Source of the DNA: Streptomyces sp. NBC_00464
Lineage (GTDB): Bacteria; Actinomycetota; Actinomycetes; Streptomycetales; Streptomycetaceae
Direction of reading: 5' to 3'
DNA: 64,000 bases
Assembly (NCBI RefSeq): GCF_036013915.1
Contig: NZ_CP107899.1
Span: 2,542,001 to 2,606,000, forward strand
Shown here: positions 1 to 64,000 of the stretch, one piece after another
Position numbering within the stretch: position 1 is the first letter of the stretch
How the letters are laid out: every line of letters starts with the position of its first letter
The notes under the pieces: generated by a model
What the model was told of the DNA's origin: nothing
Database searches by the model: none
The model's input: the letters and a program-made list of their open reading frames with translations, nothing else
Made by a program: the position numbers and the translations under genes

Positions 1-499
1 CCGTCTCCGGCAGCTCCTCGGTCGGGTATTCGTTCAGCTTGCGCCTGCGCCAGGCGCTGATGTGCAGATTGGTCATGGTGCGGCGCAGATAGCCGCCGAC
101 CGCCGCCTTGTCACTGATCCGGTCCCATGCCCGGTACGTCGAGAAGAGGGCGCTCTGCAGCAGATCCTCGGCCTCGAACCGGTCACCGGTCAGGTGATAG
201 GCGGTGGCGTACAGGGAGGCGCGGCGCTCCCGGACGTAGGCCGTGAACGCCGCTTCGGCGCTCTCGGCCTGCGCCGGGGCCTGCCGCTCCCCCGTGACCT
301 CCCCGTACGCGCTTCCCCCGTTGCCCGCCCCCGTGGCGGCAGGTGCGTCGACCACCGTCATGTACGACGGGTGCTGACGCCCGGCGCCTCGAACGCACCC
401 CCGCCCGTTCAATGCGGCGCCGGACTTCTCGGTGCTCCGCCCGACGTCGTGGAGACGCGTGACAACTGCGCTCGTGGTGATGCTGTGCGTTGTGTTCAT
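1..499 (-). CDS. sigQ: ECF sigma factor SigQ, N-terminal part (cut by window edge)
   Basis: Encodes the first 166 residues of a SigE-subfamily ECF sigma factor; the frame is open from the ATG at 499 to base 1, so the C-terminus (sigma region 4) lies outside the window. Region 2 is visible at about residues 95-160: SLYATAYHLTGDRFEAEDLL, ALFSTYRAWDRI and YLRRTMTNLHISAWRRRK. The ATG at 499 follows a G-rich stretch (GGGGGGCGCGAG) that can serve as ribosome-binding site; an internal ATG (residue 47, MTVVDAP) is a less likely alternative. The gene is divergent from afsQ1, the arrangement known for sigQ in S. coelicolor, where SigQ is an AfsQ1 target that opposes AfsQ1/Q2-driven antibiotic production. 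Identification rests on that context plus the sigma-2 sequence. Confidence 0.85.
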   Translation of the reverse strand, partial: MNTTHSITTSAVVTRLHDVGRSTEKSGAALNGRGCVRGAGRQHPSYMTVVDAPAATGAGNGGSAYGEVTGERQAPAQAESAEAAFTAYVRERRASLYATAYHLTGDRFEAEDLLQSALFSTYRAWDRISDKAAVGGYLRRTMTNLHISAWRRRKLNEYPTEELPET

Positions 500-582
500 C
501 TCGCGCCCCCCATCGGTGGAGTCCGTCCGTTCCTTGTGTCAACGAGCTTGCCGGGGCGATTTCATGGCCCTGTCCGCTGACT

Positions 583-598
583 GTCACAGACCTGTCAC
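583..598. promoter_or_regulatory. Putative AfsQ1 box in the sigQ-afsQ1 intergenic region
   Basis: Two GTCAC half-sites lie as a direct repeat separated by six bases (GTCAC-N6-GTCAC). This matches the AfsQ1 recognition consensus reported for S. coelicolor (GTnAC-N6-GTnAC). It sits between the divergent sigQ and afsQ1 starts, about 85 bases from each, so it could serve both autoregulation and control of sigQ. The match is read directly; function is inferred. Confidence 0.65.
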
Positions 599-682
599 AG
601 GGCCCGGCGCCGACACGATTCGGGGCTGCCGGATGTATGAGAGGGCACCAACTGTCGAACTAGGGCTCCCCCATGGGTCAGA

Positions 683-1369
683 ATGACCAGCGTGCCTTTC
701 CTGTTGCTGATCGAGGACGACGACGCCATCCGCACGGCCCTCGAACTCTCGCTGTCACGCCAGGGCCACCGTGTGGCCACCGCGGCGACGGGAGAGGACG
801 GCCTCAACCTGCTGCGCGAGCAGCGGCCCGACCTGGTCGTGCTGGATGTGATGCTGCCCGGGATCGATGGTTTCGAGGTGTGCCGGCGCATCCGGCGCAC
901 CGACCAGCTGCCGATCATTCTGCTCACCGCGCGAAGCGACGACATCGACGTCGTCGTCGGACTGGAGTCCGGCGCCGACGACTATGTGGTGAAACCCGTG
1001 CAGGGCCGGGTGCTCGACGCCCGTATCCGCGCGGTGCTGCGCCGCGGCGAGCGCGAGTCCACGGACTCCGCCACATTCGGCAATGTGGTGATCGACCGCT
1101 CCGCCATGACCGTGACCAAGGACGGGGAGGACCTGCAGCTCACACCGACCGAGCTGCGCCTCCTGCTGGAGCTGAGCCGCCGGCCCGGCCAGGCCCTGTC
1201 CCGGCAGCAGTTGCTGCGCCTGGTCTGGGAGCACGACTACCTCGGCGACTCCCGTCTGGTGGACGCCTGCGTCCAGCGGCTGCGCGCGAAGGTGGAGGAC
1301 GTACCGTCCTCGCCGACCCTGATCCGTACCGTGCGGGGCGTGGGATACCGGCTGGACTCGCCGCAGTGA
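683..1369 (+). CDS. afsQ1: OmpR-family response regulator AfsQ1
   Basis: DNA-binding response regulator of the AfsQ1/AfsQ2 two-component system, which links nitrogen status (glutamate) to antibiotic production and development in S. coelicolor. The receiver domain (residues about 5-118) has the acidic triad EDDD near the N-terminus, the phospho-acceptor Asp in VVLDVMLPG and the conserved Lys in DDYVVKPVQ. The winged-helix domain (about 130-228) ends with TLIRTVRGVGYRL. Starting at ATG 683 the acceptor is D55; an in-frame GTG at 692 (VPFLLLIEDDD) would give 225 residues and place it at D52, as in S. coelicolor AfsQ1, so the true start may be 692. The stop overlaps the afsQ2 start, indicating translational coupling. 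Confidence 0.92.
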   Translation: MTSVPFLLLIEDDDAIRTALELSLSRQGHRVATAATGEDGLNLLREQRPDLVVLDVMLPGIDGFEVCRRIRRTDQLPIILLTARSDDIDVVVGLESGADDYVVKPVQGRVLDARIRAVLRRGERESTDSATFGNVVIDRSAMTVTKDGEDLQLTPTELRLLLELSRRPGQALSRQQLLRLVWEHDYLGDSRLVDACVQRLRAKVEDVPSSPTLIRTVRGVGYRLDSPQ

Positions 1370-2904
1370 GTACGGCTGTGCGGCGGAGCCTGCTCGCCGG
1401 GCTCCGCTGGACCAGCCTGCGGCTGCGGCTCGTCGTCGTGTTCGCGCTGGTCGCGCTGACCGCCGCGGTGTCCGCGTCCGGGATCGCGTACTGGCTGAAC
1501 CGCGAGGCGGTGCTGACCCGTACGCAGGACTCCGCGCTCGGGGACTTCCGCCAGGAGATGCAGAGCCGGGCCGCCTCGCTGCCGCTGCGCCCCACCAAGG
1601 AGGACCTGCAGACCGCCGCCGTGCAGATGGCGAGCAGCAGCCCCGGCTACAGCGTGCTGCTGATCGACGAGCGCGATCCCGGCAAGCCGATCGTCGGCAA
1701 TTCCGACCTGGACACGTTCACCCTCGACAACGTACCGGCGTCACTGCGGAAGCAGGTCGACAAGAAGCAACCGGTCAAGGACGGCAACAAGTACCAGTAC
1801 CACCTGTTCTGGCAGCGGATATCGATCCGCGGCACGCCCTATCTCGTCGCCGGTACGAAGATCATCGGCGGCGGCCCGACCGGCTACATGCTCAAGTCGC
1901 TCGACCAGGAACGGCAGGACCTCAACTCCCTCGCCTGGTCACTGGGGATCGCCACCGCGCTGGCTCTGGTCGGCTCCGCCCTGCTCGCGCAGGCCGCGGC
2001 GACGACGGTGCTGCGTCCCGTGCAGCGGCTCGGCGACGCCGCCCGCAAGCTCGGCGAAGGCAAGCTCGACACCCGCCTCGTGGTGTCCGGCACCGATGAA
2101 CTGGCCGACCTCTCCCGTACGTTCAACAGAACCGCGAGCTCCCTGGAGAAGAAGGTCGCGGACATGAGCGCGCGGGAGGAGTCCAGCCGCCGCTTCGTCG
2201 CCGACATGTCGCACGAACTGCGCACCCCGCTCACCGCGATCACCGCCGTCGCCGAGGTGCTGGAGGACGAGGCCGACAACCTCGACCCGATGATCGCGCC
2301 CGCCGTGCACCTGGTGGTCAGCGAGACCCGGCGCCTCAACGACCTGGTGGAGAACCTGATGGAGGTCACCCGCTTCGACGCGGGCACGGCCCGCCTCGTC
2401 CTCGACACCGTCGACGTCGCCGACCAGGTGACCGCCTGCATCGACGCCCGCGCCTGGCTGGACGCGGTGGACCTGGACGCCGAGCGCGGCATGATGGTCC
2501 GCCTCGATCCGCGCCGGCTGGACGTGATCCTGGCCAACCTGATCGGGAACGCGCTGAAGCACGGCGGTTCGCCGGTGCGGGTCGCGGTACGGACCGAGGG
2601 CGACGACCTCGTCATCGAGGTGCGCGACCACGGGCCCGGAATCCCCGAGGACGTGCTGCCGCACGTCTTCGACCGCTTCTACAAGGCCAGCGCCTCCCGC
2701 CCCCGCTCCGAGGGCAGCGGTCTGGGGCTCTCGATCGCCATGGAGAACGCGCACATCCACGGCGGCGACATCACCGCCGCGAACTCGCCGGACGGGGACG
2801 GCGCGGTGTTCGTCCTGCGACTGCCGCGCGACGCCGAGGCGCTGGACGGCACCACCGAGGGTCACGACGCCGAGATCCCGGACCAGGAGGACGACGCGAC
2901 GTGA
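1366..2904 (+). CDS. afsQ2: Membrane sensor histidine kinase AfsQ2
   Basis: Sensor kinase partner of AfsQ1, 512 residues from a GTG overlapping the afsQ1 stop. Order: short cytoplasmic N-terminus, TM1 (VVVFALVALTAAVSASGIAY), an extracytoplasmic sensor domain of about 150 residues, TM2 (LGIATALALVGSALLAQAAA), HAMP linker, HisKA with the phospho-acceptor at about H283 (ADMSHELRTPL), and an ATPase domain with N box (NLIGNALKHGG), G1 box (VRDHGPGIPEDV), F box (DRFYKA) and G2 box (GSGLGLSIA). All catalytic boxes are intact. It is followed with overlap by a lipoprotein gene, as in other Streptomyces. Confidence 0.92.
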   Translation: MSTAVRRSLLAGLRWTSLRLRLVVVFALVALTAAVSASGIAYWLNREAVLTRTQDSALGDFRQEMQSRAASLPLRPTKEDLQTAAVQMASSSPGYSVLLIDERDPGKPIVGNSDLDTFTLDNVPASLRKQVDKKQPVKDGNKYQYHLFWQRISIRGTPYLVAGTKIIGGGPTGYMLKSLDQERQDLNSLAWSLGIATALALVGSALLAQAAATTVLRPVQRLGDAARKLGEGKLDTRLVVSGTDELADLSRTFNRTASSLEKKVADMSAREESSRRFVADMSHELRTPLTAITAVAEVLEDEADNLDPMIAPAVHLVVSETRRLNDLVENLMEVTRFDAGTARLVLDTVDVADQVTACIDARAWLDAVDLDAERGMMVRLDPRRLDVILANLIGNALKHGGSPVRVAVRTEGDDLVIEVRDHGPGIPEDVLPHVFDRFYKASASRPRSEGSGLGLSIAMENAHIHGGDITAANSPDGDGAVFVLRLPRDAEALDGTTEGHDAEIPDQEDDAT

Positions 2905-3518
2905 CGCCCAGCGAACGCCGGGGCCGCCGCCCCGCCGCAGCCCTGGCCGGTGCCGCGCTCTGCGCCGTACTGGCGGCGGGCTGCGGGATCAGGACCACCT
3001 CGGTACCCGTCGACGCCGGCCCGGCCCCGTCCCAGGTTCCGTGCACGATGCCTGCGGAGGACATCACCACCCAGGCCCAGCAGGGCATCCCCGTACAGGT
3101 CTATCTGGTCTGCGCCTCTGAACTGGTCACCGTGGACCGCACGGTCCAGGTCCAGGAGGCGACATCGGACCGGCTCCGGATCGCCCGCGCCCTCCTGGAC
3201 GAACTGCGCGAGGAACCGCCCGCCGCCGAGCGGCAGGCGGGCTTCTCCACCCACGTACCCGCGGCGCTCCGGGTCGGCGGCCCCCGCGCGGGCGACCCGA
3301 AGGGCACGCTGCGCCTCAGCGAGCAGCCGGAGGACCTGCCGTCCGAGGCCCTGGCACAGATCGTCTGTACGTACACCGAGAGCGAATCGCTCGTCCCCGA
3401 CGGCTCGGTGGTGCTCGGCGGCCCGGGCAGCTACGCGCCGCGCGCCTACCTGTGCACCACGGAGACGAAGGCCAGCCCGAAGGCCGTACCGACGACGGGC
3501 ACGGCCCTGCTGCACTGA
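2901..3518 (+). CDS. Lipoprotein of the afsQ operon
   Basis: A 205-residue exported lipoprotein beginning at a GTG that overlaps the afsQ2 stop. The signal peptide (PAAALAGAALCAVLAAGC) ends in a lipobox with lipidated Cys at residue 28, followed by a mature domain with several Cys residues (VPCTMP, VYLVCASEL, IVCTYTES, AYLCTTE) and the (L/V)R(I/V)ARALLDEL stretch typical of GerMN-like Streptomyces lipoproteins. It lies third in the afsQ1-afsQ2 operon, so a role in signal sensing at the membrane or cell wall is plausible; nothing in the sequence proves it. Confidence 0.8.
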   Translation: MTPSERRGRRPAAALAGAALCAVLAAGCGIRTTSVPVDAGPAPSQVPCTMPAEDITTQAQQGIPVQVYLVCASELVTVDRTVQVQEATSDRLRIARALLDELREEPPAAERQAGFSTHVPAALRVGGPRAGDPKGTLRLSEQPEDLPSEALAQIVCTYTESESLVPDGSVVLGGPGSYAPRAYLCTTETKASPKAVPTTGTALLH

Positions 3519-3624
3519 GCGGGACCGGTACGGGGCCCCGCCGTGCGGCTCGCTCGGGCGGGGTGAGCCAGGTCTCCCCCGCCCGAGCGGAACCGATCCT
3601 GCCGCCGCCCGCGTCTTGGGTTTC

Positions 3625-4191
3625 GTGCGTCAAGGTTCGGGCGGCCAAGCCGTCATCCGCTTCCGCGCGGTCGGAGTGTCCCTGCTCCTCGCGCATCTGC
3701 TGCTCGTCGGGTGGCTGACTCTGCGCCCGCTGGACGTGCCGTGGATGACCGCCGCCAACCTCCAGCCGTTCGCCGGCATCAAGGCCGACCTCTCCCTCGG
3801 CCCGGCCACCGCCGCCCGCCGCATCGGCAAGGAACTCCTGCTGCTGGCACCGCTCGGGGTGCTGCTGCCGCTCGCCGGGGGCCGCCTCTTCGTCTCGCCG
3901 TGGGCCTCACTGACCCGTACCGTCGCCGCCGGCGCACTGATCTCGCTGGCCATCGAACTGGGCCAGACCGGAGTGCCCGGCCAGGTCGTCGACGTCGACT
4001 CGCTGATCCTGAACACCGTCGGCGTCGCGCTCGCCCACGTCCTGGTCGTGCCGGCCTGGCGGGCACGGCTGCGCCGCCGCAAGCAGCGGCGGATCCGAGT
4101 GCTTCCCCCCACCGGGACCACCGGGACCACCGGCCATGAGGCCCCTCAGGGATCGACCCCGACGATTTCCAGGGTCGGCATCGCCCCGTAG
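3625..4191 (+). CDS. VanZ-like membrane protein
   Basis: A protein of about 188 residues with four hydrophobic segments and the VanZ-like signatures TLRP near TM1, KELLLLAPLGVLLPLA in the middle and IELGQTGVPGQVVDVDSLILNTVGVALA near the last helices. VanZ-family proteins are small membrane proteins; some give low-level teicoplanin resistance but most Streptomyces members are uncharacterised. The start is uncertain: GTG at 3625 gives the best fit, TTG at 3616 is an in-frame alternative, and no clear ribosome-binding site marks either. The Arg/Lys-rich C-terminal tail after about residue 140 should be cytoplasmic. It follows the lipoprotein by about 100 bases in the same direction. Confidence 0.75.
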   Translation: MRQGSGGQAVIRFRAVGVSLLLAHLLLVGWLTLRPLDVPWMTAANLQPFAGIKADLSLGPATAARRIGKELLLLAPLGVLLPLAGGRLFVSPWASLTRTVAAGALISLAIELGQTGVPGQVVDVDSLILNTVGVALAHVLVVPAWRARLRRRKQRRIRVLPPTGTTGTTGHEAPQGSTPTISRVGIAP

Positions 4192-4302
4192 AGCGACGCT
4201 TTGCCCCCGTTGCGCGAGCCATCCTGGATACATCGGGAGCGCAACGGAACGCTCCCTCAGCAACGGACCGCTTCCCAGCAACGGTTCGCGAAGGAGCCCA
4301 CC

Positions 4303-4512
4303 ATGGCCGCACTTGCCCGCCCTCGTGACGGACGCATGCTCGGCGGAGTGTGCGCAGCGCTGGCACGGCGCTTCGGCACCTCCGCGAGGACCATGCGCGT
4401 CATCTTCGTCGTCTCGTGCCTGCTGCCGGGCCCGCAGTTCCTGCTCTACCTGGCGCTGTGGCTGCTGCTCCCCGAGGAGAAGGCGTCGTCGACCACCGCG
4501 ACCGCCTGGTAG
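4303..4512 (+). CDS. Small PspC-domain membrane protein
   Basis: A 69-residue protein consisting almost only of a PspC domain: a basic N-terminus (ALARPRDGRMLGGVCAALARRFG) and one transmembrane helix (MRVIFVVSCLLPGPQFLLYLALWLLLP). PspC-type proteins take part in envelope-stress responses; the function of the short actinobacterial forms is unknown. The ATG has a good ribosome-binding site (AAGGAG, 4291-4296). A hairpin downstream separates it from the convergent secreted-protein gene. Confidence 0.85.
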   Translation: MAALARPRDGRMLGGVCAALARRFGTSARTMRVIFVVSCLLPGPQFLLYLALWLLLPEEKASSTTATAW

Positions 4513-4540
4513 TTCTCGTACGTACACCTGTGGGATACAC

Positions 4541-4579
4541 CTGTGGGCGGGCACCCGATACCGGGTGTCCGCCCACAGG
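4541..4579. terminator. Bidirectional terminator hairpin
   Basis: A 17-bp stem with one mismatch (CTGTGGGCGG... pairing with ...CCGCCCACAG) around a short loop. It lies between the convergent PspC gene and the small secreted-protein gene and can terminate both. There is no U-tract, which is usual in Streptomyces. Confidence 0.7.
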
Positions 4580-4598
4580 CAGGTGTGAAGCCGGCGCG

Positions 4599-4913
4599 TC
4601 AGCGGCCGAGCGGCAGACCGTTGGCCGACAGACCGCTGGTCGTCAGACCACCGGCGGGCATGCCGCCGAGGAGGCCCTTGGCCGGGGCGGCGACGTCGCC
4701 CAGGACCTTCGTCTGGCTGGTGCCGAGGAGCTCGGTGGCGGTGTCCTGGACCGGCAGGGTCGACGTGGCGTTCGCCAGCGCGCCGGCGACGGGCAGGGCG
4801 CTGGTGGCAGCGTCCAGCGGCAGCGCGGAGGCCGACGCGGTACCGGCGGCGGCAGCGGCGAAAGCGGCACCGAGAGCGGCGACGCCGAGAGTCCTGGCAG
4901 CAGACTGCTTCAT
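4599..4913 (-). CDS. Small secreted protein of unknown function
   Basis: A 104-residue protein with an export signal (MKQSAARTLGVAALGAAF followed by AAAAAGTASASA, cleavage likely near residue 30) and a mature part rich in Ala, Leu, Pro, Thr and Gly (ATSALPVAGALANATSTLP, LLGGMPAGGLTTSGLSANGL). No enzyme motif is visible. A Shine-Dalgarno-like AAGGA lies just upstream of the ATG. Proteins of this composition are common in Streptomyces next to adenosine deaminase genes; a surface or cell-wall role is a guess. Confidence 0.75.
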   Translation of the reverse strand: MKQSAARTLGVAALGAAFAAAAAGTASASALPLDAATSALPVAGALANATSTLPVQDTATELLGTSQTKVLGDVAAPAKGLLGGMPAGGLTTSGLSANGLPLGR

Positions 4914-5001
4914 GTGAAATTCATCCTTGGGGAAGGGGATGTGAGCGGCTCTTGAACGTAGTCAGCCCCCCGCCCGTCCCGCAAACATCGAAAAACGCGG
5001 A

Positions 5002-5032
5002 AAACGGCCGGGAATCACATTCCCGGCCGTTT
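5002..5032. terminator. Terminator of the adenosine deaminase gene
   Basis: Perfect 13-bp inverted repeat (AAACGGCCGGGAA / TTCCCGGCCGTTT) with a 5-base loop, 16 bases past the stop of the adenosine deaminase gene. An A/T pair run at the stem ends resembles a rho-independent terminator. Confidence 0.8.
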
Positions 5033-5047
5033 CCCGAAGGCGGCTGT

Positions 5048-6202
5048 TCAGCCGGCGACCGAGGTAGAAACGCTGGTCGCAGCGGTCTGCTCGAAGAGCC
5101 ATTCGGACTTCAGCTCGGCGTATCCGGGCTTGATGACGTCGCTGATCATCGCCAGACGTTCATCGAAAGGAATGAATGCTGATTTCATCGCATTGACGGT
5201 GAACCACTGCATGTCATCGAGCGTGTATCCGAATGTCTCGGTCAGCTTCTCGAATTCCCGGCTCATGCTCGTACCGCTCATCAGCCGGTTGTCCGTGTTC
5301 ACGGTGGCCCGGAAGTGGAGCCGGCGCAGCAGCCCGATCGGGTGCTCGGCGTACGAGGCCGCGGCACCGGTCTGCAGGTTGGAGGTCGGGCAGAGCTCCA
5401 GCGGGATGCGCTTGTCCCGTACGTAGGAGGCGAGGCGGCCGAGCTTCACACTGCCGTCCTCCGCGACCTCGATGTCGTCGATGATGCGGACGCCGTGGCC
5501 GAGCCGGTCGGCACCGCACCACTGGATGGCCTGCCAGATCGACGGCAGGCCGAAGGCCTCACCCGCATGGATGGTGAAGTGGTTGTTCTCGCGCTTGAGG
5601 TACTCGAAGGCGTCGAGGTGCCGGGTGGGCGGGAAGCCCGCCTCCGCGCCGGCGATGTCGAAGCCGACGACGCCCTGCTCGCGGTAGCGGTTGGCCAGCT
5701 CCGCGATCTCCAGCGAACGCGCGGCGTGCCGCATCGCGGTGAGCAGCGCGCCCACCCTGATCCGGTTGCCGTCCCGGCGGGCCCGGCGCTCGCCCTCACG
5801 GAAGCCCTCGTTGACCGCCTCGACGACCTCTTCGAGGCTCAGACCGGCTTCCAGGTGCTGCTCGGGCGCGTACCGGATCTCGGCGTAGACGACACCGTCC
5901 GCGGCGAGGTCCTCGGCGCACTCGGCGGCGACCCTGACCAGCGCGTCACGCGTCTGCATGACGGCGCAGGTGTGGGCGAACGTCTCCAGATACCGCTCCA
6001 GCGACCCGGAGTCGGCGGCTTCCCTGAACCAGACGCCGAGCTTGTCGGGATCGGTCTCCGGAAGTCCGTCGTATCCGTTCGCGGCGGCGAGTTCGACGAT
6101 CGTCCCGGGGCGCAGGCCGCCGTCGAGGTGATCGTGGAGAAGGACCTTGGGGGCACGCCGGATCTGATCCTGGCCGGGCACATTGAGGGTCGGGCTCATC
6201 AT
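5048..6202 (-). CDS. add: Adenosine deaminase
   Basis: Zinc hydrolase that deaminates adenosine and deoxyadenosine to inosine and deoxyinosine in purine salvage. The 384-residue length is normal. Metal and catalytic motifs are present in order: LLHDHLDGG (two Zn-binding His, about residues 23 and 25), TIHAGEAFG (Zn His plus catalytic Glu), RLGHGVRI (catalytic His) and [12 protein letters not shown] (Zn-binding Asp). [11 protein letters not shown] is also typical. The start [10 protein letters not shown] allows two adjacent ATGs. It is monocistronic with its own terminator and is functionally related to the nucleoside importer, cdd and deoA genes found 45 kb away at the other end of the window. 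Confidence 0.95.
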
Positions 6203-6315
6203 CCACGCACTCTAGCGCCTACGCGCGTAGAGCGCTGCGGGGAACGGCTCGCCGATACGTAACAGAGACCGCGAATACGGGTGGCGTACACCTGCCCTTC
6301 TGACACTGTTGCGTC

Positions 6316-7077
6316 ATGGCACAGCGCGCACTCCCCCTGCCTGCTGCAAGGCTGGGACGGGCCGTCCGGACGGCCGGAGAATCCACCACGGTCAGCGGCG
6401 TGGTCCTGCTGCTCCCGGACGGCGAGCCCTACTCGCACCGCCGCCCCTCCTCCCTCTCCTACGCCCTACAGCTCCCCCTGGCCCGCTCCCTGGCCCGCGC
6501 AGGCGGCGACGACGGCCTCGCCGCCCACGTCGTGCACTACCGCTGCCGCGGCTGGAACACCTCGGACGCCCACCTCGCGGCGGACGCCGAATGGGCGGTG
6601 GACGAGGTCGTACGCCGCTACGGCGACATCCCGGTCTGCCTGGCGGGCCACGGCATGGGCGGCCGCGCGGCCCTCCGCGCGGGCGGCCACCCGGCCGTCA
6701 CCTCGGTCCTCGCGATGGCCCCCTGGCTGCCGGGCGACCCGGACGCCGAACCGGAACCGGTGAAACACCTGGTCGGCCGTCAGGTCCTGCTGGTCCACGG
6801 CACGAACGACGCCCGCTGCGACCCCGAACTCTCCTTCCGCCTCGCCGAACGCGCCAAGAAGTCCAACCGCAACACCTGCCGCTTCGAGGTCCACTCGGAC
6901 GGCCACGCACTACGCCAGCACCACTCCGAAGTCGCCTCCCTGGCCGCCGACTTCGTCCGCGGCTCCCTCTTCGGCCGGGGGTACGCCCGCCCGGTCGCCG
7001 ACGCACTGGCGGCCCCGCCGCCGCTGGGGCTGCGGATGCCGCTGGCTGCGGGGTTCGGGGAGTCGCTGGGGCGGTGA
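6316..7077 (+). CDS. Alpha/beta-hydrolase-fold protein lacking the nucleophile Ser
   Basis: A 253-residue cytosolic protein of the alpha/beta hydrolase fold (VVHYRCRGWNTSDAH; VLLVHGTNDARCDPELSFRLA; a C-terminal HSDGHALRQHH that supplies the His). The nucleophile-elbow position reads AGHGMGGRAAL: the expected GxSxG is GHGMG, with Gly instead of Ser. The Asp (GTNDARCD) and His positions are present. It may be a non-catalytic member or use a different mechanism. The gene is divergent from add, with about 110 bases between the starts. No ortholog function is known to me. Confidence 0.8.
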   Translation: MAQRALPLPAARLGRAVRTAGESTTVSGVVLLLPDGEPYSHRRPSSLSYALQLPLARSLARAGGDDGLAAHVVHYRCRGWNTSDAHLAADAEWAVDEVVRRYGDIPVCLAGHGMGGRAALRAGGHPAVTSVLAMAPWLPGDPDAEPEPVKHLVGRQVLLVHGTNDARCDPELSFRLAERAKKSNRNTCRFEVHSDGHALRQHHSEVASLAADFVRGSLFGRGYARPVADALAAPPPLGLRMPLAAGFGESLGR

Positions 7078-7096
7078 GCGGCGGGCGCGCGGTGTC

Positions 7097-7867
7097 CTAA
7101 CCGCGGTCCGCGTCGGGTTCGGGTTCGGGTTCGGCAGTGCCGCCGCCCGAGCCCGCTTCGGGTTTCGTGTGGAGGATCTCGCGGACCTGCTCCGCGGCCC
7201 GAAGGATGCTCTCGCTGATGAAGTCGCTGAAGCGGGCGATGTTTTCGAGGCGGGCAGCGGCGGGGCTGTCGCGGCCGAGGATGCCGACGCCCTGCCGTGC
7301 GGTCTCGGCGATCAGGGCGGTGCCCTGGGCGCTGGCGATCGTCGACCGGTACCAGACGTCGTCGTCGACGAAGTAGCGCTCGCGGCGGCGTTCGTCGCGT
7401 TTACGCAGGACGAGACCCTGGTCTTCGAGGAACCCGATCGCCTTGGAGACGGATGCCGGGCTGACCTGGAGGCGCTGGACGAGTTCGGACGCGGTGAGGC
7501 TGCCCGCGTCGGCGATGAAGAGACAGGTCAGCACCCGAGCCGTCATCCTCGGAAGGCCCTGCTGCATCAGGAGGGTGGTGAACGCCTCCTCGTACGCACG
7601 CACGGCCTCGTCGTCACGCCCGTCGGCCGGCACCGGCGCCCCCTGCCCTCGGGGCTGGGCGTGCTTGCGCCGGTGGGCGCGGCGTTCGGTGGCGCGGTGG
7701 GCCGCGTCGGCACGGTAGGCGGCGGGGCCGCCGTTGCGCATCACCTCACGCGTGATCGTCGAGGTGGGGCGGTCGAGCCGCCGGGCGATCTCCGCATAGG
7801 CGAGGTCGTCGGCCAGCCCCAGTGCGATCTGCTGGCGTTCCTGCTGGGTGAGTCTGCCTCCCGGCAT
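7097..7867 (-). CDS. GbsR/MarR-type transcriptional regulator with extra N-terminal HTH
   Basis: A 256-residue regulator with two DNA-binding parts. Residues 1-45 form an IS30-transposase-like helix-turn-helix (RLTQQERQQIALGLADDLAY, EIARRLDRPTSTITREVMRN). Residues about 90-190 form a MarR/GbsR winged helix (LTCLFIADAGSLTASELVQR, VSPASVSKAIGFLEDQGLV, KRDERRRERYFVDDDVWYRS). The tail is a Glu/Pro/Asp repeat. ATG 7867 was chosen because AAGGGGG lies 7 bases upstream. It is divergent from the DUF4097/hydrolase pair; that context suggests it represses those genes in response to a small molecule. Confidence 0.88.
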   Translation of the reverse strand: MPGGRLTQQERQQIALGLADDLAYAEIARRLDRPTSTITREVMRNGGPAAYRADAAHRATERRAHRRKHAQPRGQGAPVPADGRDDEAVRAYEEAFTTLLMQQGLPRMTARVLTCLFIADAGSLTASELVQRLQVSPASVSKAIGFLEDQGLVLRKRDERRRERYFVDDDVWYRSTIASAQGTALIAETARQGVGILGRDSPAAARLENIARFSDFISESILRAAEQVREILHTKPEAGSGGGTAEPEPEPDADRG

Positions 7868-7897
7868 CGCGGCCCCCTTCGTCGTCCGTGGTGGCAC

Positions 7898-8050
7898 CAA
7901 CGTAGCGTTCACCGTCACCTCAATGCAACGGGCTGCCGCCTCGTCATTGCGTTAGCCGCAAATCCATTGCAACGAAATCCGCACTCCGACCTGCAATTAA
8001 GGGAGTTGGACGCAAAAATCTCGTTGCCACATCCTCGAACGCAACGTAGC
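7898..8050. promoter_or_regulatory. Divergent control region with repeated ATTGCAACG/CAACGTAGC motifs
   Basis: The intergenic region between the GbsR-like gene and the DUF4097 gene is relatively A/T-rich and holds repeated short words. CAACGTAGC occurs at 7898 (followed by GTT, forming an AACG-N3-CGTT palindrome) and again at 8042. CA(A/T)TGCAACG occurs at 7921 and 7965, and the inverted form CATTGCGTT at 7945. Clustered copies flanking both start sites are what an autoregulated divergent operator would look like. The regulator's binding site is not known; this is inference from repetition. Confidence 0.45.
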
Positions 8051-8093
8051 TTTTCCGTTGTAAGAAACAAAGAACGCACACGAGGAGAGCACC

Positions 8094-8765
8094 ATGCAGA
8101 AGTTCGACACCCCCACCACCATCTCCGCCCTGGTGGACATCGCCGCCGGCCGCATCCAGGTCATCGCCGCCGACCGGACCGACACCACCGTCACCGTCCT
8201 GCCCGCCGACGCCTCCAAGGGCCGCGACGTGAAGGCGGCCGAGCAGACCACGGCCGAATACGCCGACGGCACCCTGCGGATCAACGCCCCGGCAGAGAAG
8301 AACCAGATCCTCGGCGCATCCGGATCCATCGAGGTGACCGTCCAACTGCCCGCCGGCTCCCGCATCGAGACGAAGTCGGCGAGCGCCGAGTTCCGCGGCG
8401 TAGGACGGCTCGGCGACGTCACCTGCGAGGGCGCGCACGGCACGGTCAGGATCGACGAGGCCGCGAACGTGCACATCACCGCCCACGCCGCCGACATCAC
8501 GGTCGGCCGCCTCACCGGCGCCGCGGAGATCAGCACCCAGCAGGGCAGCATCCACATCACCGAGGCCACCTCCGGCACGCTCGTGCTGCGCACCCGGACG
8601 GGCGACGTGACGGTCGGCGCAGCCCGCGGAGTCTCCGCCGCGCTGGACGCCGGCACCGGCTACGGCCGGATCGACAACACCCTGAAGAACACCGAAGGCG
8701 CCACGGCCGGGCTGAACATCCGGGCAACCACCGACCACGGCGACATCACCGCCCACAGCCTGTAA
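8094..8765 (+). CDS. DUF4097-family beta-strand repeat protein
   Basis: A 223-residue protein made of short repeated beta strands with the DUF4097 pattern (GRIQVIAADRTDTTVTVLPA, IEVTVQLPAGSRIETKSASA, GDVTCEGAHGTVRID, GSIHITEATSGTLVLRTRTG, DITAHSL). No signal peptide or membrane segment is seen. The family is a predicted beta-solenoid adhesin-like fold of unknown function. GAGGAGAGCACC precedes the ATG. It is probably co-transcribed with the downstream hydrolase and controlled by the divergent GbsR-like regulator, an arrangement common in Streptomyces. Confidence 0.85.
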   Translation: MQKFDTPTTISALVDIAAGRIQVIAADRTDTTVTVLPADASKGRDVKAAEQTTAEYADGTLRINAPAEKNQILGASGSIEVTVQLPAGSRIETKSASAEFRGVGRLGDVTCEGAHGTVRIDEAANVHITAHAADITVGRLTGAAEISTQQGSIHITEATSGTLVLRTRTGDVTVGAARGVSAALDAGTGYGRIDNTLKNTEGATAGLNIRATTDHGDITAHSL

Positions 8766-8783
8766 GGCCCTCGCCGGGGCCTT
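8764..8783. terminator. Short intercistronic hairpin
   Basis: AAGGCCC-TCGCCG-GGGCCTT forms a perfect 7-bp stem immediately after the DUF4097 stop, 52 bases before the hydrolase start. It may attenuate or partly uncouple expression of the hydrolase. Confidence 0.5.
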
Positions 8784-8835
8784 CGAAGAGCCGTACCAAG
8801 CACGCGCCCCACACGCACACGACCAGGAGAACCAC

Positions 8836-9654
8836 ATGACGAAGAACAGCCCTTCCTCGACCGGTTCGACGTGGACCGGCATGGTGCCGGTCGACGACAC
8901 GGCCCTGGCCGTGACGGACACCGGCGGCTCCGGAATCCCCGTGATCTACCTCAACGGCCAGTTCGCCACCCAGGGCTACTGGCGGCGGGTCATCGCCGAA
9001 CTGGGCCCGCAGTGGCGGCACATCACCTACGACGAGCGGGCCCGCGGCAAGAAGTCGAAGCGCTCCGCGGACTACTCCTTCGAGGCCGCAGTCCGGGACG
9101 TAGACGCCGTACTCGCGGCCAGAGGTATCGACCAGGCGCTCGTGGTCGGCTGGTCCTACGGGGCGTTCGTCGCAGCACACTGGGCCGCCCGCAACCCCGA
9201 CCGCACCCTGGGCGTCGTCATGGTCGAAGGCGCCCAGCCGCACGACTGGCTGGACGAGGCCATGGAACAGCGCATCCGCAAGACCTTCCGCCGGCTGAAC
9301 CTCTTCATGCCACTGCTGCGCCCGACGGGCCTGACGCCGCGCATGAACGCCACCGAGATGGCGGACTGCAACATCGAACTCGGCAAGCTCGCCCGCGAGC
9401 GCGAACTGGGCCCCGTACTGGACAGCATCAGCGTCCCGGCGCGCTACGTGGTCGCGTCGGGCAACTCCCTCGGAAGCAAGGGCGACGAACAGGAACTCAT
9501 CCGCGCCAGCCTCGACGGCGTGGTCGCCCGCAACACACACATCAAGATCAGCGCGAAGGTCACCAGCAACCACGACGCGATCCTGAAGAAGGACTTCCTG
9601 GCCGTCGCCGAGGCGGTACGCGAGGTCGCCGGCCTTGGCCAGGGGCCGCGGTGA
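8836..9654 (+). CDS. Alpha/beta hydrolase
   Basis: A 272-residue cytosolic alpha/beta-fold hydrolase with an intact catalytic set: oxyanion-hole strand VIYLNGQFATQGYW, nucleophile elbow VVGWSYGAFVA (Ser in GWSYG), a likely acid in the VVASGNSLGSKGDE loop, and His in VTSNHDAILKKD near the C-terminus. The substrate cannot be told from sequence. AGGAG lies 8 bases before the ATG. It is the second gene of the GbsR-controlled unit and the last intact gene before CRISPR array 1. Confidence 0.85.
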   Translation: MTKNSPSSTGSTWTGMVPVDDTALAVTDTGGSGIPVIYLNGQFATQGYWRRVIAELGPQWRHITYDERARGKKSKRSADYSFEAAVRDVDAVLAARGIDQALVVGWSYGAFVAAHWAARNPDRTLGVVMVEGAQPHDWLDEAMEQRIRKTFRRLNLFMPLLRPTGLTPRMNATEMADCNIELGKLARERELGPVLDSISVPARYVVASGNSLGSKGDEQELIRASLDGVVARNTHIKISAKVTSNHDAILKKDFLAVAEAVREVAGLGQGPR

Positions 9655-9656
9655 AG

Positions 9657-9720
9657 GGACGGGGACGGTTTCCGAGCCCATCTGGTGGAGGAGGCCAAGG
9701 GCGACCTTGCCCGGGGTGGG
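9657..9720 (-). pseudogene. Short relic of a LysR-family regulator gene
   Basis: These roughly 60 bases closely match (about 85% by eye) the middle of the intact LysR-type gene at 29.1-30.0 kb, around its bases 29640-29700. Shared words include GGGGACGGTTTCCGAGCCCATC and GGCGACCTTGCCC. The matching piece of the intact gene encodes the start of the ligand-binding domain (VAFGFLHTMGSETVPAL). Here it carries an indel, and no coding context remains on either side. From 9721 to 9811 I see nothing else before array 1. Confidence 0.7.
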
Positions 9721-9811
9721 GAGCGCAGCGGCTCGGCTTCGAGCACCGCTCCCCCGGGTGGGACCGCCCCGGGGGGAGCGCGGCTGGCGAACTGCGGCAG
9801 CGCATCACAGC

Positions 9812-11914
9812 TGGATCATCCCCGCAGGTGCGGGGAGCACAACACCGCGGTGATGTCGATCCACTTGCCCTCGGGACCATCCCCACGGATGCAGGGAGCA
9901 CCTCCGCCTGACCAAGGGGGTGATGCTGGCCTGGGGACCAACCCCGCGGGTGCGGGGAGCACGGTGTCGCGCCCGCCTGACGTCGACACCGCCCGGGACC
10001 ATCCCCGCGGGTGCGGGGAGCACCTCCTCGTCGAAGGTCCGGCTTACGAGGTTCAGGGACCAACCCTGCGGGTGCGGGGAGCACCAGCCTGAGCTGGAGG
10101 GCTGGGAGCAGGCCGAGGGACCATCCCCGCGGGCGCGGGGAGCACGGCTTGAGCTGAGGGTGTCGGCCACGGTCGAGGGGACCATCCCCGCGGGTGCGGG
10201 GAGCACGGCGAGGGTGGAGCTGCTCATGTTCGGTCCTCGGGACCATCCCCGCGGGTGCGGGGAGCACTCGGTCGCGGCGGCCGGGACACCCTGGGTGGAG
10301 GGACCATCCCCGCGGGTGCGGGGAGCACAGGTTGCACCACATCCGTCGCCCTCGTATGCGGGGACCATCCCCGCAGGTGCGGGGAGCACACCCCGCAGGC
10401 AGCCCCCGTATGGGTATCGCTGGGACCATCCCCGCGGGTGCGGGGAGCACTTCGCGTCGTACAACACCATTGGCACGAAGGAGGGACCATCCCCGCGGGT
10501 GCGGGGAGCACTGTTCGTGCCTCAGACCCTCGGGAACGTCGTCGGGACCATCCCCGCGAGTGCGGGGAGCACGCTTCGGTGTAGCGGGCGGCGTGTACGG
10601 ATCCGGGACCATCCCCGCGGGTGCGGGGAGCACCGCACGGGGACTGCCTGTGTCTGATCGCCCGCGGGACCATCCCCGCGGGTGCGGGGAGCACCAGTCC
10701 TCGACCTCTTCGTAGTCGATGGTGTGGGGACCATCCCCGCGGGTGCGGGGAGCACTACTACGAAGCCAACGTCACCAAGAGCCTCGAGGGACCATCCCCG
10801 CGGGTGCGGGGAGCACGACCCGGCCTACCGCAACTCCGGTCGAGTCCAGGGACCATCCCCGCGGGTGCGGGGAGCACGGAAAGCGGAATGGCCGATACAG
10901 CACGTGCAGGGGACCATCCCCGCGGGTGCGGGGAGCACTCCCGGCCGGCCTGTCCACCCAATCCGTTTCTGGGACCATCCCCGCGGGTGCGGGGAGCACG
11001 ACCAGCGCCAGGCAACGGCGTTGCCGTACGCGGGACCATCCCCGCGGGTGCGGGGAGCACGACCAGCGCCAGGCAACGGCGTTGCCGTACGCGGGACCAT
11101 CCCCGCGGGTGCGGGGAGCACGACCAGCGCCAGGCAACGGCGTTGCCGTACGCGGGACCATCCCCGCGGGTGCGGGGAGCACTCGGGGTACTCAGGGGCG
11201 TGGACGAGGCCCATGGGACCATCCCCGCGGGTGCGGGGAGCACCATCGTCGGTGTGATTGGTGCGGCCGTCGGTGGGGACCATCCCCGCGGGTGCGGGGA
11301 GCACGCGGATGCTCCGCCCCGCGCCGTCTCCGGCGCGGGACCATCCCCGCGGGTGCGGGGAGCACGTGAACCCTTCGTGCAGGTCCACCCGCCACCCGGG
11401 ACCATCCCCGCGGGTGCGGGGAGCACGCTACTGGCCGTTGGCGGCGGGGAACCGCACGGGGACCATCCCCGCGGGTGCGGGGAGCACACGGGGATGGACG
11501 GTAGCGGGGGATCGGGTGAGGGACCATCCCCGCGGGTGCGGGGAGCACCCCACGATCGCGACGGCCCCCATGATGAAAATGGGACCATCCCCGCGGGTGC
11601 GGGGAGCACTCGCTTCACTTCTCGGGCAACTGCCTTGGAGCGGGACCATCCCCGCGGGTGCGGGGAGCACCGGTGCCGAGCACGGATGTACCGGGGACGC
11701 TGGGGACCATCCCCGCGGGTGCGGGGAGCACCGGTGCCGAGCACGGATGTACCGGGGACGCTGGGGACCATCCCCGCGGGTGCGGGGAGCACGACACACG
11801 ATTCGGAAAGGAGTACTACGCCGTGGGACCATCCCCGCGGGTGCGGGGAGCACGACGCCTACCAGCGGGCGGAGCGGGAAGCCCGGGGACCATCCCCGCG
11901 GGTGCGGGGAGCAC
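9812..11914 (-). CRISPR. CRISPR array 1 (type I-E, 35 repeats, 34 spacers)
   Basis: Thirty-five 29-bp repeats at an exact 61-base period, so all 34 spacers are 32 bases. On the crRNA strand the repeat begins GTGCTCCCCGCAC and ends CGGGGATGGTCCC, with a 7-bp hairpin, the actinobacterial type I-E form. The array is transcribed leftward, away from cas2: the intact repeats and leader are on the right and the degenerate repeats (9812, 9873, 9934) are at the left trailer end. One spacer occurs three times in a row (from 11000, 11061 and 11122) and another twice (from 11671 and 11732). Mature crRNAs would be cut by Cas6e at the 3' base of the hairpin. Confidence 0.98.
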
Positions 11915-12007
11915 TCTCCGTGACCTGCAGTTTTACGAGGGGAACGAACGGTTCCTTACCACTTTCACCGAATCCGACAATTCTCCGTAACCCCGCATCG
12001 ACGACAT
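11915..12007 (-). promoter_or_regulatory. Leader of CRISPR array 1
   Basis: Sequence between the cas2 stop and the first repeat of array 1. Read on the minus strand it has TGTCGGA starting 65 bases from the repeat, AAGTGG a little further in, and GCAGGTCACGGAGA directly touching the repeat. The same three elements occur at the same distances before arrays 2 and 3. This is where new spacers should be integrated and where array transcription should begin. Confidence 0.85.
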
Positions 12008-12367
12008 TCACCCCCTCCCGAACCGACGCCTCTTCGACGCCCTGCTCCAGCCAGGTTTCGCGCCGTCGGGCTGCTTCTGCCTCGACTCCGCGTCCACGCC
12101 CGGCCGGCACATCAGTGTCAGGCCCTCATGATCGAGTGGGTGCCACTTGTGATCGTGCGTCCGGAAGGTGAAACCCTGTTCATTGTTGGTCGTGTGGGCC
12201 AACAGCGCGCGGCCTTGGTCCGCATACTCCTGAACTTCGGCCCACAGAACGTCGCGGACCCTCGCCGACGGATTGCCGATGAACACGCCTGCGGAGATCT
12301 CCAGGAGCCAGCGCGTGAGGAACCCCCGTAAGCCGGCGGGACAGTTGGTCAGCACGATCACTGTCAC
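12008..12367 (-). CDS. cas2: Type I-E CRISPR integration nuclease subunit Cas2e
   Basis: A 119-residue Cas2e. The ferredoxin-like core starts MTVIVLTNCPAGLRGFLTRWLLEISAGVFIG and continues SARVRDVLWAEVQEYADQGRALLAHTTNNEQGFTFRT, characteristic of Cas2e (CasE-linked, not the D-type). Two copies bridge two Cas1 dimers in the spacer-integration complex. The start overlaps the cas1 stop (ATGA). The tail after about residue 95 is basic and probably disordered. It is the last gene of the cas operon and lies 93 bases from array 1. Confidence 0.95.
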   Translation of the reverse strand: MTVIVLTNCPAGLRGFLTRWLLEISAGVFIGNPSARVRDVLWAEVQEYADQGRALLAHTTNNEQGFTFRTHDHKWHPLDHEGLTLMCRPGVDAESRQKQPDGAKPGWSRASKRRRFGRG

Positions 12368-13341
12368 CAGAGCAACGCCCCGCCCTCGCCCATCCCCGCA
12401 TCCGACTCCCCGTAGTTACGACCTGCCGCTACTACACGGCCGCCGTCACTCTGGAGCGTGACAACATCACGGTCGTTGGACATCGCTTCGTCCGTGTCGC
12501 CCTGGAGAAGCAGACCCTTGATGTCGTCGACACAACGGTCGAGCAAAGAAAGCTCGTTGATGCGATCGCGCAATGCCCGTCTGGTGCGGGACGCAATATC
12601 CTCTTCACCCTCCGCAGCCACATCGAATGCCAGCGGGATGCCGACTTCCGTCTTGTACAAGTCGGCGATGTCGAGCACGAAGGACAGCTCGTGGCCGGAG
12701 TGTACGAATCCCAGGGCCGGGCTGCAGCCGAGTGATGACACCACCGCGTGGGCGATGCCGTACATGCACTGCGCAGCGGCCGTGATTCCCTGGTTGACCG
12801 GGTCACCGGCAGAGAAGTCCCCCGGGGTGTACTTGCGGCCGCGCCACTTGATACCGGTGCGTGCCGCTTCCGCCCGGTAGCAATCCTTCACACGACGCCC
12901 TTCACAACCGAGCAGTCCCTTGCGGGTGAGTCCCGCCGGATCCTCGTCCGGGAAGCGCAACCGGTACATCGCGCGGGCGACCGACAAGCGGCTGCGGGTG
13001 TTCGCCCACTGAATCGCTTGAGCCTCTGCAAGTGCTGACGAACGCGTCAGGGCTCGGCCACCCGCGTAATAGCGCACGCCCTGCTCCCCGACCCAGGCCA
13101 CGGCAGCGCCGGTCTCCCCGAGGACGCTCATCGCCTGGTGCGTGATCCGGGTCCCGGGTCCCAGCAGCAGAGTGCCTATGGTCGCCGAGGGGATGTGGGT
13201 GGTGCCTTCCGTGTCCTCTGCGGTGATGGCGTTGGCATCCCGGTGAACCGTGCAGCGTTCCAAATAGATGAACGACAGGCGGTCACCTACACGTGTGAGG
13301 TGGCGCGGAGTAAGCGCCGTGCGCTGGGAAACGGTTGCCAT
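12364..13341 (-). CDS. cas1: Type I-E CRISPR integrase Cas1e
   Basis: The 325-residue integrase that inserts spacers at the leader-proximal repeat. The metal-binding residues are intact: Glu about 147 (LLGCEGRRVKDCYR), His about 214 (GFVHSGHELS) and Asp about 224 and 227 (FVLDIADLYK), with the same spacing as E. coli Cas1 (E141, H208, D218, D221). The N-terminal beta-sandwich (LSFIYLERCTVHRDANAITA) is normal. It is 4 bases downstream of cas6e and overlaps cas2. With intact active residues, adaptation should be possible, consistent with well-conserved leader-end repeats. Confidence 0.96.
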   Translation of the reverse strand: MATVSQRTALTPRHLTRVGDRLSFIYLERCTVHRDANAITAEDTEGTTHIPSATIGTLLLGPGTRITHQAMSVLGETGAAVAWVGEQGVRYYAGGRALTRSSALAEAQAIQWANTRSRLSVARAMYRLRFPDEDPAGLTRKGLLGCEGRRVKDCYRAEAARTGIKWRGRKYTPGDFSAGDPVNQGITAAAQCMYGIAHAVVSSLGCSPALGFVHSGHELSFVLDIADLYKTEVGIPLAFDVAAEGEEDIASRTRRALRDRINELSLLDRCVDDIKGLLLQGDTDEAMSNDRDVVTLQSDGGRVVAAGRNYGESDAGMGEGGALLW

Positions 13342-13345
13342 CGGT

Positions 13346-14122
13346 TCATTCCGTTCCAGCGAGCGGCGCCAACGTGAGCAGGCCGCATCCGTACGCCTTC
13401 GCCTTGCCGATTCCCCGCGTGAGGGTGCGACGCATGGCGTCGGGATCGGTTACCTCCAGCCGGCCATCGAAAGTAACCGTCACGAGGCTGACCCGGCTTC
13501 CTCGCCTGCCTTCTTCACTGCGGGACTTGTCGAAAGCCAGACCGCACCGGTCTCCAACTGTCAGTTCGTAACGGTCACCATGGTGCTCGTGGTTGTTGTA
13601 CGTGGTCCCACCAGGGAGCAGGCGCTCACTTTGCGGCTTCTCGACCACTCGGAATCCTCCGCGCGTCTGACGGTCCAGGAGCCACGCCGCCTGGTGCACT
13701 GGGGTCAGGTGCGCGGTCCGTTTGCGCGGCTCGTCCGGCTTCCGCCGGATGTTGTGCACTGGGTTGGCCGTCAGCCGGAACGCCCACCGCTGTCCCTCTG
13801 CCAGTCGGTCGAGGAGCGGGGCGTAAGGCCTGGTCTGCCAGCCCGGCGTCTTCGGGTCCGCGGCGGCAGCGGGCCAGCCCGCCTGCTGCACGAGGTGCGT
13901 GAGGTCGGGACTGTCCGGGCTTACGACGTACAGCAAAACCTCGGCCCGCGCGTTCTGGTCGAGGCGCCACAGCACCCGCGGCCCGTCGGGGGAGACCGCC
14001 GCGTCCGTGGGCAGAAGTGCGGGAAACGACGCCATGACGGCTGCGTGCAGCACCTGGGGCGAGGAAAGCAGGCGGCGCGCACCCGGACGCGCCGTGTTCA
14101 TACGGAAGCGGGTCAGGAACAT
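13346..14122 (-). CDS. cas6e: crRNA endonuclease Cas6e
   Basis: A 258-residue Cas6e (CasE/Cse3) that cleaves the repeat hairpin and stays bound to the crRNA 3' handle. The family marker FLTRFRMNTARPGARRLLSS at the N-terminus carries Tyr/His-region residues, SPQVLHAAVMASFP supplies the catalytic His, and the C-terminal glycine-rich loop GIGKAKAYGCGLLTLA is typical. The start overlaps the cas5e stop (TGATG), indicating coupled translation. Confidence 0.95.
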   Translation of the reverse strand: MFLTRFRMNTARPGARRLLSSPQVLHAAVMASFPALLPTDAAVSPDGPRVLWRLDQNARAEVLLYVVSPDSPDLTHLVQQAGWPAAAADPKTPGWQTRPYAPLLDRLAEGQRWAFRLTANPVHNIRRKPDEPRKRTAHLTPVHQAAWLLDRQTRGGFRVVEKPQSERLLPGGTTYNNHEHHGDRYELTVGDRCGLAFDKSRSEEGRRGSRVSLVTVTFDGRLEVTDPDAMRRTLTRGIGKAKAYGCGLLTLAPLAGTE

Positions 14123-14850
14123 CAGGCGCTCGCCTCCAGGGCATCGAACGGATCGTGCCGGGGCTGCTCAGCTCGCCGGAGCGCAGCATCCGGGTGAGGA
14201 ACGTCCACCGTCCTGCTGACCACCGTGCGCAGCGCGTGCCGGCGGTGTTCGGCTGCGAAGCTGAGGGGCTGGTCGCGCTGGTAGTCCGCGTCGTGTTCGC
14301 CTTCGTCGACCTCGCGCAGAACAGCCAGGGACACCGTGGCCTCACGCCTGTGCCGGCGGCGGTACCAGGGCGCTGCCTGCCACGGCTCGTCCGCGAGGGC
14401 TTGATGGACGGAGTCTCCATCGTGGAGTGCGAGTTCCACCGGGTGGGCCGGCGGGCAGGAGCGTCGGCCGAGGAACGGCGGGTACACGGGGGCCCGCAGC
14501 GCGGCGTGCAGGCCGGTCAGGACGCCGGTCTCACCGGCGAGTGCGGCGACGAAGACCGCGTCGGCCAGGTAGAAGCGCTCGGAGAGTGGCATGGAAGCGC
14601 CGGTGACGCCGTGGTGCGCTGTCTGGAAATCCCTTACTCGGGTGCCTGGTTGGTCGATGCGGACGCCGAACCTTAAGGCGCCGAGCGTAGCCAGTGCCTC
14701 GTCGTCGCCCCTTTCGATGCCCGCCGCCGCCGCGAGCAGGCCGATCACGCCACTCTTGGTCGGTGCAGACTCGGTCGTGCGGCGTGCGAAGCGGGCGGAC
14801 GCACCCCAGGACTGCAGGGGGCCTGCCAGCCGCAGCGTCAGCACGCTCAT
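14122..14850 (-). CDS. cas5e: Cascade subunit Cas5e
   Basis: A 242-residue Cas5e (CasD) that binds the crRNA 5' handle in Cascade. The start MSVLTLRLAGPLQSWGASAR is diagnostic of Cas5e, followed by RRTTESAPTKSGVIGLLAAA. The ATG overlaps the cas7e stop (ATGA); an upstream in-frame extension exists but lies inside cas7e and lacks a ribosome-binding site, so the ATG at 14850 was chosen. Confidence 0.95.
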   Translation of the reverse strand: MSVLTLRLAGPLQSWGASARFARRTTESAPTKSGVIGLLAAAAGIERGDDEALATLGALRFGVRIDQPGTRVRDFQTAHHGVTGASMPLSERFYLADAVFVAALAGETGVLTGLHAALRAPVYPPFLGRRSCPPAHPVELALHDGDSVHQALADEPWQAAPWYRRRHRREATVSLAVLREVDEGEHDADYQRDQPLSFAAEHRRHALRTVVSRTVDVPHPDAALRRAEQPRHDPFDALEASA

Positions 14851-16067
14851 GCGGACTTCTCCATGCGCTCGGAAACGGCCTGCCCCACCGACGTGACGAG
14901 TTCGGTGATGCTGACCGACTCTGTCCCGATGCCCGCGAGCCTCTGGGTGTTCGGGCCCACGCGGAGCACCCACGTGAGGGTGGAGCCCTCGTCGCCGTAT
15001 GCCCGCTCGATGTCGGGGATGTACTCCGCCAGGCGCGCGGAGGCCTCGGACACATGTCCGCCGAGGTCGCCGCGGACGGGCTCCTCGAAAGCCGCGACGA
15101 AGCTGATGGGCCGGGTGGTCCGGAGTTTGACGACGACGGCGTCGGGGAGCGTGTGATGGCCGAATGTGTTGATCTTGCCGGTGGGCAGAGACTCGATGAA
15201 ACCCTGGACGAATGCTTCGACTGCACGGCGCACGGGGGTGGTTCGGGATTCGTCGTCCCGAAGTCCCTCCCCCAGGTTGGCCGCCAGCTGGTGAACGCCG
15301 AGGGCCGCGTAGCGGTAGAGCGTCGCCGAGTTGAAGTCGACGGTGCCGATCATTCCGGCTCCCGGCTCGGCGTCGGTGTTGCGGTCGTCGACGGCCGTGT
15401 AGTAGTCGGACTCGGTATCAACACGGTGGACGCTGATGGCGTGGGCCACCTGAACCGCCGCGTCCACGTTGAAGTCGGTCGAGTCCGCGACCATACGGCC
15501 GAACAACGCGATGTCCACCGAGTGGCGGGTGTCGGCGATCTGCTTGACCTGGGCCTTGTTGTCCTTGTCCTTCAGGAACGTCTTGATGTCGGCGGCTCCC
15601 GCGACAGCGAGCCGGGCCAGTCCGTCGAGCTGACTCGCGCTGAGGAAGACCAGGTACTTGGCCTGGGGCGCCGGCTCCTTCGTCTCCTCGTCGCCCTCGT
15701 CCCCTCCAGCCGCTCCCTTCTTCGCGGAGCCCTTCCGCGTGGGGGTCTCGATCTTGAGGCCTGTGGCGGCGATGACCTCGGCGGCCAGCTCCAGCGCTTC
15801 GGTCTCCGTCACAGAGGGGTCGTGCTCGCGAACGCGGTCGGCCAGGACCTCGACGACCTTCTTGGTCCGCACACCGAGCTCGCTCGGTTCGAGGAGGCTC
15901 TCGGCCCCGAAGTAGTCCCGGGTGGCCTTCTTCCACGCCTGGCTGGAGACCCGGGCCCGGGGCACTCCTCCATAGATCGCGGATTTCGGGGAGCCCGTGT
16001 CGTCCCGGTTCAGATTGCTCGGAGGAACGGTCTGCAGAGCGTGCACGTCGATGTAGAAGCGACTCAC
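14847..16067 (-). CDS. cas7e: Cascade backbone subunit Cas7e
   Basis: A 406-residue Cas7e (CasC/Cse4), six copies of which form the Cascade backbone along the crRNA. The N-terminus FYIDVHALQTVPPSNLNRDD and SPKSAIYGGVPRARVSSQAW are hallmark sequences. A charged low-complexity insert of about 30 residues (KGSAKKGAAGGDEGDEE) near residue 125 makes it longer than the E. coli protein (about 363); such inserts are common in actinobacteria. It starts at GTG 16067. Unlike its neighbours it does not abut the upstream cas gene: 224 bases separate it from cse2. Confidence 0.95.
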   Translation of the reverse strand: MSRFYIDVHALQTVPPSNLNRDDTGSPKSAIYGGVPRARVSSQAWKKATRDYFGAESLLEPSELGVRTKKVVEVLADRVREHDPSVTETEALELAAEVIAATGLKIETPTRKGSAKKGAAGGDEGDEETKEPAPQAKYLVFLSASQLDGLARLAVAGAADIKTFLKDKDNKAQVKQIADTRHSVDIALFGRMVADSTDFNVDAAVQVAHAISVHRVDTESDYYTAVDDRNTDAEPGAGMIGTVDFNSATLYRYAALGVHQLAANLGEGLRDDESRTTPVRRAVEAFVQGFIESLPTGKINTFGHHTLPDAVVVKLRTTRPISFVAAFEEPVRGDLGGHVSEASARLAEYIPDIERAYGDEGSTLTWVLRVGPNTQRLAGIGTESVSITELVTSVGQAVSERMEKSA

Positions 16068-16276
16068 GAGGCGTCCTTGTCGTTCTGGCTGGTGTCAGCT
16101 GGATCGGTGCCGTGGCATCGGCTCGGTGTGGGTGCGGGTGGAGGCGTAAGGGTTGGCAGCGTCCGGTCGGAACAGCCGTTCGGACGTACCGGATCGTGTC
16201 CGGTCGGGCAGTTCCGGCGTCGTCCGGTGCCGCCCGATCTCGCGGTCCCGTGGCGAGGGCCGTCTGTTGCCCGCAC
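16064..16276 (-). CDS. Possible small ORF between cse2 and cas7e
   Basis: A 70-codon frame beginning at GTG 16276, 15 bases after the cse2 stop, and ending in a GTGA overlap with the cas7e start. The product would be Pro/Thr/Ser/Arg-rich and low in complexity (TPPPAPTPSRCHGTDPADTS) with no known domain. The overlap would fit translational coupling in an operon whose other junctions overlap, but composition alone does not support a real protein. It may simply be untranslated leader sequence for cas7e. Confidence 0.25.
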   Translation of the reverse strand: MRATDGPRHGTARSGGTGRRRNCPTGHDPVRPNGCSDRTLPTLTPPPAPTPSRCHGTDPADTSQNDKDAS

Positions 16277-16291
16277 GGGCTGGGGCCTTAC

Positions 16292-16960
16292 CTACAGATC
16301 CCGCAGGGTTTCGCTGCTTCCGCTTCCGTCCTCGCCCTTCCCGCCCCCGTCGTGCCAGGCGTGGAACGACCGCCCCCATTCCCTGCGTACGTCATCCGGG
16401 CCGCCCGGCCGCTGCCATTCGTAGAGCTGTCCGGCGAGCAGCGCGTAGTCGAGCGGGAGCTGCTCACGGCGCAGCAGCAGGACGATGTCTCGCAGCCGCT
16501 GCGCGAGGGTCGGCAGATCCGGCGCCGATCCGACCCTGACCAGCCGCTTGCGCAACGGCTCGTCGATCTCCCCCGGCTTCATCATGCGACGCACGGCGGC
16601 ACCCACCCCGCGCGGCTTCCCGCGGCTGTCCAGCTGATGCATCCTCGCGTCGCGGCGGGACTGCTGATGCAGCGCCCACAGCGTGAGAGCCGCGTGGAGC
16701 GCCTCTTCTGCGCGGACCAGTTCCTTTTCGCTCAACTCACGGGCGCCCTTGAACGGTTCATGCAATGGGGAGGTGTCGACGAGGTTCCACAGGTCGGGGA
16801 GGCGTCCCGCCTCCTGACCGGCACCTCTGCGGAGCCTGGCGAGAGCCGCCACCGCGTTCGACTCATCGGCCAGGTAGCCGCGTTGGTACGCAGCGACTCG
16901 TTCACCGGCGAGTTGTTCTACGCGTCGGCGAGGTGTGGACGGAGCAGTGGTCGTCGTCAT
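16292..16960 (-). CDS. cse2: Cascade small subunit Cse2 (CasB)
   Basis: A 222-residue all-helical Cse2, the Cascade small subunit that stabilises the R-loop. Recognisable segments are LARLRRGAGQEAGRLPDLWN, ALTLWALHQQSRRDARMHQL, GVGAAVRRMM and the C-terminal QLPLDYALLAGQLYEWQRPG. The start overlaps the cas8e stop (ATGA). Confidence 0.93.
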   Translation of the reverse strand: MTTTTAPSTPRRRVEQLAGERVAAYQRGYLADESNAVAALARLRRGAGQEAGRLPDLWNLVDTSPLHEPFKGARELSEKELVRAEEALHAALTLWALHQQSRRDARMHQLDSRGKPRGVGAAVRRMMKPGEIDEPLRKRLVRVGSAPDLPTLAQRLRDIVLLLRREQLPLDYALLAGQLYEWQRPGGPDDVRREWGRSFHAWHDGGGKGEDGSGSSETLRDL

Positions 16961-18663
16961 GCGTGCCCCTTCGTGGCGGTCGCGGCAACTGCTGGTGCGC
17001 TATCGGCGCTCAACAGCTCGTCGGAGGGCCGGGAGTGGTCCAGGCCCTTGTCCAGGCGACGGCGGAACCATCGGTTGGCGAGACTGGAGTTGAGCCACTC
17101 GGTGCCGCCCTTGACCGCGATGATCCGGCCCTGCCAGGCGGCATCCCCGGCTTGGTCGATGAGGCGGTCGCCCAGGCGGCCCACGGTCCGATGCACCTGC
17201 CGCTGCCACTCGGACCGCAGTTCGTACGGGTCCCCGCTGCCGTCCAAGGCGGCGAGCCAGGCGCGGTAGTGGGTGCCCAGCACGGCGAATCCGGAGTCGC
17301 GTGCCGCGGCCCGGGGCCCCTCGCTCTCCGTGCCTGCGGCACGGGCGAGGTTCGTAGCAAGATCGCCGAGCGAGGTGACTGCGTCGTCGGCGTCCGTCGC
17401 GGCGCTGATCGCCTGTTCGGCGAACTCACGCTTGCGCTGATGGAGCAGGACCACCGCCATGGACACGTGATCGTCGACGACTTCGTCGATCACCGACTGC
17501 TGCGTCCCGTACTGGGCACCGATGATCCGCGCCCTGACCAGGAACCCCGGCTCCAGCTCGCCATCCGTCACCAGCCGGGAGATCCACTCGAAGACCCTGG
17601 GCGGCAGGTAGGAGGCAGCGTCTGCCCCCTGTGTCGCTTCGCTCCGGCCGGCGATCAGGGAGCCGATCCCCCGCCAGGCGGACCGGGCGGGATCGTGCTC
17701 GCGGGGCATGTAGACGACCGGCTCACCATGCTTCTTCTCCTGGGCCTTGCTACGGCGCCAGGCGGTCATCGGCTCGCAGCCGTGCATGTTGCGGGCGGTG
17801 AGCGGATCGCCGTACCCCAGGACCACGCCGTGTACACCCTCGCCGTCCGCATGCAGGAGGAGCCGCCGGGTCTGCCAGGTGTAGAGGTCACGGACACCCG
17901 TCGGTCGGCGTAAGGGCCCCGCTCCCGGCCCGCAGGGCTCGCGACGCCAGGCGGGACGGTCGTCGCCTCCCTCCCATTCACTCAGGCCGGGAGTGTCCGA
18001 AGGGGCCACCAGGTTGAGCAACAGCGTTTCCCGCAAGGTGCGTCCCTCCGCGAGGACGCCTCCGAGGTTGCCGGCCCAGCCGACCCCGAGTGGGTAGACC
18101 CGACCGCCCTTGACCCGGTCGTCGCCCACGACGCCGGTCTTGATGCCGGACGTGTCGTACGCGTGCGCGTGGATGACCCAGCGGGCAGCCTCCGCGTACG
18201 TCAGCCGGTCGACGGCGGGCATCCGCGAGCTGAAGAAGGGTGCCCCATTGGGGACGTCGGCCACGATGCGGTTGAGGGAGAAGACCTCCCCCTTCGCCGT
18301 GTGCAGGCCGGCGACCTGGAAGAACGGCGCCTTTTCGTCGAAGAGGGCGAACCGGTCCCGGTGTTCATCGAGGTAGCGCTCCACTGGAGCGAGACAGTCG
18401 TCATCGGCCCAGAGCTCCGCCCAGTGCTCGACGTCGCGCGGCCCGTCGAGCGCGTCATGCACCACGGCGAGCAACAGCCGTATCAGCGAGAACTCCTGGG
18501 TGGGCAGGTCCCCGACGAGTCTGCGCAGGCTGCCGGCCTGGGCGAAGACCTGCCGCAGAGACAGCTCGTCCTGGGCACCATCCTGCCGCAGCACCGGAAT
18601 CCAGGGCTGCGTGGTGAGGTCGAACGACAGCACGGGCGCTGCCACTTCATCCAATTCAGACAC
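16957..18663 (-). CDS. cas8e: Cascade large subunit Cas8e (Cse1/CasA)
   Basis: A 568-residue Cse1/Cas8e, the Cascade large subunit that reads the PAM and recruits Cas3. N-terminal SFDLTTQPWIPVL and LSLRQVFAQAGSLRRLVGDL, the central YLDEHRDRFALFDEKAPFFQ and RNMHGCEPMTAWRR fit the family. It starts at GTG 18663, inside the last codons of cas3 (8-base overlap), and its own stop overlaps cse2. Confidence 0.95.
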   Translation of the reverse strand: MSELDEVAAPVLSFDLTTQPWIPVLRQDGAQDELSLRQVFAQAGSLRRLVGDLPTQEFSLIRLLLAVVHDALDGPRDVEHWAELWADDDCLAPVERYLDEHRDRFALFDEKAPFFQVAGLHTAKGEVFSLNRIVADVPNGAPFFSSRMPAVDRLTYAEAARWVIHAHAYDTSGIKTGVVGDDRVKGGRVYPLGVGWAGNLGGVLAEGRTLRETLLLNLVAPSDTPGLSEWEGGDDRPAWRREPCGPGAGPLRRPTGVRDLYTWQTRRLLLHADGEGVHGVVLGYGDPLTARNMHGCEPMTAWRRSKAQEKKHGEPVVYMPREHDPARSAWRGIGSLIAGRSEATQGADAASYLPPRVFEWISRLVTDGELEPGFLVRARIIGAQYGTQQSVIDEVVDDHVSMAVVLLHQRKREFAEQAISAATDADDAVTSLGDLATNLARAAGTESEGPRAAARDSGFAVLGTHYRAWLAALDGSGDPYELRSEWQRQVHRTVGRLGDRLIDQAGDAAWQGRIIAVKGGTEWLNSSLANRWFRRRLDKGLDHSRPSDELLSADSAPAVAATATKGHA

Positions 18664-21604
18664 GGGTCACCTCAAGGCCGTCGCTCTCGCTGTAGCTCAG
18701 GGAAAAGCCTGCCAGGTGGGTCTGACAATCCTCGTCGAGCGCCAGAATCAGCTGGCCGGAGAGCCAGTGGCTTTCCTTCACCTGCCAGGCGGGAACGTAC
18801 AGTTCCTCCAGCTCGGCGATGGCACGGTCCATGACATCGGCATAGGAGAACTGGATCGGCAACCTCAGCCCACAACTCGCGGCCGCCCGCGCCGCGCGCA
18901 GGGGCGGGGGCTGGTCACGGGGCAGGTCCAGTCCCGCAAGCGGGTTGCCATGACGGTCGGGGGCCAACCACGGAACCGTCGCCAGCGACCCGTCAGCACG
19001 TCGCTGCACCACCACGACTTCGAGGCTCTCCCTGCTGTCACGGACCTGAGCCCGCCCGGCCCGGGTGTCGTCCGCATCGCCCACCCCGGCCGCGACCCAT
19101 CCGAACAGCGGCCTGCCCGCCGCTCCCACCTTCCCCAGCCGGAACACAGCCGCACGCTCCGCCTGATCGGCACGGTGCCGCTCGTACCGTGCGCGCGCCT
19201 CGGTCATCACGTCCGACCAGCCCGCCGGCCCGTCAGGGCCATCGGCGTACGCGGCCTGGACGAGGGGACTGATGTCGTCGGGCAGCCGTACGGGACGGGC
19301 GCCCGCCTGCTCGAAATAAGGCAGGAGCGCGGCGGCGGACCGCAGGAGCGCGTACGCGCCGTAGACGGCAACTGATCCCCGTACCGGCATGGGCACTTCA
19401 GCCTCCCAGTCGACACCGGTGACCAGACAACGAGCCCGGCGCAACCGCTCGGGGCGGTCCCGCTGGGCTTCGCCGCGCGCATGCCTGTGGAGACGCCCCA
19501 TGCGCTGGAGCAGGAGGTCGACCGGGCAGAGGTCGGTGACGAGCAGATCGAAGTCGACATCGAGGGACTGCTCGGCCACCTGGCTGGCCACGACGATGTG
19601 CGGCCCCGCCGGACGACCGCGCGCCGTGCCGGGAGGACCGAAGCGCTTCAGGAGATCCGCGTCCTTCGCCGCCCGGTCGACGTCGATGAAGCACGAGTGG
19701 GCGACCGTCACGTGCTCGTCGCCGAACCTGTCCCGGAGCGCCTTGGCGGTCTCCAGCACCCGCTTGACCGTGTTGCGTACGACGAGCGCACAGCCACCGC
19801 CGTCCAGCTCGTCGGCGAGCCGCCCGACGAGGAGGTCGATGCCGTCGTCGATCCGTTCCAGTACGACGTCCGTTCCGCGGCCGGACGCCTCGGGCTGCCG
19901 CATGACCGGCGATCCACCGTGGCTCACCGCGGTCAGCAGCGGATAGGCGGTGGCCCCGCCCACCGCGTCGAGCGCTGCCTCGAACGCGGCCTCGCTGTCG
20001 GGGCCTCCTCCGTCACGGCCGGCGTACGCCTCGACCAGTTCGCGGCGCCTGCCCGCAGGAAGGGTCGCCGACAGCACCACGACAGGCACCCGGTACGCGC
20101 CGAGCCACGCCAGCACGCGGTCGAGATACACGCTCATGTACGTGTCGTAGGCATGCGCTTCGTCGATGACCACGACTTTGCCCGCAGCTGCGAGGTGGCG
20201 CATCGCCAGGTGACGGCTCTTGAGGCCCGCGAAGAGCAGTTGGTCGATGGTTCCGGCAACGAAGGAGGCCAGCATGGCCTTCTTACGTCCACGCAGCCAG
20301 GCGTGGGCGACGAGTTCGGCGGGAGCGGCGTGCGTCGTGTCGCTCGGGCGCCAGCGCGGTGCGTCCGGTGCGTCGAGGTCGACGGCGGCGATCCGCTGGC
20401 CACTGTCACGCATCAGCTCGGCAAAGTCCTCGTTCAGTGCGGACTTCGAGTGGGCGAGCAGCACGGTTTGCTCAGCGCCCTGAGCGGAGGGGAGCCGTCT
20501 GATCCACTCCAGAAGACGCGGAAACATGGCGTTACCGGTGGCCATGGTGGGAAGCGCGAAGAACACGCCACCGGCCCCGGAGCGGGCGGCGAAGATCTCG
20601 GCAACCGCGAGGGCGGCCTCGGTCTTGCCTTCCCCCATAGGTGCCTCGATCACCATCAGACCGGGCTCATCCATGGAACGTGCCAGTTCGACGGCCGCCT
20701 CCTGCACCGGCCGCGTCTTCGCACCCTCCGGGAGGCCGAAGCGCGAGGCGATGAGCTGCTGAGCGTCCTCTGCGGGCTCGGCCGGCTGCCACGGCGCGGG
20801 AAGGTCGAGCCCGCGCCAGGCCGCGGTTACGCGATCCTCGCTGCTGCGGGCGGCGTCCTGCGGAAAGTACGGAAAGAGATCGGCATTGCTGGCGATCCAG
20901 TCGGCGACGATCACGAGGGAGGTGAGCAGCACCTGCACGGTCTGCGGCAGCTGCACCGACCCCCACACGGCCAACCGGTCTCGTACGCCGTACTCGTCCG
21001 CACACGCATCGAGGAGTTCGCCCTGCACGCGCCGCCACACGCGCTCGCCGGGCCCAGGGGTGCGCAGCAGGTGCCCGTGCTTGTACAGAGCGGCGATCTG
21101 CCCGTGCTCCGGCGGCACGCCGTGGTGCCCGCCGACGACGACCGTGACCTGCCCGGTCTGCTTGACCGTCCAGCCGTGCCGCTTCTGCAGCCACTCTCCC
21201 AGGAGAACCTGGCCCGCGAGCCCGTGCGGCGCGAGCCTGCGGTCCGACCCGATGGCCTTGGCCGAGCGCATCGCCAGCCCCTGGTCACGCATGCGATCCG
21301 CGAGCGGATCGACCTGACACGCGAAGGCGGGTGTCGCCTTCCCGATGTCGTGCACACCCGCCAGCCATACGGCGAGCCTCCGCCCGTCCCGCTGACCGTC
21401 GGGGAGCGCCGATCCGACCAACTCCCTTACGCTTGCGGGCAACCACGTGTCCCACAGCAACCCGGCGACTGCGGCACTGTCCTCCATGTGGCGCCACAGC
21501 GGCAGCCATCCGTCGGAGTCCCAGTCGTGTTTGGCCCACACCGCGCGGACTGGGCCGGTGAGTCTGGCCTGGAGTCCGGAGCGGGTGTCTCGCTCGGTCG
21601 TCAT
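18656..21604 (-). CDS. cas3: CRISPR-associated helicase-nuclease Cas3
   Basis: A 982-residue HD-Cas3 fusion that degrades target DNA after Cascade binding. The HD nuclease domain is N-terminal with LAGVHDIGKATPAFA (H85-D86) and VVVGGHHGVPP. The SF2 helicase domain has Walker A EAPMGEGKTEAALA, DEAH box VVVIDEAHAYD, motif III VVLSATLP and motif VI region LLLQRMGRLHRHAR. All catalytic residues seem intact. It is first in the cas operon and divergent from array 2, so its promoter should lie in the 230 bases between them. Confidence 0.97.
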   Translation of the reverse strand: MTTERDTRSGLQARLTGPVRAVWAKHDWDSDGWLPLWRHMEDSAAVAGLLWDTWLPASVRELVGSALPDGQRDGRRLAVWLAGVHDIGKATPAFACQVDPLADRMRDQGLAMRSAKAIGSDRRLAPHGLAGQVLLGEWLQKRHGWTVKQTGQVTVVVGGHHGVPPEHGQIAALYKHGHLLRTPGPGERVWRRVQGELLDACADEYGVRDRLAVWGSVQLPQTVQVLLTSLVIVADWIASNADLFPYFPQDAARSSEDRVTAAWRGLDLPAPWQPAEPAEDAQQLIASRFGLPEGAKTRPVQEAAVELARSMDEPGLMVIEAPMGEGKTEAALAVAEIFAARSGAGGVFFALPTMATGNAMFPRLLEWIRRLPSAQGAEQTVLLAHSKSALNEDFAELMRDSGQRIAAVDLDAPDAPRWRPSDTTHAAPAELVAHAWLRGRKKAMLASFVAGTIDQLLFAGLKSRHLAMRHLAAAGKVVVIDEAHAYDTYMSVYLDRVLAWLGAYRVPVVVLSATLPAGRRRELVEAYAGRDGGGPDSEAAFEAALDAVGGATAYPLLTAVSHGGSPVMRQPEASGRGTDVVLERIDDGIDLLVGRLADELDGGGCALVVRNTVKRVLETAKALRDRFGDEHVTVAHSCFIDVDRAAKDADLLKRFGPPGTARGRPAGPHIVVASQVAEQSLDVDFDLLVTDLCPVDLLLQRMGRLHRHARGEAQRDRPERLRRARCLVTGVDWEAEVPMPVRGSVAVYGAYALLRSAAALLPYFEQAGARPVRLPDDISPLVQAAYADGPDGPAGWSDVMTEARARYERHRADQAERAAVFRLGKVGAAGRPLFGWVAAGVGDADDTRAGRAQVRDSRESLEVVVVQRRADGSLATVPWLAPDRHGNPLAGLDLPRDQPPPLRAARAAASCGLRLPIQFSYADVMDRAIAELEELYVPAWQVKESHWLSGQLILALDEDCQTHLAGFSLSYSESDGLEVTRV

Positions 21605-21834
21605 GCCAGATGAATACAGGGAGATGGCGACGCGAGATGTTGATACGACGAAACTTGTGGAATTTCAGGGGACGTTGAGGCGAAGGTGTATCGGTAGAGA
21701 GATTCAGGCCCTATAGTCACCTCTTCACGTCGAGGCCCCTTTGCCGGATTAGAGAGCACTTAACCGCTATGTCGGACTTCACGCAAGTGGTAGAAAACCG
21801 CACTCCCCCGCCGTGAAACCGCAGGTCACGCAGA
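21605..21834 (+). promoter_or_regulatory. Leader of CRISPR array 2 and cas operon promoter region
   Basis: The right part is the array 2 leader: TGTCGGA begins 65 bases before the first repeat (21770), AAGTGG follows, and GCAGGTCACGCAGA touches the repeat, matching the leaders of arrays 1 and 3. The left part, next to the cas3 start, is relatively A/T-rich for this genome and must hold the cas3 promoter. I could not assign -35/-10 boxes with confidence. Confidence 0.8.
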
Positions 21835-23628
21835 CTGCTCCCCGCACCCGCGGGGATGGTCCCCGTCCTTGCGCCACCGGATCTTGATGAAGCGCCTGCT
21901 CCCCGCACCCGCGGGGATGGTCCCTCCCGCTCGATCCGCAGTTCCCGGGCCAGGCTCTGCTCCCCGCACCCGCGGGGATGGTCCCTTCCCGGCCTGCTGG
22001 AGTGCCTGCGGCATCCGCTGCTCCCCGCACCCGCGGGGATGGTCCCTCGTTCAAGGGCGCGTCGGCTGTCGCGAGCCGCTGCTCCCCGCACCCGCGGGGA
22101 TGGTCCCCTGCTTGCGCAGCGCACCGACCAGACCGACCGCTGCTCCCCGCACCCGCGGGGATGGTCCCGGCTACACCGGGATCAAGCGCGGCGACGTCGT
22201 CTGCTCCCCGCACCCGCGGGGATGGTCCCGATTCCGGATCACGCACCTCATGCAAGGCCTTCTGCTCCCCGCACCCGCGGGGATGGTCCCGACACGCTCC
22301 TCGGCCACCGGAAAACGTGCACCTGCTCCCCGCACCCGCGGGGATGGTCCCACGGACCCGAGGACGCTGCCCACGTTGCCGATCTGCTCCCCGCACCCGC
22401 GGGGATGGTCCCACGAGGACCTGGCCGGCCTCCGGGTCCTGGTCCTGCTCCCCGCACCCGCGGGGATGGTCCCCCGAGGCGGCCGGCCGGTGCGTCCTTG
22501 ATCGCTGCTCCCCGCACCCGCGGGGATGGTCCCACCCCTTCGCATGACGAAGGGAGACCTCTGGCCTGCTCCCCGCACCCGCGGGGATGGTCCTCACCTT
22601 GGGCTGCTGTGCGAGAGCAGGACTGCTCCCCGCACCCGCGGGGATGGTCCCACGTGCAGCTCGGTGAAGAGTTCCCCGAAGGACTGCTCCCCGCACCCGC
22701 GGGGATGGTCCCGGACAGATCTACAAAGGGGCCACCGCATGAGTCTGCTCCCCGCACCCGCGGGGATGGTCCCCCTTGATGCCTACCTTTTGAGCCCTTG
22801 ATGGCCTGCTCCCCGCACCCGCGGGGATGGTCCCCCCGTGCAGTACCAGAACGGTCAGTACCCGATCTGCTCCCCGCACCCGCGGGGATGGTCCCTTTTC
22901 ACACCAAGTAACGTGATCTTGCTCCGCCTGCTCCCCGCACCCGCGGGGATGGTCCCTTGACGAGGCCGACGGCTTCGACGTCGTCCATCTGCTCCCCGCA
23001 CCCGCAGGGATGGTCCCAGTACGACGGCCGCCGCGCGGAGGCGGAGGCGCTGCTCCCCGCACCCGCGGGGATGGTCCTCGCGCTGCCGATCGACAGTGCC
23101 TTGTCAAGATCTGCTCCCCGCACCCGTGGGGATGGTCCCGCCAGGGCGGTGTCGCCGGGTGTTGACCAGGGCTGCTCCCCGCACCCGCGGGGATGGCCCC
23201 GACACGACGAACAAGCCGATCATTGGCCCGTTCTGCTCCTCGCACCCGCGGGGATGGTCCCGTGCCGGTCGGCATGTTCGAGGACATCGAAGACTGCTCC
23301 CCGCACCCGCGGGGATGGTCCCTTCAGTCTGACCGCAGGGTGCGCACGTGGTGCCTGCTCCCCGCATCCGCGGGGATGGTCCCCAGTACATGAACTCGGC
23401 GGCCAGGTGCTTGTCCTGCTCCCCGCACCCGCGGGGATGGTCCCTTCAGTCTGACCGCAGGGTGCGCACGTGGTGCCTGCTCCCCGCATCCGCGGGGATG
23501 GTCCCCAGTACATGAACTCGGCGGCCAGGTGCTTGTCCTGCTCCCCGCACCCGCGGGGATGGTCCCCGCCCATACCGGAGTGCCACCGTGCCGTTTCTTC
23601 TGCTCCCCGCACCTGCGGGGATGGCCCT
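21835..23628 (+). CRISPR. CRISPR array 2 (type I-E, 30 repeats, 29 spacers)
   Basis: Thirty 29-bp repeats starting CTGCTCCCCGCAC and ending CGGGGATGGTCCC, transcribed rightward from the leader next to cas3. The first base is C where array 1 has G. Spacers are 32 bases except one of 31 (22474-22504), one of 28 (22595-22622) and one of 33 (23567-23599). A two-spacer block (spacers at 23323 and 23384) is repeated exactly at 23445 and 23506, including the variant repeat GCATCCGCG. Repeats with mutations cluster toward the right (23111, 23172, 23233, 23600), marking the trailer end. Confidence 0.98.
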
Positions 23629-23632
23629 CCTC

Positions 23633-23930
23633 TGCCCAATCGGACCGCAGCATTCCTCGCCGCGGGCGCGGCGCTGCCCCGCGTCGCGCTGTCGCCGAGC
23701 AAGCCTGTCGACATCGGCTGGCACACCTGGATCCTCCACACCGTTGAATACGCTGCGTTCTGCGACCACGTCGCCGGCCGGTTCATCCACCACGTCCCGA
23801 TCCCCGAGGCCGAGCGCAACGAGCGTGGCCTTGAGGCGGAACGGCGGCGGACCCTCGACGCGCCAGGATGGGTGAGTGCTCCCAGTGCCACGCGGGCTGC
23901 ACCGACAGCCCCAAAGGCGGCAAGAAGTAG
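23633..23930 (+). pseudogene. 5'-truncated, frameshifted gene abutting array 2
   Basis: Directly after the last repeat an open frame encodes a conserved-looking segment with no start: TAAFLAAGAALPRVALSPSK, PVDIGWHTWILHTVEYAAFC and DHVAGRFIHHVP. I recall this pattern from the C-terminal part of a Streptomyces glycine-rich-domain-like protein family of unknown function. Near the end, a shift to the next frame (at about 23868) reads MGECSQCHAGCTDSPKGGKK and a stop, with the CxxCxxxC expected there. So it looks like the 3' end of a gene that lost its front to the CRISPR array and acquired a frameshift. Confidence 0.6.
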
Positions 23931-23997
23931 CACCAGTTCCCCGTAGTCAGGCCGCCCAGGTTCGATACCGGGCGGCTGACCCCATGAACGGAGCGGC

Positions 23998-24660
23998 ATG
24001 ACCGAGGCCCAGGCGTGGGACACCTACTCGAAGCAGAAGCCCGAGCGCCGCCCCACCAACGCAGCGGGCGAAACCACCTGGTTCAACTGGACCCAGTACC
24101 CGGACCACGGCCCCGGCGCCGAGCTCCTCGGCGTGGGTCCGGGCGCGTCGGTCCTCGACCTGGGCTGCGGCAAGGGCGGCAACCTCGCCCACCTCGCCAC
24201 GCTCGGTGCCCGCGCTGTCGGTGTCGACGTCTCGCTCGCACAGGTCAAGGCTGCAGAATCCCGCTGGCGCCACACCGGCATGACTCTCCACCGCACGGGG
24301 GCCATCCGGTTCCTCAAAGAGAGCGGCGAGCGCTTCGATGCCGTGTTCTCCGTGTTCGGGGCCGCCTGGTTCACCGATCCGACCGCTCTGCTGCCCGCGA
24401 TCCGCCAACGACTGCGGCCGGGCGGAGTCCTCGCCATTTCTCAACGGCCCCCGATCGAGGGCTGCTACGGCTGCCAGGCCTCGTACATCAACCGGTCCGA
24501 GGACGAGGACCCGCTTGTCGTGAAACGCTGGGACCACGAGCCGGACCGCTGGGTGGAGATCCTCGCCGAGCACGGCTTCACCGCGGCAACCGCACGCATC
24601 CTGCCGGCACCGCCCGGCCACCGGAAGATCGGCACCCTGCTGGTCCGCGCCCACGGGTAG
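23998..24660 (+). CDS. SAM-dependent methyltransferase
   Basis: A 220-residue class I methyltransferase with motif I VLDLGCGKGGNLAHLATLG (residues about 49-67), the acidic end of beta 2 (AVGVDVSLAQVKAAE), FDAVFSVFGAAWF and the motif LRPGGVLAISQRPP. Substrate unknown. Homologs I recall from Streptomyces are often next to the small Cys-containing gene whose remnant precedes it here, so the two may once have formed an operon. Convergent with the beta-propeller gene, 14 bases apart. Confidence 0.88.
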   Translation: MTEAQAWDTYSKQKPERRPTNAAGETTWFNWTQYPDHGPGAELLGVGPGASVLDLGCGKGGNLAHLATLGARAVGVDVSLAQVKAAESRWRHTGMTLHRTGAIRFLKESGERFDAVFSVFGAAWFTDPTALLPAIRQRLRPGGVLAISQRPPIEGCYGCQASYINRSEDEDPLVVKRWDHEPDRWVEILAEHGFTAATARILPAPPGHRKIGTLLVRAHG

Positions 24661-24674
24661 GCCGACGTGCCCGG

Positions 24675-25667
24675 TCAGCGCGGCCGGCGTGAATCCAGAG
24701 CAAGCGCCTTGAGCGTTCCTCTGGTCGTGGCGATCACCTCTCCGGCGCCCAGGTCTCGAAGGGCGCTGATCCTCTGCGCGTGGGGCGCCCTCTCCACGAC
24801 CTGTCCGTCCGGTCGCAGGCGGAAGAGCGCGCCCTCACTGGCCACGACAAATCCGCCACCGGCTCGCACCACACCGCTCGCCAGCGGCTGCCCGACATCC
24901 ACCCGCCACAGCGCCGATCCGGCATCGGGGTCCACGGCCGAGTAGCCGGCGCGCAGCTCCCGCAACCACACAGACCCACCGACGAACTCCGCAGCCTGGC
25001 CAACCAAATCGACGTCGTGCCGGACGAGCTCATCAACGGCGCCGGACGACAGGTCAAGAGCTATCAGGGACCGAGGACCGCAACGCGCGAGACAGCGATC
25101 AGGGCTGACGGGGGTGAACACCGGGCGAAGCTCGTCGCCGATCAACGGCTCGGGCAACTGCCACCGAGCCATCTCGCCGCCGTCGCGTGGATCCATCAGC
25201 CATGCATCAGAACCATGGCCCAGCAGCACACCACCACCCCATGTCAGTGGCAGCGCCGCCCGCACAGACGCCGGCGTCTGCCACAGAGGCCGCCCGTCCC
25301 AGAGATCGAACGCGGCCAGGGGCGTATAGCCTCGCCAGCCGCCTACGAGAACGGTGTCGCCGACAGCGACAACATGCCCGGAGAAGCGGGGTAGGTCGAT
25401 ATGCCACAACTCTGCCCCCGTCCTGAGGTCGAGACAGACCAGCTGGTCGGGAGACTGCGGCAGGACCAGGCAACGGCCGTCGGCCACCACGAGGTCGCGC
25501 GGCCATGTACCCATGGGGACATCCCAGCGAACGGATCCGTCTTCGCGGTCGAGGCACACAAGGCGGGTGCGACGCTCGTGCACAACAACGCATTCCTCCG
25601 TCGCGAGGAACAACGAAGAAGAACCCCTTTGATGGAGCACTCGCTCCCACCGTGTCTCCCTGATCAT
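24675..25667 (-). CDS. PQQ-like beta-propeller protein
   Basis: A 330-residue cytosolic protein built of repeated propeller blades in which Trp follows a strand: DREDGSVRWDVPMG, DLRTGAELWHIDLP, DLWDGRPLWQTPAS, DPRDGGEMARWQLPE, DPDAGSALWRVDVG. No signal peptide and no enzyme motif are present. Such proteins usually act as scaffolds or WD-like interaction modules. It ends against the methyltransferase gene; no co-transcribed partner is evident. Confidence 0.82.
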   Translation of the reverse strand: MIRETRWERVLHQRGSSSLFLATEECVVVHERRTRLVCLDREDGSVRWDVPMGTWPRDLVVADGRCLVLPQSPDQLVCLDLRTGAELWHIDLPRFSGHVVAVGDTVLVGGWRGYTPLAAFDLWDGRPLWQTPASVRAALPLTWGGGVLLGHGSDAWLMDPRDGGEMARWQLPEPLIGDELRPVFTPVSPDRCLARCGPRSLIALDLSSGAVDELVRHDVDLVGQAAEFVGGSVWLRELRAGYSAVDPDAGSALWRVDVGQPLASGVVRAGGGFVVASEGALFRLRPDGQVVERAPHAQRISALRDLGAGEVIATTRGTLKALALDSRRPR

Positions 25668-25792
25668 TCGCCGAGTTGACCAGCCGGGCCTCTATCACCG
25701 CAAACCCATTGCTCGCCCTGGTTACAGGCGACGAGCCCATGCGCCCGAAGCGGGAGTCCACGTCGCTCTGCGGAGCCAATTTGCCGCCCGCA

Positions 25793-26257
25793 TCACCCCA
25801 CAGGCCGCCCCGGCGCTCCGCCTGGCGCCGTTTCCGCCCACACCGTCTTTCCCGGCCCCACCCGGTCTTTCACCCCCCAGCGGGCGGCGATCGCCTCGAC
25901 GATGAGGAGGCCCCGGCCTCCGTCTGCCTCCGCGTCGGGTTGCGACACGGAGGCGGTGTCCGGGCGGGCCTCGTGGGTGTCGGAGATCTCGACGCGTACG
26001 ACACCGGTCGTGTACGCGTACGAGAGCCGCAGCTCGAAGTCGCGGCCCGGTACCCGTCCGTGCAGGACCGAATTCGCCGCGAGTTCCGCGACGAGGAGGG
26101 CCACGGTGTCGGAGAGCGGAGTGCTGTAGGGAATCCCCCAGACGTCGAGCTTCCATACGGCAAGGCGCCGAGCGAGGGTCGCGCCCAGGCGGGTGGCTGA
26201 GCACCTCTGAACGAACACACTTACGGTTACGGGAGGTTGGGCTTGCAGTGCTGTCAT
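25793..26257 (-). CDS. Anti-sigma-factor-like HATPase protein (AbaA/RsbW type)
   Basis: A 154-residue GHKL ATPase domain protein of the RsbW class: LLVAELAANSVLHGRVPGRD (N box), VVRVEISDTHEARPD (G1) and GGRGLLIVEAIAARWG (G2). In Streptomyces many such genes sit beside an XRE/DUF5753 regulator and a DUF397 protein, forming WhiJ/BldB/AbaA-like developmental or antibiotic-control triads. Here it is divergent from the XRE gene, 144 bases between starts, which strongly suggests it belongs to that triad. Confidence 0.88.
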   Translation of the reverse strand: MTALQAQPPVTVSVFVQRCSATRLGATLARRLAVWKLDVWGIPYSTPLSDTVALLVAELAANSVLHGRVPGRDFELRLSYAYTTGVVRVEISDTHEARPDTASVSQPDAEADGGRGLLIVEAIAARWGVKDRVGPGKTVWAETAPGGAPGRPVG

Positions 26258-26401
26258 GCGCCAAGCGTTCCGCCTCGACCCTTGCTTCCATCAGGAACGC
26301 CGCCCATACAGAACCGCCTGTATGGGTTGACGCTCTGGACGGGGCGGGTAACCGTCCGTGATCATTGTCGAGTTGATCGATGCGCGGAGGACGGGGCGAC
26401 G

Positions 26402-27250
26402 ATGACGGCGAACCACGAGAGCACTACGGCGGGCAGCGAACCCGAGCTGTCCGACGGACTCAAGACTTTCGGTGCAGTCATAAAGGCCCTGCGCGAGGCC
26501 GCCGGCCTCACCCAGGAAGAGTTCGCGCCCCGCGTCCAGTACTCGCCCGCCTACATCGCCAAGATCGAGCAGGGCAAGAGATTCCCGCCCGAGAACCTCC
26601 CGGAGCGCGCATCCGAGGCCTTGGGGGCGGTAGCGGGCAAGGTCCTCGCCGCTGCCGCGCGAAGTCTGCGAAGGAGGGCCGGTCTGGCCTCCTGGTTCCA
26701 GCAGTGGGCGGGGATCGAAGAGGAAGCGATCACGCTGTACGCGTACGAGTGCCGCGGGGTCCCGGGGCTGCTCCAGACCGAGGGGTACATCCGGGCCGTC
26801 TTCGACCGGCGGCTCCCACCACTCGCGGAGGATCAGTTCGAACAGCAGGTGGCCGCGCGCCTGGCGCGACAGGACCTTCTACCCGAACGCCCCAACAGCT
26901 CATTCTCTTTCCTCATCGAACAAGCAGTCATTGAACGCCAGTTAGGGGGTACTCAAGTCACGTCCACGCTCATCGACAACCTGTTGACGCAGGGCGGACG
27001 CCGCAACGTCGAGGTACTCGTCATGCCGCTCAGGCAGCCGGATCACTCCGGCATCGACGGGCAGATGTACCTCGCCGAGACTCCCTCGAACAGTTGGTTC
27101 GGCTACGTCGAAGGCCATGACAGCAGCACACTCCTCACTGACCCGAAAGTGGTCAGTGCCATGCTCCAGCGCTATGGCAAGATGCGCTCACAGGCGCTGA
27201 GTCACGAGGCCTCGGCGGGCCTGCTGAAGCAGATGCTAGGAGCGCTATGA
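26402..27250 (+). CDS. XRE-family regulator with DUF5753 (WhiJ-like)
   Basis: A 282-residue protein with an N-terminal Cro/CI helix-turn-helix (residues about 20-80: IKALREAAGLTQEEFAPRVQ, YSPAYIAKIEQGKRFPPENL) and a C-terminal DUF5753 domain (YECRGVPGLLQTEGYIRAVF, LARQDLL, FLIEQAVIERQLGG). This is the WhiJ-like regulator architecture, usually paired with a small DUF397 protein that relieves repression. The ATG at 26402 was chosen from HTH spacing; upstream in-frame codons extend it without homology. The stop overlaps the next gene (ATGA). Confidence 0.92.
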   Translation: MTANHESTTAGSEPELSDGLKTFGAVIKALREAAGLTQEEFAPRVQYSPAYIAKIEQGKRFPPENLPERASEALGAVAGKVLAAAARSLRRRAGLASWFQQWAGIEEEAITLYAYECRGVPGLLQTEGYIRAVFDRRLPPLAEDQFEQQVAARLARQDLLPERPNSSFSFLIEQAVIERQLGGTQVTSTLIDNLLTQGGRRNVEVLVMPLRQPDHSGIDGQMYLAETPSNSWFGYVEGHDSSTLLTDPKVVSAMLQRYGKMRSQALSHEASAGLLKQMLGAL

Positions 27251-27441
27251 GTACCGAACTGGCCTGGTTCAAGAGCAGTTACAGCGGCAGCGGCGGCGAC
27301 AACTGCATCGAGGTCGCCCTGCGCCCCCACGCCGTACACGTCCGCGACTCCAAGGACACCGCCCGCCACCCGTTCACCGTCTCCGCCACCGCCTGGACGG
27401 ACTTCACCGCGTACGCCTCCGCCACCGCCCGTACCGCCTGA
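27247..27441 (+). CDS. DUF397 small protein (BldB/WhiJ-partner type)
   Basis: A 64-residue DUF397 protein: LAWFKSSYSGSGGDNCIEVA, VHVRDSKD and FTVSATAWTDFTAY are the family signatures. It overlaps the XRE-DUF5753 gene by four bases, so the two are translationally coupled. In the known WhiJ systems the DUF397 partner antagonises its cognate regulator. It ends just before the LysR relic and CRISPR array 3. Confidence 0.93.
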   Translation: MSTELAWFKSSYSGSGGDNCIEVALRPHAVHVRDSKDTARHPFTVSATAWTDFTAYASATARTA

Positions 27442-27450
27442 CCCGCCCCC

Positions 27451-27554
27451 TCAGTCCTGCAGCAGGTTCCCCCACCGCGACAGCAGGAACTTATTGAACG
27501 CCGCCGACTGAGGGCCCGCGCAGCCAGGCCACGCCGATCTCACCGGCCCGCATG
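27451..27554 (-). pseudogene. 3'-end relic of a LysR-family regulator gene
   Basis: About 100 bases clearly match the 3' end of the intact LysR gene at 29.1 kb. On the minus strand it reads AAFNKFLLSRWGNLLQD and stop, against AAFKKFLLSRRGNLLPE there. Just upstream the frame shifts and reads AGEIGVAWLRG, matching REIGVAWLDG. With the intact gene it forms a direct repeat that brackets CRISPR array 3. Between 27555 and about 27660 nothing recognisable remains. Confidence 0.8.
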
Positions 27555-27660
27555 AGGCTGCGCCGTTCGTCCACCGAGGCGGCGAACACCACATCGCTTC
27601 GCTCGCCAACCATGCCGATATCCTCTTCTGTATCACTACAGCCTGATTCCCAAGTTGGGG

Positions 27661-27738
27661 CTTTTCGCCGTTATGTCGGACTCCGTGAAAGTGGCAGAAT
27701 CACGCACCCCTGGCCCGTATAACCGCAGGTCGCGCAGT
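27661..27738 (+). promoter_or_regulatory. Leader of CRISPR array 3
   Basis: TGTCGGA begins 65 bases upstream of the first repeat (27674), followed by GTGAAAGTGG, and GCAGGTCGCGCAGT touches the repeat. Positions and words agree with the leaders of arrays 1 and 2. Array 3 therefore appears to have a functional leader although no cas genes are adjacent. Confidence 0.82.
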
Positions 27739-29048
27739 CTGCTCCCCGCACGCGCGGGGATGGTCCCTTCTCGCCCACACCGGACGCCCGGTCAGCAACC
27801 TGCTCCCCGCACGCGCGGGGATGGTCCCGGAACCTTGTCGGGCCCGAGGACTTCGCGCATCTGCTCCCCGCACGCGCGGGGATGGTCCCGGGGGTCCAAA
27901 CGGGCAGGGCCTGAACGGGGGCTGCTCCCCGCACGCGCGGGGATGGTCCCGGCCAGTGGAGCACCCACCCCGCGCCCGATTCCTGCTCCCCGCACGCGCG
28001 GGGATGGTCCCGGCACCCGTCCGGGCGGGGCCTGGCCGGTGAGCTGCTCCCCGCACGCGCGGGGATGGTCCCAACGTGCAGGCCCCCGTGCAGGGTGCGG
28101 GCATCTGCTCCCCGCACGCGCGGGGATGGTCCCGGGCGCGGGAGCGCGCAGGTCGCGTTCGGACACTGCTCCCCGCACGCGCGGGGATGGTCCCGAGTCG
28201 ATGTCGGGCGTGTTCTGCGGGAGAGCCTGCTCCCCGCACGCGCGGGGATGGTCCCGAGGGCTGGCCGACCGGGGCCGAATGACCCGCCTGCTCCCCGCAC
28301 GCGCGGGGATGGTCCCGGACGTCAGCCACGTTCGGGAGCGCGTTCTGACTGCTCCCCGCACGCGCGGGGATGGTCCCCAGGTGATCGCCGAGTCCTACGG
28401 CACCACCCCCTGCTCCCCGCACGCGCGGGGATGGTCCCGTGCGCTGGATTCGCCCCGAGGGCGGACAGAGCTGCTCCCCGCACGCGCGGGGATGGCCCCA
28501 GGTTCGTCGGGTGCTGACTGAACCGCTCGCACTGCTCCCCGCACGCGCGGGGATGGTCCCCGATCACGAGCAGGCCCGCCACCTTCGCGGAACTGCTCCC
28601 CGCACGCGCGGGGATGGTCCTGTGGGCGTGCGCTGGCGACACCCCGGGCTCAACTGCTCCCCGCACGCGCGGGGATGGTCCCGACGTGGCCCCGGCGGGC
28701 CCGATCTTCATGGACTGCTCCCCGCACGCGCGGGGATGGTCCTGGTGACGTGCTGGCCGTCTTTGTAGTGCCAGCCTGCTCCCCGCACGCGCGGGGATGG
28801 TCCTGTGCCGTCGAGGGTGATGGAACCGCCGGTGGTCTGCTCCCCGCACGCGCGGGGATGGTCCCCTCGCGGGCCCTTCGGACCTTGGCCTTCCCGTCTG
28901 CTCCCCGCACGCGCTGGGATGGTCCCCGGGCTGCTCCACACGTCCCGCCGCACGTCGGCTGCTCCCCGCACGCGCGGGGATGGTCCCGGCTAATGCGCCT
29001 AACCGACGCCTGCCCCGCGCTGTTCCTTGCACACGCAGGGATAGCCTC
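27739..29048 (+). CRISPR. CRISPR array 3 (type I-E, 22 repeats, 21 spacers)
   Basis: Twenty-two 29-bp repeats at a constant 61-base period (32-base spacers). The repeat reads CTGCTCCCCGCACGCGCG then GGGATGGTCCC: it differs from array 2 by one base in the loop-side stem (CACGCG for CACCCG). The last repeat (29020) is heavily degenerate (TGTTCCTTGCACACGCAG), marking the right side as trailer. No duplicated spacers were noticed. The array has no neighbouring cas genes and probably relies on the operon at 12-21.6 kb. Confidence 0.98.
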
Positions 29049-29074
29049 CCCAACCCCGGCCCTGTGCGGCCCCC

Positions 29075-30028
29075 TCACTCCGGCAACAGGTTCCCCCGCC
29101 GCGACAACAGGAACTTCTTGAACGCGGCCACCGGCGGGGTGTCCGGGTGCCCGTCCAACCAAGCCACGCCGATCTCCCGAGCAGCCCGCGGTGCCGTCAC
29201 CGTCAGCTCCACCACCCCGGGGCGGGCCACCGCCGGAGGCGGGAGCAGCGCCACGCCCAGGCCGGCCGCCACCAGGCCGCGCAAGGTCTCCGCCTCCTCG
29301 CCCTCGAACGCGACGCGCGGGACGAAGCCCGCCTCCGTGCAGAGGTCGTCCGTGATGCGGCGCAGGCCGTAGCCCGGTTCCAGGGTGACGAAGGTTTCGT
29401 CGGCGGCCTCCGCCAGGCGGACGCGGCGGCGGGTGGCCAGGCGGTGGTCCTCGGGGACGACCAGGCGCAGTCGCTGTTCGTCCAGGCGGCGGGCGACGAG
29501 GTCCGGGGCGTCGGGGACGGGTGAGGTGAGGCAGAGGTCGAGGCCGCCCGCGCGGAGGCGTTCGAGCATGGCCTCGCCGTAGTTCTGGACGAGCTGGAAG
29601 CGGACCCGGGGGTGGTCGACGCGGAAGGCGCGGATGAGGGCGGGGACGGTTTCCGAGCCCATCGTGTGGAGGAAGCCGAAGGCGACCTTGCCGGAGGTGG
29701 CGTCGGCGTCGGCGCGTACCGAGTCGGCGGCCTTCTCCACCTCCTCCAGTGCCCGCTCCGCCGAGCCGAGGAAGGTGCGGCCCGCGGGGGTGAGGGAGAC
29801 GGTGCGGCCCTTGCGGGCGAACAGGGCGACGCCCAGGTCCTGTTCCAGCCGGACCATGGCCCGCGAGAGCGTGGACTGGGGGACGCCCAGCTCTTGCGCG
29901 GCGCGGGTGACGTGCTCGTGGCGGGCGACCGCCTCGAAGTACGCGAGGCGCGGCGCGAGCACCGCGCGAATGTCTTCTTCGTAACTGCTTGGTGACAGCC
30001 GAGGCTGTGAGCTGTACTGATGCGCCAT
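29075..30028 (-). CDS. LysR-family transcriptional regulator
   Basis: A regulator of about 317 residues: N-terminal winged HTH (YFEAVARHEHVTRAAQELGV, PQSTLSRAMVRLEQDLGVAL, FARKGRTVSLTPAG) and a periplasmic-binding-like effector domain (KVAFGFLHTMGSETVPALIR and on). Several starts are possible; ATG 30028 (MAHQYSS) keeps the usual distance to the HTH. It is divergent from an MFS exporter gene with only about 60 bases between, so it probably controls that gene. Its 3' end lies 26 bases from the trailer of array 3, and fragments of a related gene occur at 9.7 and 27.5 kb. Confidence 0.9.
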   Translation of the reverse strand: MAHQYSSQPRLSPSSYEEDIRAVLAPRLAYFEAVARHEHVTRAAQELGVPQSTLSRAMVRLEQDLGVALFARKGRTVSLTPAGRTFLGSAERALEEVEKAADSVRADADATSGKVAFGFLHTMGSETVPALIRAFRVDHPRVRFQLVQNYGEAMLERLRAGGLDLCLTSPVPDAPDLVARRLDEQRLRLVVPEDHRLATRRRVRLAEAADETFVTLEPGYGLRRITDDLCTEAGFVPRVAFEGEEAETLRGLVAAGLGVALLPPPAVARPGVVELTVTAPRAAREIGVAWLDGHPDTPPVAAFKKFLLSRRGNLLPE

Positions 30029-30090
30029 GGGATTGATTATCGCGTGTTTGTGCATTGGACGCATGAAAGGCCGCGGCATACGTTCGTGGC

Positions 30091-31407
30091 ATGCCTCCTG
30101 CCAGTACCGGGGCGTCCACCCTCATCGTGGCCGCCTCGACCCAGTCGTCCCCCGCACCCGTCGCGCCTGTCGCATCCGTCGAATCGGACCGGCTCGAACC
30201 CGGTCGGCCCGGCTATCGCCGGATGAGCTTCGCGCTCTTCGCCGCCGGTGTGGCGACGTTCGCGCTCCTCTACTCCACCCAGGCCCTGCTGCCCGCCGTC
30301 TCCGCCTCCTTCGGTGCCACGGCCGGGCAGGCGAGCTGGACAGTGTCCGCCGCGACGGGTGCGCTGGCGCTGTGTGTGCTGCCGATGAGCGCGCTGTCCG
30401 AGCGGTTCGGGCGGCGGCAGATGATGACCGCCTCGCTGGTGGTCGCGGTGACCGTGGGGCTGTTCGTGCCGTTCGCGCCCTCGCTGGGCTGGCTGATCGC
30501 GCTGCGCGCCGTCCAGGGCGCCGCGCTCGCCGGTCTGCCCGCCTCCGCGATGGCGTATCTGGCGGAGGAGGTCCGGCCGAAGGCGCTCGTGGCCGCGATC
30601 GGGCTGTTCGTGGCCGGTAACAGCATCGGCGGGATGAGCGGCCGGATCCTCACCGGCTGGATCGCCCAGGCGTGGGGCTGGCGGGCGGCGCTCGGCGCGG
30701 TCGGGCTGCTGGCCGTGGCCTGCGCCGTCGTCTTCCACTTCATGATTCCCCGGGCCCGGCACTTCACCCCCGGTTCGCTGAACCCGAGGGCGCTGGCCAA
30801 GACCGTCGGCGGGCACCTCGCCGATCCGCTGCTGCGTCGGCTGTACGCGATCGGCGCGCTGTTCATGACGGTGTTCGGCGCGGTCTACACGGTGATCGGC
30901 TACCGGCTGGTCGAGGCGCCGTTCAGCCTCCCGCAGGGTGTCGTCGGGTCGATCTTCCTCGTCTATCTGGTCGGTACGGTCTCCTCCGCCACGGCGGGGC
31001 GGCTCGTCGCCCGGCTGGGGCGCCGGGGTGCGCTCTACCTCGCCGTCTCCACCACGGCGGCCGGTCTGCTGCTCTCGCTCGCCGACCACCTGGCCGCCGT
31101 GCTCATCGGCCTGATCCTGATCACGGCCGGCTTCTTCGCCGGGCACGCGGTCGCCTCCTCCTCCGTGAGCCGTACGGCGACGAAGGGCCGCGCCCAGGCT
31201 TCGGCGCTCTACCAGTCGGCGTACTACCTGGGCTCCAGCGCGGGCGGCACGCTCGGCGCGGTCGCCTTCCACGCCGGTGGCTGGGCGGGCACGGTGGCGC
31301 TGGGACTGCTCGCGGTGCTCGGAGTCGTATCGATCACGCTGTACGGGTCACGGGCGGCGCGTGCCGAACGGCTGCGGCCGAGCACCGTGGTCTCCGTGCG
31401 GGGCTGA
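30091..31407 (+). CDS. MFS transporter (YnfM/CynX-like efflux permease)
   Basis: A 438-residue major-facilitator permease with about twelve hydrophobic segments, the loop 2-3 motif (LSERFGRRQMMTASLVV) and motif C-like GNSIGGMSGRILTGWIA. Features ALYQSAYYLGSSAGGTLG and TKGRAQASALY match the YnfM subfamily of proton-driven exporters. The N-terminal 45 residues are cytoplasmic and Pro/Ser-rich. The divergent LysR-type gene is the likely regulator; the substrate is unknown. Confidence 0.9.
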   Translation: MPPASTGASTLIVAASTQSSPAPVAPVASVESDRLEPGRPGYRRMSFALFAAGVATFALLYSTQALLPAVSASFGATAGQASWTVSAATGALALCVLPMSALSERFGRRQMMTASLVVAVTVGLFVPFAPSLGWLIALRAVQGAALAGLPASAMAYLAEEVRPKALVAAIGLFVAGNSIGGMSGRILTGWIAQAWGWRAALGAVGLLAVACAVVFHFMIPRARHFTPGSLNPRALAKTVGGHLADPLLRRLYAIGALFMTVFGAVYTVIGYRLVEAPFSLPQGVVGSIFLVYLVGTVSSATAGRLVARLGRRGALYLAVSTTAAGLLLSLADHLAAVLIGLILITAGFFAGHAVASSSVSRTATKGRAQASALYQSAYYLGSSAGGTLGAVAFHAGGWAGTVALGLLAVLGVVSITLYGSRAARAERLRPSTVVSVRG

Positions 31408-31554
31408 ACCGTGCAGGGCTGAACCGTACAGAGCTGAGCCATACGGAACCCACCTGTACAGAACTGAGACATTCGGCGCACAACCAACCACTCCCCGACG
31501 CGCGTCTAGCAGGCGGAAGCACCGCACGGCGCGCGAAGGGGAGTTGGGGTTTAC

Positions 31555-32271
31555 ATGAGAGTCACGGGGAACATGCGGAGCGTACGGACACGGCGCGGGC
31601 TCGCTCTGGCCGTCGCCGGTCTGACCGCGATACCGGCGTTCGTGCTCGGCACCGGCGGCACCGCCCAGGCGGCGTCGTGCACGGCGTCCAAGGGGCCGTA
31701 CCAGAAGCAGGCCGAGAAGTATCTGCACCTGAAGGTGGACGGCAAGCAGTCGGCCGCCGACTGCAAGGCGATCCGGTCGTTCCAGAGCACGTACGGGGTC
31801 ACGCCCACCCTCGGCTACGCGGGGCCCATCACCTGGCGCACCATGCAGACGCTCACCGCGCAGAAGGCGGCCGGGAAGACCCCGAACAAGGCCAAGAAGT
31901 GCCCCACGAACAAGGGGCGCATCGCATGCGTCGACCTGACCCGGCAGATCACCTGGATCCAGGACGGCAGCAAGCTGAAGTTCGGGCCGGTGCCGGTGCG
32001 GACCGGGCGGGACGGGTACGAGACCCGGACCGGGGCCAAGAAGATCTACTGGAAGCACAAGAACCACGTCTCGTCGATCTACAACGTCGCGATGCCTTAC
32101 TCCCAGTTCTTCGACGGCGGACAGGCCTTCCACGCGGTGGGCGTGAAGATGTGGAACCCGCCGGGGTCCCACGGTTGCGTCAACATGCGCACCGCCGACG
32201 CGAAGTCATACTGGAACCTGTTGAAGAACGGCGACGACGTGTACGTGTACGGGCGCAAGCTCGGAACGTGA
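31555..32271 (+). CDS. Secreted L,D-transpeptidase
   Basis: A 238-residue exported enzyme that makes 3-3 peptidoglycan crosslinks or modifies the wall. A signal peptide spans about residues 1-41 (RGLALAVAGLTAIPAFVLGT ending AQAA). Residues about 50-110 form a peptidoglycan-binding-like module (AEKYLHLKVDGKQSAADCKA, FQSTYGVTPTLGYAGPITW). The YkuD catalytic domain ends in the signature HAVGVKMWNPPGSHGCVNMR, with the catalytic His and Cys intact. It is monocistronic; a string of imperfect GCTGAACCGT-like repeats lies upstream of its start. Confidence 0.92.
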   Translation: MRVTGNMRSVRTRRGLALAVAGLTAIPAFVLGTGGTAQAASCTASKGPYQKQAEKYLHLKVDGKQSAADCKAIRSFQSTYGVTPTLGYAGPITWRTMQTLTAQKAAGKTPNKAKKCPTNKGRIACVDLTRQITWIQDGSKLKFGPVPVRTGRDGYETRTGAKKIYWKHKNHVSSIYNVAMPYSQFFDGGQAFHAVGVKMWNPPGSHGCVNMRTADAKSYWNLLKNGDDVYVYGRKLGT

Positions 32272-32370
32272 CCGCTTCTGCTCTTCCCGCCCCCGTTGTC
32301 AGTCCTCTGCGGTAGCTTCCGAAGTGCTGAAGTGAGCGGTGTCACAGCGCAACAGGGGTGAGCGAAAGCG

Positions 32371-33369
32371 ATGACTGATCTGACGGCGACGACGACCGAT
32401 ATCGACAGTCGTCTGGAGGGACACCGGGTCGAGCTGACCGGCTACTGCTACCGGATGCTCGGCTCGGCCTTCGAGGCGGAGGACGCGGTCCAGGACACCC
32501 TGGTGCGCGCGTGGCGCAGCATCGAGAAGTTCGAGGGACGTTCGTCGCTGCGGTCCTGGCTCTACCGCATCGCGACGAACGTCTGCCTCGACATGCTGAA
32601 CGCGGGCAACAAGCGGGCCAGGCCGGTCGATCTGACCGGCCCGACGCCGCTCGCGCAGGCCGCGCTCAATCCGCTGCCGGAGAACACCTGGCTGGAGCCG
32701 ATGCCGGACGGGCGGATCCTGCCGTCGGTCGCGGACCCGGCGGAGGCCGCCGTCGCGCGTGAGTCGGTGCGGCTCGCGTTCGTCGCCGCGCTCCAGCATC
32801 TGCCGCCGAAGCAGCGGGCCGTGCTGATCCTGCGCGAGGTGCTCGCGTGGAAGGCGAGCGAGGTCGCCGAGCTGCTCGACACCTCGGTCGCCTCGGTGAA
32901 CAGCGCGCTCCAGCGGGCCCGTGCGACGCTGACCGACCACCAGGACGACGCCGCCACCGCCGACGCGGCCGACCCGCTCGACGAGGAGCAGCGCAAGCTG
33001 CTTGAGCGGTATGTGGCGGCGTTCGAGGGCTACGACATGAAGGCGCTGACCGCGCTCCTCCATGAGGACGCCATCATGACCATGCCGCCGTTCGACCTCT
33101 GGCTGCAGGGGCACGACGACATCGCCGGCTTCATGACGTCCATCGGCGCGAGCTGCGCCGGCTCCAAGCTGATCGCGACGTCCGCGAACGGCACTCCGGC
33201 GTTCGCGCACTACAAGCCGAATCCGGAGGGGCCGGGCTTCGTGCCGTGGGCGGTGCAGGTCATCGATATCCAGGACGGTGCGATCACGGGGATGCACTGC
33301 TTCCTGGACACCCCGCGCTGGTTCCCGCTGTTCGGGCTGCCCGACCACCTGGACGCCGACGCCGCGTGA
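32371..33369 (+). CDS. ECF sigma factor with SnoaL-like C-terminal domain (SigG type)
   Basis: A 332-residue sigma factor: region 2 at about residues 18-80 (LTGYCYRMLGSAFEAEDAVQ, DTLVRAWRSIEKF, SSLRSWLYRIATNVCLD), region 4 at about 140-190 (LPPKQRAVLILREVLAWKAS, EVAELLDTSVASVNSALQRA), and a SnoaL/NTF2-like C-terminal domain (LLERYVAAFEGYDMKALTAL, DGAITGMHCFLDTPRWFPLF). C-terminally extended ECFs of this type usually lack a separate anti-sigma factor and use the tail for self-control. The stop overlaps the start of a small membrane-protein gene. Confidence 0.93.
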   Translation: MTDLTATTTDIDSRLEGHRVELTGYCYRMLGSAFEAEDAVQDTLVRAWRSIEKFEGRSSLRSWLYRIATNVCLDMLNAGNKRARPVDLTGPTPLAQAALNPLPENTWLEPMPDGRILPSVADPAEAAVARESVRLAFVAALQHLPPKQRAVLILREVLAWKASEVAELLDTSVASVNSALQRARATLTDHQDDAATADAADPLDEEQRKLLERYVAAFEGYDMKALTALLHEDAIMTMPPFDLWLQGHDDIAGFMTSIGASCAGSKLIATSANGTPAFAHYKPNPEGPGFVPWAVQVIDIQDGAITGMHCFLDTPRWFPLFGLPDHLDADAA

Positions 33370-33806
33370 GGCGGCGGCTGGTGCGGGGGCTGGTGGCGGG
33401 GTGGGTCGTTGTGGCCGTCGCCGGGTGGGGCGTCACGCTGTGGCTCGGTGAGCCGGTGGCGACGTCCGGGCCGGGGCCCGCCGTGCCGCCGGCCTCGGGG
33501 GCTGAGCCGGGGCCGCAGCCGGAGTTCGACTGCAAGGAGGCGGTCGCGCGGGCTGCGGAGCGGTCGCGGGCCCGGACGGCGGATCCCTCGGCTCCCACGG
33601 ATACGTCGGCCCCCACGGCTCCCGCCCCCACGGATACGTCGGCCCCCACGGCTCCCGCCCCCACGGATACGTCGGCCCCCACGGCTCCCGCCCCCACGGA
33701 TGCGTCGGCCCCCACGGGTCTGCCGACGCATCGTGCACCCGTGGCGGAAGGCGGACAGTCGGTGCTCTCCGTGGTGGCCTGCGACTACTCCGTGGCGGGC
33801 GATTGA
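33366..33806 (+). CDS. Membrane-anchored protein with Pro/Thr tandem repeats
   Basis: A 146-residue protein starting at a GTG that overlaps the sigma-factor stop, so it is co-translated. One N-terminal hydrophobic segment (GLVAGWVVVAVAGWGVTLWL) anchors it, followed by a Pro-rich linker, an FDCKEAVARAAERS segment, and a PTDTSAPTAPA repeat region, ending VLSVVACDYSVAGD. Two Cys residues could pair. It may serve as an accessory of the adjacent sigma factor, but no known domain supports that. Confidence 0.7.
   Translation: MRRRLVRGLVAGWVVVAVAGWGVTLWLGEPVATSGPGPAVPPASGAEPGPQPEFDCKEAVARAAERSRARTADPSAPTDTSAPTAPAPTDTSAPTAPAPTDTSAPTAPAPTDASAPTGLPTHRAPVAEGGQSVLSVVACDYSVAGD
33594..33718 (+). repeat. 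33-bp tandem repeat inside a coding region
   Basis: Three perfect 33-bp copies (33594, 33627, 33660) and a diverged partial fourth (33693-33718), each encoding the 11-residue unit PTDTSAPTAPA. Perfect identity at DNA level, including wobble bases, suggests recent expansion by slippage or recombination. Reading frame is kept because the unit is a multiple of three. Confidence 0.95.
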
Positions 33807-33846
33807 TCCGAGGTGCTGCGGCCTCACGGCCACCTGGAGGCGCCGT

Positions 33847-34542
33847 TCAGTTGGTCTGCCCGATGGGCCGCATCTGAATGTGGTTGATGTCCATGCCCTC
33901 GGGCTGGTCCAGCGCGAACAGAATGCTGTCGGCGATGTTCTCCGCGGTCATCGCGGGGCCCGGGGGTGTCCCGCCCCGGCTGTCCCAGAACGGGGTGTCG
34001 ACCTTGCCGGGCGCGATCAGGGTGACGCCGATGCCGTCGCCGGTGACAGCCATACGGGTGTTCTCGGCGAGAGCATGTGCGGCCCATTTGGTGACGGAGT
34101 ACAGATTGCCGGGTGTGTGCTTCACTCCGGCCACGGAGCCGATGATGACAATCCGCCCGCGGGTGTCCTTGAGGTGCGGCACAGTCGCGCGGACGACCAG
34201 AGCGGGGCCCAGCACGTTGGTCAGGACCATGGCGCGCATGGCTTCGGGTGTGTGATCGGTCAGGGCACCGGGCAGGGAGAAGCCGGCGTTGATGATGACG
34301 TTGTCCAGTCGGCCGAAGGCCTGGATGGTGGTGGTGACGGCGGCCTGTACATCGGAGGCATCGGAAGTGTCTCCGGGCAGGGTCATCAGATCGGCACCGG
34401 CTCCCTGCCTGTTGGCGAACGCGACCAGCTTCTCCGGGTCGCGGCCGGTGATGGCCACTCGGTGACCGCGCTTGAGCAGCCGTTGTGCGGTGGCGGCACC
34501 GATTCCGGTGCTGCCGCCAGTGATCAGGGTGGCGTTGTTCAC
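33847..34542 (-). CDS. Short-chain dehydrogenase/reductase
   Basis: A 231-residue NAD(P)-dependent SDR: TLITGGSTGIGAATAQRLLK (cofactor loop), NVIINAGFSLPG, IVIIGSVAGVK (catalytic Ser), YSVTKWAAH (catalytic Tyr and Lys) and APGKVDTPFWD. The GTG start overlaps the stop of the VOC gene (GTGA). It is the last gene of the leftward arm of the 34-43 kb cluster and could reduce or oxidise an alcohol or ketone intermediate. Confidence 0.9.
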   Translation of the reverse strand: MNNATLITGGSTGIGAATAQRLLKRGHRVAITGRDPEKLVAFANRQGAGADLMTLPGDTSDASDVQAAVTTTIQAFGRLDNVIINAGFSLPGALTDHTPEAMRAMVLTNVLGPALVVRATVPHLKDTRGRIVIIGSVAGVKHTPGNLYSVTKWAAHALAENTRMAVTGDGIGVTLIAPGKVDTPFWDSRGGTPPGPAMTAENIADSILFALDQPEGMDINHIQMRPIGQTN

Positions 34543-34991
34543 GGTGTGCTCTCTTCGTCGATGACGGGCATCATCGGCCCGCCGGGGTTCCAGGTCTCCA
34601 GGAAGGACGGCTGCTGGACGGCGTCGACCAGTTCGACGTGGCCGCCGACCGAGTCCATCCGGTGGTAGGCGAACGGGCGGCCGTGAGGGCACCCGGAGAA
34701 GACTTCGGGGAACCCACGGGCGGCGAGGCGTGAGGCCCCGGCAGTTATGTCGGACGTCCAGAATCCGATGTGGTGGAACTGCGCCCGGGTCGTATCGCCC
34801 CAGGGGCCGCCCGGTGCCGCTTCGATGAGTTCGATGAAGGGCGGTCCCTGCGCCGTGAAAGCGATGCGGTAGGGCCAGTCGCCGATGCGTCCGTCGACCG
34901 GGTCGTGCCACCGGACCGCGGAGACGGCAGTGAGATCTTCCATCGCTCTCCCCAAGTCGGGCACGGAGAAACACACATGATAGAAGGTCAT
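34539..34991 (-). CDS. VOC (glyoxalase-fold) family protein
   Basis: A 150-residue vicinal-oxygen-chelate protein: FYHVCFSVPDLGRAMEDL, IELIEAAPGGPWG, FHHIGFWTSD and VGGHVELVDAV give the beta-alpha-beta-beta-beta pattern and metal-ligand positions (His in YHV and FHHIG, Glu in HVELVD). Members are dioxygenases, isomerases or binding proteins. The start ATG follows GGGGGAGAGTGC. It is coupled to the SDR gene. Confidence 0.85.
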   Translation of the reverse strand: MTFYHVCFSVPDLGRAMEDLTAVSAVRWHDPVDGRIGDWPYRIAFTAQGPPFIELIEAAPGGPWGDTTRAQFHHIGFWTSDITAGASRLAARGFPEVFSGCPHGRPFAYHRMDSVGGHVELVDAVQQPSFLETWNPGGPMMPVIDEESTP

Positions 34992-35077
34992 GCACTCTCC
35001 CCCAAAGGGTCGTTGGACTCGCCTGGTGTCCTGCGCGCCTCTGCCGGGCAGGCCCGGCCGGCCGGCCGGGCGGCTGT

Positions 35078-35860
35078 CTACCGGCCCTCCAACCCCGGGT
35101 AGCGGCCGGTGTTCACCCACTCGTCCATGGCGGGCTTGTCCGCGATGTCCACGTACTCGATGCGTACTCCCTGCAGGTCCGGGGCCGTGATGAGCGCGAA
35201 GGGCGTCTCGCCTGCGGCGGGGCGGAAGTAGGCGTCGACGCCGACACCCGCGGCCTCCAGTTCCTTCACCCGGGTGGCCATGTCGCGCTCCCACACCCCG
35301 TAGTACAGGACCTTCCCGGCATGCTCGACGGAGGTGATGCCGTCCCCGTCCGCCTGGATGAGTTCGTACTGCGGATAGGCGGTACGGGAGAACGCGGCCG
35401 TCATCTTCCCCGGGGCGCCCTGCCCGCCCTGTTCGAGATAGGGGATCTCGAAGGTGGCGGGTTCGCTGAACTCGATGCCGAAGCGCTTGGAGTACTGCTC
35501 GACGGCCTCGGCGAGGTCGGGCACGACTACACCCACGTGGAAGCACGACTCCGGGAGAACCGTCCTGGCGGCGGCGTGGCTGAAGGACTCCAGGACCGGC
35601 GGCTGGAGGAGACACTCCAGGAGCTGGGGGATGAACGCGGCCAGGTACCCGGTGTTCCTGTGGAAGTCCAGGGCGGCCTCGTCGGCGTATTCCTCGATGA
35701 CCAGACGCTCGCCGGGGTTGTCCTGGGAGATGACGTAGTCGAAGCGCAGGCAGCCGGGTTCGTTGGCACGGATGTCACGCTCCAGACCGGCCATCAGCGC
35801 GTCGAGGCGCTCTTCGGCTCCGGGCTTCACTGCCTGCCGGGCGGTCGCGGTGATCGTCAC
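35078..35860 (-). CDS. ABM-VOC fusion protein
   Basis: A 260-residue protein with two domains. Residues 1-95 resemble an antibiotic-biosynthesis monooxygenase (ABM) domain (AEERLDALMAGLERDIRANE, PGCLRFDYVIS, ERLVIEEYADEAALDFH). Residues 105-260 are a VOC domain (SCFHVGVVVPDLAEAVEQYS, LQGVRIEYVDIADKP). ABM-type enzymes are small cofactor-free oxygenases acting on aromatic or quinone substrates. The fusion suggests successive steps on one substrate. Lies between the MFS exporter and the single-domain VOC gene in the leftward arm. Confidence 0.82.
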   Translation of the reverse strand: MTITATARQAVKPGAEERLDALMAGLERDIRANEPGCLRFDYVISQDNPGERLVIEEYADEAALDFHRNTGYLAAFIPQLLECLLQPPVLESFSHAAARTVLPESCFHVGVVVPDLAEAVEQYSKRFGIEFSEPATFEIPYLEQGGQGAPGKMTAAFSRTAYPQYELIQADGDGITSVEHAGKVLYYGVWERDMATRVKELEAAGVGVDAYFRPAAGETPFALITAPDLQGVRIEYVDIADKPAMDEWVNTGRYPGLEGR

Positions 35861-35907
35861 GATGGTTCCTCACGTTTCGATGGGTGGAAGCGGGGTGATG
35901 GGGCGGC

Positions 35908-37278
35908 TCAGACAGCGGTGGGCCTCGGGCGGCGCACAGCGGCCACCAGGATCAGGGCCAGCGCTCCGCCGCAGGCCAGTACGGCGCCGGAGGACGTCAG
36001 CGTGGACAGGGGCGCCAAAGCCGCGACGCCCAGTGCGCTGCCGGCCTGTCGTGCCGCGTTGAACGCGCCCTGTCCGGTCGCGGCCAGTTCCTTCGGCACG
36101 GCGATGGCCATGTCCGCGGTGGCGGCGGGGATCGCGAGGGTGGAGCCGAACGAGAGAACCACCTGGGCGATGATGACCAGGGCGAGAGGGGTGTCGGTGG
36201 AAGCGAAGCCCAGCACCACACCGGCAACGGTGTCCAGGGCGAGACCGACCAGAATCACCTGGCGGGCGCCGATCCGGGCCACGACCCGTCCGGTGACCAG
36301 CGGCATGAAGCACATCGGCAGTGTCATCGGCAGGAATGCCAGGCCGGTCTCCAGCGCGGAGAGACCTCGCTCGGTCACCATCCACTGCGTCAGCGCGAAC
36401 AGCACTCCGTAGAAGACGAAGGAGGCCATCGCGCCCGCGATGATGTCCGCCCGCACCCGGGGAAGGCCGATCAGGGCGGGCGGGAGGATGGGGGCCTCGG
36501 CGGAGCGCTCGACGAAGACGAGTGCCACGAACGCCACGGCGGAGAGCGCCAGGGCCACCAGTGGTACGGGGCGTGCCCAGCCGTCCGTTCCGGCGTCGAT
36601 CAGGCCGAACGTCAGGGCCGCCAGCGCAAGGATCGACAGGCCGATACCGGAGCGGTCGACCGTTCGCACCCTGTCCGGCCGGCTCGATGACAGGCCTCGG
36701 GAGGCGAGCAGGGTCACGGCGATGATGGCGGGGTTCACGAGGAACACCAGCCGCCATCCTCCGAGTTCGACCAGGACACCGCCGAGGACCGGGCCGGCGA
36801 TCAGGCCGATGGAGGTGACGGCTGCCCAGGTGCCGATCGCCCTGGCCCGCTCGCCCGGATCCGCGTACAGGCCGGCCAGAAGGGCGAGGGAGGCAGGGAC
36901 CAGACCCGCGGCCGCGACGCCGAGGAGGGCCCGCCCTCCGATGAGGGATCCGGCGTTGGGCGCGGCGGCGCAGGCCAGGGATACGAGTCCGAAGGCGATC
37001 AGCGCACCGCGGTAGACGTTGCGGGGGCCGAACCGGTCCGCGACCGCGCCCGCGGCGAGCAGCAGACCGGCGAAGACGATGGTGTAGGAGTCAACTGCCC
37101 AGGGCAGGGCTGCCGCACCCGTGTGCAGGTCCGATCGGATGTCGGGCAGGGCTACGTTGAGAATGGAGGCGTCCAGGAGGACCAGGAAGTTGCCCACAGC
37201 GATACCTGCGAACAGGCCCCGCCTGCGTGGGCGGGTCTCGTTTCCGGGCTCGACGGCCTTGCCATTGGCGAGTGTCAT
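35908..37278 (-). CDS. MFS drug-exporter (DHA2/EmrB type)
   Basis: A 456-residue permease with about fourteen hydrophobic segments, opening [20 protein letters not shown], the DHA2 motif D1, then [24 protein letters not shown] (motif A) and [20 protein letters not shown] (motif C). Such proteins export drugs or endogenous metabolites. Its position inside the leftward arm suggests it exports the cluster product or protects against its substrate. Confidence 0.92.
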
Positions 37279-37332
37279 GAAGAGCTTCCGTTCAAAGGGG
37301 ACGGCCGGGACCCCAGGGCGGACTGCCCCGGG

Positions 37333-38466
37333 TCAGATGGCGTTGTTGGTGAACCGCGGCCCGTAGAACACCGGCTGGTCGAGGTCGGTGTAGCGCTCCA
37401 GAGCGCGGTGCTGGGCGGGGTACAGCTCCGGCAGCCGGTCGATCGCCGTCTGCGGTATGCGGTTGCGCATGATGTTGAAGCAGGACCGCACGCGCATCTG
37501 GTCCATCTGGGTCACCGCGGCCCCGAGCGAGGGCCACCAGGTCTCCACCGGTCCGTTCCAGGAGGTGTCCAGCGCGATCATCATCTGCGTGTAGGCATCG
37601 TCGAACCCCTCCAGCTCCTTGCGCACCTCCGGTCCCTGCGGATCGAGGGCGAGGATCGCCGCGTAGCCGTCGTCGGGGACGGCGAGAACGTTGATCACCA
37701 CTGGCCAGGCGATCTCCTCGCCGGCGAAGAACTCCCGTTCCGTTTCACGGGAGATGGTCAGGTCTTCGGGGGCGGCGTAGCGGCGGCCGTAGCGCAGTTC
37801 GGCGAAGCGGGCGTAGTGGGAGCCTTCCTTCTGGAAGTCCTCCGCCGCGGTCTCCACGGTGCCCTCGCCCCGGCCCTCGCCCTGCTCGGTGATGATGTCG
37901 AGCCCCTGGAGGAGTTTGCCGACCGGGTCCGGGTCGTCCGTTTCGAAGGTGAGGTAGCCGAGGTTGCCGCCGACCTGGTTCGCCGGCCCTCCCGCTCGCA
38001 TGGCACGCTCCACCGAATCGGAGTTGCGTACGACAGCCGCCCGGATGGCGTCGTAGAACGAGCCGATGGTGGGGTATGCGCAGGCGCGCTGCCGGGTGTT
38101 GAGCATGAACTCCGGTGCCTCCAGGCGCATGAACGCCTCCAGGCTGACGTGGGACAGCTTGGCCAGGTGCAGGCGCAGGTCGGGGGCCACGTGGCCCGGA
38201 AGCCCGCCGGCGCCCGGGAAGGACGGCTTGAGTCCCTTGATGTCAGGGCTGCCACCGAGAGCGGCGACCATGTTCGCGGCGATGGCCATGTGGACCATCT
38301 CCTCCATCAGCACACTGCGGATGGTGTTGTAGGAGGGGTAGTTCTGCACCTCCAGCGAGTACATGGCGGAGCAGTACAGGGGCATGGTGGAGTGCTCCAG
38401 CGCAATGGCTGTCTGCAGGGCTCCACGGATCCAGCTGATGTCTCTGAGTTCCACAGGGGTGGGCAT
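37333..38466 (-). CDS. Ferritin-like domain protein (VioB-domain type)
   Basis: A 377-residue protein whose N-terminal part matches the ferritin-like domain also found in VioB (iminophenylpyruvate dimer synthase). Helices carry likely metal ligands: LQTAIALEHSTMPLYCSAMY (Glu, His), SVLMEEMVHMAIAANMVAAL (ExxH), then AEDFQKEGSHYARFAELRYG (Glu, His). The remainder is helical with Trp-rich stretches. A non-heme dinuclear metal centre acting on an amino-acid or amine-derived substrate is plausible, but much shorter than VioB (about 1000 residues), so the reaction is unknown. Second gene of the leftward arm, 35 bases after DJ-1A. Confidence 0.8.
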   Translation of the reverse strand: MPTPVELRDISWIRGALQTAIALEHSTMPLYCSAMYSLEVQNYPSYNTIRSVLMEEMVHMAIAANMVAALGGSPDIKGLKPSFPGAGGLPGHVAPDLRLHLAKLSHVSLEAFMRLEAPEFMLNTRQRACAYPTIGSFYDAIRAAVVRNSDSVERAMRAGGPANQVGGNLGYLTFETDDPDPVGKLLQGLDIITEQGEGRGEGTVETAAEDFQKEGSHYARFAELRYGRRYAAPEDLTISRETEREFFAGEEIAWPVVINVLAVPDDGYAAILALDPQGPEVRKELEGFDDAYTQMMIALDTSWNGPVETWWPSLGAAVTQMDQMRVRSCFNIMRNRIPQTAIDRLPELYPAQHRALERYTDLDQPVFYGPRFTNNAI

Positions 38467-38501
38467 GCGACGGCTCCCGGCTGTCCTCGTTCGCTTCGGG
38501 C

Positions 38502-39296
38502 TCAGGCGTTCTCGTCCAGCGGCGGATAGAGCATCGGCTGGAAGAAGTCCTGGAACGAGGACTCCAGTTCGGGGTGCTGGTAGAACTCCGGCCCGGTCTG
38601 CTCGAAGATCGCGTCACCGATACCGCCGATGGTGTCGAACATCATCGACACCATCGTGCCGACCTCCCGCCCGAAGTAGTGGGCGACCAGGGCGACGGCG
38701 CCGCCGTTGACTCCGTAGGAGCCGGTGAACGTCCAGAGCCTCGACGCGGGGTTCGCCACCCACATACGGCGGGCCTCGGGCACGTTGAAGCCCTCCCCCC
38801 GCAGTCCGCGCGCGACCGCGGCGACACAGGTCAGGGGTTCGTCGTTGACGATTCCGGAGCGGGCGACAATGCCGACGCCGGAGCAGTTGGCGGCGATGAC
38901 CTTGCCGGCCTCGTGGTGCCGGCGGATCAGCTTGTGGACGCGGTCGTTCGTGAGCAGCGCCCCGGAGCCGACCCCGCCGGGGATGTAGAGGATGTCGAAC
39001 AGCTCGTCGTCGTTCAGGACCGAGTCGGCTACGACGTTCGTACCCATCTGCATCTTGATGACTCCGGGCTCCAGCGACACCAGGCGCACGTCCAGCTCGC
39101 GGTCGGCGGCCTCGCGCTGCCACGGGGCGATCTGGCCGGACGTGACCATCGCCGCGCCCTTGAAGATCTCCAGGGGCGTGATGGTGTCCTGCTCGGAGCA
39201 GGCTTCGTAGCCCAGCACGCCGATGGAGTCGATCTGCGTGACGGCCGGCTTCGCCACCTCGGTCCGGCGGCCACGGGTGGGCGTAGGTGTACTCAC
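38502..39296 (-). CDS. DJ-1/PfpI family protein A (isonitrile hydratase-like)
   Basis: A 264-residue protein with a DJ-1 core: IGVLGYEACSEQDTITPLEI, LFDILYIPGGVGSGALLTND, the nucleophile elbow KVIAANCSGVGIVARSGIV (Cys) and TCVAAVARGLRGEGFNV. This layout (GGVGSGALL, Cys after AAN) resembles isonitrile hydratase and the amidase-like part of AraC-type regulators more than DJ-1 chaperones. GTG 39296 (MSTPTPTRG) gives a normal length; an upstream ATG at 39389 is possible. First gene of the leftward arm, divergent from the cupin gene. Confidence 0.8.
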   Translation of the reverse strand: MSTPTPTRGRRTEVAKPAVTQIDSIGVLGYEACSEQDTITPLEIFKGAAMVTSGQIAPWQREAADRELDVRLVSLEPGVIKMQMGTNVVADSVLNDDELFDILYIPGGVGSGALLTNDRVHKLIRRHHEAGKVIAANCSGVGIVARSGIVNDEPLTCVAAVARGLRGEGFNVPEARRMWVANPASRLWTFTGSYGVNGGAVALVAHYFGREVGTMVSMMFDTIGGIGDAIFEQTGPEFYQHPELESSFQDFFQPMLYPPLDENA

Positions 39297-39560
39297 GGCG
39301 TATCCCCATTCGTGTTGGCGGAGTGAGGAAACGGCCCCGGCGTCATGCGCGTCGAGTGCCGGACCGTATCCCTTCACGCAGCCTGCCAACCACCGCAGAG
39401 CGGTTCAAATAAGCGTTCAGACAGGGGGGCATTACATCCGCGGGGACCCGCCGAACCGTTATCGGGGTCTGCGGCGGCCGCTATTTGGATCAACGAGGGG
39501 CGCTGTCTAGCGTCCATGACCGGACCGGGGGACCACGGCCACTGACGAAGGGGGACCAGC
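39297..39560. promoter_or_regulatory. Divergent promoter region of the 34-43 kb cluster
   Basis: 264 bases between DJ-1A (left) and the cupin gene (right). It holds two related, inversely oriented A/T-rich words, GTTCAAATAAGCG at 39403 and CGCTATTTGGATCAAC at 39479. Such spaced inverted repeats could bind the LysR-type regulator at the end of the right arm. No clear -35/-10 pair was assigned. Confidence 0.4.
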
Positions 39561-40325
39561 GTGTCTGAGATGACGCACGAAGCGCAGGTGACTGAACTGA
39601 TGGTGAGCATAGAGCCCGGTCCACGCGATTTCTCCGCCCTGAACGAAGCCGTCCGCAAGGGCGCGCGCATCGGCAACGAGGACCTGGAGGAGGACGATCA
39701 CCTCAACCAGATCATCCCGAAGCCGTGGGGTATGGAGTACCGCGTCTTCGTGGACGACTTCATCGACGTGTGGAACCTGAAGATCGACGAGGGCGAGTCG
39801 ACGTCGATGCACGTCCACCCACGAAAGCTGACCTACCTGCTGTGCCTCGGGGGACAGGGCGTCACGGAAACCCTCACCGGCCGGATACCGGTGGGGGCGG
39901 GCACGATCCTGCGGATCGGCGGCGGAGCGTTCCACTCCTCCACGAGTGTCGGTCCCGGACCGCTGTGGCTGGTGGAGGTCGAGGCACCGCGCAACAAGTT
40001 CGACCTGATCCGCCTTCGCGACAACTACGACCGCGAGGGCAAGGGCTACGAGAAGGGACACACCGCGATCCCCGATCTGCCGGCCAAGTCCGTGTCGTAT
40101 CTCCCGCAGGCCCGCCTGCGGGACCACTCCCCGGGCAAGGAGTTCGGCTTCTCCATCCGCGCCGGCGCGGACATCTTCTACCGGCGCCAGCCGGAGGACC
40201 TGTTCCACATTCCGCTCGGCCTGACCGGTGTCGTCACCGGGGAGTTCGACATTCTCGCTCCGGCCCAGGGCGATCTGCGCCGACCCGCGCTCGACCAGTA
40301 CTACCTCTCACTCGCCGTCAGCTGA
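39561..40325 (+). CDS. Cupin-domain protein
   Basis: A 254-residue protein with one conserved cupin: motif 1 STSMHVHPRKLTYLLCLGGQ (His-x-His) and motif 2 GTILRIGGGAFHSS. It begins IIPKPWGMEYRVF and continues LVEVEAPRNKFDLIRLRDNY, a style shared with sugar-nucleotide or sugar-phosphate cupins often coded next to HAD phosphatases, as here. The C-terminal third has no known motif. The GTG start follows GAAGGGGG. First gene of the rightward arm. Confidence 0.82.
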   Translation: MSEMTHEAQVTELMVSIEPGPRDFSALNEAVRKGARIGNEDLEEDDHLNQIIPKPWGMEYRVFVDDFIDVWNLKIDEGESTSMHVHPRKLTYLLCLGGQGVTETLTGRIPVGAGTILRIGGGAFHSSTSVGPGPLWLVEVEAPRNKFDLIRLRDNYDREGKGYEKGHTAIPDLPAKSVSYLPQARLRDHSPGKEFGFSIRAGADIFYRRQPEDLFHIPLGLTGVVTGEFDILAPAQGDLRRPALDQYYLSLAVS

Positions 40326-40346
40326 ACACGAAGGAGCAACAGGACC

Positions 40347-40892
40347 ATGCCCAGTGCTGTCATCATCACCGGACCCGGCTTCCAGGACCACGACGTCGTC
40401 TACACCTACTACCGCCTGCTCGAAGCTGACTGGCACGTCGACGTGGCCACCAGGAACGGCGCCGACGTGATCGGGAAGTACGGCATCCCGCTGCCGATGG
40501 ACAAGACCGCCAAGCCCTTGGTGGCCTTCGACCAGCTGGATGTCGCGAACTATGACGCGGTGATCCTCACCGGCGGCCACGAGGCGCCGGACCGGGTCCG
40601 CCAGGACGCGCACGTGCTCGACTTCCTGCGCGCCATGGACGCCGAGCAGAAGGTCATAGCCGGGCTGTGCCACGGGCCGTGGATCATGGTCAGTGCGGGT
40701 GTGCTCAAGGGGCGCAGAGCGTGCGCCTACATCGGCCTGCGCGACGACGTCATCAACGCCGGCGCCGATGTCGTCGACTCGGACGTCATCGTGGACGGCC
40801 ACATCATCACCTGTTCGTACTACGCCTACGTCGGCCGGTTCATGCAACGGGTCTTCGAGACCGTCGAGAAGAAGACCGCCGTCGCCGCCTGA
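40347..40892 (+). CDS. DJ-1/PfpI family protein B
   Basis: A 181-residue DJ-1/PfpI protein: AVIITGPGFQDHDVVYTYYR, YDAVILTGGHEAPDRVRQD and the elbow KVIAGLCHGPWIMVSAGVLK with the Cys-His pair of PfpI/YhbO-type members. Family activities include glyoxalase or deglycase-like and protease-like chemistry, often disputed. It is 21 bases after the cupin gene and is followed by a hairpin. Confidence 0.87.
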   Translation: MPSAVIITGPGFQDHDVVYTYYRLLEADWHVDVATRNGADVIGKYGIPLPMDKTAKPLVAFDQLDVANYDAVILTGGHEAPDRVRQDAHVLDFLRAMDAEQKVIAGLCHGPWIMVSAGVLKGRRACAYIGLRDDVINAGADVVDSDVIVDGHIITCSYYAYVGRFMQRVFETVEKKTAVAA

Positions 40893-40914
40893 GTCCCGGC
40901 CGACCGCCCATGAC

Positions 40915-40969
40915 ACGCAAGGGGCGGGCCGCCGTCGCATTCCCCCGGTTCGGCGCCCGCCCCTTGCGT
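40915..40969. terminator. Long-loop hairpin after DJ-1B
   Basis: A perfect 15-bp inverted repeat (ACGCAAGGGGCGGGC / GCCCGCCCCTTGCGT) with a 25-base loop, between DJ-1B and the HAD gene. It may attenuate transcription so that the last two enzymes and the regulator are made at lower level. Confidence 0.6.
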
Positions 40970-40988
40970 ACCCCATTGGAGACACCTC

Positions 40989-41720
40989 GTGCTGATACTC
41001 GACTTCGACGGAGTCATCGCCGACGCCTTCACCGAGTGCGCCGTAGTCACCTACTACGCCGACCACACCGCCGACGCCGTCGCGGAGAAACCGCTCACCG
41101 AACTCGCCGCGGCCATGCCCGCGGGATTCGTACGCCGCTTTCGGACCGTACGCGGCTATGCCCGGCTCCTGGACGATTTCATGGTGGCCCGGGACCCGTC
41201 CGCGGAGTCCATCCGCAGCGTGCGGGAGTACGAAGACCTCCACGCCCGCATTCCGCCGGTGAAGCTCGCCGGCCTGACCAAGGGCGCCACCGCCGTACGT
41301 GCCGCCCTGAGGGCCCGCCAGCGGGATGCATGGCTGGACATGCACACGCTCTACCCCGGAATCAGCGACCTGCTGCGCCGCCACCAGGGGCGGGGCACCT
41401 CCATCGTCACCGCGAAGGACGAGCAGAGCGTGTGGGACATCCTCGGCCACCACCAGCTGGAGACCACCGTGACCCAGGTCATCGGGGAATGCTCCGACAA
41501 GCGCACGGCGGTGGCGCAACTGGCCCTGGACGACGGGCTGCCCGCTTCCGCGGTGACCTTCGTCGACGACCACATCACCAACGCTCTGGCCGTCCGCGAC
41601 ACCGGCGCCAACTCCCTGTGGGCCTGGTGGGGCTATCACACCGCCGAGCACATCGAGCGGGCGGTCACACGCAAGCAGCGGCGCGTGTACCTACCCGAAC
41701 TCGCCGGTCTGGACGCCTGA
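40989..41720 (+). CDS. HAD-superfamily hydrolase
   Basis: A 243-residue haloacid-dehalogenase-fold hydrolase: motif I LILDFDGVIADAF (DxD), motif II SIVTAKDE (Thr), a Lys in SDKRTAV and motif IV TFVDDHITNAL (DD). Most such proteins are phosphatases. The GTG start overlaps no other gene. Placed between two DJ-1 genes and after a cupin, it may dephosphorylate an intermediate. Confidence 0.86.
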   Translation: MLILDFDGVIADAFTECAVVTYYADHTADAVAEKPLTELAAAMPAGFVRRFRTVRGYARLLDDFMVARDPSAESIRSVREYEDLHARIPPVKLAGLTKGATAVRAALRARQRDAWLDMHTLYPGISDLLRRHQGRGTSIVTAKDEQSVWDILGHHQLETTVTQVIGECSDKRTAVAQLALDDGLPASAVTFVDDHITNALAVRDTGANSLWAWWGYHTAEHIERAVTRKQRRVYLPELAGLDA

Positions 41721-41770
41721 TTCCCGTATCTCGTTCCGCATCCTCATCCCTCACAGAAAAGGACTGCACT

Positions 41771-42433
41771 GTGCCGAAGGTATTGTTCGCTCTCACCTCC
41801 CACGGCCGGCTCGGCAACACCGGCCGGAACACCGGCTTCTACGTGCCCGAAGTGGCCCACCCCGCCAGGGTCTTCCGCGATGCGGGCTGGGAGATCGCGT
41901 TCGTGTCCGTCGCCGGAGGGAAGCCCCCGCGAGACGGCGTCAAGCCCGATGACACGGTGACGCAGGAGTTCCTGGCAGCCAACGACACGGCACTGTCGGC
42001 GACTCCGGACGCGGCATCCCTCAACGCCGGGGACTACGACGCCATCTACTTCGCCGGTGGCCACGGGACCATGTGGGACTTCCCCGACGCCAAGGAACTC
42101 GCGGACCTGGCCGCCGGTGTCTACCAGGCCGGCGGGGTCGTCGCCGCCGTCTGCCACGGCCCCGCCGGGCTGGTCAACCTCACCCTCCAGGACGGCTCCC
42201 ACCTCGTGGACGGCAAGCAGGTGTCGGCCTTCACCAATGAGGAGGAGGACGCCGTGGGCCTGACCGACGTCGTCCCGTTCTCTCTTGAGAGCACCCTGAT
42301 CGCGAAGGGCGCGAAGTTCAACAAGACGGACAACTTCGCGGAGTTCGCCGTCGCCGACAGCCGGCTCGTCACCGGCCAGAACCCCGCCAGCGCTGCGAAG
42401 GTCGCCGAGCTGACCATCGCCGAACTGGCCTGA
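41771..42433 (+). CDS. DJ-1/PfpI family protein C (Hsp31/glyoxalase III-like)
   Basis: A 220-residue Hsp31-type DJ-1 protein: KVLFALTSHGRLGNTGRNTG, FYVPEVAHPARVFRDAGWEI, YDAIYFAGGHGTMWDFPDAK and the elbow VVAAVCHGPAGLVNL (Cys-His). The closest described members convert methylglyoxal to lactate without cofactor. The GTG start at 41771 follows AAAAGGACTGCACT. Third DJ-1 protein of the cluster, differing clearly from A and B. Confidence 0.9.
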   Translation: MPKVLFALTSHGRLGNTGRNTGFYVPEVAHPARVFRDAGWEIAFVSVAGGKPPRDGVKPDDTVTQEFLAANDTALSATPDAASLNAGDYDAIYFAGGHGTMWDFPDAKELADLAAGVYQAGGVVAAVCHGPAGLVNLTLQDGSHLVDGKQVSAFTNEEEDAVGLTDVVPFSLESTLIAKGAKFNKTDNFAEFAVADSRLVTGQNPASAAKVAELTIAELA

Positions 42434-42440
42434 GCCGTCA

Positions 42441-42495
42441 GCGGGCAGGCGCCTCCCAGCCGGTGGACCGCCGGAATCCGAGAGGGCCTGCCCGC
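42441..42495. terminator. Terminator after DJ-1C
   Basis: GCGGGCAGGC pairs with GCCTGCCCGC across a 35-base loop directly after the DJ-1C stop, with further partial pairing outside. It separates DJ-1C from the LysR gene. Confidence 0.5.
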
Positions 42496-42648
42496 GCCCG
42501 CCGACGGTCGTCTTTACGTTTGTGACGCATTCATGAGGGACCCTTTGCGAAATCAGTCCCGGTTGTTGGGTAGCTTTCGTGCAGTGTTCGGGAAGGCGCC
42601 CGGGGGGTGGTGCCACCAGCACGAATGGTGCCGGGGGTCACCTACTCA

Positions 42649-43545
42649 ATGCAACTGGGCTGGCTGCAAACATTTACAGCCGTGTACCGCACCGGCTCGT
42701 TCACCAAAGCGGCGCGCGAACTGGGGATCACACAACCTGCTGTCACCCAGCACATCCGCGGCCTGGAGAACGAGCTCGGCAAACCGCTCTTCGTTCGCAC
42801 TCCTCAGGGTGCGACACCCACTGCCGAGGGAGAGTCGCTGGCCCACGGGGTCCAAGGCTCCATCAGCGATCTCAACGCCGCCGTCGCCCGGCATTTCGGC
42901 ACGGCCTCCAGCAACCGGCCGTTACGACTCGGTGGGCCGGCCGAACTGGTCTCGGCACGGGTCCTGCCGTCCATCAGCCGGCTGATCGCCGACGGGATGG
43001 ACGTCAGCGTCACTCTCGGCGAGGCCGACCATCTCCTGGCGGACCTCAAGTCCGGCCACCTCGACATCGTCGTCTCGACGATCAGGCCACGGTATCGGGG
43101 CCTGGACGCCGCACCTTTGGCCGACGAGGAGTTCGTCCTCCTCGCCTCTCCGCAGACCGCCGGCACACTGGCGGAGGGAGCCTTGGCCCTCGACGGGCCC
43201 CGGGCACTGGAGAAGCTCCCGCTCATCGCCTACGCGGAGGCCCTGCCGATATTCCGCCGGTACTGGCGCACCGTGTTCGACGCACCGCCTCCTACACGTC
43301 CGGCCGTCGTCATCCCCGATCTGCGTGGGGTCCTCGCCGCCGTCATCGCGTCCGCCGGCATCTCGGTCCTGCCCACCTACCTGTGCGCCGACGCACTGGC
43401 CGCCGGGACCGTGGTTCCCCTCCTTGAACCGGAGGTGCCGCCACTCAACACCTTTTACCTCGCCACCCGATCCGGTGCGCTGGCCGACCATCGCCTCGCC
43501 GCCGTCCACGGCCACCTCCTGGCGCAGGCCAAGGACTGGACGTGA
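42649..43545 (+). CDS. LysR-family transcriptional regulator (cluster regulator)
   Basis: A 298-residue LysR regulator: HTH QTFTAVYRTGSFTKAARELG, ITQPAVTQHIRGLENELGKP, LFVRTPQGATPTAEGESLAH, then an effector-binding domain (RPLRLGGPAELVSARVLPSI and LRGVLAAVIASAGISVLPTY). ATG 42649 is chosen because the HTH then begins at the usual position; no ribosome-binding site is obvious. As the last gene of the right arm it is the natural candidate to control the divergent promoters at 39.3-39.6 kb. Confidence 0.9.
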   Translation: MQLGWLQTFTAVYRTGSFTKAARELGITQPAVTQHIRGLENELGKPLFVRTPQGATPTAEGESLAHGVQGSISDLNAAVARHFGTASSNRPLRLGGPAELVSARVLPSISRLIADGMDVSVTLGEADHLLADLKSGHLDIVVSTIRPRYRGLDAAPLADEEFVLLASPQTAGTLAEGALALDGPRALEKLPLIAYAEALPIFRRYWRTVFDAPPPTRPAVVIPDLRGVLAAVIASAGISVLPTYLCADALAAGTVVPLLEPEVPPLNTFYLATRSGALADHRLAAVHGHLLAQAKDWT

Positions 43546-43680
43546 GGCGGCCTGTTGGACGGGGCCCGCCAGGGTGGTGATCCGGGGCGTGCGCTCCCAC
43601 CCGCTGGCCACGCCGCCCGAGCATCGGCCCACAGTGAGTCGTGATCGACCGCCGGCGATGTCAATGCGAATCGCGTCGTG

Positions 43681-43851
43681 TCAATTAGGTGGAACATCGG
43701 GGTCGCAGAGAACCGTAGCGGTATCACCACGGTTGTGGACGAGGACCGGAGTGGCGCCTGCGAGCACATAGTACGTGTGGAGCTCTGTGACGGTGAGGTT
43801 GTAGGTGCGTACGTGTTTCCGGTAGTGGCGGTTGCCGGTGACGACCAACGA
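43681..43851 (-). pseudogene. Orphan Hint-domain C-terminus (displaced toxin cassette relic)
   Basis: A 56-codon frame bounded upstream by an in-frame stop encodes VVTGNRHYRKHVRTYNLTV followed by HTYYVLAGATPVLVHN, the invariant end of the Hint (intein-like) pretoxin-processing domain found before toxins in RHS and other polymorphic toxins. After it only 15 residues remain before the stop, so the toxin is lost or minimal. No RHS body is in the window. It lies behind a likely immunity gene, as in tandem arrays of displaced toxin-immunity cassettes. Confidence 0.65.
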
Positions 43852-43906
43852 TCAACCATCTACATGGCCAACCTCCAGATTCTGCTGGGCGTACGAAGCA
43901 TCGAGG

Positions 43907-44305
43907 TCAGCGAGCCCAGCTCACACACCCGACTAGGCGAGATTCTCTCCTCATGACGTCGAGCGCCGCCCGGAGCCCGTCTACAGCTGCTTGGAATGCC
44001 TGCGTCGTTTCCGGCCCTAGCGACGGAGACACCGCGGCGCCCACATCATCAACCGAAACACCGTCACCAACCTTTACGGAGAAGCGCCGCCACGCTGATT
44101 CATAGAGACTCATGCATCGCTCAAGTTCGGCAGCGCAGTCCGACCACACCGCATCTGTCAGTTTTCCTTTGGTGCGTGCAAGAAGGTGGTTTACTTCCAC
44201 ATATGCAGCGACAAAGTCTCCGGTCAGAGCTCGCCGATGAGCACCCGCATGGCGATGGGCTAGGACATCGATAAACACCTGATATGAATTCACATACGCG
44301 TCCAC
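43907..44305 (-). CDS. Hypothetical protein, possible immunity protein
   Basis: A 132-residue, mostly helical acidic protein (SYQVFIDVLAHRHAGAHRRA, AAELERCMSLYESAWRRFSV) without a recognised domain. It starts 15 bases after the stop of the toxin-like cassette, the usual place of an immunity gene. Base composition is visibly less G/C-rich than the core genes, suggesting acquired DNA. Confidence 0.6.
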   Translation of the reverse strand: MDAYVNSYQVFIDVLAHRHAGAHRRALTGDFVAAYVEVNHLLARTKGKLTDAVWSDCAAELERCMSLYESAWRRFSVKVGDGVSVDDVGAAVSPSLGPETTQAFQAAVDGLRAALDVMRRESRLVGCVSWAR

Positions 44306-44320
44306 GCTTAGTCAACCTCC

Positions 44321-44809
44321 TTACTTTCCATACAACCCGGGCGGGACATGACTGCGGAGCAAAGACGTTCCCGGCGCACCTGGGAGGAACTCATCGAGGC
44401 CGTCCACCCTAAGAATATCGGCGCAGTGTGTGATGCAGCTATTAATCGCCTTATTCCATTCGCCGAACATGTAACTTGACCTTGCGAACAACTCGTCGAT
44501 GTGCGCCATAGCTCCCTCGGGATTCGGAAGCGTGAAATCATGCGCGAATGCTCCTTCTCCAGGAGCTTTGACGATACGGGGAAGTTTGAGGCTCTCGATG
44601 CCACCCCATGGCGGTTCCACGTAGTCAGGAAGAGCATCAGTCGTCACTGTCCGATCCCCAGACTTCACAGTAATTGATGCATGTTGATTTGCGGGGTCCC
44701 AATGGAACGTAGCGTTAGGACCACAGGCGTTGTGCATCAAGATCGGCGTCTTGCCCGCGAGCACATAGTACGTGTGCTGCGCGAAGCCTTCGACCTGCTT
44801 TCTCGCAGG
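44321..44809 (-). pseudogene. Displaced polymorphic-toxin C-terminal cassette (Hint end plus toxin-like domain)
   Basis: The frame begins right after an in-frame TGA and encodes VEGFAQHTYYVLAGKTPILM then HNACGP, the end of a Hint domain, followed by a domain of about 130 residues (ATFHWDPANQHASITVKSGD, GAMAHIDELFARSSYMFGEW, NKAINSCITHCADILRVDGL). The SCxTHxxDxL segment contains Cys and His that could be catalytic in a papain-like or transglutaminase-like fold, but I do not recognise the family. An internal ATG (LAGK region) could give a shorter product. Without an exporter or RHS body this is an orphan cassette. Confidence 0.6.
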
Positions 44810-44811
44810 TC
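44792..44811. repeat. Perfect hairpin at the 5' edge of the toxin cassette
   Basis: GACCTGC-TTTCTC-GCAGGTC: a 7-bp perfect stem with a 6-base loop placed exactly where homology to the Hint domain begins. It could be a recombination junction or a terminator of the upstream Nudix gene, whose stop is about 85 bases away. Confidence 0.45.
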
Positions 44812-44894
44812 AAGTGCAGTTTGCTGGTCCGGTGAAGTGCGTGGATGTCCGTGGTTGTGCGGGGTTGTTGCCGTCGCTACTGCCGTCAGACGGT

Positions 44895-45365
44895 TCAGCC
44901 CAGGTACGGCCTTTCGCGCTGTTCCAGAAAGTGTTGGAGCCTGAGTCGCTGAGTGTGGTGCATCGGCAGTTGCTCAATCCATTCCGGCGGCACGAACCGG
45001 AGCTCGGTGGACTCGTCGGAGATGGTCAGTTGGCCGCCGGTGATGCGGGCGGTGAAGCAGACGTTGAACTGTCGCCGGACCTCGCCGTCGGTGTAGGCGA
45101 TGATGTGTTTGGGGTCGGTGTAGGTGCCGACCAGGCCGGTGATCTCGACATCGAGGCCGGTCTCCTCTTTGACCTCGCGGACGGCTGCGCCTGGCAGGGA
45201 GTCGGTGAGGTCCATGCCGCCTCCGGGCAGTGCCCAGAGGTCGTTGTCGCGGCGGCGCTGGAGGAGGATGCGCCCGTGGTCGTCAGTGACGACGGCGGAA
45301 GCGGCGACGACCAAGCTGTTCGGCTTGGGCGCGTTGGGGTCGTCGTAGTACTCGGTGCGGGCCAC
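44895..45365 (-). CDS. Nudix hydrolase
   Basis: A 156-residue Nudix protein: LVVAASAVVTDDHGRILLQR, then a Nudix box GGGMDLTDSLPGAAVREVKE followed by ETG. The first Glu of the classic box is replaced (TDS for xES), but the REVKEE catalytic part is intact. Substrate unknown (nucleoside diphosphate derivative class). The GTG at 45365 has AGGAAG 9 bases upstream and lies 2 bases after the DUF5919 gene, a common Streptomyces pairing. Confidence 0.88.
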   Translation of the reverse strand: MARTEYYDDPNAPKPNSLVVAASAVVTDDHGRILLQRRRDNDLWALPGGGMDLTDSLPGAAVREVKEETGLDVEITGLVGTYTDPKHIIAYTDGEVRRQFNVCFTARITGGQLTISDESTELRFVPPEWIEQLPMHHTQRLRLQHFLEQRERPYLG

Positions 45366-45367
45366 GG

Positions 45368-45895
45368 TCAGTCTTCCTCTCGTACGGGGGTTGCGGTCGC
45401 CCACACGGCGTCGAAGCTGTCGGCGTAGGTGTCGAACAAGCCGCCTGTCTCGTGACGGCGAAGGTGCCACACGGGGGCTGCGTGGGCGTTGACGCCCCAG
45501 ACGAGTGCGTTGACGAGTTGCTGGTCGTCGGCCCGGCAGAGGGAGTTGTAGAGCGTGGTGCCGTGGGTGCGGACTTCGATGCCGGGAGTGTCGGCGAGCG
45601 GCTTGTCATGCATGAGTGCGAGGCGGCAGCGGGATTCGATGCCGTGGCCGAACCGCTCTTCCCGGCCGCGGGCTTGGACGTTGTCGCTGTCGGGGTCCCC
45701 GATCGCGATGCGGGCGGTGCAGCCTTCGGCGGCGCGTTCGGTGAGGAGTTCGTTCAGCCCGACCGCGAGCCGGACGCGGAGCCGGTCCATTACGCGATGC
45801 AGTGCGCCGTGGACGGAGAGGCCTCGCCGACAAGCGAGGACTTCGCCGAACCGCAGGATTGGGTCCTGCGGCACTGCGGCCAGAACCCGTCCCAC
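45368..45895 (-). pseudogene. Truncated DUF5919 gene (HTH part missing)
   Basis: The C-terminal 120 residues are a clear DUF5919 domain: GLNELLTERAAEGCTARIAI, GDPDSDNVQARGREERFGHG, VRTHGTTLYNSLCRADDQQL and APVWHLRRHETGGLFDTYAD. Normal family members carry an N-terminal XRE-type HTH and about 100 more residues; here the sequence before residue about 40 is not recognisable and no HTH is found upstream. It still precedes its usual Nudix partner. A shorter product could be made, but DNA binding should be lost. Confidence 0.65.
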
Positions 45896-46028
45896 CGGAG
45901 CGGGCGGCGGTCGCCGACCGCCGGCGCGCGGCGGCCCGCGTCAGCGGGGCGCCCTTGAACCAGCAGAGAAACTCTGAACAGCTCAGACAGACGCAACGCC
46001 GCAACTTTCACCGTACCGAATAACGTAC

Positions 46029-46062
46029 ATGTGTAGTACTGTTTTCAGTACGTCTTTATCGA
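46029..46062. promoter_or_regulatory. Palindromic operator-like site upstream of yefM
   Basis: Contains GTACTG-TTTT-CAGTAC, a perfect 6-bp inverted repeat, with a further ACATGT palindrome and GTAC words close by, about 35-65 bases before the antitoxin start. YefM antitoxins autorepress at GTAC-containing palindromes, so this is a likely operator. A/T content is raised locally. Confidence 0.6.
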
Positions 46063-46093
46063 AGGCTGGCGACATGCACAGGAGGAATCCATC

Positions 46094-46351
46094 ATGACCA
46101 TCAACGCAAGCGAAGCGCGGAAGGACTTCTTCGGTCTGATCCGTCGCGTCACCGAAGACCACGCGCCGGAGCGCGTCACGTCGAAGGCGGGCACCGTCGT
46201 GATCATGTCCGAGGAGGACTACAACGCCTGGGAGGAGACGATGTACCTGATGCGCTCCCCCCGCAACGCCGCCCGCCTCATGCGCTCCATCGAGCAGATG
46301 GACGCCGGACGCGGCACCGTACGAGACCTGATCGACACGGAGGACGCGTGA
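46094..46351 (+). CDS. yefM: YefM-family antitoxin
   Basis: An 85-residue Phd/YefM antitoxin: TINASEARKDFFGLIRRVTE, RVTSKAGTVVIMSEEDYNAW (DNA-binding N-terminal fold) and an acidic C-terminal tail RDLIDTEDA that should wrap the toxin. AGGAGG lies 8 bases upstream of the ATG. It overlaps the toxin gene by four bases. The pair is intact although neighbouring genes are degraded. Confidence 0.94.
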   Translation: MTINASEARKDFFGLIRRVTEDHAPERVTSKAGTVVIMSEEDYNAWEETMYLMRSPRNAARLMRSIEQMDAGRGTVRDLIDTEDA

Positions 46352-46605
46352 AGACGTCGTTCTCGGATGACGGGTGGGAGGACTACACCCACTGGGCCGA
46401 CAGCGACCGCAAGACGCTCCGCAGGGTCAATGACCTCATCAAGGAGATCAAACGGACCCCTTTCGAAGGCAGGGGCAAGCCCGAGCCGCTGAAAGGGAAC
46501 CTGTCCGGCTGGTGGTCCCGTCGCATCACGCAGGAACACCGACTGGTCTACCGCGTCACCGACTCCGACGGCCTGGAGATCATCCAGGCCCGCGACCACT
46601 ACTGA
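46348..46605 (+). CDS. yoeB: YoeB-family mRNA interferase toxin
   Basis: An 85-residue YoeB: FSDDGWEDYTHWADSDRKTL, KRTPFEGRGKPEPLKGNLSG, WWSRRITQEHRLVYRV and the C-terminal IIQARDHY. The catalytic Glu, Arg and His (EPLKG, SRRI, QEHRL) and the terminal His-Tyr typical of the family are present. It cleaves mRNA in the ribosomal A site when free of YefM. Starts at GTG overlapping the antitoxin stop. Confidence 0.95.
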   Translation: MKTSFSDDGWEDYTHWADSDRKTLRRVNDLIKEIKRTPFEGRGKPEPLKGNLSGWWSRRITQEHRLVYRVTDSDGLEIIQARDHY

Positions 46606-46613
46606 CCGGCCCG

Positions 46614-46768
46614 GGCAGGAAGAAACTCAGCAAGCTCTCCGCCAAGGACGTACGCGCCTGGCTCAACCAGCTCCGCCCCACCTGCCGGTGCTGCGCGCGG
46701 CATCGACGCCCGGCGCGACCAGCCCCGCTGCTGCGCGTCGGCCAGCGCTGCCACAAGCAGGGTGCGGC
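46614..46768 (+). pseudogene. Integrase (tyrosine recombinase) relic
   Basis: Directly after yoeB the frame GRKKLSKLSAKDVRAWLNQL then RPTCRCCA matches the core-binding domain of Streptomyces site-specific integrases (pattern LGRxxLxKLxxxDVxxWLNxLR..CQCCA). It then continues in the next frame (GIDARRDQPRCCAS), so it is frameshifted, and both ends are missing. It indicates that an integrative element once occupied this site. Confidence 0.7.
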
Positions 46769-47298
46769 TAGTCGATCACAACCCTGCGGAGACGACCGTC
46801 CCAGCCACCCGGAGTCGCAAGGGTCGGTGACACTTGCTTCACTTCGATCCTCATCTCCATCATCGACTCGTCGGCTTCCACAAGCCGGACAGAGAATTTC
46901 CGCTCCGGGAATGCGTAGACGAGTCGCGCATGCCAGGACTTGACGAGAATTGATCCGAGTTCGCGGTGCAGCGAGTCGAAATCTTCACTGTGCACGGGCA
47001 CCGCGCTGAACAGGTGGCCCAGCTCGAACAGGTTGAAACTGTCGACCACCTCAGCCCAGGAGAGCTCCTCCCCGTCGGGGATCGCACGGCCGGTAGTGGC
47101 GGACAGCCTCTCCCGGATCTCCTCCTCGTCATTCCCGCTCAGGCCGAGGAAAACCGCGCCATGAAGCTCGACGAGGTGAGGCCAGTACAGGAACGAGTAC
47201 ATGAGTGCGTTGACCGTGTCGCCCGCCTCGCTCAGATACGAGACGGGGTCATCTGTCTCGACATCCGGAAAGAACTGGCGAAGGTAATTGATCAGCAT
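46768..47298 (-). CDS. Hypothetical protein, possible immunity protein
   Basis: A 176-residue cytosolic protein of unknown family (MLINYLRQFFPDVETDDPVS, SFLYWPHLVELHGAVFLGLS, DGEELSWAEVVDSFNLFELG). Acidic, with aromatic-rich helices, and less G/C-rich DNA than core genes. It starts 4 bases after the stop of the preceding small ORF. ATG 47298 is preferred over an upstream in-frame start inside that ORF. Its place next to a toxin-tail-like frame suggests an immunity protein, not proven. Confidence 0.65.
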   Translation of the reverse strand: MLINYLRQFFPDVETDDPVSYLSEAGDTVNALMYSFLYWPHLVELHGAVFLGLSGNDEEEIRERLSATTGRAIPDGEELSWAEVVDSFNLFELGHLFSAVPVHSEDFDSLHRELGSILVKSWHARLVYAFPERKFSVRLVEADESMMEMRIEVKQVSPTLATPGGWDGRLRRVVID

Positions 47299-47302
47299 GT
47301 GA

Positions 47303-47701
47303 CTACAGTCCTGCCTGCTTGGACATTTCGAGATCATAGCCGGGTGGAATTTCCTCCGGGACCTCGAATCGCTCGAACACCTTTCCCTTGCCCTTGGGAC
47401 ACCAGAGCGGAGGGCTCATGTTGGAGTGTATTCCTCCGGTTCCCCTGAAGCGGGGATCTGTACCCAACCGCCCGGGGCCCGCTCGTTCACTTTGCACGCC
47501 TGACAGAGCGTCACCTTCGGCTGACGACACGCTCGAACACCGTGTGATCTCCTGTCGCACTTTCATCCCCCGTTCTCGCACTGTTCCGCTGGCTTGAATT
47601 TGACCACCGGAACAAACGACAGATGCCAGAAATGACATGAAAGCCGCAATGCGATGAAACCACCACGCGAGGAGGCGGCCGGCCGTAACGCGGGGCGACA
47701 T
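47303..47701 (-). CDS. Hypothetical protein, possible displaced toxin C-terminus
   Basis: A 132-residue frame with an early hydrophobic stretch (LLAWWFHRIAAFMSFLASVV) and a C-terminal segment FRGTGGIHSNMSPPLWCPKG and KVFERFEVPEEIPPGYDLEM that looks conserved. No domain recognised. Upstream half and downstream half differ in composition, so this may be a chance fusion of a displaced cassette to unrelated DNA. An internal ATG (MKVRQEIT) is an alternative start. Confidence 0.4.
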   Translation of the reverse strand: MSPRVTAGRLLAWWFHRIAAFMSFLASVVCSGGQIQASGTVRERGMKVRQEITRCSSVSSAEGDALSGVQSERAGPGRLGTDPRFRGTGGIHSNMSPPLWCPKGKGKVFERFEVPEEIPPGYDLEMSKQAGL

Positions 47702-47765
47702 CTTCGCCTCGCCGCATCTGCCTCACCTGCCCCCACCACGCACGAATCCCGCGGCGACGACCAAC

Positions 47766-48110
47766 TCAGGGGGCTGCTTCCGCAAGCCCAACTACATCTC
47801 CCAACCCCACCAGATCAATCAACAGTTGGAGTTCCGGCGGCGTCCCGAGCAGCCGTAGCCGTCGGCCGCCCGTCCGGCGCGCGACCAGCGAGAGGCGGGC
47901 GATCGCCTCCACTGCGGCCAGATCCGGTTGGACGAGTCCGCCCACGTCGCAGTCCACCAAAGCCACCTGCGTGTCCGTGGTGGCCAGCAGCGCCTCCAGT
48001 TCGGCACAGAGTCCGGGGACGGTGGCCCGGGTGACGCGTCCGGAGAGGACAAGTACGGCCGGCGACAAGGGATCCATAACAAGGAGACCGATCCGGCGGC
48101 CGAAACTCAT
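47766..48110 (-). CDS. STAS-domain anti-sigma factor antagonist
   Basis: A 114-residue STAS protein: AVLVLSGRVTRATVPGLCAE, DTQVALVDCDVGGLVQPDLA, AVEAIARLSLVARRTGGRRL and LLGTPPELQLLIDLVGLGDV. Classic family members are phosphorylated on a Ser in the loop after the second strand; here that position (DVGGLVQPD) has no Ser/Thr at the usual place, so it may be a non-phosphorylatable variant. No kinase or sigma gene is adjacent. Confidence 0.85.
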   Translation of the reverse strand: MSFGRRIGLLVMDPLSPAVLVLSGRVTRATVPGLCAELEALLATTDTQVALVDCDVGGLVQPDLAAVEAIARLSLVARRTGGRRLRLLGTPPELQLLIDLVGLGDVVGLAEAAP

Positions 48111-48462
48111 CGTCCCGCCGCTTCTCCGCTTCCCGCCGGACCCGAGCGCCCCTCGCCCGCCGGCTCCTCGTGGGCGCCCCGGTGCCCACGAGCTGCCCAT
48201 GGACCGCTCCGGCCACCCTCACAACGGCCGCTCCCCCGTCTCGCAGGTCCAGCCGGCAGGCGACCCGCAGGCGCGCGACAGCCCACGGTCAGGCGACCGG
48301 CGGCCGATGAAGATCCGCCAACTCCGGCCATCTGTGCGTCTGCTGTGAACCTGTTCGATCACATCCCCCTCTATACGGGTGAAACAGCCGGCGCCGGTGC
48401 ACGCATCGGTGCCGACTGCCCACCGGCCCTCTCGGGGGCCGCCTGATTCTCCAGGGGGAGAG

Positions 48463-51400
48463 TTGCGCAGACACGTGAGTAGAGCGTGTGTTTCAACCGT
48501 CGCCACAGCGGCGGCCGTTGCGCTCGCGGCCGGGTTGACCACCCCGGCCATGGCCCGCGACAACAGCCCGTACAACAGCGCGTCGCAGTCGGCTCCGGCT
48601 GCCGGTTCGTCCGGCGCACGGCACCAGCTGACGCTCATCACCGGCGACCGCGTCACCGTGGACGCCAAGGGCCGGGTCGTGGGCTTCCGTCCCGCGGCGG
48701 GGCGCGAGCACATACCCGTGCAGCGGCAGACGCGGGACGGGCACACCCTGCTCGTCCCGGCCGACGCACACCGGCTGATCAGTTCCGGAAAGCTGGACCG
48801 CCGGCTGTTCGACGTCACGGAGCTGAGCCGGGCGGAGAACCGCAGAGCGCGGAAGTCGGGCCTGAAGCTGATCGTCTCCTACCGGGGAGCCGCGGCCACG
48901 GCCGCGAAGGCCGAGGTGCGCGACGCGGGCGCCACCCGCGTCGGGCCCGTACTGAAGTCGCTGAACGCCCAGTCCGTGACCACCCCGCAGGAGGACGCCC
49001 GGTCCGTCTGGCAGGCGCTCACCCGTAAGCCGTCGGGAAGCGTCCAGCGGACCACCGCCGCCGGTGTCGACCGGGTGTGGCTGGACGGCGTGCGCCGGGC
49101 GAGCCTCGACAGGAGCGTCCCGCAGATCGGCGTCCCGACCGCCTGGAAGGCGGGCTACACCGGCAAGGGCGTCAGGATCGCGGTTCTGGACACCGGTGCG
49201 GACGACACCCACCCGGACCTCAAGGGCCAGATCCTCGCGTCGAAGAACTTCTCCGGGGCACCCGACACGAAGGACCACTTCGGCCACGGCACCCATGTCT
49301 CCTCGATCGCGGCCGGTACGGGCGCGAAGTCGGGCGGGAAGTTCAAGGGCGTGGCCCCGGACGCCAAGCTCCTTGAGGGCAAGGTGCTCGACGACGACGG
49401 CTTCGGCGACGACTCCGGCATCCTGGCCGGCATGGAGTGGGCGGTCGCGCAGGGCGCCGACGTCATCAACCTGAGCCTCGGCGGCACCGACACCCCGGGG
49501 ATCGACCCGCTGGAAGCGGCGGTCGACAAGCTCTCCGCCGACAGCGGCGTGCTGTTCGCCATCGCGGCGGGCAACGAGGGCGACGGGGCCGGCACGGTCG
49601 GCTCCCCCGGCAGCGCCGACTCCGCGCTGACCGTCGGCGCGGTCGACGACAACGATCTGCTGGCGGACTTCTCCAGCCGGGGCCCCCGGGTCGGCGACGG
49701 TGCGATCAAGCCCGATGTCACCGCTCCCGGAGTGGACATCACGGCGGCCGCGTCGCCCGGCTCCGTCATCGACAAGGAGGTCGGTCAGAGCCCGGCGGGC
49801 TATCTGACGATCTCCGGTACGTCGATGGCGACCCCGCATGTCGCGGGCGCCGCGGCGCTGCTCAAGCAGCAGCACCCCGACTGGAAGTACACCGAGCTCA
49901 AGGGCGCGCTCACGGCCTCCACGAAGCCGGGGACGTACACCCCCTTCCAGCAGGGTTCGGGCCGGATCGCCGTCGACCGGGCGATCGCCCAGTCCGTCGT
50001 CGCCGACCCGGTCTCGCTGAGCTTCGGCATCCAGCAGTGGCCGCACACCGATGACGTGCCGGTCACCAAGAAGGTGTCGTACCGCAACCTCGGCACGACC
50101 GATGTCACGCTCGCGCTCACCGTCCAGGGCACCGGTCCGACGGGCAAGCCCGCCCCGGCCGGCTTCTTCGCCCTCGGCGCCACCGGCGTGACCGTCCCGG
50201 CCGGCGGCACCGCCGAGGTGCCGCTGACCGTCGACACCAAGCTCGGCGGCACGGCCGACGGCGACTACTCCGCGTACGTCGTCGCGACCGGCGGCGGGCA
50301 GACCGTCCGCACCGCGGCCGCGGTCGATCGCGAGCGCGAGTCGTACGACCTCACGCTCAGGACCATCGGGCGCGACGGCAAGCCGGCCCCGTACACCACG
50401 GGCGACGTCTACGGCATGAGCGGTGCCGCGGTCGGCGTGTGGGAGTCCCCCGAGGTCGTCGACGGCACGGCGAAGATCCGCGTCCCCAAGGGCGGGTACG
50501 TGCTGAACTCGGCCGTGTACAGCGACCCGGAGGACCTGGGCAAGGGCGTCGACTGGCTCGCTCAGCCCTCTCTGAACCTCACCGGGAACACCACGGTGAC
50601 CTTCGACGCGCGCCTGGCCAAGCCGGTCGACATCACCCTTCCGGCCACCGGCACGAAGGCCCTGCTCGCCTCGCCCGACCTCCAGGTCGAGAACGAGGAC
50701 AACAGCTACGGCTACGGCTGGGTGCTCGACTCGTACAAGCAGCTGCGCACCGCGCACATCGGTCCGAAGGCGACCGGCGTCCAGCTCGCCCAGCACTGGT
50801 ACGGCACCTGGACCAAGGGTGCGGCGACCCGGTACGACATCGCGCTCGGCGGCCCGGTGAGCCGGGTGGCAACCGGGTACCACCGCGCGTTCGGCAGCGG
50901 GCAGCTGGCCAAGGTCACGGTCCGCGCCGGTTCGTCCGTCAAGGGCAAGACCGGCGACATCTCCGCCTGGGGCGAGCTGCCCGGCTCGTACGGCGGCTGG
51001 TCGGCCGCGACCACCCAGAAGCTTCCGTCGGCCACCACCGCCTATGTCTCCACCGCCGACAAGGTGCGGTGGGGCTTCGACTTCGGCCAGAACGGTGCGC
51101 CCGACGAGGACGGCTACCCACGCAGCGACGCCTCGTACTCCCTGGGTGACCCGCAGAGCCTCAAGGCCGGCAAGACGTACACGAAGACTGTGAACACCGC
51201 GGTGTTCGGGCCCTACGTCAACGCCGACTTCGGGGTCTTCCGCGAGGACAACGCGCTCGTCGGGTCGCTGCCGCTGTTCGCCGACGGCCGGGGGAACGTC
51301 GGCGGGTCCGTCTACAGCTCGGTGAAGACCGTGCTCTACCGCAACGGCAAGGTGTTCGCCAAGAACGCCGACCCCCTCGCGGGCGAGACGCCCATCACCG

Positions 51401-51831
51401 TGCCGGCCGCGGCCGCCGACTACCGGCTGACCACGTCGGTGCGGCGCGCCGCCGACGTCGCTTCGGTCTCCAGCCGGATCGACGCGAGCTGGACCTTCCG
51501 CTCCGGCCGGACCAAGGATCTCGTCGCGCTGCCGGTCTCCGTGGTCCGCTTCGCACCCGCGGTCGCGCTCGACGGCACCGCCAAGGCCGGGAAGACCGTG
51601 TCCGTGCCGGTGACGGTGCAGGGAGCGGCAGCCGGGAAGAACCTCAAGTCGCTCACGGTGTACGTCAGTTATGACGCCGGGAAGACCTGGAAGAAGACCG
51701 CGGTCAAGAAGGGCAAGGTCTCGGTGAAGAACCCGGCCAGGAAGAAGTCGCTCTCCTTCAAGGCCGATGTCACGGACAAGAAGGGCAACAAGTCCTCGGT
51801 GGCGATCTACGACGCCTACTTCGGCAAGTAG
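48463..51831 (+). CDS. Large secreted subtilisin-family (S8) serine protease
   Basis: A 1122-residue exported protease. The TTG start at 48463 follows CAGGGGGAGAG and yields a proper signal peptide (STVATAAAVALAAGLTTPAMA). A propeptide of about 170 residues follows. The catalytic domain has Asp about 243 (AVLDTGADDTHPDL), His about 275 (FGHGTHVSSIAAG), the oxyanion Asn in AIAAGNEGD and Ser about 454 (SGTSMATPHVAGAA). The C-terminal 600 residues consist of beta-rich domains, the last (AGKTVSVPVTVQGAAAGKNL) Lys-rich. It should act outside the cell on proteins; a hairpin terminator follows. Confidence 0.93.
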   Translation: MRRHVSRACVSTVATAAAVALAAGLTTPAMARDNSPYNSASQSAPAAGSSGARHQLTLITGDRVTVDAKGRVVGFRPAAGREHIPVQRQTRDGHTLLVPADAHRLISSGKLDRRLFDVTELSRAENRRARKSGLKLIVSYRGAAATAAKAEVRDAGATRVGPVLKSLNAQSVTTPQEDARSVWQALTRKPSGSVQRTTAAGVDRVWLDGVRRASLDRSVPQIGVPTAWKAGYTGKGVRIAVLDTGADDTHPDLKGQILASKNFSGAPDTKDHFGHGTHVSSIAAGTGAKSGGKFKGVAPDAKLLEGKVLDDDGFGDDSGILAGMEWAVAQGADVINLSLGGTDTPGIDPLEAAVDKLSADSGVLFAIAAGNEGDGAGTVGSPGSADSALTVGAVDDNDLLADFSSRGPRVGDGAIKPDVTAPGVDITAAASPGSVIDKEVGQSPAGYLTISGTSMATPHVAGAAALLKQQHPDWKYTELKGALTASTKPGTYTPFQQGSGRIAVDRAIAQSVVADPVSLSFGIQQWPHTDDVPVTKKVSYRNLGTTDVTLALTVQGTGPTGKPAPAGFFALGATGVTVPAGGTAEVPLTVDTKLGGTADGDYSAYVVATGGGQTVRTAAAVDRERESYDLTLRTIGRDGKPAPYTTGDVYGMSGAAVGVWESPEVVDGTAKIRVPKGGYVLNSAVYSDPEDLGKGVDWLAQPSLNLTGNTTVTFDARLAKPVDITLPATGTKALLASPDLQVENEDNSYGYGWVLDSYKQLRTAHIGPKATGVQLAQHWYGTWTKGAATRYDIALGGPVSRVATGYHRAFGSGQLAKVTVRAGSSVKGKTGDISAWGELPGSYGGWSAATTQKLPSATTAYVSTADKVRWGFDFGQNGAPDEDGYPRSDASYSLGDPQSLKAGKTYTKTVNTAVFGPYVNADFGVFREDNALVGSLPLFADGRGNVGGSVYSSVKTVLYRNGKVFAKNADPLAGETPITVPAAAADYRLTTSVRRAADVASVSSRIDASWTFRSGRTKDLVALPVSVVRFAPAVALDGTAKAGKTVSVPVTVQGAAAGKNLKSLTVYVSYDAGKTWKKTAVKKGKVSVKNPARKKSLSFKADVTDKKGNKSSVAIYDAYFGK

Positions 51832-51870
51832 GTCCCGCCCGGGTCCTCCCTGCTCCGGCACGCATGACAG

Positions 51871-51912
51871 CGGCCCGCCGGGACGGTGTTTCTCACCGTT
51901 CCGGCGGGCCGT
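51871..51912. terminator. Bidirectional terminator between protease and deoA
   Basis: CGGCCCGCCGGGACGGTG pairs with CACCGTTCCGGCGGGCCG (one mismatch, 5-6 base loop with TTTCT). It lies between the convergent protease and thymidine phosphorylase genes. Confidence 0.85.
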
Positions 51913-51932
51913 CCGTGTGCCGGCGCGTGTGG

Positions 51933-53210
51933 TTACGCGATGCGTTCCCGCACCACCGGGGTGGCGGCGAACGGCGTGCCCGCCGGGGCGATGTCGTACG
52001 AGTCGGGCAGCGCCTTCAGGGCGTACTCGAACTTCTCCGGGGTGTCCGTGTGCAGCGTCAGCAGCGGCTGTCCGGCCGTCACCTCGTCGCCCGGCTTGGC
52101 GTGCAGTTCGACGCCGGCGCCGGCCTGGACCGGGTCCTCCTTGCGGGCGCGGCCCGCGCCGAGGCGCCAGGCGGCGACGCCGATGTCGTAGGCGTCCAGG
52201 CGGGTCAGGATGCCGGAGGACAGGGCCCTGACGACGTGCTGTTCGCGGGCGACCGGGAGTGCGGCGTCGGGGTCGCCGCCCTGGGCGGAGATCATCCGGC
52301 GCCAGACGTCCATCGCGGAGCCGTCCGCGAGGGCCTTCTCCGGGTCGGCATTCTTGAGTCCGGCCGCGTCCAGCATTTCGCGGGCGAGGGCCAGGGTGAG
52401 GTCGATGACGTCCTGCGGGCCGCCGCCGGCCAGGACCTCGACCGATTCGCGGACCTCCAGGGCGTTGCCCGCGGTGAGGCCCAGGGGGGTGGACATGTCG
52501 GTGAGGAGGGCGACCGTGCGCACTCCGCTGTCGGTGCCCAGCGCGACCATGGTGGAGGCCAGTTCGCGGGCGTCCTCGATGGTCTTCATGAAGGCGCCGG
52601 AGCCGACCTTGACGTCCAGGACGAGTGCGCCGGTGCCTTCGGCGATCTTCTTGGACATGATCGAGCTGGCGATGAGCGGGATCGCTTCGACGGTGCCGGT
52701 GACGTCGCGGAGCGCGTACAGCTTCTTGTCGGCGGGGGCGAGTCCGTCGCCCGCCGCACAGATGACGGCGCCGGTGGTGTCGAGGACGTTCAGCATCTCG
52801 GTGTTGGAGAGGTGGGCGCGCCAGCCGGGGATGGACTCCAGCTTGTCGAGCGTGCCACCGGTGTGGCCGAGGCCGCGTCCGCTGAGCTGCGGTACGGCGG
52901 CGCCGCAGGCGGCGACCAGCGGGGCGAGCGGCAGGGTGATCTTGTCGCCGACGCCGCCGGTGGAGTGCTTGTCGGTGGTGGGGCGGGAGAGCGCGTCGAA
53001 GTTCATCCGCTCGCCGGAGGCGATCATGGCGGCGGTCCAGCGGGCGATCTCCGTGCGGTTCATGCCGTTCAGGAGGATCGCCATGGCCAGTGCGGACATC
53101 TGCTCGTCGGCGACCTCGCCGCGGGTGTACGCGTCGATGACCCAGTCGATCTGCTCGGGGGTCAGCTCGCCTCGGTCCCGCTTGGTGCGGATGACGGAGA
53201 TGGCGTCCAT
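51933..53210 (-). CDS. deoA: Thymidine phosphorylase
   Basis: A 425-residue pyrimidine-nucleoside phosphorylase (thymidine plus phosphate to thymine and deoxyribose-1-phosphate). Signatures: TDKHSTGGVGDKITLPLAPL (phosphate binding, with Lys-His-Ser), SGRGLGHTGGTLDKLESIPG, the catalytic LYALRDVTGTVEAIPLIASS and IMSKKIAEG, and a C-terminal AGAGVELHAKPGDEVTAGQP barrel-sandwich domain. Start ATG 53210. It follows cdd in the same direction but a strong terminator lies between, so it probably has its own promoter. Confidence 0.96.
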   Translation of the reverse strand: MDAISVIRTKRDRGELTPEQIDWVIDAYTRGEVADEQMSALAMAILLNGMNRTEIARWTAAMIASGERMNFDALSRPTTDKHSTGGVGDKITLPLAPLVAACGAAVPQLSGRGLGHTGGTLDKLESIPGWRAHLSNTEMLNVLDTTGAVICAAGDGLAPADKKLYALRDVTGTVEAIPLIASSIMSKKIAEGTGALVLDVKVGSGAFMKTIEDARELASTMVALGTDSGVRTVALLTDMSTPLGLTAGNALEVRESVEVLAGGGPQDVIDLTLALAREMLDAAGLKNADPEKALADGSAMDVWRRMISAQGGDPDAALPVAREQHVVRALSSGILTRLDAYDIGVAAWRLGAGRARKEDPVQAGAGVELHAKPGDEVTAGQPLLTLHTDTPEKFEYALKALPDSYDIAPAGTPFAATPVVRERIA

Positions 53211-53296
53211 GTCCTGGAGTCCTTCCGGCCGGTACGTACGTACGCATGAGCACGCATGAGTTCCGTTGACTCTACGCGCATAGAGGATGGGAGAGA

Positions 53297-53333
53297 CGCC
53301 GGACGGGCCCGCTGTGTGCGGGCCCGTCCGGCG
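53297..53333. terminator. Terminator of the nucleoside importer-cdd operon
   Basis: Perfect 16-bp inverted repeat (CGCCGGACGGGCCCGC / GCGGGCCCGTCCGGCG) with a 5-base loop, 20 bases past the cdd stop. It should end the importer operon before deoA. Confidence 0.85.
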
Positions 53334-53353
53334 GGTGGGGACCGGAAAGGTGC

Positions 53354-53776
53354 TCAGCCGAGGTGCGAGGGCCCGAAGGCCTGCGGGAGCATCTCGTCGA
53401 GCGTGCGGAAGCCGTCCGGGGTCTCCAGGACGAGTTCCGGTCCGCCGAACTCGTACAGCAGCTGCCTGCACCTGCCGCACGGCACCAGGATCTCGCCCGC
53501 CCCGTCCACGCAGGTGAAGTGGGTCAGCCGGCCGCCGCCGGTGGCGTGGAGCTGGGAGACCAGCCCGCACTCGGCGCACAGCCCGATGCCGTACGAGGCG
53601 TTCTCGACGTTGCAGCCGACGATGGTGCGGCCGTCGTCGACGCGGGCGGCGACGCCGACCGGGTAGCCGGAGTAGGGCGCGTACGCACGGGACATGGCGT
53701 CCCGGGCGGCGGCGCGCAGGGCGTCCCAGTCGGCTCCCGCGACGGCGGCGGCGTCCGCACCGGCGGTGGGCGTCAC
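53354..53776 (-). CDS. cdd: Cytidine deaminase
   Basis: A 140-residue homotetrameric-type cytidine deaminase: MSRAYAPYSGYPVGVAARVD, GCNVENASYGIGLCAECGLV (catalytic Glu preceded by Cys-Ala; Zn ligand Cys) and ILVPCGRCRQLLYEFGG (two Zn Cys). It converts cytidine and deoxycytidine to uridine and deoxyuridine. The GTG start overlaps the stop of the upstream permease gene (GTGA), so it is the last gene of the importer operon. Confidence 0.95.
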   Translation of the reverse strand: MTPTAGADAAAVAGADWDALRAAARDAMSRAYAPYSGYPVGVAARVDDGRTIVGCNVENASYGIGLCAECGLVSQLHATGGGRLTHFTCVDGAGEILVPCGRCRQLLYEFGGPELVLETPDGFRTLDEMLPQAFGPSHLG

Positions 53777-55062
53777 TTGCCCTGGCCCTTGCGGTAGCGC
53801 ATGCCGTCGGCCTTCGGCATCCGCAGCCGCTGCGCGGAGAGCGAGAGGACGAGCAGCGTGACGACGTACGGGGTGGCGCTGACGAACTCCGTGGGCACGG
53901 TGTCCGTACCGAGGTACCAGACCAGGATGACGGCGGCGATGACCGCGCTGACGGCTCCCTGCACGAAGCTCTTGCGGTAGAGCTTCCAGGCCGCGATGCC
54001 GGCCAGCGCGACCACGAGCAGCAGGAGCAGCGCGTGGACGGACTCGCCGCCGTTGCGCAGCTGGAGCGCGTCGGCGAAGCCGAACAGGCCGGCGCCCATG
54101 GCGAGTCCGCCGGGACGCCAGTTGCCGAAGATCATCGCGGCGAGACCGATGTATCCGCGGCCGCCGGTCTGTCCCTCGTTGTAGATGTGCGAGGTGACCA
54201 GGGAGAGGAAGGCGCCGCCGAGTCCGGCCATGCCGCCGGAGACGAGCACCGCGATGTACTTGTACGTGTAGACGTTCACGCCGAGCGATTCGGCGGCCAC
54301 CGGGTTCTCGCCGCAGGAGCGCAGCCGCAGGCCGAAGGCGGTCTTCCACAGGATGAAGAACGTCGCGACGAAGAGCACCGCGGCGACGATCGTCAGCAGG
54401 GACACGTTGGTGACCAGGCCGCCGATGACGCCGGCCAGGTCGGAGACGAAGAACCAGTGGTGCTTCTCGATCGAGTGCAGCCAGTCGGAGAGGCCCGGGA
54501 TCGTGACCGAGGTGATCTCGTCGGCCGGTGGTGACTGTTTCGGTGAGCCGCCCTTGGCCGCCGCTTCGCCGGAGTTGAACCAGAGCTTGGCGAAGTAGGT
54601 GGTGAAGCCGAGCGCCAGGATGTTGATCGCGATACCGGAGATGATGTGGTCGACGCCGAAGGTGACGGTCGCGACCGCGTGCAGCAGTCCGCCGAGCATG
54701 CCGCCGATGACACCGGCGAGGACGCCGAGCCAGGGGTTGGTCTGCCAGCCGGCCCAGGCGCCGAAGAAGGTGCCCAGGATCATCATGCCTTCGAGGCCGA
54801 TGTTGACCACGCCGGCGCGTTCGGCCCAGAGGCCGCCGAGACCGGCGAGGCCGATCGGCACGGCCATCGCGAGGGCCGCGCTGATCTGTCCGGCCGAGGT
54901 GACGTCCTGCGCGCCGGTGATGGCGCGCACCGCGGACAGCGCGAGCAGGACGCCCGCGATGATCAGCAGGACGACGGGGAAGGAGAGCCTGGTGCGGCCG
55001 CTCTTGCCGCCGGAGACCTTGGGGGCCGCGGGGGGCGGGGTGGAAGTCGCCGTGACGGTCAC
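53773..55062 (-). CDS. Nucleoside ABC transporter permease (NupQ/BmpD-like)
   Basis: A 429-residue inner-membrane permease with about ten hydrophobic segments and the signature NIGLEGMMILGTFFGAWAGW and VDHIISGIAINILALGFTTY, followed by RLRSCGENPVAAESLGVNVY (coupling loop). This is the BPD_transp_2 type found in RnsCD/NupPQ nucleoside importers. An insert of about 35 residues (PPADEITSV) is outside the membrane. It overlaps both neighbours by four bases (ATGA, GTGA). Confidence 0.92.
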   Translation of the reverse strand: MTVTATSTPPPAAPKVSGGKSGRTRLSFPVVLLIIAGVLLALSAVRAITGAQDVTSAGQISAALAMAVPIGLAGLGGLWAERAGVVNIGLEGMMILGTFFGAWAGWQTNPWLGVLAGVIGGMLGGLLHAVATVTFGVDHIISGIAINILALGFTTYFAKLWFNSGEAAAKGGSPKQSPPADEITSVTIPGLSDWLHSIEKHHWFFVSDLAGVIGGLVTNVSLLTIVAAVLFVATFFILWKTAFGLRLRSCGENPVAAESLGVNVYTYKYIAVLVSGGMAGLGGAFLSLVTSHIYNEGQTGGRGYIGLAAMIFGNWRPGGLAMGAGLFGFADALQLRNGGESVHALLLLLVVALAGIAAWKLYRKSFVQGAVSAVIAAVILVWYLGTDTVPTEFVSATPYVVTLLVLSLSAQRLRMPKADGMRYRKGQGK

Positions 55063-56174
55063 GCCGACACCTCCTGCTGGTCGGAGTTACGGGCGGCCTG
55101 TGCGGCGAGTTCCGCGCCGACCTTGCTCTGCTGGCGCTTGAGTCCGTAGCGGCGGACGACTTCGTAGGCGATGACGACGCACAGGACGATGACGCCCTGG
55201 ATGACACCGACGATCTCCTTGTCGTACCCCTCGAACTCCAGCTTTCCGGTGCCGCGTTCCAGGAAGCCCCAGAGCAGTGCGCCGAGCGCGATGCCGATGG
55301 GGTGGTTGCGGCCGAGGAGGGCGATGGCGATGCCGGTGAAGCCGATGCCGACCGGGAAGTCGCCGCTGTACTCGTAGCTGTCGTTGAGCAGGGTCGGCAT
55401 GCCGATGAGGCCGGCCACCGCGCCCGAGATCAGCATCGAGGTGACGACCATCTTCTTGACGTTCACGCCGCTGGCCTCGGCCGCGGAGCCGGACTGGCCG
55501 ACGGTGCGCAGATCGAAGCCGAAGCGGGTGCGCGAGAGCGTGAACCAGTAGGCGATGCCCGCGACGACCGCGACCACGATGAAGCCCCAGACGGGCGTCG
55601 GGGTGGTCGGGAACTCGAAGAAGTGCGAGGACTCCGGGAGCGGTTTGGTGGAGATCTTGGTGCCGGCCTCGTCGAGGTGGCCGAGGCGGTTCTGCTGGAG
55701 GAGGTAGCCGATGATCGCGGTCGCGATGGCGTTCAGCATGATCGTCGAGACGACCTCGCTGACGCCCCGGGTGACCTTGAGGACACCGGCGATACCGGCC
55801 CACATCGCGCCGACGATCATCGCGGTGAGGATGATCAGCGGGATCTGGAGGGCGCCGGGCAGGGTCAGCGCGCCGCCGACCGCCGCCGCGAAGAAGGCGG
55901 CGAGGCGGTACTGGCCGTCGACGCCGATGTTGAAGAGGTTCATCCGGAAGCCGACGGCCACCGCGAGACCCGCGAGGTAGTACGTCGTCGCCTTGTTGAG
56001 GATGTAGACCTGGCTGTCCGACTTCAGGCCGTAGTCGAACATGATGCCGAAGGCGCTGAAGGGTTCCTTGCCGGTGGCGGCGAGTACGAGTGCCGTCACC
56101 AGGAAGGCGACCACGATCGCGAGTACGGGGGCCGCGATCCCCAGGAGCAGCCGCTCCTTGTCGATCTTCTTCAT
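55059..56174 (-). CDS. Nucleoside ABC transporter permease (NupP/BmpC-like)
   Basis: A 371-residue permease pairing with the previous one: LLLGIAAPVLAIVVAFLVTA, FRMNLFNIGVDGQYRLAAFF, VSEVVSTIMLNAIATAIIGY and FDLRTVGQSGSAAEASGVNV (coupling loop). Starts MKKIDKERL. Overlaps the ATPase gene upstream and the second permease downstream. Confidence 0.92.
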   Translation of the reverse strand: MKKIDKERLLLGIAAPVLAIVVAFLVTALVLAATGKEPFSAFGIMFDYGLKSDSQVYILNKATTYYLAGLAVAVGFRMNLFNIGVDGQYRLAAFFAAAVGGALTLPGALQIPLIILTAMIVGAMWAGIAGVLKVTRGVSEVVSTIMLNAIATAIIGYLLQQNRLGHLDEAGTKISTKPLPESSHFFEFPTTPTPVWGFIVVAVVAGIAYWFTLSRTRFGFDLRTVGQSGSAAEASGVNVKKMVVTSMLISGAVAGLIGMPTLLNDSYEYSGDFPVGIGFTGIAIALLGRNHPIGIALGALLWGFLERGTGKLEFEGYDKEIVGVIQGVIVLCVVIAYEVVRRYGLKRQQSKVGAELAAQAARNSDQQEVSA

Positions 56175-57856
56175 CGGTCCTCTCCCCCGTCCCGGGGGTC
56201 GGTGTCGGTGCGGTCGCCGTCGGTGCGGTCGGCGTCGGTAGGGCCGGCGGCCGGGTCGTCCGGTGTGAGCGACTTCCCCGGGGCCGGGGGCTCGGCTGCC
56301 GGGGGCTCCGCCGTCGGGGGCTCGGCTGCCGGGGGCTCCTCGGGCGCTTCGAGGTGGCCGCTGGCCGCACCCGTCATGGCCGAGCCGAGCTCCTCGGGGG
56401 TGACGGACGCCGGGTCGGCGTCCGCGACCAGCCGGCCGCGGTACATGACCCGCAGGGTGTCGGAGAGCCCGATCAGCTCGTCCAGGTCGGCGGAGATCAG
56501 CAGCACCGCCAGTCCCTCGCGGCGTGCTTCGCGGATCTGGTCCCAGATCTGGGCCTGTGCGCCGACGTCCACGCCCCGGGTGGGGTGCGCGGCGATCAGG
56601 AGCTTGGGCGAGTGGCTCATCTCGCGGCCGACGATCAGCTTCTGCTGGTTGCCGCCGGAGAGCGAGGCCGCGGTGACCTCGATGCCGGGGGTGCGCACGT
56701 CGTACTCGCGCACGATCCGCTCGGTGTCGGCGCGGGCCGCCTTGAGGTCGAGGAAGGCGCCCTTGCTGTTGGGGCGTTCGGTGACGTGGCCGAGGATGCG
56801 GTTCTCCCAGAGGGGGGCCTCCAGCAGCAGTCCGTGCCGGTGGCGGTCCTCGGGGATGACGGCCATGCCGTCCTCGCGGCGCTTGCGCGTCGGGGTGCGG
56901 GAGATGTCCGTACCGTCCAGGGCGAGGGAGCCCGCGTCGAGGGTGCGCATGCCCATGATGGTGTCGACGAGTTCGGACTGGCCGTTGCCCTCGACGCCGG
57001 CGATGCCGAGGACCTCGCCCTTGTGGATGGTGAAGGTGATGCCGTCGAGCACGGCACGCACCACCCCGTCCGGGTCGGTCGCGGTCAGCCGCAGCCCGTC
57101 GACGGTGAGCATCGGCGTGTCGGTGACGGTCGACTCACGGGTCTCCGGCGACGGCAGCTCACTGCCGACCATCAGCTCGGCGAGCTGCTTGGTCGTGGTG
57201 TGCTTCGGGTCGGCGGTGCCCACGGTCGTACCGCGCCGGATGACGGTGATCTCGTCGGCCACCGACAGCACCTCGCCCAGCTTGTGCGAGATGAAGATGA
57301 CGGTCAGGCCCTCGGCCTTGAGCTCGCGCAGGTTGTCGAACAGTGCGTCGACCTCCTGCGGTACGAGGACGGCGGTGGGTTCGTCGAGGATCAGGGTGCG
57401 GGCGCCGCGGTAGAGGACCTTGAGGATCTCCACGCGCTGGCGGTCGGCGACACCGAGGTCCTCGACCATGGCGTCCGGGCGGACGCCGAGACCGTAGGCG
57501 TCGGAGATCTCCCGGATCTTCGCGCGGGCCCGGTCGCCGATGCCGTACAGCTTCTCGGAGCCGAGTACGACGTTCTCCAGGACGGTGAGGTAGTCGGCGA
57601 GCATGAAGTGCTGGTGCACCATGCCGATACCGCGGTCGATGGCGTCGCCCGGGTTGGAGAACGTGGCCTGTTCGCCGTCCACCGCGATGGTGCCCTCGTC
57701 CGGCTTCTGCATGCCGTACAGGATCTTCATCAGAGTGGACTTGCCGGCGCCGTTCTCACCGACGAGAGCGTGGACGGTGCCGCGGCGCACGGTGATGTCG
57801 ATGTCGTGGTTGGCCACGACCCCGGGGAACCGCTTGGTGATACCGCGGAGCTCCAC
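56171..57856 (-). CDS. Nucleoside ABC transporter ATPase (NupO-like, two ATPase domains)
   Basis: A protein of at least 561 residues with two fused ABC domains. Domain 1: Walker A VGENGAGKSTLMKILYGMQK, degenerate signature, Walker B TLILDEPTAVLVP. Domain 2: Walker A-like GIAGVEGNGQSELVDTIMG, signature SLSGGNQQKLIVGREMSHSP. The C-terminal 70 residues are Pro/Ala/Asp repeats (EPPAAEPPTAEPPAAEPP). The GTG start given begins MELRGITKRFPG with no good ribosome-binding site. A 9-codon extension to an ATC at 57883 has AAGGAG 8 bases upstream and adds INASSSPHA, so the true start may be there (see findings). Confidence 0.93.
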   Translation of the reverse strand: MELRGITKRFPGVVANHDIDITVRRGTVHALVGENGAGKSTLMKILYGMQKPDEGTIAVDGEQATFSNPGDAIDRGIGMVHQHFMLADYLTVLENVVLGSEKLYGIGDRARAKIREISDAYGLGVRPDAMVEDLGVADRQRVEILKVLYRGARTLILDEPTAVLVPQEVDALFDNLRELKAEGLTVIFISHKLGEVLSVADEITVIRRGTTVGTADPKHTTTKQLAELMVGSELPSPETRESTVTDTPMLTVDGLRLTATDPDGVVRAVLDGITFTIHKGEVLGIAGVEGNGQSELVDTIMGMRTLDAGSLALDGTDISRTPTRKRREDGMAVIPEDRHRHGLLLEAPLWENRILGHVTERPNSKGAFLDLKAARADTERIVREYDVRTPGIEVTAASLSGGNQQKLIVGREMSHSPKLLIAAHPTRGVDVGAQAQIWDQIREARREGLAVLLISADLDELIGLSDTLRVMYRGRLVADADPASVTPEELGSAMTGAASGHLEAPEEPPAAEPPTAEPPAAEPPAPGKSLTPDDPAAGPTDADRTDGDRTDTDPRDGGEDR

Positions 57857-58080
57857 GGCATGAGGACTGCTGGACGCGTTGATGGCGCACTCTCCTTGGC
57901 AGGAGCGGAGGGCGGAGGCGATGGGGCGGAGACGGTGGGACGGAGACGGGAAGACGTGAGCGGGGGGCGGAAAAAGGTACCGCGCCCGAGCCGGAGCTAC
58001 GCGCGTAGCGCCACCGAATCGTTGGCCACCTGATCACAGATGGCGGACCGGGGCCGGTGACCCCCTGTGCGGGGGTACGC

Positions 58081-58128
58081 GATCGGGGCCCGGGCGGGCG
58101 GCCGAAGCCGCTCGTCCGGGCCCCGATC
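58081..58128. terminator. Hairpin between the BMP lipoprotein and ATPase genes
   Basis: ATCGGGGCCCGGGCGGGCGG pairs with the complementary run ending CCGGGCCCCGAT around a CGAA-type loop, 12 bases past the binding-protein stop. Such a hairpin would stabilise and over-produce the binding-protein mRNA relative to the membrane parts, the normal stoichiometry for ABC importers. Confidence 0.75.
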
Positions 58129-58139
58129 TACGGGACGGA

Positions 58140-59180
58140 TCAGGTCGTGGTCTTGACCGTGATGTCGCCGTCGACGATCTTCTTCTTGGCCGCGTCGAGC
58201 TGGGCCTGGATGTCCTTGAGGTGGTCACCCGTGGTGGTCAGGCTGACGCCGCCCTTGGCCAGGGAGTACGTCTGCGTGCCGGTCAGCGGCTTGCCGTCCT
58301 TGACGGACTTGACCAGGTCGAAGACGCCGGTGTCGACGTTCTTGACGACCGAGGTCAGGATCGTGTCCTTGTACTTGGACAGCGCCGGGTCCAGGGCCTG
58401 GTCGGAGTCGACTCCGATGGACCAGGCACCCTTCTGGCCCGCGACGGCCTCGATCGAACCGGCACCCGAACCGCCCGCGGCGGCGAAGATGACGTCGATG
58501 CCCTTGTCGAGCATGCCCTTGGCGGCGGCCTTGCCCTTGTCGGGGCTGCCGAAGCCGGACAGGTCCGAGCCGGTGGACAGGTACTGGATCTGCACCGTGG
58601 CGCTGGGCTTGGTGTCCTTGACGCCCTGCTGGAAACCGGCGGCGAACTTCTTGATCAGCGGGAGGTCCACACCACCGATGAAGCCGACCTTGCCGTCCTT
58701 CGACTTCAGCGCGGCCGCGACACCGGCGAGGTACGAGCCCTGCTCCTCGGTGAAGACGATCGAGTCGACGTTCTTCGCGTCGGCGACCGAGTCGACCAGG
58801 CCGAAGTTCACCTTCGGGTACTTGGGCGCGATCTTGTCGACCGCGTCCTTGTACGCGAAGCCGACGGCGATGACCGGGTTGTAACCGCCCTCGGCCAGCG
58901 ACTGCAGACGCTGCTCACGGTCGGCGGGGGTCTCACCGTTCTTGGCGGTGAGCTCCTTCGTCTGGGCGTCGAACTCGGCCTTGGCCTTGTCCAGGCCGCG
59001 AGCGGCGGAGTCGTTGAACGAGTTGTCGCCACGGCCGCCGACGTCGTAGGCCATGCCGATCTTCATCTGACCCGAGTCGGAGCTGGTGTCCTCGTCGGAC
59101 GAACTGCCGCACGCGGTGGCGGTGAGCGCGAGAGCTGCGGTGACAGCACACGCGGCGGTGATCTTGGATACCCGGCGCAA
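58140..59180 (-). CDS. BMP-family nucleoside-binding lipoprotein
   Basis: A 346-residue extracellular lipoprotein (Med/BMP/PnrA family) that binds nucleosides for the ABC importer. Signal peptide with lipobox ALTATACGSS (Cys about residue 24). Core motifs: KIGMAYDVGGRGDNSFNDSA, VGFAYKDAV, GFIGGVDLPLIKKFAAGFQQ, VIFAAAGGSGAG, WSIGVDSDQ and ILTSVVKNVD. The TTG start is supported by AAGGAGCCTTCCC just upstream. First gene of the importer operon. Confidence 0.94.
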   Translation of the reverse strand: MRRVSKITAACAVTAALALTATACGSSSDEDTSSDSGQMKIGMAYDVGGRGDNSFNDSAARGLDKAKAEFDAQTKELTAKNGETPADREQRLQSLAEGGYNPVIAVGFAYKDAVDKIAPKYPKVNFGLVDSVADAKNVDSIVFTEEQGSYLAGVAAALKSKDGKVGFIGGVDLPLIKKFAAGFQQGVKDTKPSATVQIQYLSTGSDLSGFGSPDKGKAAAKGMLDKGIDVIFAAAGGSGAGSIEAVAGQKGAWSIGVDSDQALDPALSKYKDTILTSVVKNVDTGVFDLVKSVKDGKPLTGTQTYSLAKGGVSLTTTGDHLKDIQAQLDAAKKKIVDGDITVKTTT

Positions 59181-59243
59181 GGGAAGGCTCCTTCAAACCT
59201 GACCGAAGCGCCTCTTCCGGCGCTGGTTTCGCCGCGATCGTAA

Positions 59244-59716
59244 CGCGCGTAGATGTCAGATAATGACCTGTACGGCAGCCGTTATCGGATCGTCGCGAAC
59301 GGGGGGTGGCTCGTCCGGGTACGGATGGCTGCGGTGGAGCAGCGAGGAAGCGCGGCGCTCACCACGCCTCCCGTCCACGTTGATGCACCCACGAGAGGGA
59401 GCAGATCCGCATACACCCGGCTCCCCCGGCGCCGACCATGACCAAGTTCCACAACCCGCCGCTCGACGCCGCGGGCCCATGGAACTCACCACTGTGGCTC
59501 AGGTGACGACTCACGGGCCTGCCAACCATTCGAACGAAACCGGCCACACCTTCGGGTGCAAAGCACCCCAACCTCACCCCTAGCGCACATTTCGAGTCCT
59601 TTAACTTGCATTATCCAGTCAAATCTTGCAAAAAAGTTGACCCAAACTTCAAAGATTCATTAAATAAATCCGTTCACTCAATCGTGATGCACTTTTCCGG
59701 ACCGAGGGAAAAAACC
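59244..59716 (+). promoter_or_regulatory. Long noncoding stretch with a promoter-like site
   Basis: No gene is supported here. The right third (59590-59710) is strikingly A/T-rich for this genome and holds TTGACC at 59637 and TAAATA at 59661, an 18-base spacing fitting a SigA-type promoter for the following secreted-protein gene. The left two thirds show nothing recognisable. Confidence 0.5.
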
Positions 59717-60034
59717 ATGAAGCGAACATTCTCCGTTCTTTCCATCACGGCAGCGGTGCTGGCGACCGCTGGCGCAATGGCTCCAACTGCATCGGCCGGC
59801 GTAGGAAACTGCAAGACCTGGACGTCCAACAGCGCTCCTTATACCGGCTCCGCCTATTGCAGCGAAATCGCTTCGGCTGACAAGTTCCGAGTGAAGGTCA
59901 CCTGTGTCGATCCTCGCGGGAGCACCTGGGTTGTGTACGGCCCGTGGGTGAAGAACACCAAAACCTCGACCGCCAAGTGCTCGGACAACCCGAACGTCGG
60001 CATCCTCAAGACCGGAGTCTCGTTCAGCGCCTGA
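59717..60034 (+). CDS. Small secreted Cys-containing protein, tandem paralog 1
   Basis: A 105-residue exported protein: signal peptide SVLSITAAVLATAGAMAPTA then SAG, mature part about 78 residues with four Cys (GNCKTWTSNSAP, GSAYCSEI, VKVTCVDPRGSTW, TAKCSDNPNVG). ATG 59717 follows GAGGGA at 59704. Same family as the next two genes: VTCVDPRG, CSDNPNVGILK and the W-x-V-x-GPW stretch. Function unknown; a surface or defence peptide is possible. Confidence 0.82.
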   Translation: MKRTFSVLSITAAVLATAGAMAPTASAGVGNCKTWTSNSAPYTGSAYCSEIASADKFRVKVTCVDPRGSTWVVYGPWVKNTKTSTAKCSDNPNVGILKTGVSFSA

Positions 60035-60117
60035 CTCCAGCCTCCCCTCGCGCTCAGCCAATCGGGGACGAGGGTGACCACACAGATATCCGACCGCTTA
60101 CCACGTAAGAGGTACGT

Positions 60118-60450
60118 ATGAAGAGGACGTTCCGTCTGGCCGTCGGGGTGGCTATTGCAGCCGGCTCGGTCGCGGTCACCGCACCCACCGCGACCGCCTC
60201 AGAGGTCGGCACAGCCTCCATCGACTGCAAGACCGGAAAGTCAGGCAGCGCGCCCTATTACGCCTTCGCCCGCTGTAACGAAATGGGCAGCTGGGCCAAG
60301 TTCCGAGTGCACGCCACTTGCGTCGATCCTCGTGGAGGCACCTGGATCGTCAACGGTCCTTGGATGCGAAAAACGCAAACCTCGATCGTCAAGTGCTCGG
60401 ACAGCCCGAACGTCGGCATCCTCAAGATCGGGTTGACCCTAAGCAACTGA
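60118..60450 (+). CDS. Small secreted Cys-containing protein, tandem paralog 2
   Basis: A 110-residue exported protein with signal LAVGVAIAAGSVAVTAPTAT (cleavage after ATA) and the same mature pattern (DCKTGKSGSAPYYAFARCNE, HATCVDPRGGTWIVNGPWMR, KCSDSPNVGILK). The bases before the start (ATCCGACCGCTTACCACG) recur before paralog 3, so the copy unit includes upstream DNA. A strong terminator follows. Confidence 0.85.
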   Translation: MKRTFRLAVGVAIAAGSVAVTAPTATASEVGTASIDCKTGKSGSAPYYAFARCNEMGSWAKFRVHATCVDPRGGTWIVNGPWMRKTQTSIVKCSDSPNVGILKIGLTLSN

Positions 60451-60455
60451 CCCCA

Positions 60456-60497
60456 GTCACCCTCGCCCCGCAACCAGTCGGGGGGGGCGAGGGTGAC
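60456..60497. terminator. Terminator after paralog 2
   Basis: Perfect 14-bp inverted repeat GTCACCCTCGCCCC / GGGGCGAGGGTGAC with a 14-base loop, 5 bases after the stop. A weaker version of the same structure (CCCTCG ... CGAGGGTGACC) follows paralog 1. Confidence 0.8.
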
Positions 60498-60542
60498 CAC
60501 ACACGGACATCCGACCGCTTACCACGCAACTGAGGGATAATC

Positions 60543-60884
60543 ATGAAGAAGATGTACAGTCTGGCCGCCGGGCTTATCGTCGCAGCCGGCTCGATCTTCG
60601 TCGCCGCACCCACCGCGACCGCCTCGGAAGTCGGCACAGCCTCCGTCGACTGCGATACCTGGAAGTCGAGCACCGCGCCCTACAAGGGATACGCCAAGTG
60701 CACGGGCATGCTCCCCTACCCGCTCGAGGGTGTACAGGTGCGGCTCACCTGCATCGACCCACGCGGTACCCAGTGGCACGTCAACGGAAACCGGGTGGGC
60801 AACGGCAAGACCTCCAGCGCCCAGTGCTCCGATAACTCGAGCGTGGGCATCTACAAGGTGGGCCTGACGCGGACGCGCCTGTAA
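60543..60884 (+). CDS. Small secreted Cys-containing protein, tandem paralog 3
   Basis: A 113-residue exported protein: signal LAAGLIVAAGSIFVAAPTAT, mature part DCDTWKSSTAPYKGYAKCTG, RLTCIDPRGTQWHVNGNRVG, AQCSDNSSVGIYKVGL. All four Cys positions are kept, while other positions differ most of the three, so it may be the oldest copy or under diversifying pressure. TGAGGGATAATC precedes the ATG. Confidence 0.85.
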   Translation: MKKMYSLAAGLIVAAGSIFVAAPTATASEVGTASVDCDTWKSSTAPYKGYAKCTGMLPYPLEGVQVRLTCIDPRGTQWHVNGNRVGNGKTSSAQCSDNSSVGIYKVGLTRTRL

Positions 60885-61340
60885 CAGGCATCCCTTTCTT
60901 GGATATCACCAATCCTGGGATATTCCGCGAACAGGCTCATCGGTGACCATGTAGTTCAAAATTGCACTCGCCTCATATCCCTTCGAATCCGCACCGCCAA
61001 CGACTGCCGAGCAGTCCACGATTATTCACATCGCGCGTGAGCGGAAGCCTCCCTTCCGCTGCCGACCGGCAGCGGAAGTGAGGCTGGGGGAATCCGACAG
61101 GCACCTCCGGAGCGCCGCTGCCCCAAGATCAGGCAGTACAACGACCTCCGGAGGCCACCTGGAGGAAACAGCCCAATTGTGGATACCGGTTGCGTGCACA
61201 ATAGGCACGTCACCGGCCCGCCATTCGACCAGGCGGACGATAGACCTACAGGCCTCTCCACAGTGCGGGCGGCAGCGAAAAGATTCAATCCCCCGCATAC
61301 TTGGTGCCTGCCCGTGCCTGAGGGCTGGGCCAGTCCGCCC
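60885..61340. other. Intergenic region, no gene seen
   Basis: No supported gene. It contains one strong hairpin (described separately) and is otherwise featureless to me. Confidence 0.5.
61047..61084. terminator. Strong hairpin downstream of the secreted-protein genes
   Basis: CTTCCGCTGCC-GACC-GGCAGCGGAAG, an 11-bp perfect stem extended by GCCTC/GAGGC beyond one mismatch. It lies between the rightward secreted-protein genes and the leftward amidohydrolase, about 160 bases after the former; likely terminator. Confidence 0.65.
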
Positions 61341-62597
61341 TCAGTCCACCATGTGAAGCAGCGCGGAGGCGGTGAAGAGCTCCACCCCCACGGTGATCGC
61401 CTCCTCGTCCGCGTCGAAGTTGCCGCGGTGCAGGTCGAGCCCGCGCGTGTCGCCGGGCGTACGCACTCCGAGGCGCGCCATCGCCCCGGGCGTGTGCTCC
61501 AGATACCAGGAGAAGTCCTCCCCGCCCAGGCTCTGTTCGGTGTCCTCGATTGCATACGAACCGCGGCGGGCGGACATCGCTCCCGACAGCAGGTCGATCG
61601 CGGCCGCGTCGTTCACCACGGGCGGGACACCCCGGATGTAGTTGATCACCGTCTTCGCGCCGTGCATCCCGGCCACCTCGTCGATCGCAGCGTGCACCAG
61701 GTCCGGTGCCTCCCGCCACGCCTTCAGGTCCAGGCAGCGAACCGTGCCCGACAGTTCGGCGTGTTGCGGGATCACGTTGCACGCGTGCCCTGTCTCCAGC
61801 CGTCCCCACGTCACCGCCAGCCCGGCCCTCGCGTCGACCCGGCGGGCCAGCAGCGCGGGCACCTCGGTGGCGACCTTGGCGGCGGCGGTGACCAGGTCCG
61901 TGGTCAGGTGCGGGCGGGCGGTGTGGCCGCCGGGGCCGTCCAGGGACAGCTCAAGGCGGTCGCAGGCGGAGGTGATCGCCCCGACCCGCAGCCCGATCCG
62001 GCCCACGTCGACCTTGGGGTCGCAGTGCACCCCCACGATCCGGCCGACCCCCTCCAGCACCCCCGACTCGATCGCGTCGGGCGCCCCGCCGGGCAGCACC
62101 TCCTCGGCCGGCTGGAAGATCAGCCGCACCGGGTTGGGCAGCAGCCCCTGCCGGTCCAGCTCGGCGAGCACGAGGCCGGCACCGAGGACGGTGGTGGTGT
62201 GGATGTCGTGCCCGCAGGCGTGCGCCCGGTCGGGCACGGTGGAGCGGTACGGGACGCCCGTCTTGGTGTCCGGGATCGGCAGCGCGTCGATGTCGGCCCG
62301 CAGCGCCAGCATGGGCCGCGTCCCCTCGCTCCGCGTCCCGACGTCACACATGAGCCCCGTCCCGGAGGCGAGCACCCGCGGCTCAAGCCCTGCCTGCTCC
62401 AGCCGGGCCTTGATGGCCGCGGTGGTGCGGAACTCCTGGTTGCCGAGCTCGGGGTGCATGTGCAGATCGCGGCGGAAGGCGATGAGCTCGGCACGCAGGG
62501 ATTCGGGCAGCGTGCCGGGCAGTACGCGGCTGCCCTGGCTCACGCCGCCACTTCCGGGCTGATCGGCATCGGACTCACGGGACATCAACTGGTTCAC
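61341..62597 (-). CDS. M20-family amidohydrolase (peptidase M20D type)
   Basis: A 418-residue zinc amidohydrolase: FRRDLHMHPELGNQEFRTTA, MLALRADIDALPI, HACGHDIHTTTVLGAGLVLA (Zn ligands), LIFQPAEEVLPGGAPDAIES (catalytic Glu-Glu), VGVHCDPKVDVGRIGLRVGA, SLDGPGGHTARPHLTTDLV (lid) and SLGGEDFSWYLEHTPGAMA. Members hydrolyse N-acyl amino acids and related amides. GTG 62597 and ATG 62585 are both possible starts. Cytosolic. Confidence 0.93.
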   Translation of the reverse strand: MNQLMSRESDADQPGSGGVSQGSRVLPGTLPESLRAELIAFRRDLHMHPELGNQEFRTTAAIKARLEQAGLEPRVLASGTGLMCDVGTRSEGTRPMLALRADIDALPIPDTKTGVPYRSTVPDRAHACGHDIHTTTVLGAGLVLAELDRQGLLPNPVRLIFQPAEEVLPGGAPDAIESGVLEGVGRIVGVHCDPKVDVGRIGLRVGAITSACDRLELSLDGPGGHTARPHLTTDLVTAAAKVATEVPALLARRVDARAGLAVTWGRLETGHACNVIPQHAELSGTVRCLDLKAWREAPDLVHAAIDEVAGMHGAKTVINYIRGVPPVVNDAAAIDLLSGAMSARRGSYAIEDTEQSLGGEDFSWYLEHTPGAMARLGVRTPGDTRGLDLHRGNFDADEEAITVGVELFTASALLHMVD

Positions 62598-62756
62598 CCG
62601 TTGAAGGGTAGGCCCCTCACCCCGTCAACTGGCCACAGATCAACAAAAGTTCAGCCACATAGAGGAACAAAAGTCGGCGCCGACATGTGTGACATGAGAT
62701 GGAGGCGGGTAAACTCTGCCGATTTCTACCCGCCGGAATCCCCCTGTACGGCCCAC

Positions 62757-63278
62757 TCAGCCCCGCAGTCCCCGGCGCATCGGGTACAGCGCCAGCCCGA
62801 CGCACAGGGCTCCGGCCGCCAGCAGGTCCAGGCTCATGGCCATCATGACGATGCCGGCAAGCACCAGCAGCGGGGACCGGCCGGGGACCTCGCCCCGGCG
62901 GAAGAACGCCAGCAGCGTGACGAGCCCCAGCAGCCCGAGCCAGAACAGCATCGGCACCACCGTGTAGACGGCCGGCATCACGCCGGGCACGCCCTGCACC
63001 TTCTCGAACATGTCGCTCATCGCCTGCTTGTCCGCCGCGAGGAACCCGACCACCAGGTCGATCACCGCCTGGACCGCCACCGCGGCCGCTCCCAGCAGCC
63101 CGATCCCGGCGGCCACCCGGACGCCGGTCCGTCTGCCGCCGCGCACCCCGGCCGGCAGCCGCAGGCCCAGGAACACCGGAACGAAAGCGAGCACCCCGGC
63201 CAGGAACAGCAGGTGCGCCACCGACCACCACATCCCGGGGCCGTAGTCACCGGCTGCCTTTCCGATCAGCCGCACCAC
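62757..63278 (-). CDS. Multi-pass membrane protein, N-terminus probably frameshifted
   Basis: From GTG 63278 the protein has 173 residues and four hydrophobic segments (WWSVAHLLFLAGVLAFVPVF, GIGLLGAAAVAVQAVIDLVV, VYTVVPMLFWLGLLGLVTLL, LVLAGIVMMAMSLDLLAAGA). Family unknown. Just upstream, a different frame encodes HHGTVATTGTTAFLAGP, which looks like the missing first part (homologs I recall continue AGYGVVRL...), so a single-base indel near 63300 may have broken the gene. Product may be non-functional or short. Confidence 0.6.
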   Translation of the reverse strand: MVRLIGKAAGDYGPGMWWSVAHLLFLAGVLAFVPVFLGLRLPAGVRGGRRTGVRVAAGIGLLGAAAVAVQAVIDLVVGFLAADKQAMSDMFEKVQGVPGVMPAVYTVVPMLFWLGLLGLVTLLAFFRRGEVPGRSPLLVLAGIVMMAMSLDLLAAGALCVGLALYPMRRGLRG

Positions 63279-63609
63279 GCCGTACCCGGCCTCAGGGCCG
63301 GGCCTGCGAGGAAGGCGGTCGTGCCGGTCGTGGCGACGGTGCCGTGGTGAGACTTCGTCAATTCCCGTGTCTGCATGCCTCGATGATCGATTCCCGGCAC
63401 CGTCGGCGGCTATCGGGGATGCCCCTGGGGCGCCCCTGACGTGGCCCCCGCGAAACCCAGGGGCGAAGGGGGTTCCTCTCAGGGTGCGGCCGTCCCTCCA
63501 GCGGTGTCCACACCAGTCGCAGACACGGGAGTCGAGCATGGCGGCGAATCGCGGAATACGCTTGATCCAGTGGTTGGCCCACCCCCGCACCCGCCCCCGT
63601 GAGGCAGCC
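63279..63609. other. Intergenic region between membrane-protein and antitoxin genes
   Basis: Holds the probable lost 5' end of the membrane-protein gene (up to about 63360). No other gene is supported. A run of codons in frame with the antitoxin (from ATG 63538) is judged an untranslated extension. Confidence 0.45.
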
Positions 63610-63852
63610 GTGGAAGCAGTTCGTCAGTACAACGGCCATGAGGCCAAGACCCACCTCGCGCACATCCTGGAGCAGGTGGCCACCTGCGAGGAAGTCGTGA
63701 TCTCCAAGGCGGGACAGCCGGTGGCGAAGGTCGTGCCGCTGGGCGCCCGGGTCAAGCGGACCGGGCGTGGCTCGCTACGGGGGCAGATCCGCATCAACGA
63801 CGGCTTCGCCGAACTGCCGGACGACATCGCTGACGCCTTCGGGATGCGCTGA
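63610..63852 (+). CDS. Phd/YefM-type antitoxin of a PIN-toxin pair
   Basis: An 80-residue antitoxin: RQYNGHEAKTHLAHILEQVA, CEEVVISKAGQPVAKVVPLG and the C-terminal toxin-binding tail RGQIRINDGFAELPDDIADA. GTG 63610 follows GAGGCAGCC and gives the family's normal length; ATG 63538 would add 24 atypical residues. Overlaps the downstream toxin start (TGATG). The antitoxin is intact while the toxin is broken. Confidence 0.88.
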   Translation: MEAVRQYNGHEAKTHLAHILEQVATCEEVVISKAGQPVAKVVPLGARVKRTGRGSLRGQIRINDGFAELPDDIADAFGMR

Positions 63853-64000
63853 TGAAGCCGCTGCTCGGCACGCATGTCGTCCTGTGGTGACTGGCCGACT
63901 CCGCCGAGCTCACTGACGAGGTCAAACACCTCCGGTCTTCGTCAGTGCAGTAACGCCGCGGGAGATCGCGATCAAGGCATCCCCCGCCGGTTCACGCCTC
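63852..64000 (+). pseudogene. Broken PIN-domain (VapC-like) toxin gene, cut by window edge
   Basis: Starts ATG overlapping the antitoxin stop: MKPLLGTHVVLW, then TGA where homologs have Trp (LWWLAD). The first catalytic Asp is replaced (LLGTHVVLW for LLDTHVVLW). Reading on gives LADSAELTDEVKH, and after a frameshift PVFVSAVTPREIAIKAS, the next conserved PIN block. So a nonsense codon, a lost active-site Asp and a frameshift all occur within about 110 bases; the rest lies outside the window. Confidence 0.8.

Follow-up and report, generated by a model that had tools for sequence, protein, structure and literature searches.

The window, a stretch of 64,000 nucleotides from Streptomyces sp. NBC_00464, carries between positions 33847 and 43545 two divergent gene arms in which all 11 open reading frames of the families named by an earlier, sequence-only reading are present. 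Pfam backs every one of those families, the cupin below the curated cut-off. The genes and the elements between the arms are as follows.

33847..34542, minus strand: SDR oxidoreductase (PF00106, 2e-40)
34539..34991, minus strand: VOC protein, Glyoxalase_4 (PF13669, 3.6e-14)
35078..35860, minus strand: ABM-VOC fusion protein (PF03992, 2.6e-16, and PF13669, 6.2e-13)
35908..37278, minus strand: MFS transporter, DHA2/EmrB-like (PF07690, 2.9e-58; TIGR00711, 5.6e-54, below its cut-off)
37333..38466, minus strand: ferritin-like protein (PF12902, 1.1e-43; E...ExxH...E...ExxH set)
38502..39296, minus strand: DJ-1A, a divergent DJ-1-fold protein (PF01965, 3.8e-17)
39406..39413, plus strand: CAAATAAG element on the left-arm side of the divergent promoter (CAAATAA there in 14/14 group-1 loci)
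39459..39488, plus strand: conserved operator-like TTAT-N19-TATTTGG on the right-arm side
39561..40325, plus strand: cupin (KPWGxE, HxHxxK, GxFH; PF07883, 1.5e-4, below the curated cut-off)
40347..40892, plus strand: DJ-1B, PfpI-type DJ-1 (PF01965, 3.9e-36; PDB 6hf6, 2.9e-33; GGHE...LCHG, with E79, C108 and H109)
40989..41720, plus strand: HAD hydrolase (PF00702, 7e-6; PF13419, 1.2e-5; DxD motif I)
41771..42433, plus strand: DJ-1C, Hsp31/glyoxalase-III-type DJ-1 (PDB 4p5p, 4.3e-49; 4lru, 5.9e-38; C128-H129; PF01965, 3.2e-12)
42649..43545, plus strand: LysR-type regulator (PF03466, 9.3e-27; PF00126, 1.6e-24)

The GC content of the cluster (0.680) is not unusual beside that of the window (0.689), and the VOC and SDR genes overlap by 4 bp. 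Comparison with relatives and the positions of ribosome-binding sites point to small changes of start: DJ-1A probably begins at GTG 39296 and not at 39389 (the relative here being L014), the cupin at GTG 39561, DJ-1C at 41771 and the LysR-type regulator at 42649.

The eleven-gene set is a genuine unit, recurrent in related bacteria. Its two-arm core is kept in 14 Streptomyces loci (group 1: the window, L009-L019, L076 and L107), counted after the removal of duplicates (L072, the same as L017; L077 from G120, 100% identical to L015; G144, the same as L011; G1460 and G943, the same as L019). As L010, L011 and L107 are close kin, with 95-97% DNA identity and common flanks, and L017 and L018 are 94% identical, the 14 loci represent about 11 independent backgrounds. 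L014 was counted as a locus, with broken frames in the genes for the ferritin-like protein, DJ-1C, SDR and LysR, the pieces of which were left unjoined; L020 has the ferritin-like protein alone of the set. Pairwise distances among left- and right-arm proteins correlate across the arms (r 0.61-0.90). The sequence-only reading had treated these families as one cluster, open to refutation if the genes did not keep company elsewhere; co-occurrence was looked for in other genomes and found in these 14 loci, and the reading is thus not refuted on that count.

Distribution is patchy: DJ-1B occurs in 9/392 genus genomes, and a cupin-only search found the cupin in 5/394 class genomes, adjoining DJ-1B, HAD, DJ-1C and LysR in all five. 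DJ-1 genes are common in the window's genome, where 17 of 18 PF01965 matches exceed the cut-off, and the DJ-1 count of the cluster is less surprising in that light; three within 4 kb are still notable. An anti-phage reading was dropped, since a PADLOC scan of six cluster proteins at 1e-5 matched no model.

Between the arms, the right-arm pattern TTAT-N18/19-TATTTGG is exact in 13/14 group-1 loci, the core varying by one base in L011, and forms a single site in the whole 8.96-Mb genome; exact matches in the distant loci L024 and L026 are taken as chance. The CAAATAA motif of the left-arm side recurs in L017 and L018 some 60 bp upstream of the ABM-VOC gene, which is separate there. The LysR-type regulator, which is probably cluster-specific, would be expected to bind the divergent-promoter element. 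No sigma-70-type site turned up when the promoter was scanned.

The cassette joins two smaller gene sets, each of which exists on its own elsewhere; this composite nature, and the sugar genes (glucose-6-phosphate dehydrogenase, OpcA) beside the right-arm module elsewhere, the sequence-only reading had overlooked. The right-arm module, the more self-contained of the two, comprises the cupin, PfpI-type DJ-1, HAD phosphatase, glyoxalase-III-type DJ-1 and LysR, with an MFS gene. Loci that have this module and lack the left arm lie in three further Streptomyces, in actinomycetes of other families and on a plasmid of Rouxiella; L073-L075 are loci of this kind. In the three Streptomyces with the right arm only, zwf adjoins (TIGR00871, 2.4e-177 in L104) together with an SMP-30/gluconolactonase-like gene, and opcA as well in L105, where no LysR gene was found within the 20 kb taken; zwf is present at just 3/21 right-arm loci. 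In the partial case L089, cupin and DJ-1B homologues adjoin an altronate/galactarate dehydratase homologue and a GDP-fucose-synthase-like gene. In Proteobacteria, the right arm is represented by one plasmid (Rouxiella, with a short HAD-like frame) and one 4-kb contig (cupin and DJ-1B only). The left-arm core of DJ-1A, ABM-VOC and ferritin-like protein likewise exists apart from cupin, DJ-1B and HAD, both in actinomycetes and in a cyanobacterium, the ferritin-like protein of the latter being more distant.

Among right-arm proteins, the cupin is the weakest family call of the eleven by Pfam, and its PDB fold matches are cupins. H84, H86 and H125 may form a 3-His metal site. The model of the cupin has low confidence (pLDDT 52) and was therefore kept out of geometry; in the structure comparison many cupins score equally, isomerases are not separated from oxygenases, and an identity as a mannose isomerase (type II phosphomannose isomerase) and a KdgF-like role are thus inseparable. 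The best PDB sequence match is the triazine-forming cupin AzcA (9u8n, profile 1.8e-7), which is linked to azacytidine; the match is confined to an 80-residue cupin core, the AzcA chain is 100 aa long, and no other azacytidine gene was recognized in the cluster. A literature search prompted by this match found no paper. Of eight cluster proteins compared, DJ-1B shows the strongest conservation (61-65% identity with the copy in Rouxiella); it matches the PfpI/PH1704 deglycase type (6hf6; 1g2i, 3.9e-32), with E79, C108 and H109 kept, but constitutes a distinct, very conserved subfamily accompanying this cupin and HAD. It also matches 3fse of Anabaena (3.6e-18), a natural fusion of DJ-1/PfpI and ferritin-like domains; the likeness is one of fold types, joined in one protein there and encoded by separate genes in the cassette. 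In the HAD enzyme, D5/D7 (DxD motif I), T141 (motif II) and D193/D194 (motif IV) are invariant among 12 sequences, a predicted phosphatase-type signature, and the HAD and DJ-1B motifs are present in 21/21 copies (counting one duplicate locus and leaving out Rouxiella).

DJ-1C aligns to 4lru over query residues 1-217 of 220, and the Cys-His pair of its predicted nucleophilic elbow lies in CHG at 128-130 of the window protein. The pattern GGH[GA][TA]...CHG is found in 31/34 DJ-1C-like proteins, the exceptions being two extra paralogues and one broken-frame piece. By these sequence features, DJ-1C falls within the family of glutathione-independent glyoxalase III and Hsp31, in which glyoxalase III enzymes are expected to turn methylglyoxal into lactate without a cofactor; what sets it apart is its place in a cassette that also encodes a cupin, a phosphatase and two more kinds of DJ-1.

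On the left arm, the ferritin-like protein has the diiron ligand pattern E24, E56/H59, E116, E214/H217, of which E56/H59, E116 and E214/H217 are invariant in 21 sequences; E24 is present in the window and outside the invariant list, and the helix-1 pattern fails in 3/25 proteins, one a fragment. It is a probable diiron oxidase or oxygenase. Its family is not cluster-specific, with some PF12902 match in 61/199 genus genomes; among these, matches above 70% identity number only three besides the window's. PF12902 occurs in VioB/RebD-type enzymes; the window protein has the family match and the ligand pattern, but it is a stand-alone protein of 377 aa, and no indolocarbazole or violacein gene was recognized beside it. 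In DJ-1A, Glu22 and Cys125 (251-aa numbering) are invariant in alignments of 16 and 11 sequences. Every group-1 locus has the SDR gene, as does Actinoplanes (L023), with 54-78% identity in relatives; on comparison within group 1, the ABM-VOC gene was not found in six loci, nor the stand-alone VOC gene in L017 and L018. Both group 2 and Gloeothece have the ABM-VOC gene next to that for DJ-1A. In six group-1 loci another MFS family substitutes for that of the window. The putative exporter in which the sequence-only reading saw part of the set has a counterpart of some MFS family, in some cases recognized by eye, at 21/21 right-arm loci, preceded by a TetR gene at one.

In broad terms, the cassette probably processes a reactive compound of sugar origin and exports it. 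The specific reading that we favor, tentatively and at somewhat less than even likelihood, is of a LysR-controlled accessory cassette which would divert a sugar phosphate via an alpha-dicarbonyl stage, dephosphorylate it and export the product. The phosphomannose-isomerase-like (PMI-like) cupin would act on a phosphorylated sugar or an oxidized form thereof, and the HAD enzyme would strip the phosphate; DJ-1B and DJ-1C would turn an alpha-oxoaldehyde (osone-like) intermediate into a hydroxy acid by a reaction of the glyoxalase III type. The other module, that of the left arm, would contribute oxidation by the diiron ferritin-like protein, ABM-VOC and VOC, reduction by the SDR, and a third DJ-1; the MFS pump would export a small polar specialized metabolite. 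We infer the substrate class, the order of steps and the making rather than the destroying of a compound; a phosphatase and an MFS gene are present, a kinase and a dedicated importer are not, and this suggests outward, anabolic flow.

The recurrent two-arm core with its patchy occurrence, the right arm on its own elsewhere, the single operator-like site, the intact catalytic motifs, the sugar genes neighboring the module elsewhere and the MFS gene at every right-arm locus speak for this reading. Against it, no synthase, ligase, transferase or other committed step is obvious among the cluster genes, Zwf and OpcA could serve NADPH for stress defence, not substrate, and zwf is confined to 3/21 right-arm loci, the structure matches of the cupin are ambiguous, and Proteobacteria support for the right arm is thin. 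It is doubtful whether the case extends to a new cross-phylum right-arm module in which DJ-1 proteins would be biosynthetic catalysts, a dicarbonyl derived from hexose phosphate would become a hydroxy acid or rare sugar for export, and fusion in Streptomyces would have brought a diiron oxidative module of separate origin under the same operator.

A close rival, possible if not probable, is an inducible cassette for electrophile or carbonyl defence and metabolite repair, in which LysR would sense a reactive carbonyl, the DJ-1 proteins, VOC proteins and SDR would convert it, HAD would clear damaged phosphosugars, ABM-VOC and the diiron protein would take oxidized products, and MFS would expel the remainder. 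DJ-1C, glyoxalase-III-like by sequence, is matched at every right-arm locus and in 4/5 group-2 loci, each group-3 locus has two additional DJ-1C-like genes, NADPH could come from Zwf and OpcA, and the MFS proteins resemble drug-efflux families, below cut-offs. The group-2 clusters also carry GMC and STAS genes and, by eye, SnoaL-like and aldo-keto-reductase genes, which are consistent with defence. The distribution is, however, very patchy for a general defence, the conservation of DJ-1B is strong and specific, and the cupin lacks a clear purpose in such a cassette.

LysR control is typical of catabolic operons, and this, with the possible 3-His pattern of the cupin, is in keeping with catabolism of an external compound such as a sugar acid, C-glycoside or beta-diketone, in which the cupin would be a 3-His dioxygenase, DJ-1/glyoxalase steps would lie downstream and MFS would be an importer. 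The neighbors in Gloeothece, IolE and a GMC oxidoreductase with weak pyranose-oxidase similarity, point the same way. Yet no CoA, aldolase or ring-cleavage step was recognized among these genes, the MFS proteins look like efflux types, and a phosphatase stands where a kinase would be expected, leaving catabolism improbable. A methionine-salvage-like pair of HAD and acireductone-dioxygenase cupin was rejected, as the Glu ligand of that dioxygenase is not visible in the HxHxxK motif.

Of the carbonyl, isonitrile or quinone-like compound that the sequence-only reading proposed, the carbonyl is supported by the likeness of DJ-1C to glyoxalase III; quinone chemistry, for which the ABM domain was the sole basis, is not. 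An isonitrile pathway or detoxification with DJ-1A as isocyanide hydratase is very improbable: DJ-1A resembles isocyanide hydratases weakly (5.3e-6 to 3.2e-4; 3nor, 5.3e-6), behind DJ-1 homolog D (7.2e-9), human DJ-1 is the top fold match of its AF2 model (pLDDT 86), with isocyanide hydratase at rank 20 at an equal query-normalized TM of 0.67, and there is no isocyanide synthase among the eleven genes.

The sequence-only reading knew of no described cluster with this gene set, and our literature search likewise found none among the matches listed. PMC13061610 reports hydrazone oxidation by an AurF-type diiron enzyme, with partners other than those here; the main text of PMC13118837 mentions cupins and is without ferritin, DJ-1, PfpI or glyoxalase; and PMC4417212 places fungal PF12902 genes beside lodA/lodB-like genes.

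This compact, mobile cluster is without a standard synthase, and synthase-based mining would therefore probably miss it. Although DJ-1 proteins are widespread and much studied, there is dispute over which substrates they act on in the cell. In this cluster, three different types of DJ-1 are linked genetically to one regulator, one operator-like site and a constant set of partners, providing a bacterial system in which DJ-1 substrates could be sought via metabolomics or inducer screening.

The eleven genes at window positions 33847-43545 form one unit of two divergent arms:

33847-43545, both strands: eleven-gene cluster of two divergent arms
Minus strand, left arm: DJ-1A, the ferritin-like PF12902 protein FER, MFS, the ABM-VOC fusion protein, VOC and SDR (Pfam)
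Plus strand, right arm: cupin, DJ-1B, HAD, DJ-1C and LysR (Pfam)

All eleven family assignments are backed by Pfam, that of the cupin most weakly, and the gene list of the sequence-only reading is correct throughout. The host chromosome (8.96 Mb, Streptomyces-type, with the window at 2542001-2606000) holds 17 matches to the DJ-1 family PF01965 above cut-off and 18 in total; DJ-1 genes are thus common there. Elsewhere in the window, a type I-E CRISPR-Cas locus with several repeat arrays was recognized by eye in the ORF list:

9560-28650: type I-E CRISPR-Cas locus
18656-21604, minus strand: cas3
16957-18663, minus strand: cse1
14847-16067, minus strand: cas7
Within 9560-28650, minus strand: cas5, cas6 and cas1

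Searching genomes with FER returned 27 loci, 11 of which (L009-L019) carry the two-arm core; with L076 and L107 from two more genomes, and the window itself, the core is found at 14 Streptomyces loci. Two sets among them are closely related, L010/L011/L107 (DNA 95-97% identical, flanks in common) and L017/L018 (94% identical), so that the 14 represent approximately 11 independent backgrounds. Kin groups aside, the comparison found no flanking genes common to these loci. The eight proteins present at all 14 loci evolve together, their pairwise distances correlating at 0.61-0.90 across arms and 0.73-0.96 within an arm; DJ-1B is the most conserved (mean distance 0.128, vs 0.217-0.356 for the others). 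The cluster is rare. Of 392 genus genomes, nine match DJ-1B at 1e-60 (six with the two-arm cluster, three with the variant at L104-L106); five of 394 class genomes match the cupin at 1e-10; and among 396 phylum genomes DJ-1A has a match at 1e-25 in that of the window alone. FER homologues in general are common (some match in 61 of 199 genus genomes), and only three of these genomes besides the window's exceed 70% identity.

Composition varies among the two-arm loci, every one of which has an MFS gene. At six (L013-L016, L019, L076), ABM-VOC is absent from the stretch examined and another MFS family substitutes for that of the window; L017 and L018 are without VOC, and retain ABM-VOC and MFS beyond LysR, on its other side. 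L013 has an additional DJ-1C-like gene between the arms. At L014:4900-13586 (Streptomyces sp. CB01201), FER, DJ-1C, SDR and LysR appear as broken frames, reflecting either decay or assembly errors.

The divergent intergenic region contains a conserved element, TTAT-N18/19-TATTTGG, with CAAATAA toward the left arm. The core pattern has a single match both in the 64-kb window (mean over shuffles, 0.01) and in the 8.96-Mb genome (reversed control, 0); it is exact at 13 of the 14 loci, with one base changed in L011, and the intergenic CAAATAA is present at all 14. Where ABM-VOC lies apart (L017, L018), a CAAATAA copy sits ~60 bp upstream of it, and in L013 the extra gene parts the two elements, each adjoining one arm. 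The core was not found at the loci with the left-arm core or FER alone (L020-L023, L035), the right-arm loci L073-L075 and L104-L106, or the Rouxiella loci. We infer that LysR binds at this element.

Two modules make up the cluster. One, the right-arm set (cupin, DJ-1B, HAD, DJ-1C, LysR, MFS), is present at L073-L075, from three genomes belonging to other families of actinomycetes, where DJ-1A, FER, ABM-VOC, VOC and the cluster's SDR have no match; a TetR gene intervenes before MFS in L073, other SDR-like genes lie near L074 and L075, and another VOC-like gene near L074. A Rouxiella badensis plasmid also carries the set, its HAD-like frame short and stretches masked. This plasmid (NZ_CP060593.1) has two DJ-1B matches of equal score (L078 and position 114499), one adjoining arsR/arsC genes, and its cassette includes a polysaccharide-deacetylase-family gene (PF01522). 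Three Streptomyces loci (L104-L106) likewise have the right-arm set without the left arm, and FER has no match at all in the two of their genomes (G155, G158) included among the 199 genus genomes searched with it. Each encodes glucose-6-phosphate dehydrogenase (TIGR00871, 2.4e-177 in L104), an SMP-30/gluconolactonase-like protein, an ABM protein and two further DJ-1C-like proteins, with opcA additionally in L105; zwf, SMP-30 and ABM were recognized by eye in L105 and L106. DJ-1B matches at 1e-45 are confined to 2 of the 398 Pseudomonadota genomes sampled; a 4-kb Pseudomonadota contig holds homologues of altronate/galactarate dehydratase, DJ-1B (46-48%) and the cupin, and a GDP-fucose-synthase-like gene.

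Conversely, L021, L022, L023 and L035 carry the left-arm core (DJ-1A, ABM-VOC, FER, with DJ-1C) and no cupin, DJ-1B or HAD; L023 adds SDR and LysR (51%), and L020 has FER alone. A locus of the cyanobacterium Gloeothece verrucosa combines homologues of DJ-1A (41-43%) and ABM-VOC (41%) with a DyP peroxidase, a distant PF12902 protein (27%), IolE, a second TIM-barrel protein and a GMC oxidoreductase whose pyranose-oxidase similarity is weak (1.4e-13, far under cut-off).

At L022:5156-6664, within one of the left-arm-core clusters, a GMC oxidoreductase scores 388.6 bits against the NCBIfam model of mycofactocin dehydrogenase MftG, about one bit over the 387.45 cut-off. A ~610-750-aa protein recurs near clusters of this group (L020:2748-5012, L022:534-2372, L023:278-2431, L035:481-2322), adjoining GlgX-like genes (by eye) in L020 and L023; the L023 copy combines GlcNAc 2-epimerase-like PF07221 and STAS domains. 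On a Klebsiella aerogenes plasmid (L080:4626-9738), a distant DJ-1A homologue (29%) lies beside a LysR gene and two glyoxalase-annotated genes. Distant FER relatives (47-52% identity) in Pseudovibrio, Saprospiraceae, Flavobacteriales, Acidobacteria and Phycisphaerales (L024-L034) belong to another cassette, which at L024:1534-11128 encodes DNase_II (PF03265), a metallophosphatase (PF00149) and proteins without Pfam match (one of 949 aa, two alike of ~265-290 aa, one of 308 aa); the other loci inspected have genes judged similar by eye. In Pseudovibrio (L034:17977-19787), this cassette adjoins an MbnB/TglH/ChrH RiPP-modifying enzyme (PF05114) and its DUF2063 partner, which suggests a link to RiPP maturation.

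Among the catalytic parts, DJ-1C is related to glyoxalase III/Hsp31 over its full length and DJ-1B to PfpI-type DJ-1, both keeping the nucleophile motif. The DJ-1A model is a confident DJ-1 fold (pLDDT 86; TM 0.67/0.88 to human DJ-1), with Glu22 and Cys125 invariant. FER keeps the ligand pattern of diiron enzymes, with first-helix E24 outside the invariant list (21 sequences). HAD has the DxD signature typical of phosphatases. The cupin carries HxHxxK...FH and KPWGxE, the latter a motif known from mannose-phosphate isomerases; its best PDB match is AzcA (1.8e-7), and its model is poor (pLDDT 52).

Our tentative preference is for a cassette under LysR control through which a sugar phosphate is diverted: the cupin would act on the sugar, HAD strip the phosphate, DJ-1B and DJ-1C process an alpha-oxoaldehyde, the left arm contribute oxidation and reduction, and MFS export the product. 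A phosphatase and an MFS gene without a kinase or dedicated importer, together with the patchy distribution, suggest that the cassette makes rather than destroys a compound. Carbonyl defence, with which Zwf/OpcA as NADPH supply would fit, is a close rival that we hold to be somewhat doubtful; catabolism is less likely, and an isonitrile compound, as once entertained, is poorly supported.

Every family in the cluster is already known. Their combination is absent from the literature matches listed (searches by gene set and by single parts, with MIBiG outside their scope), and we regard the cluster as an orphan accessory metabolic cluster, noteworthy in tying three DJ-1 types to fixed partners and to one operator-like site.
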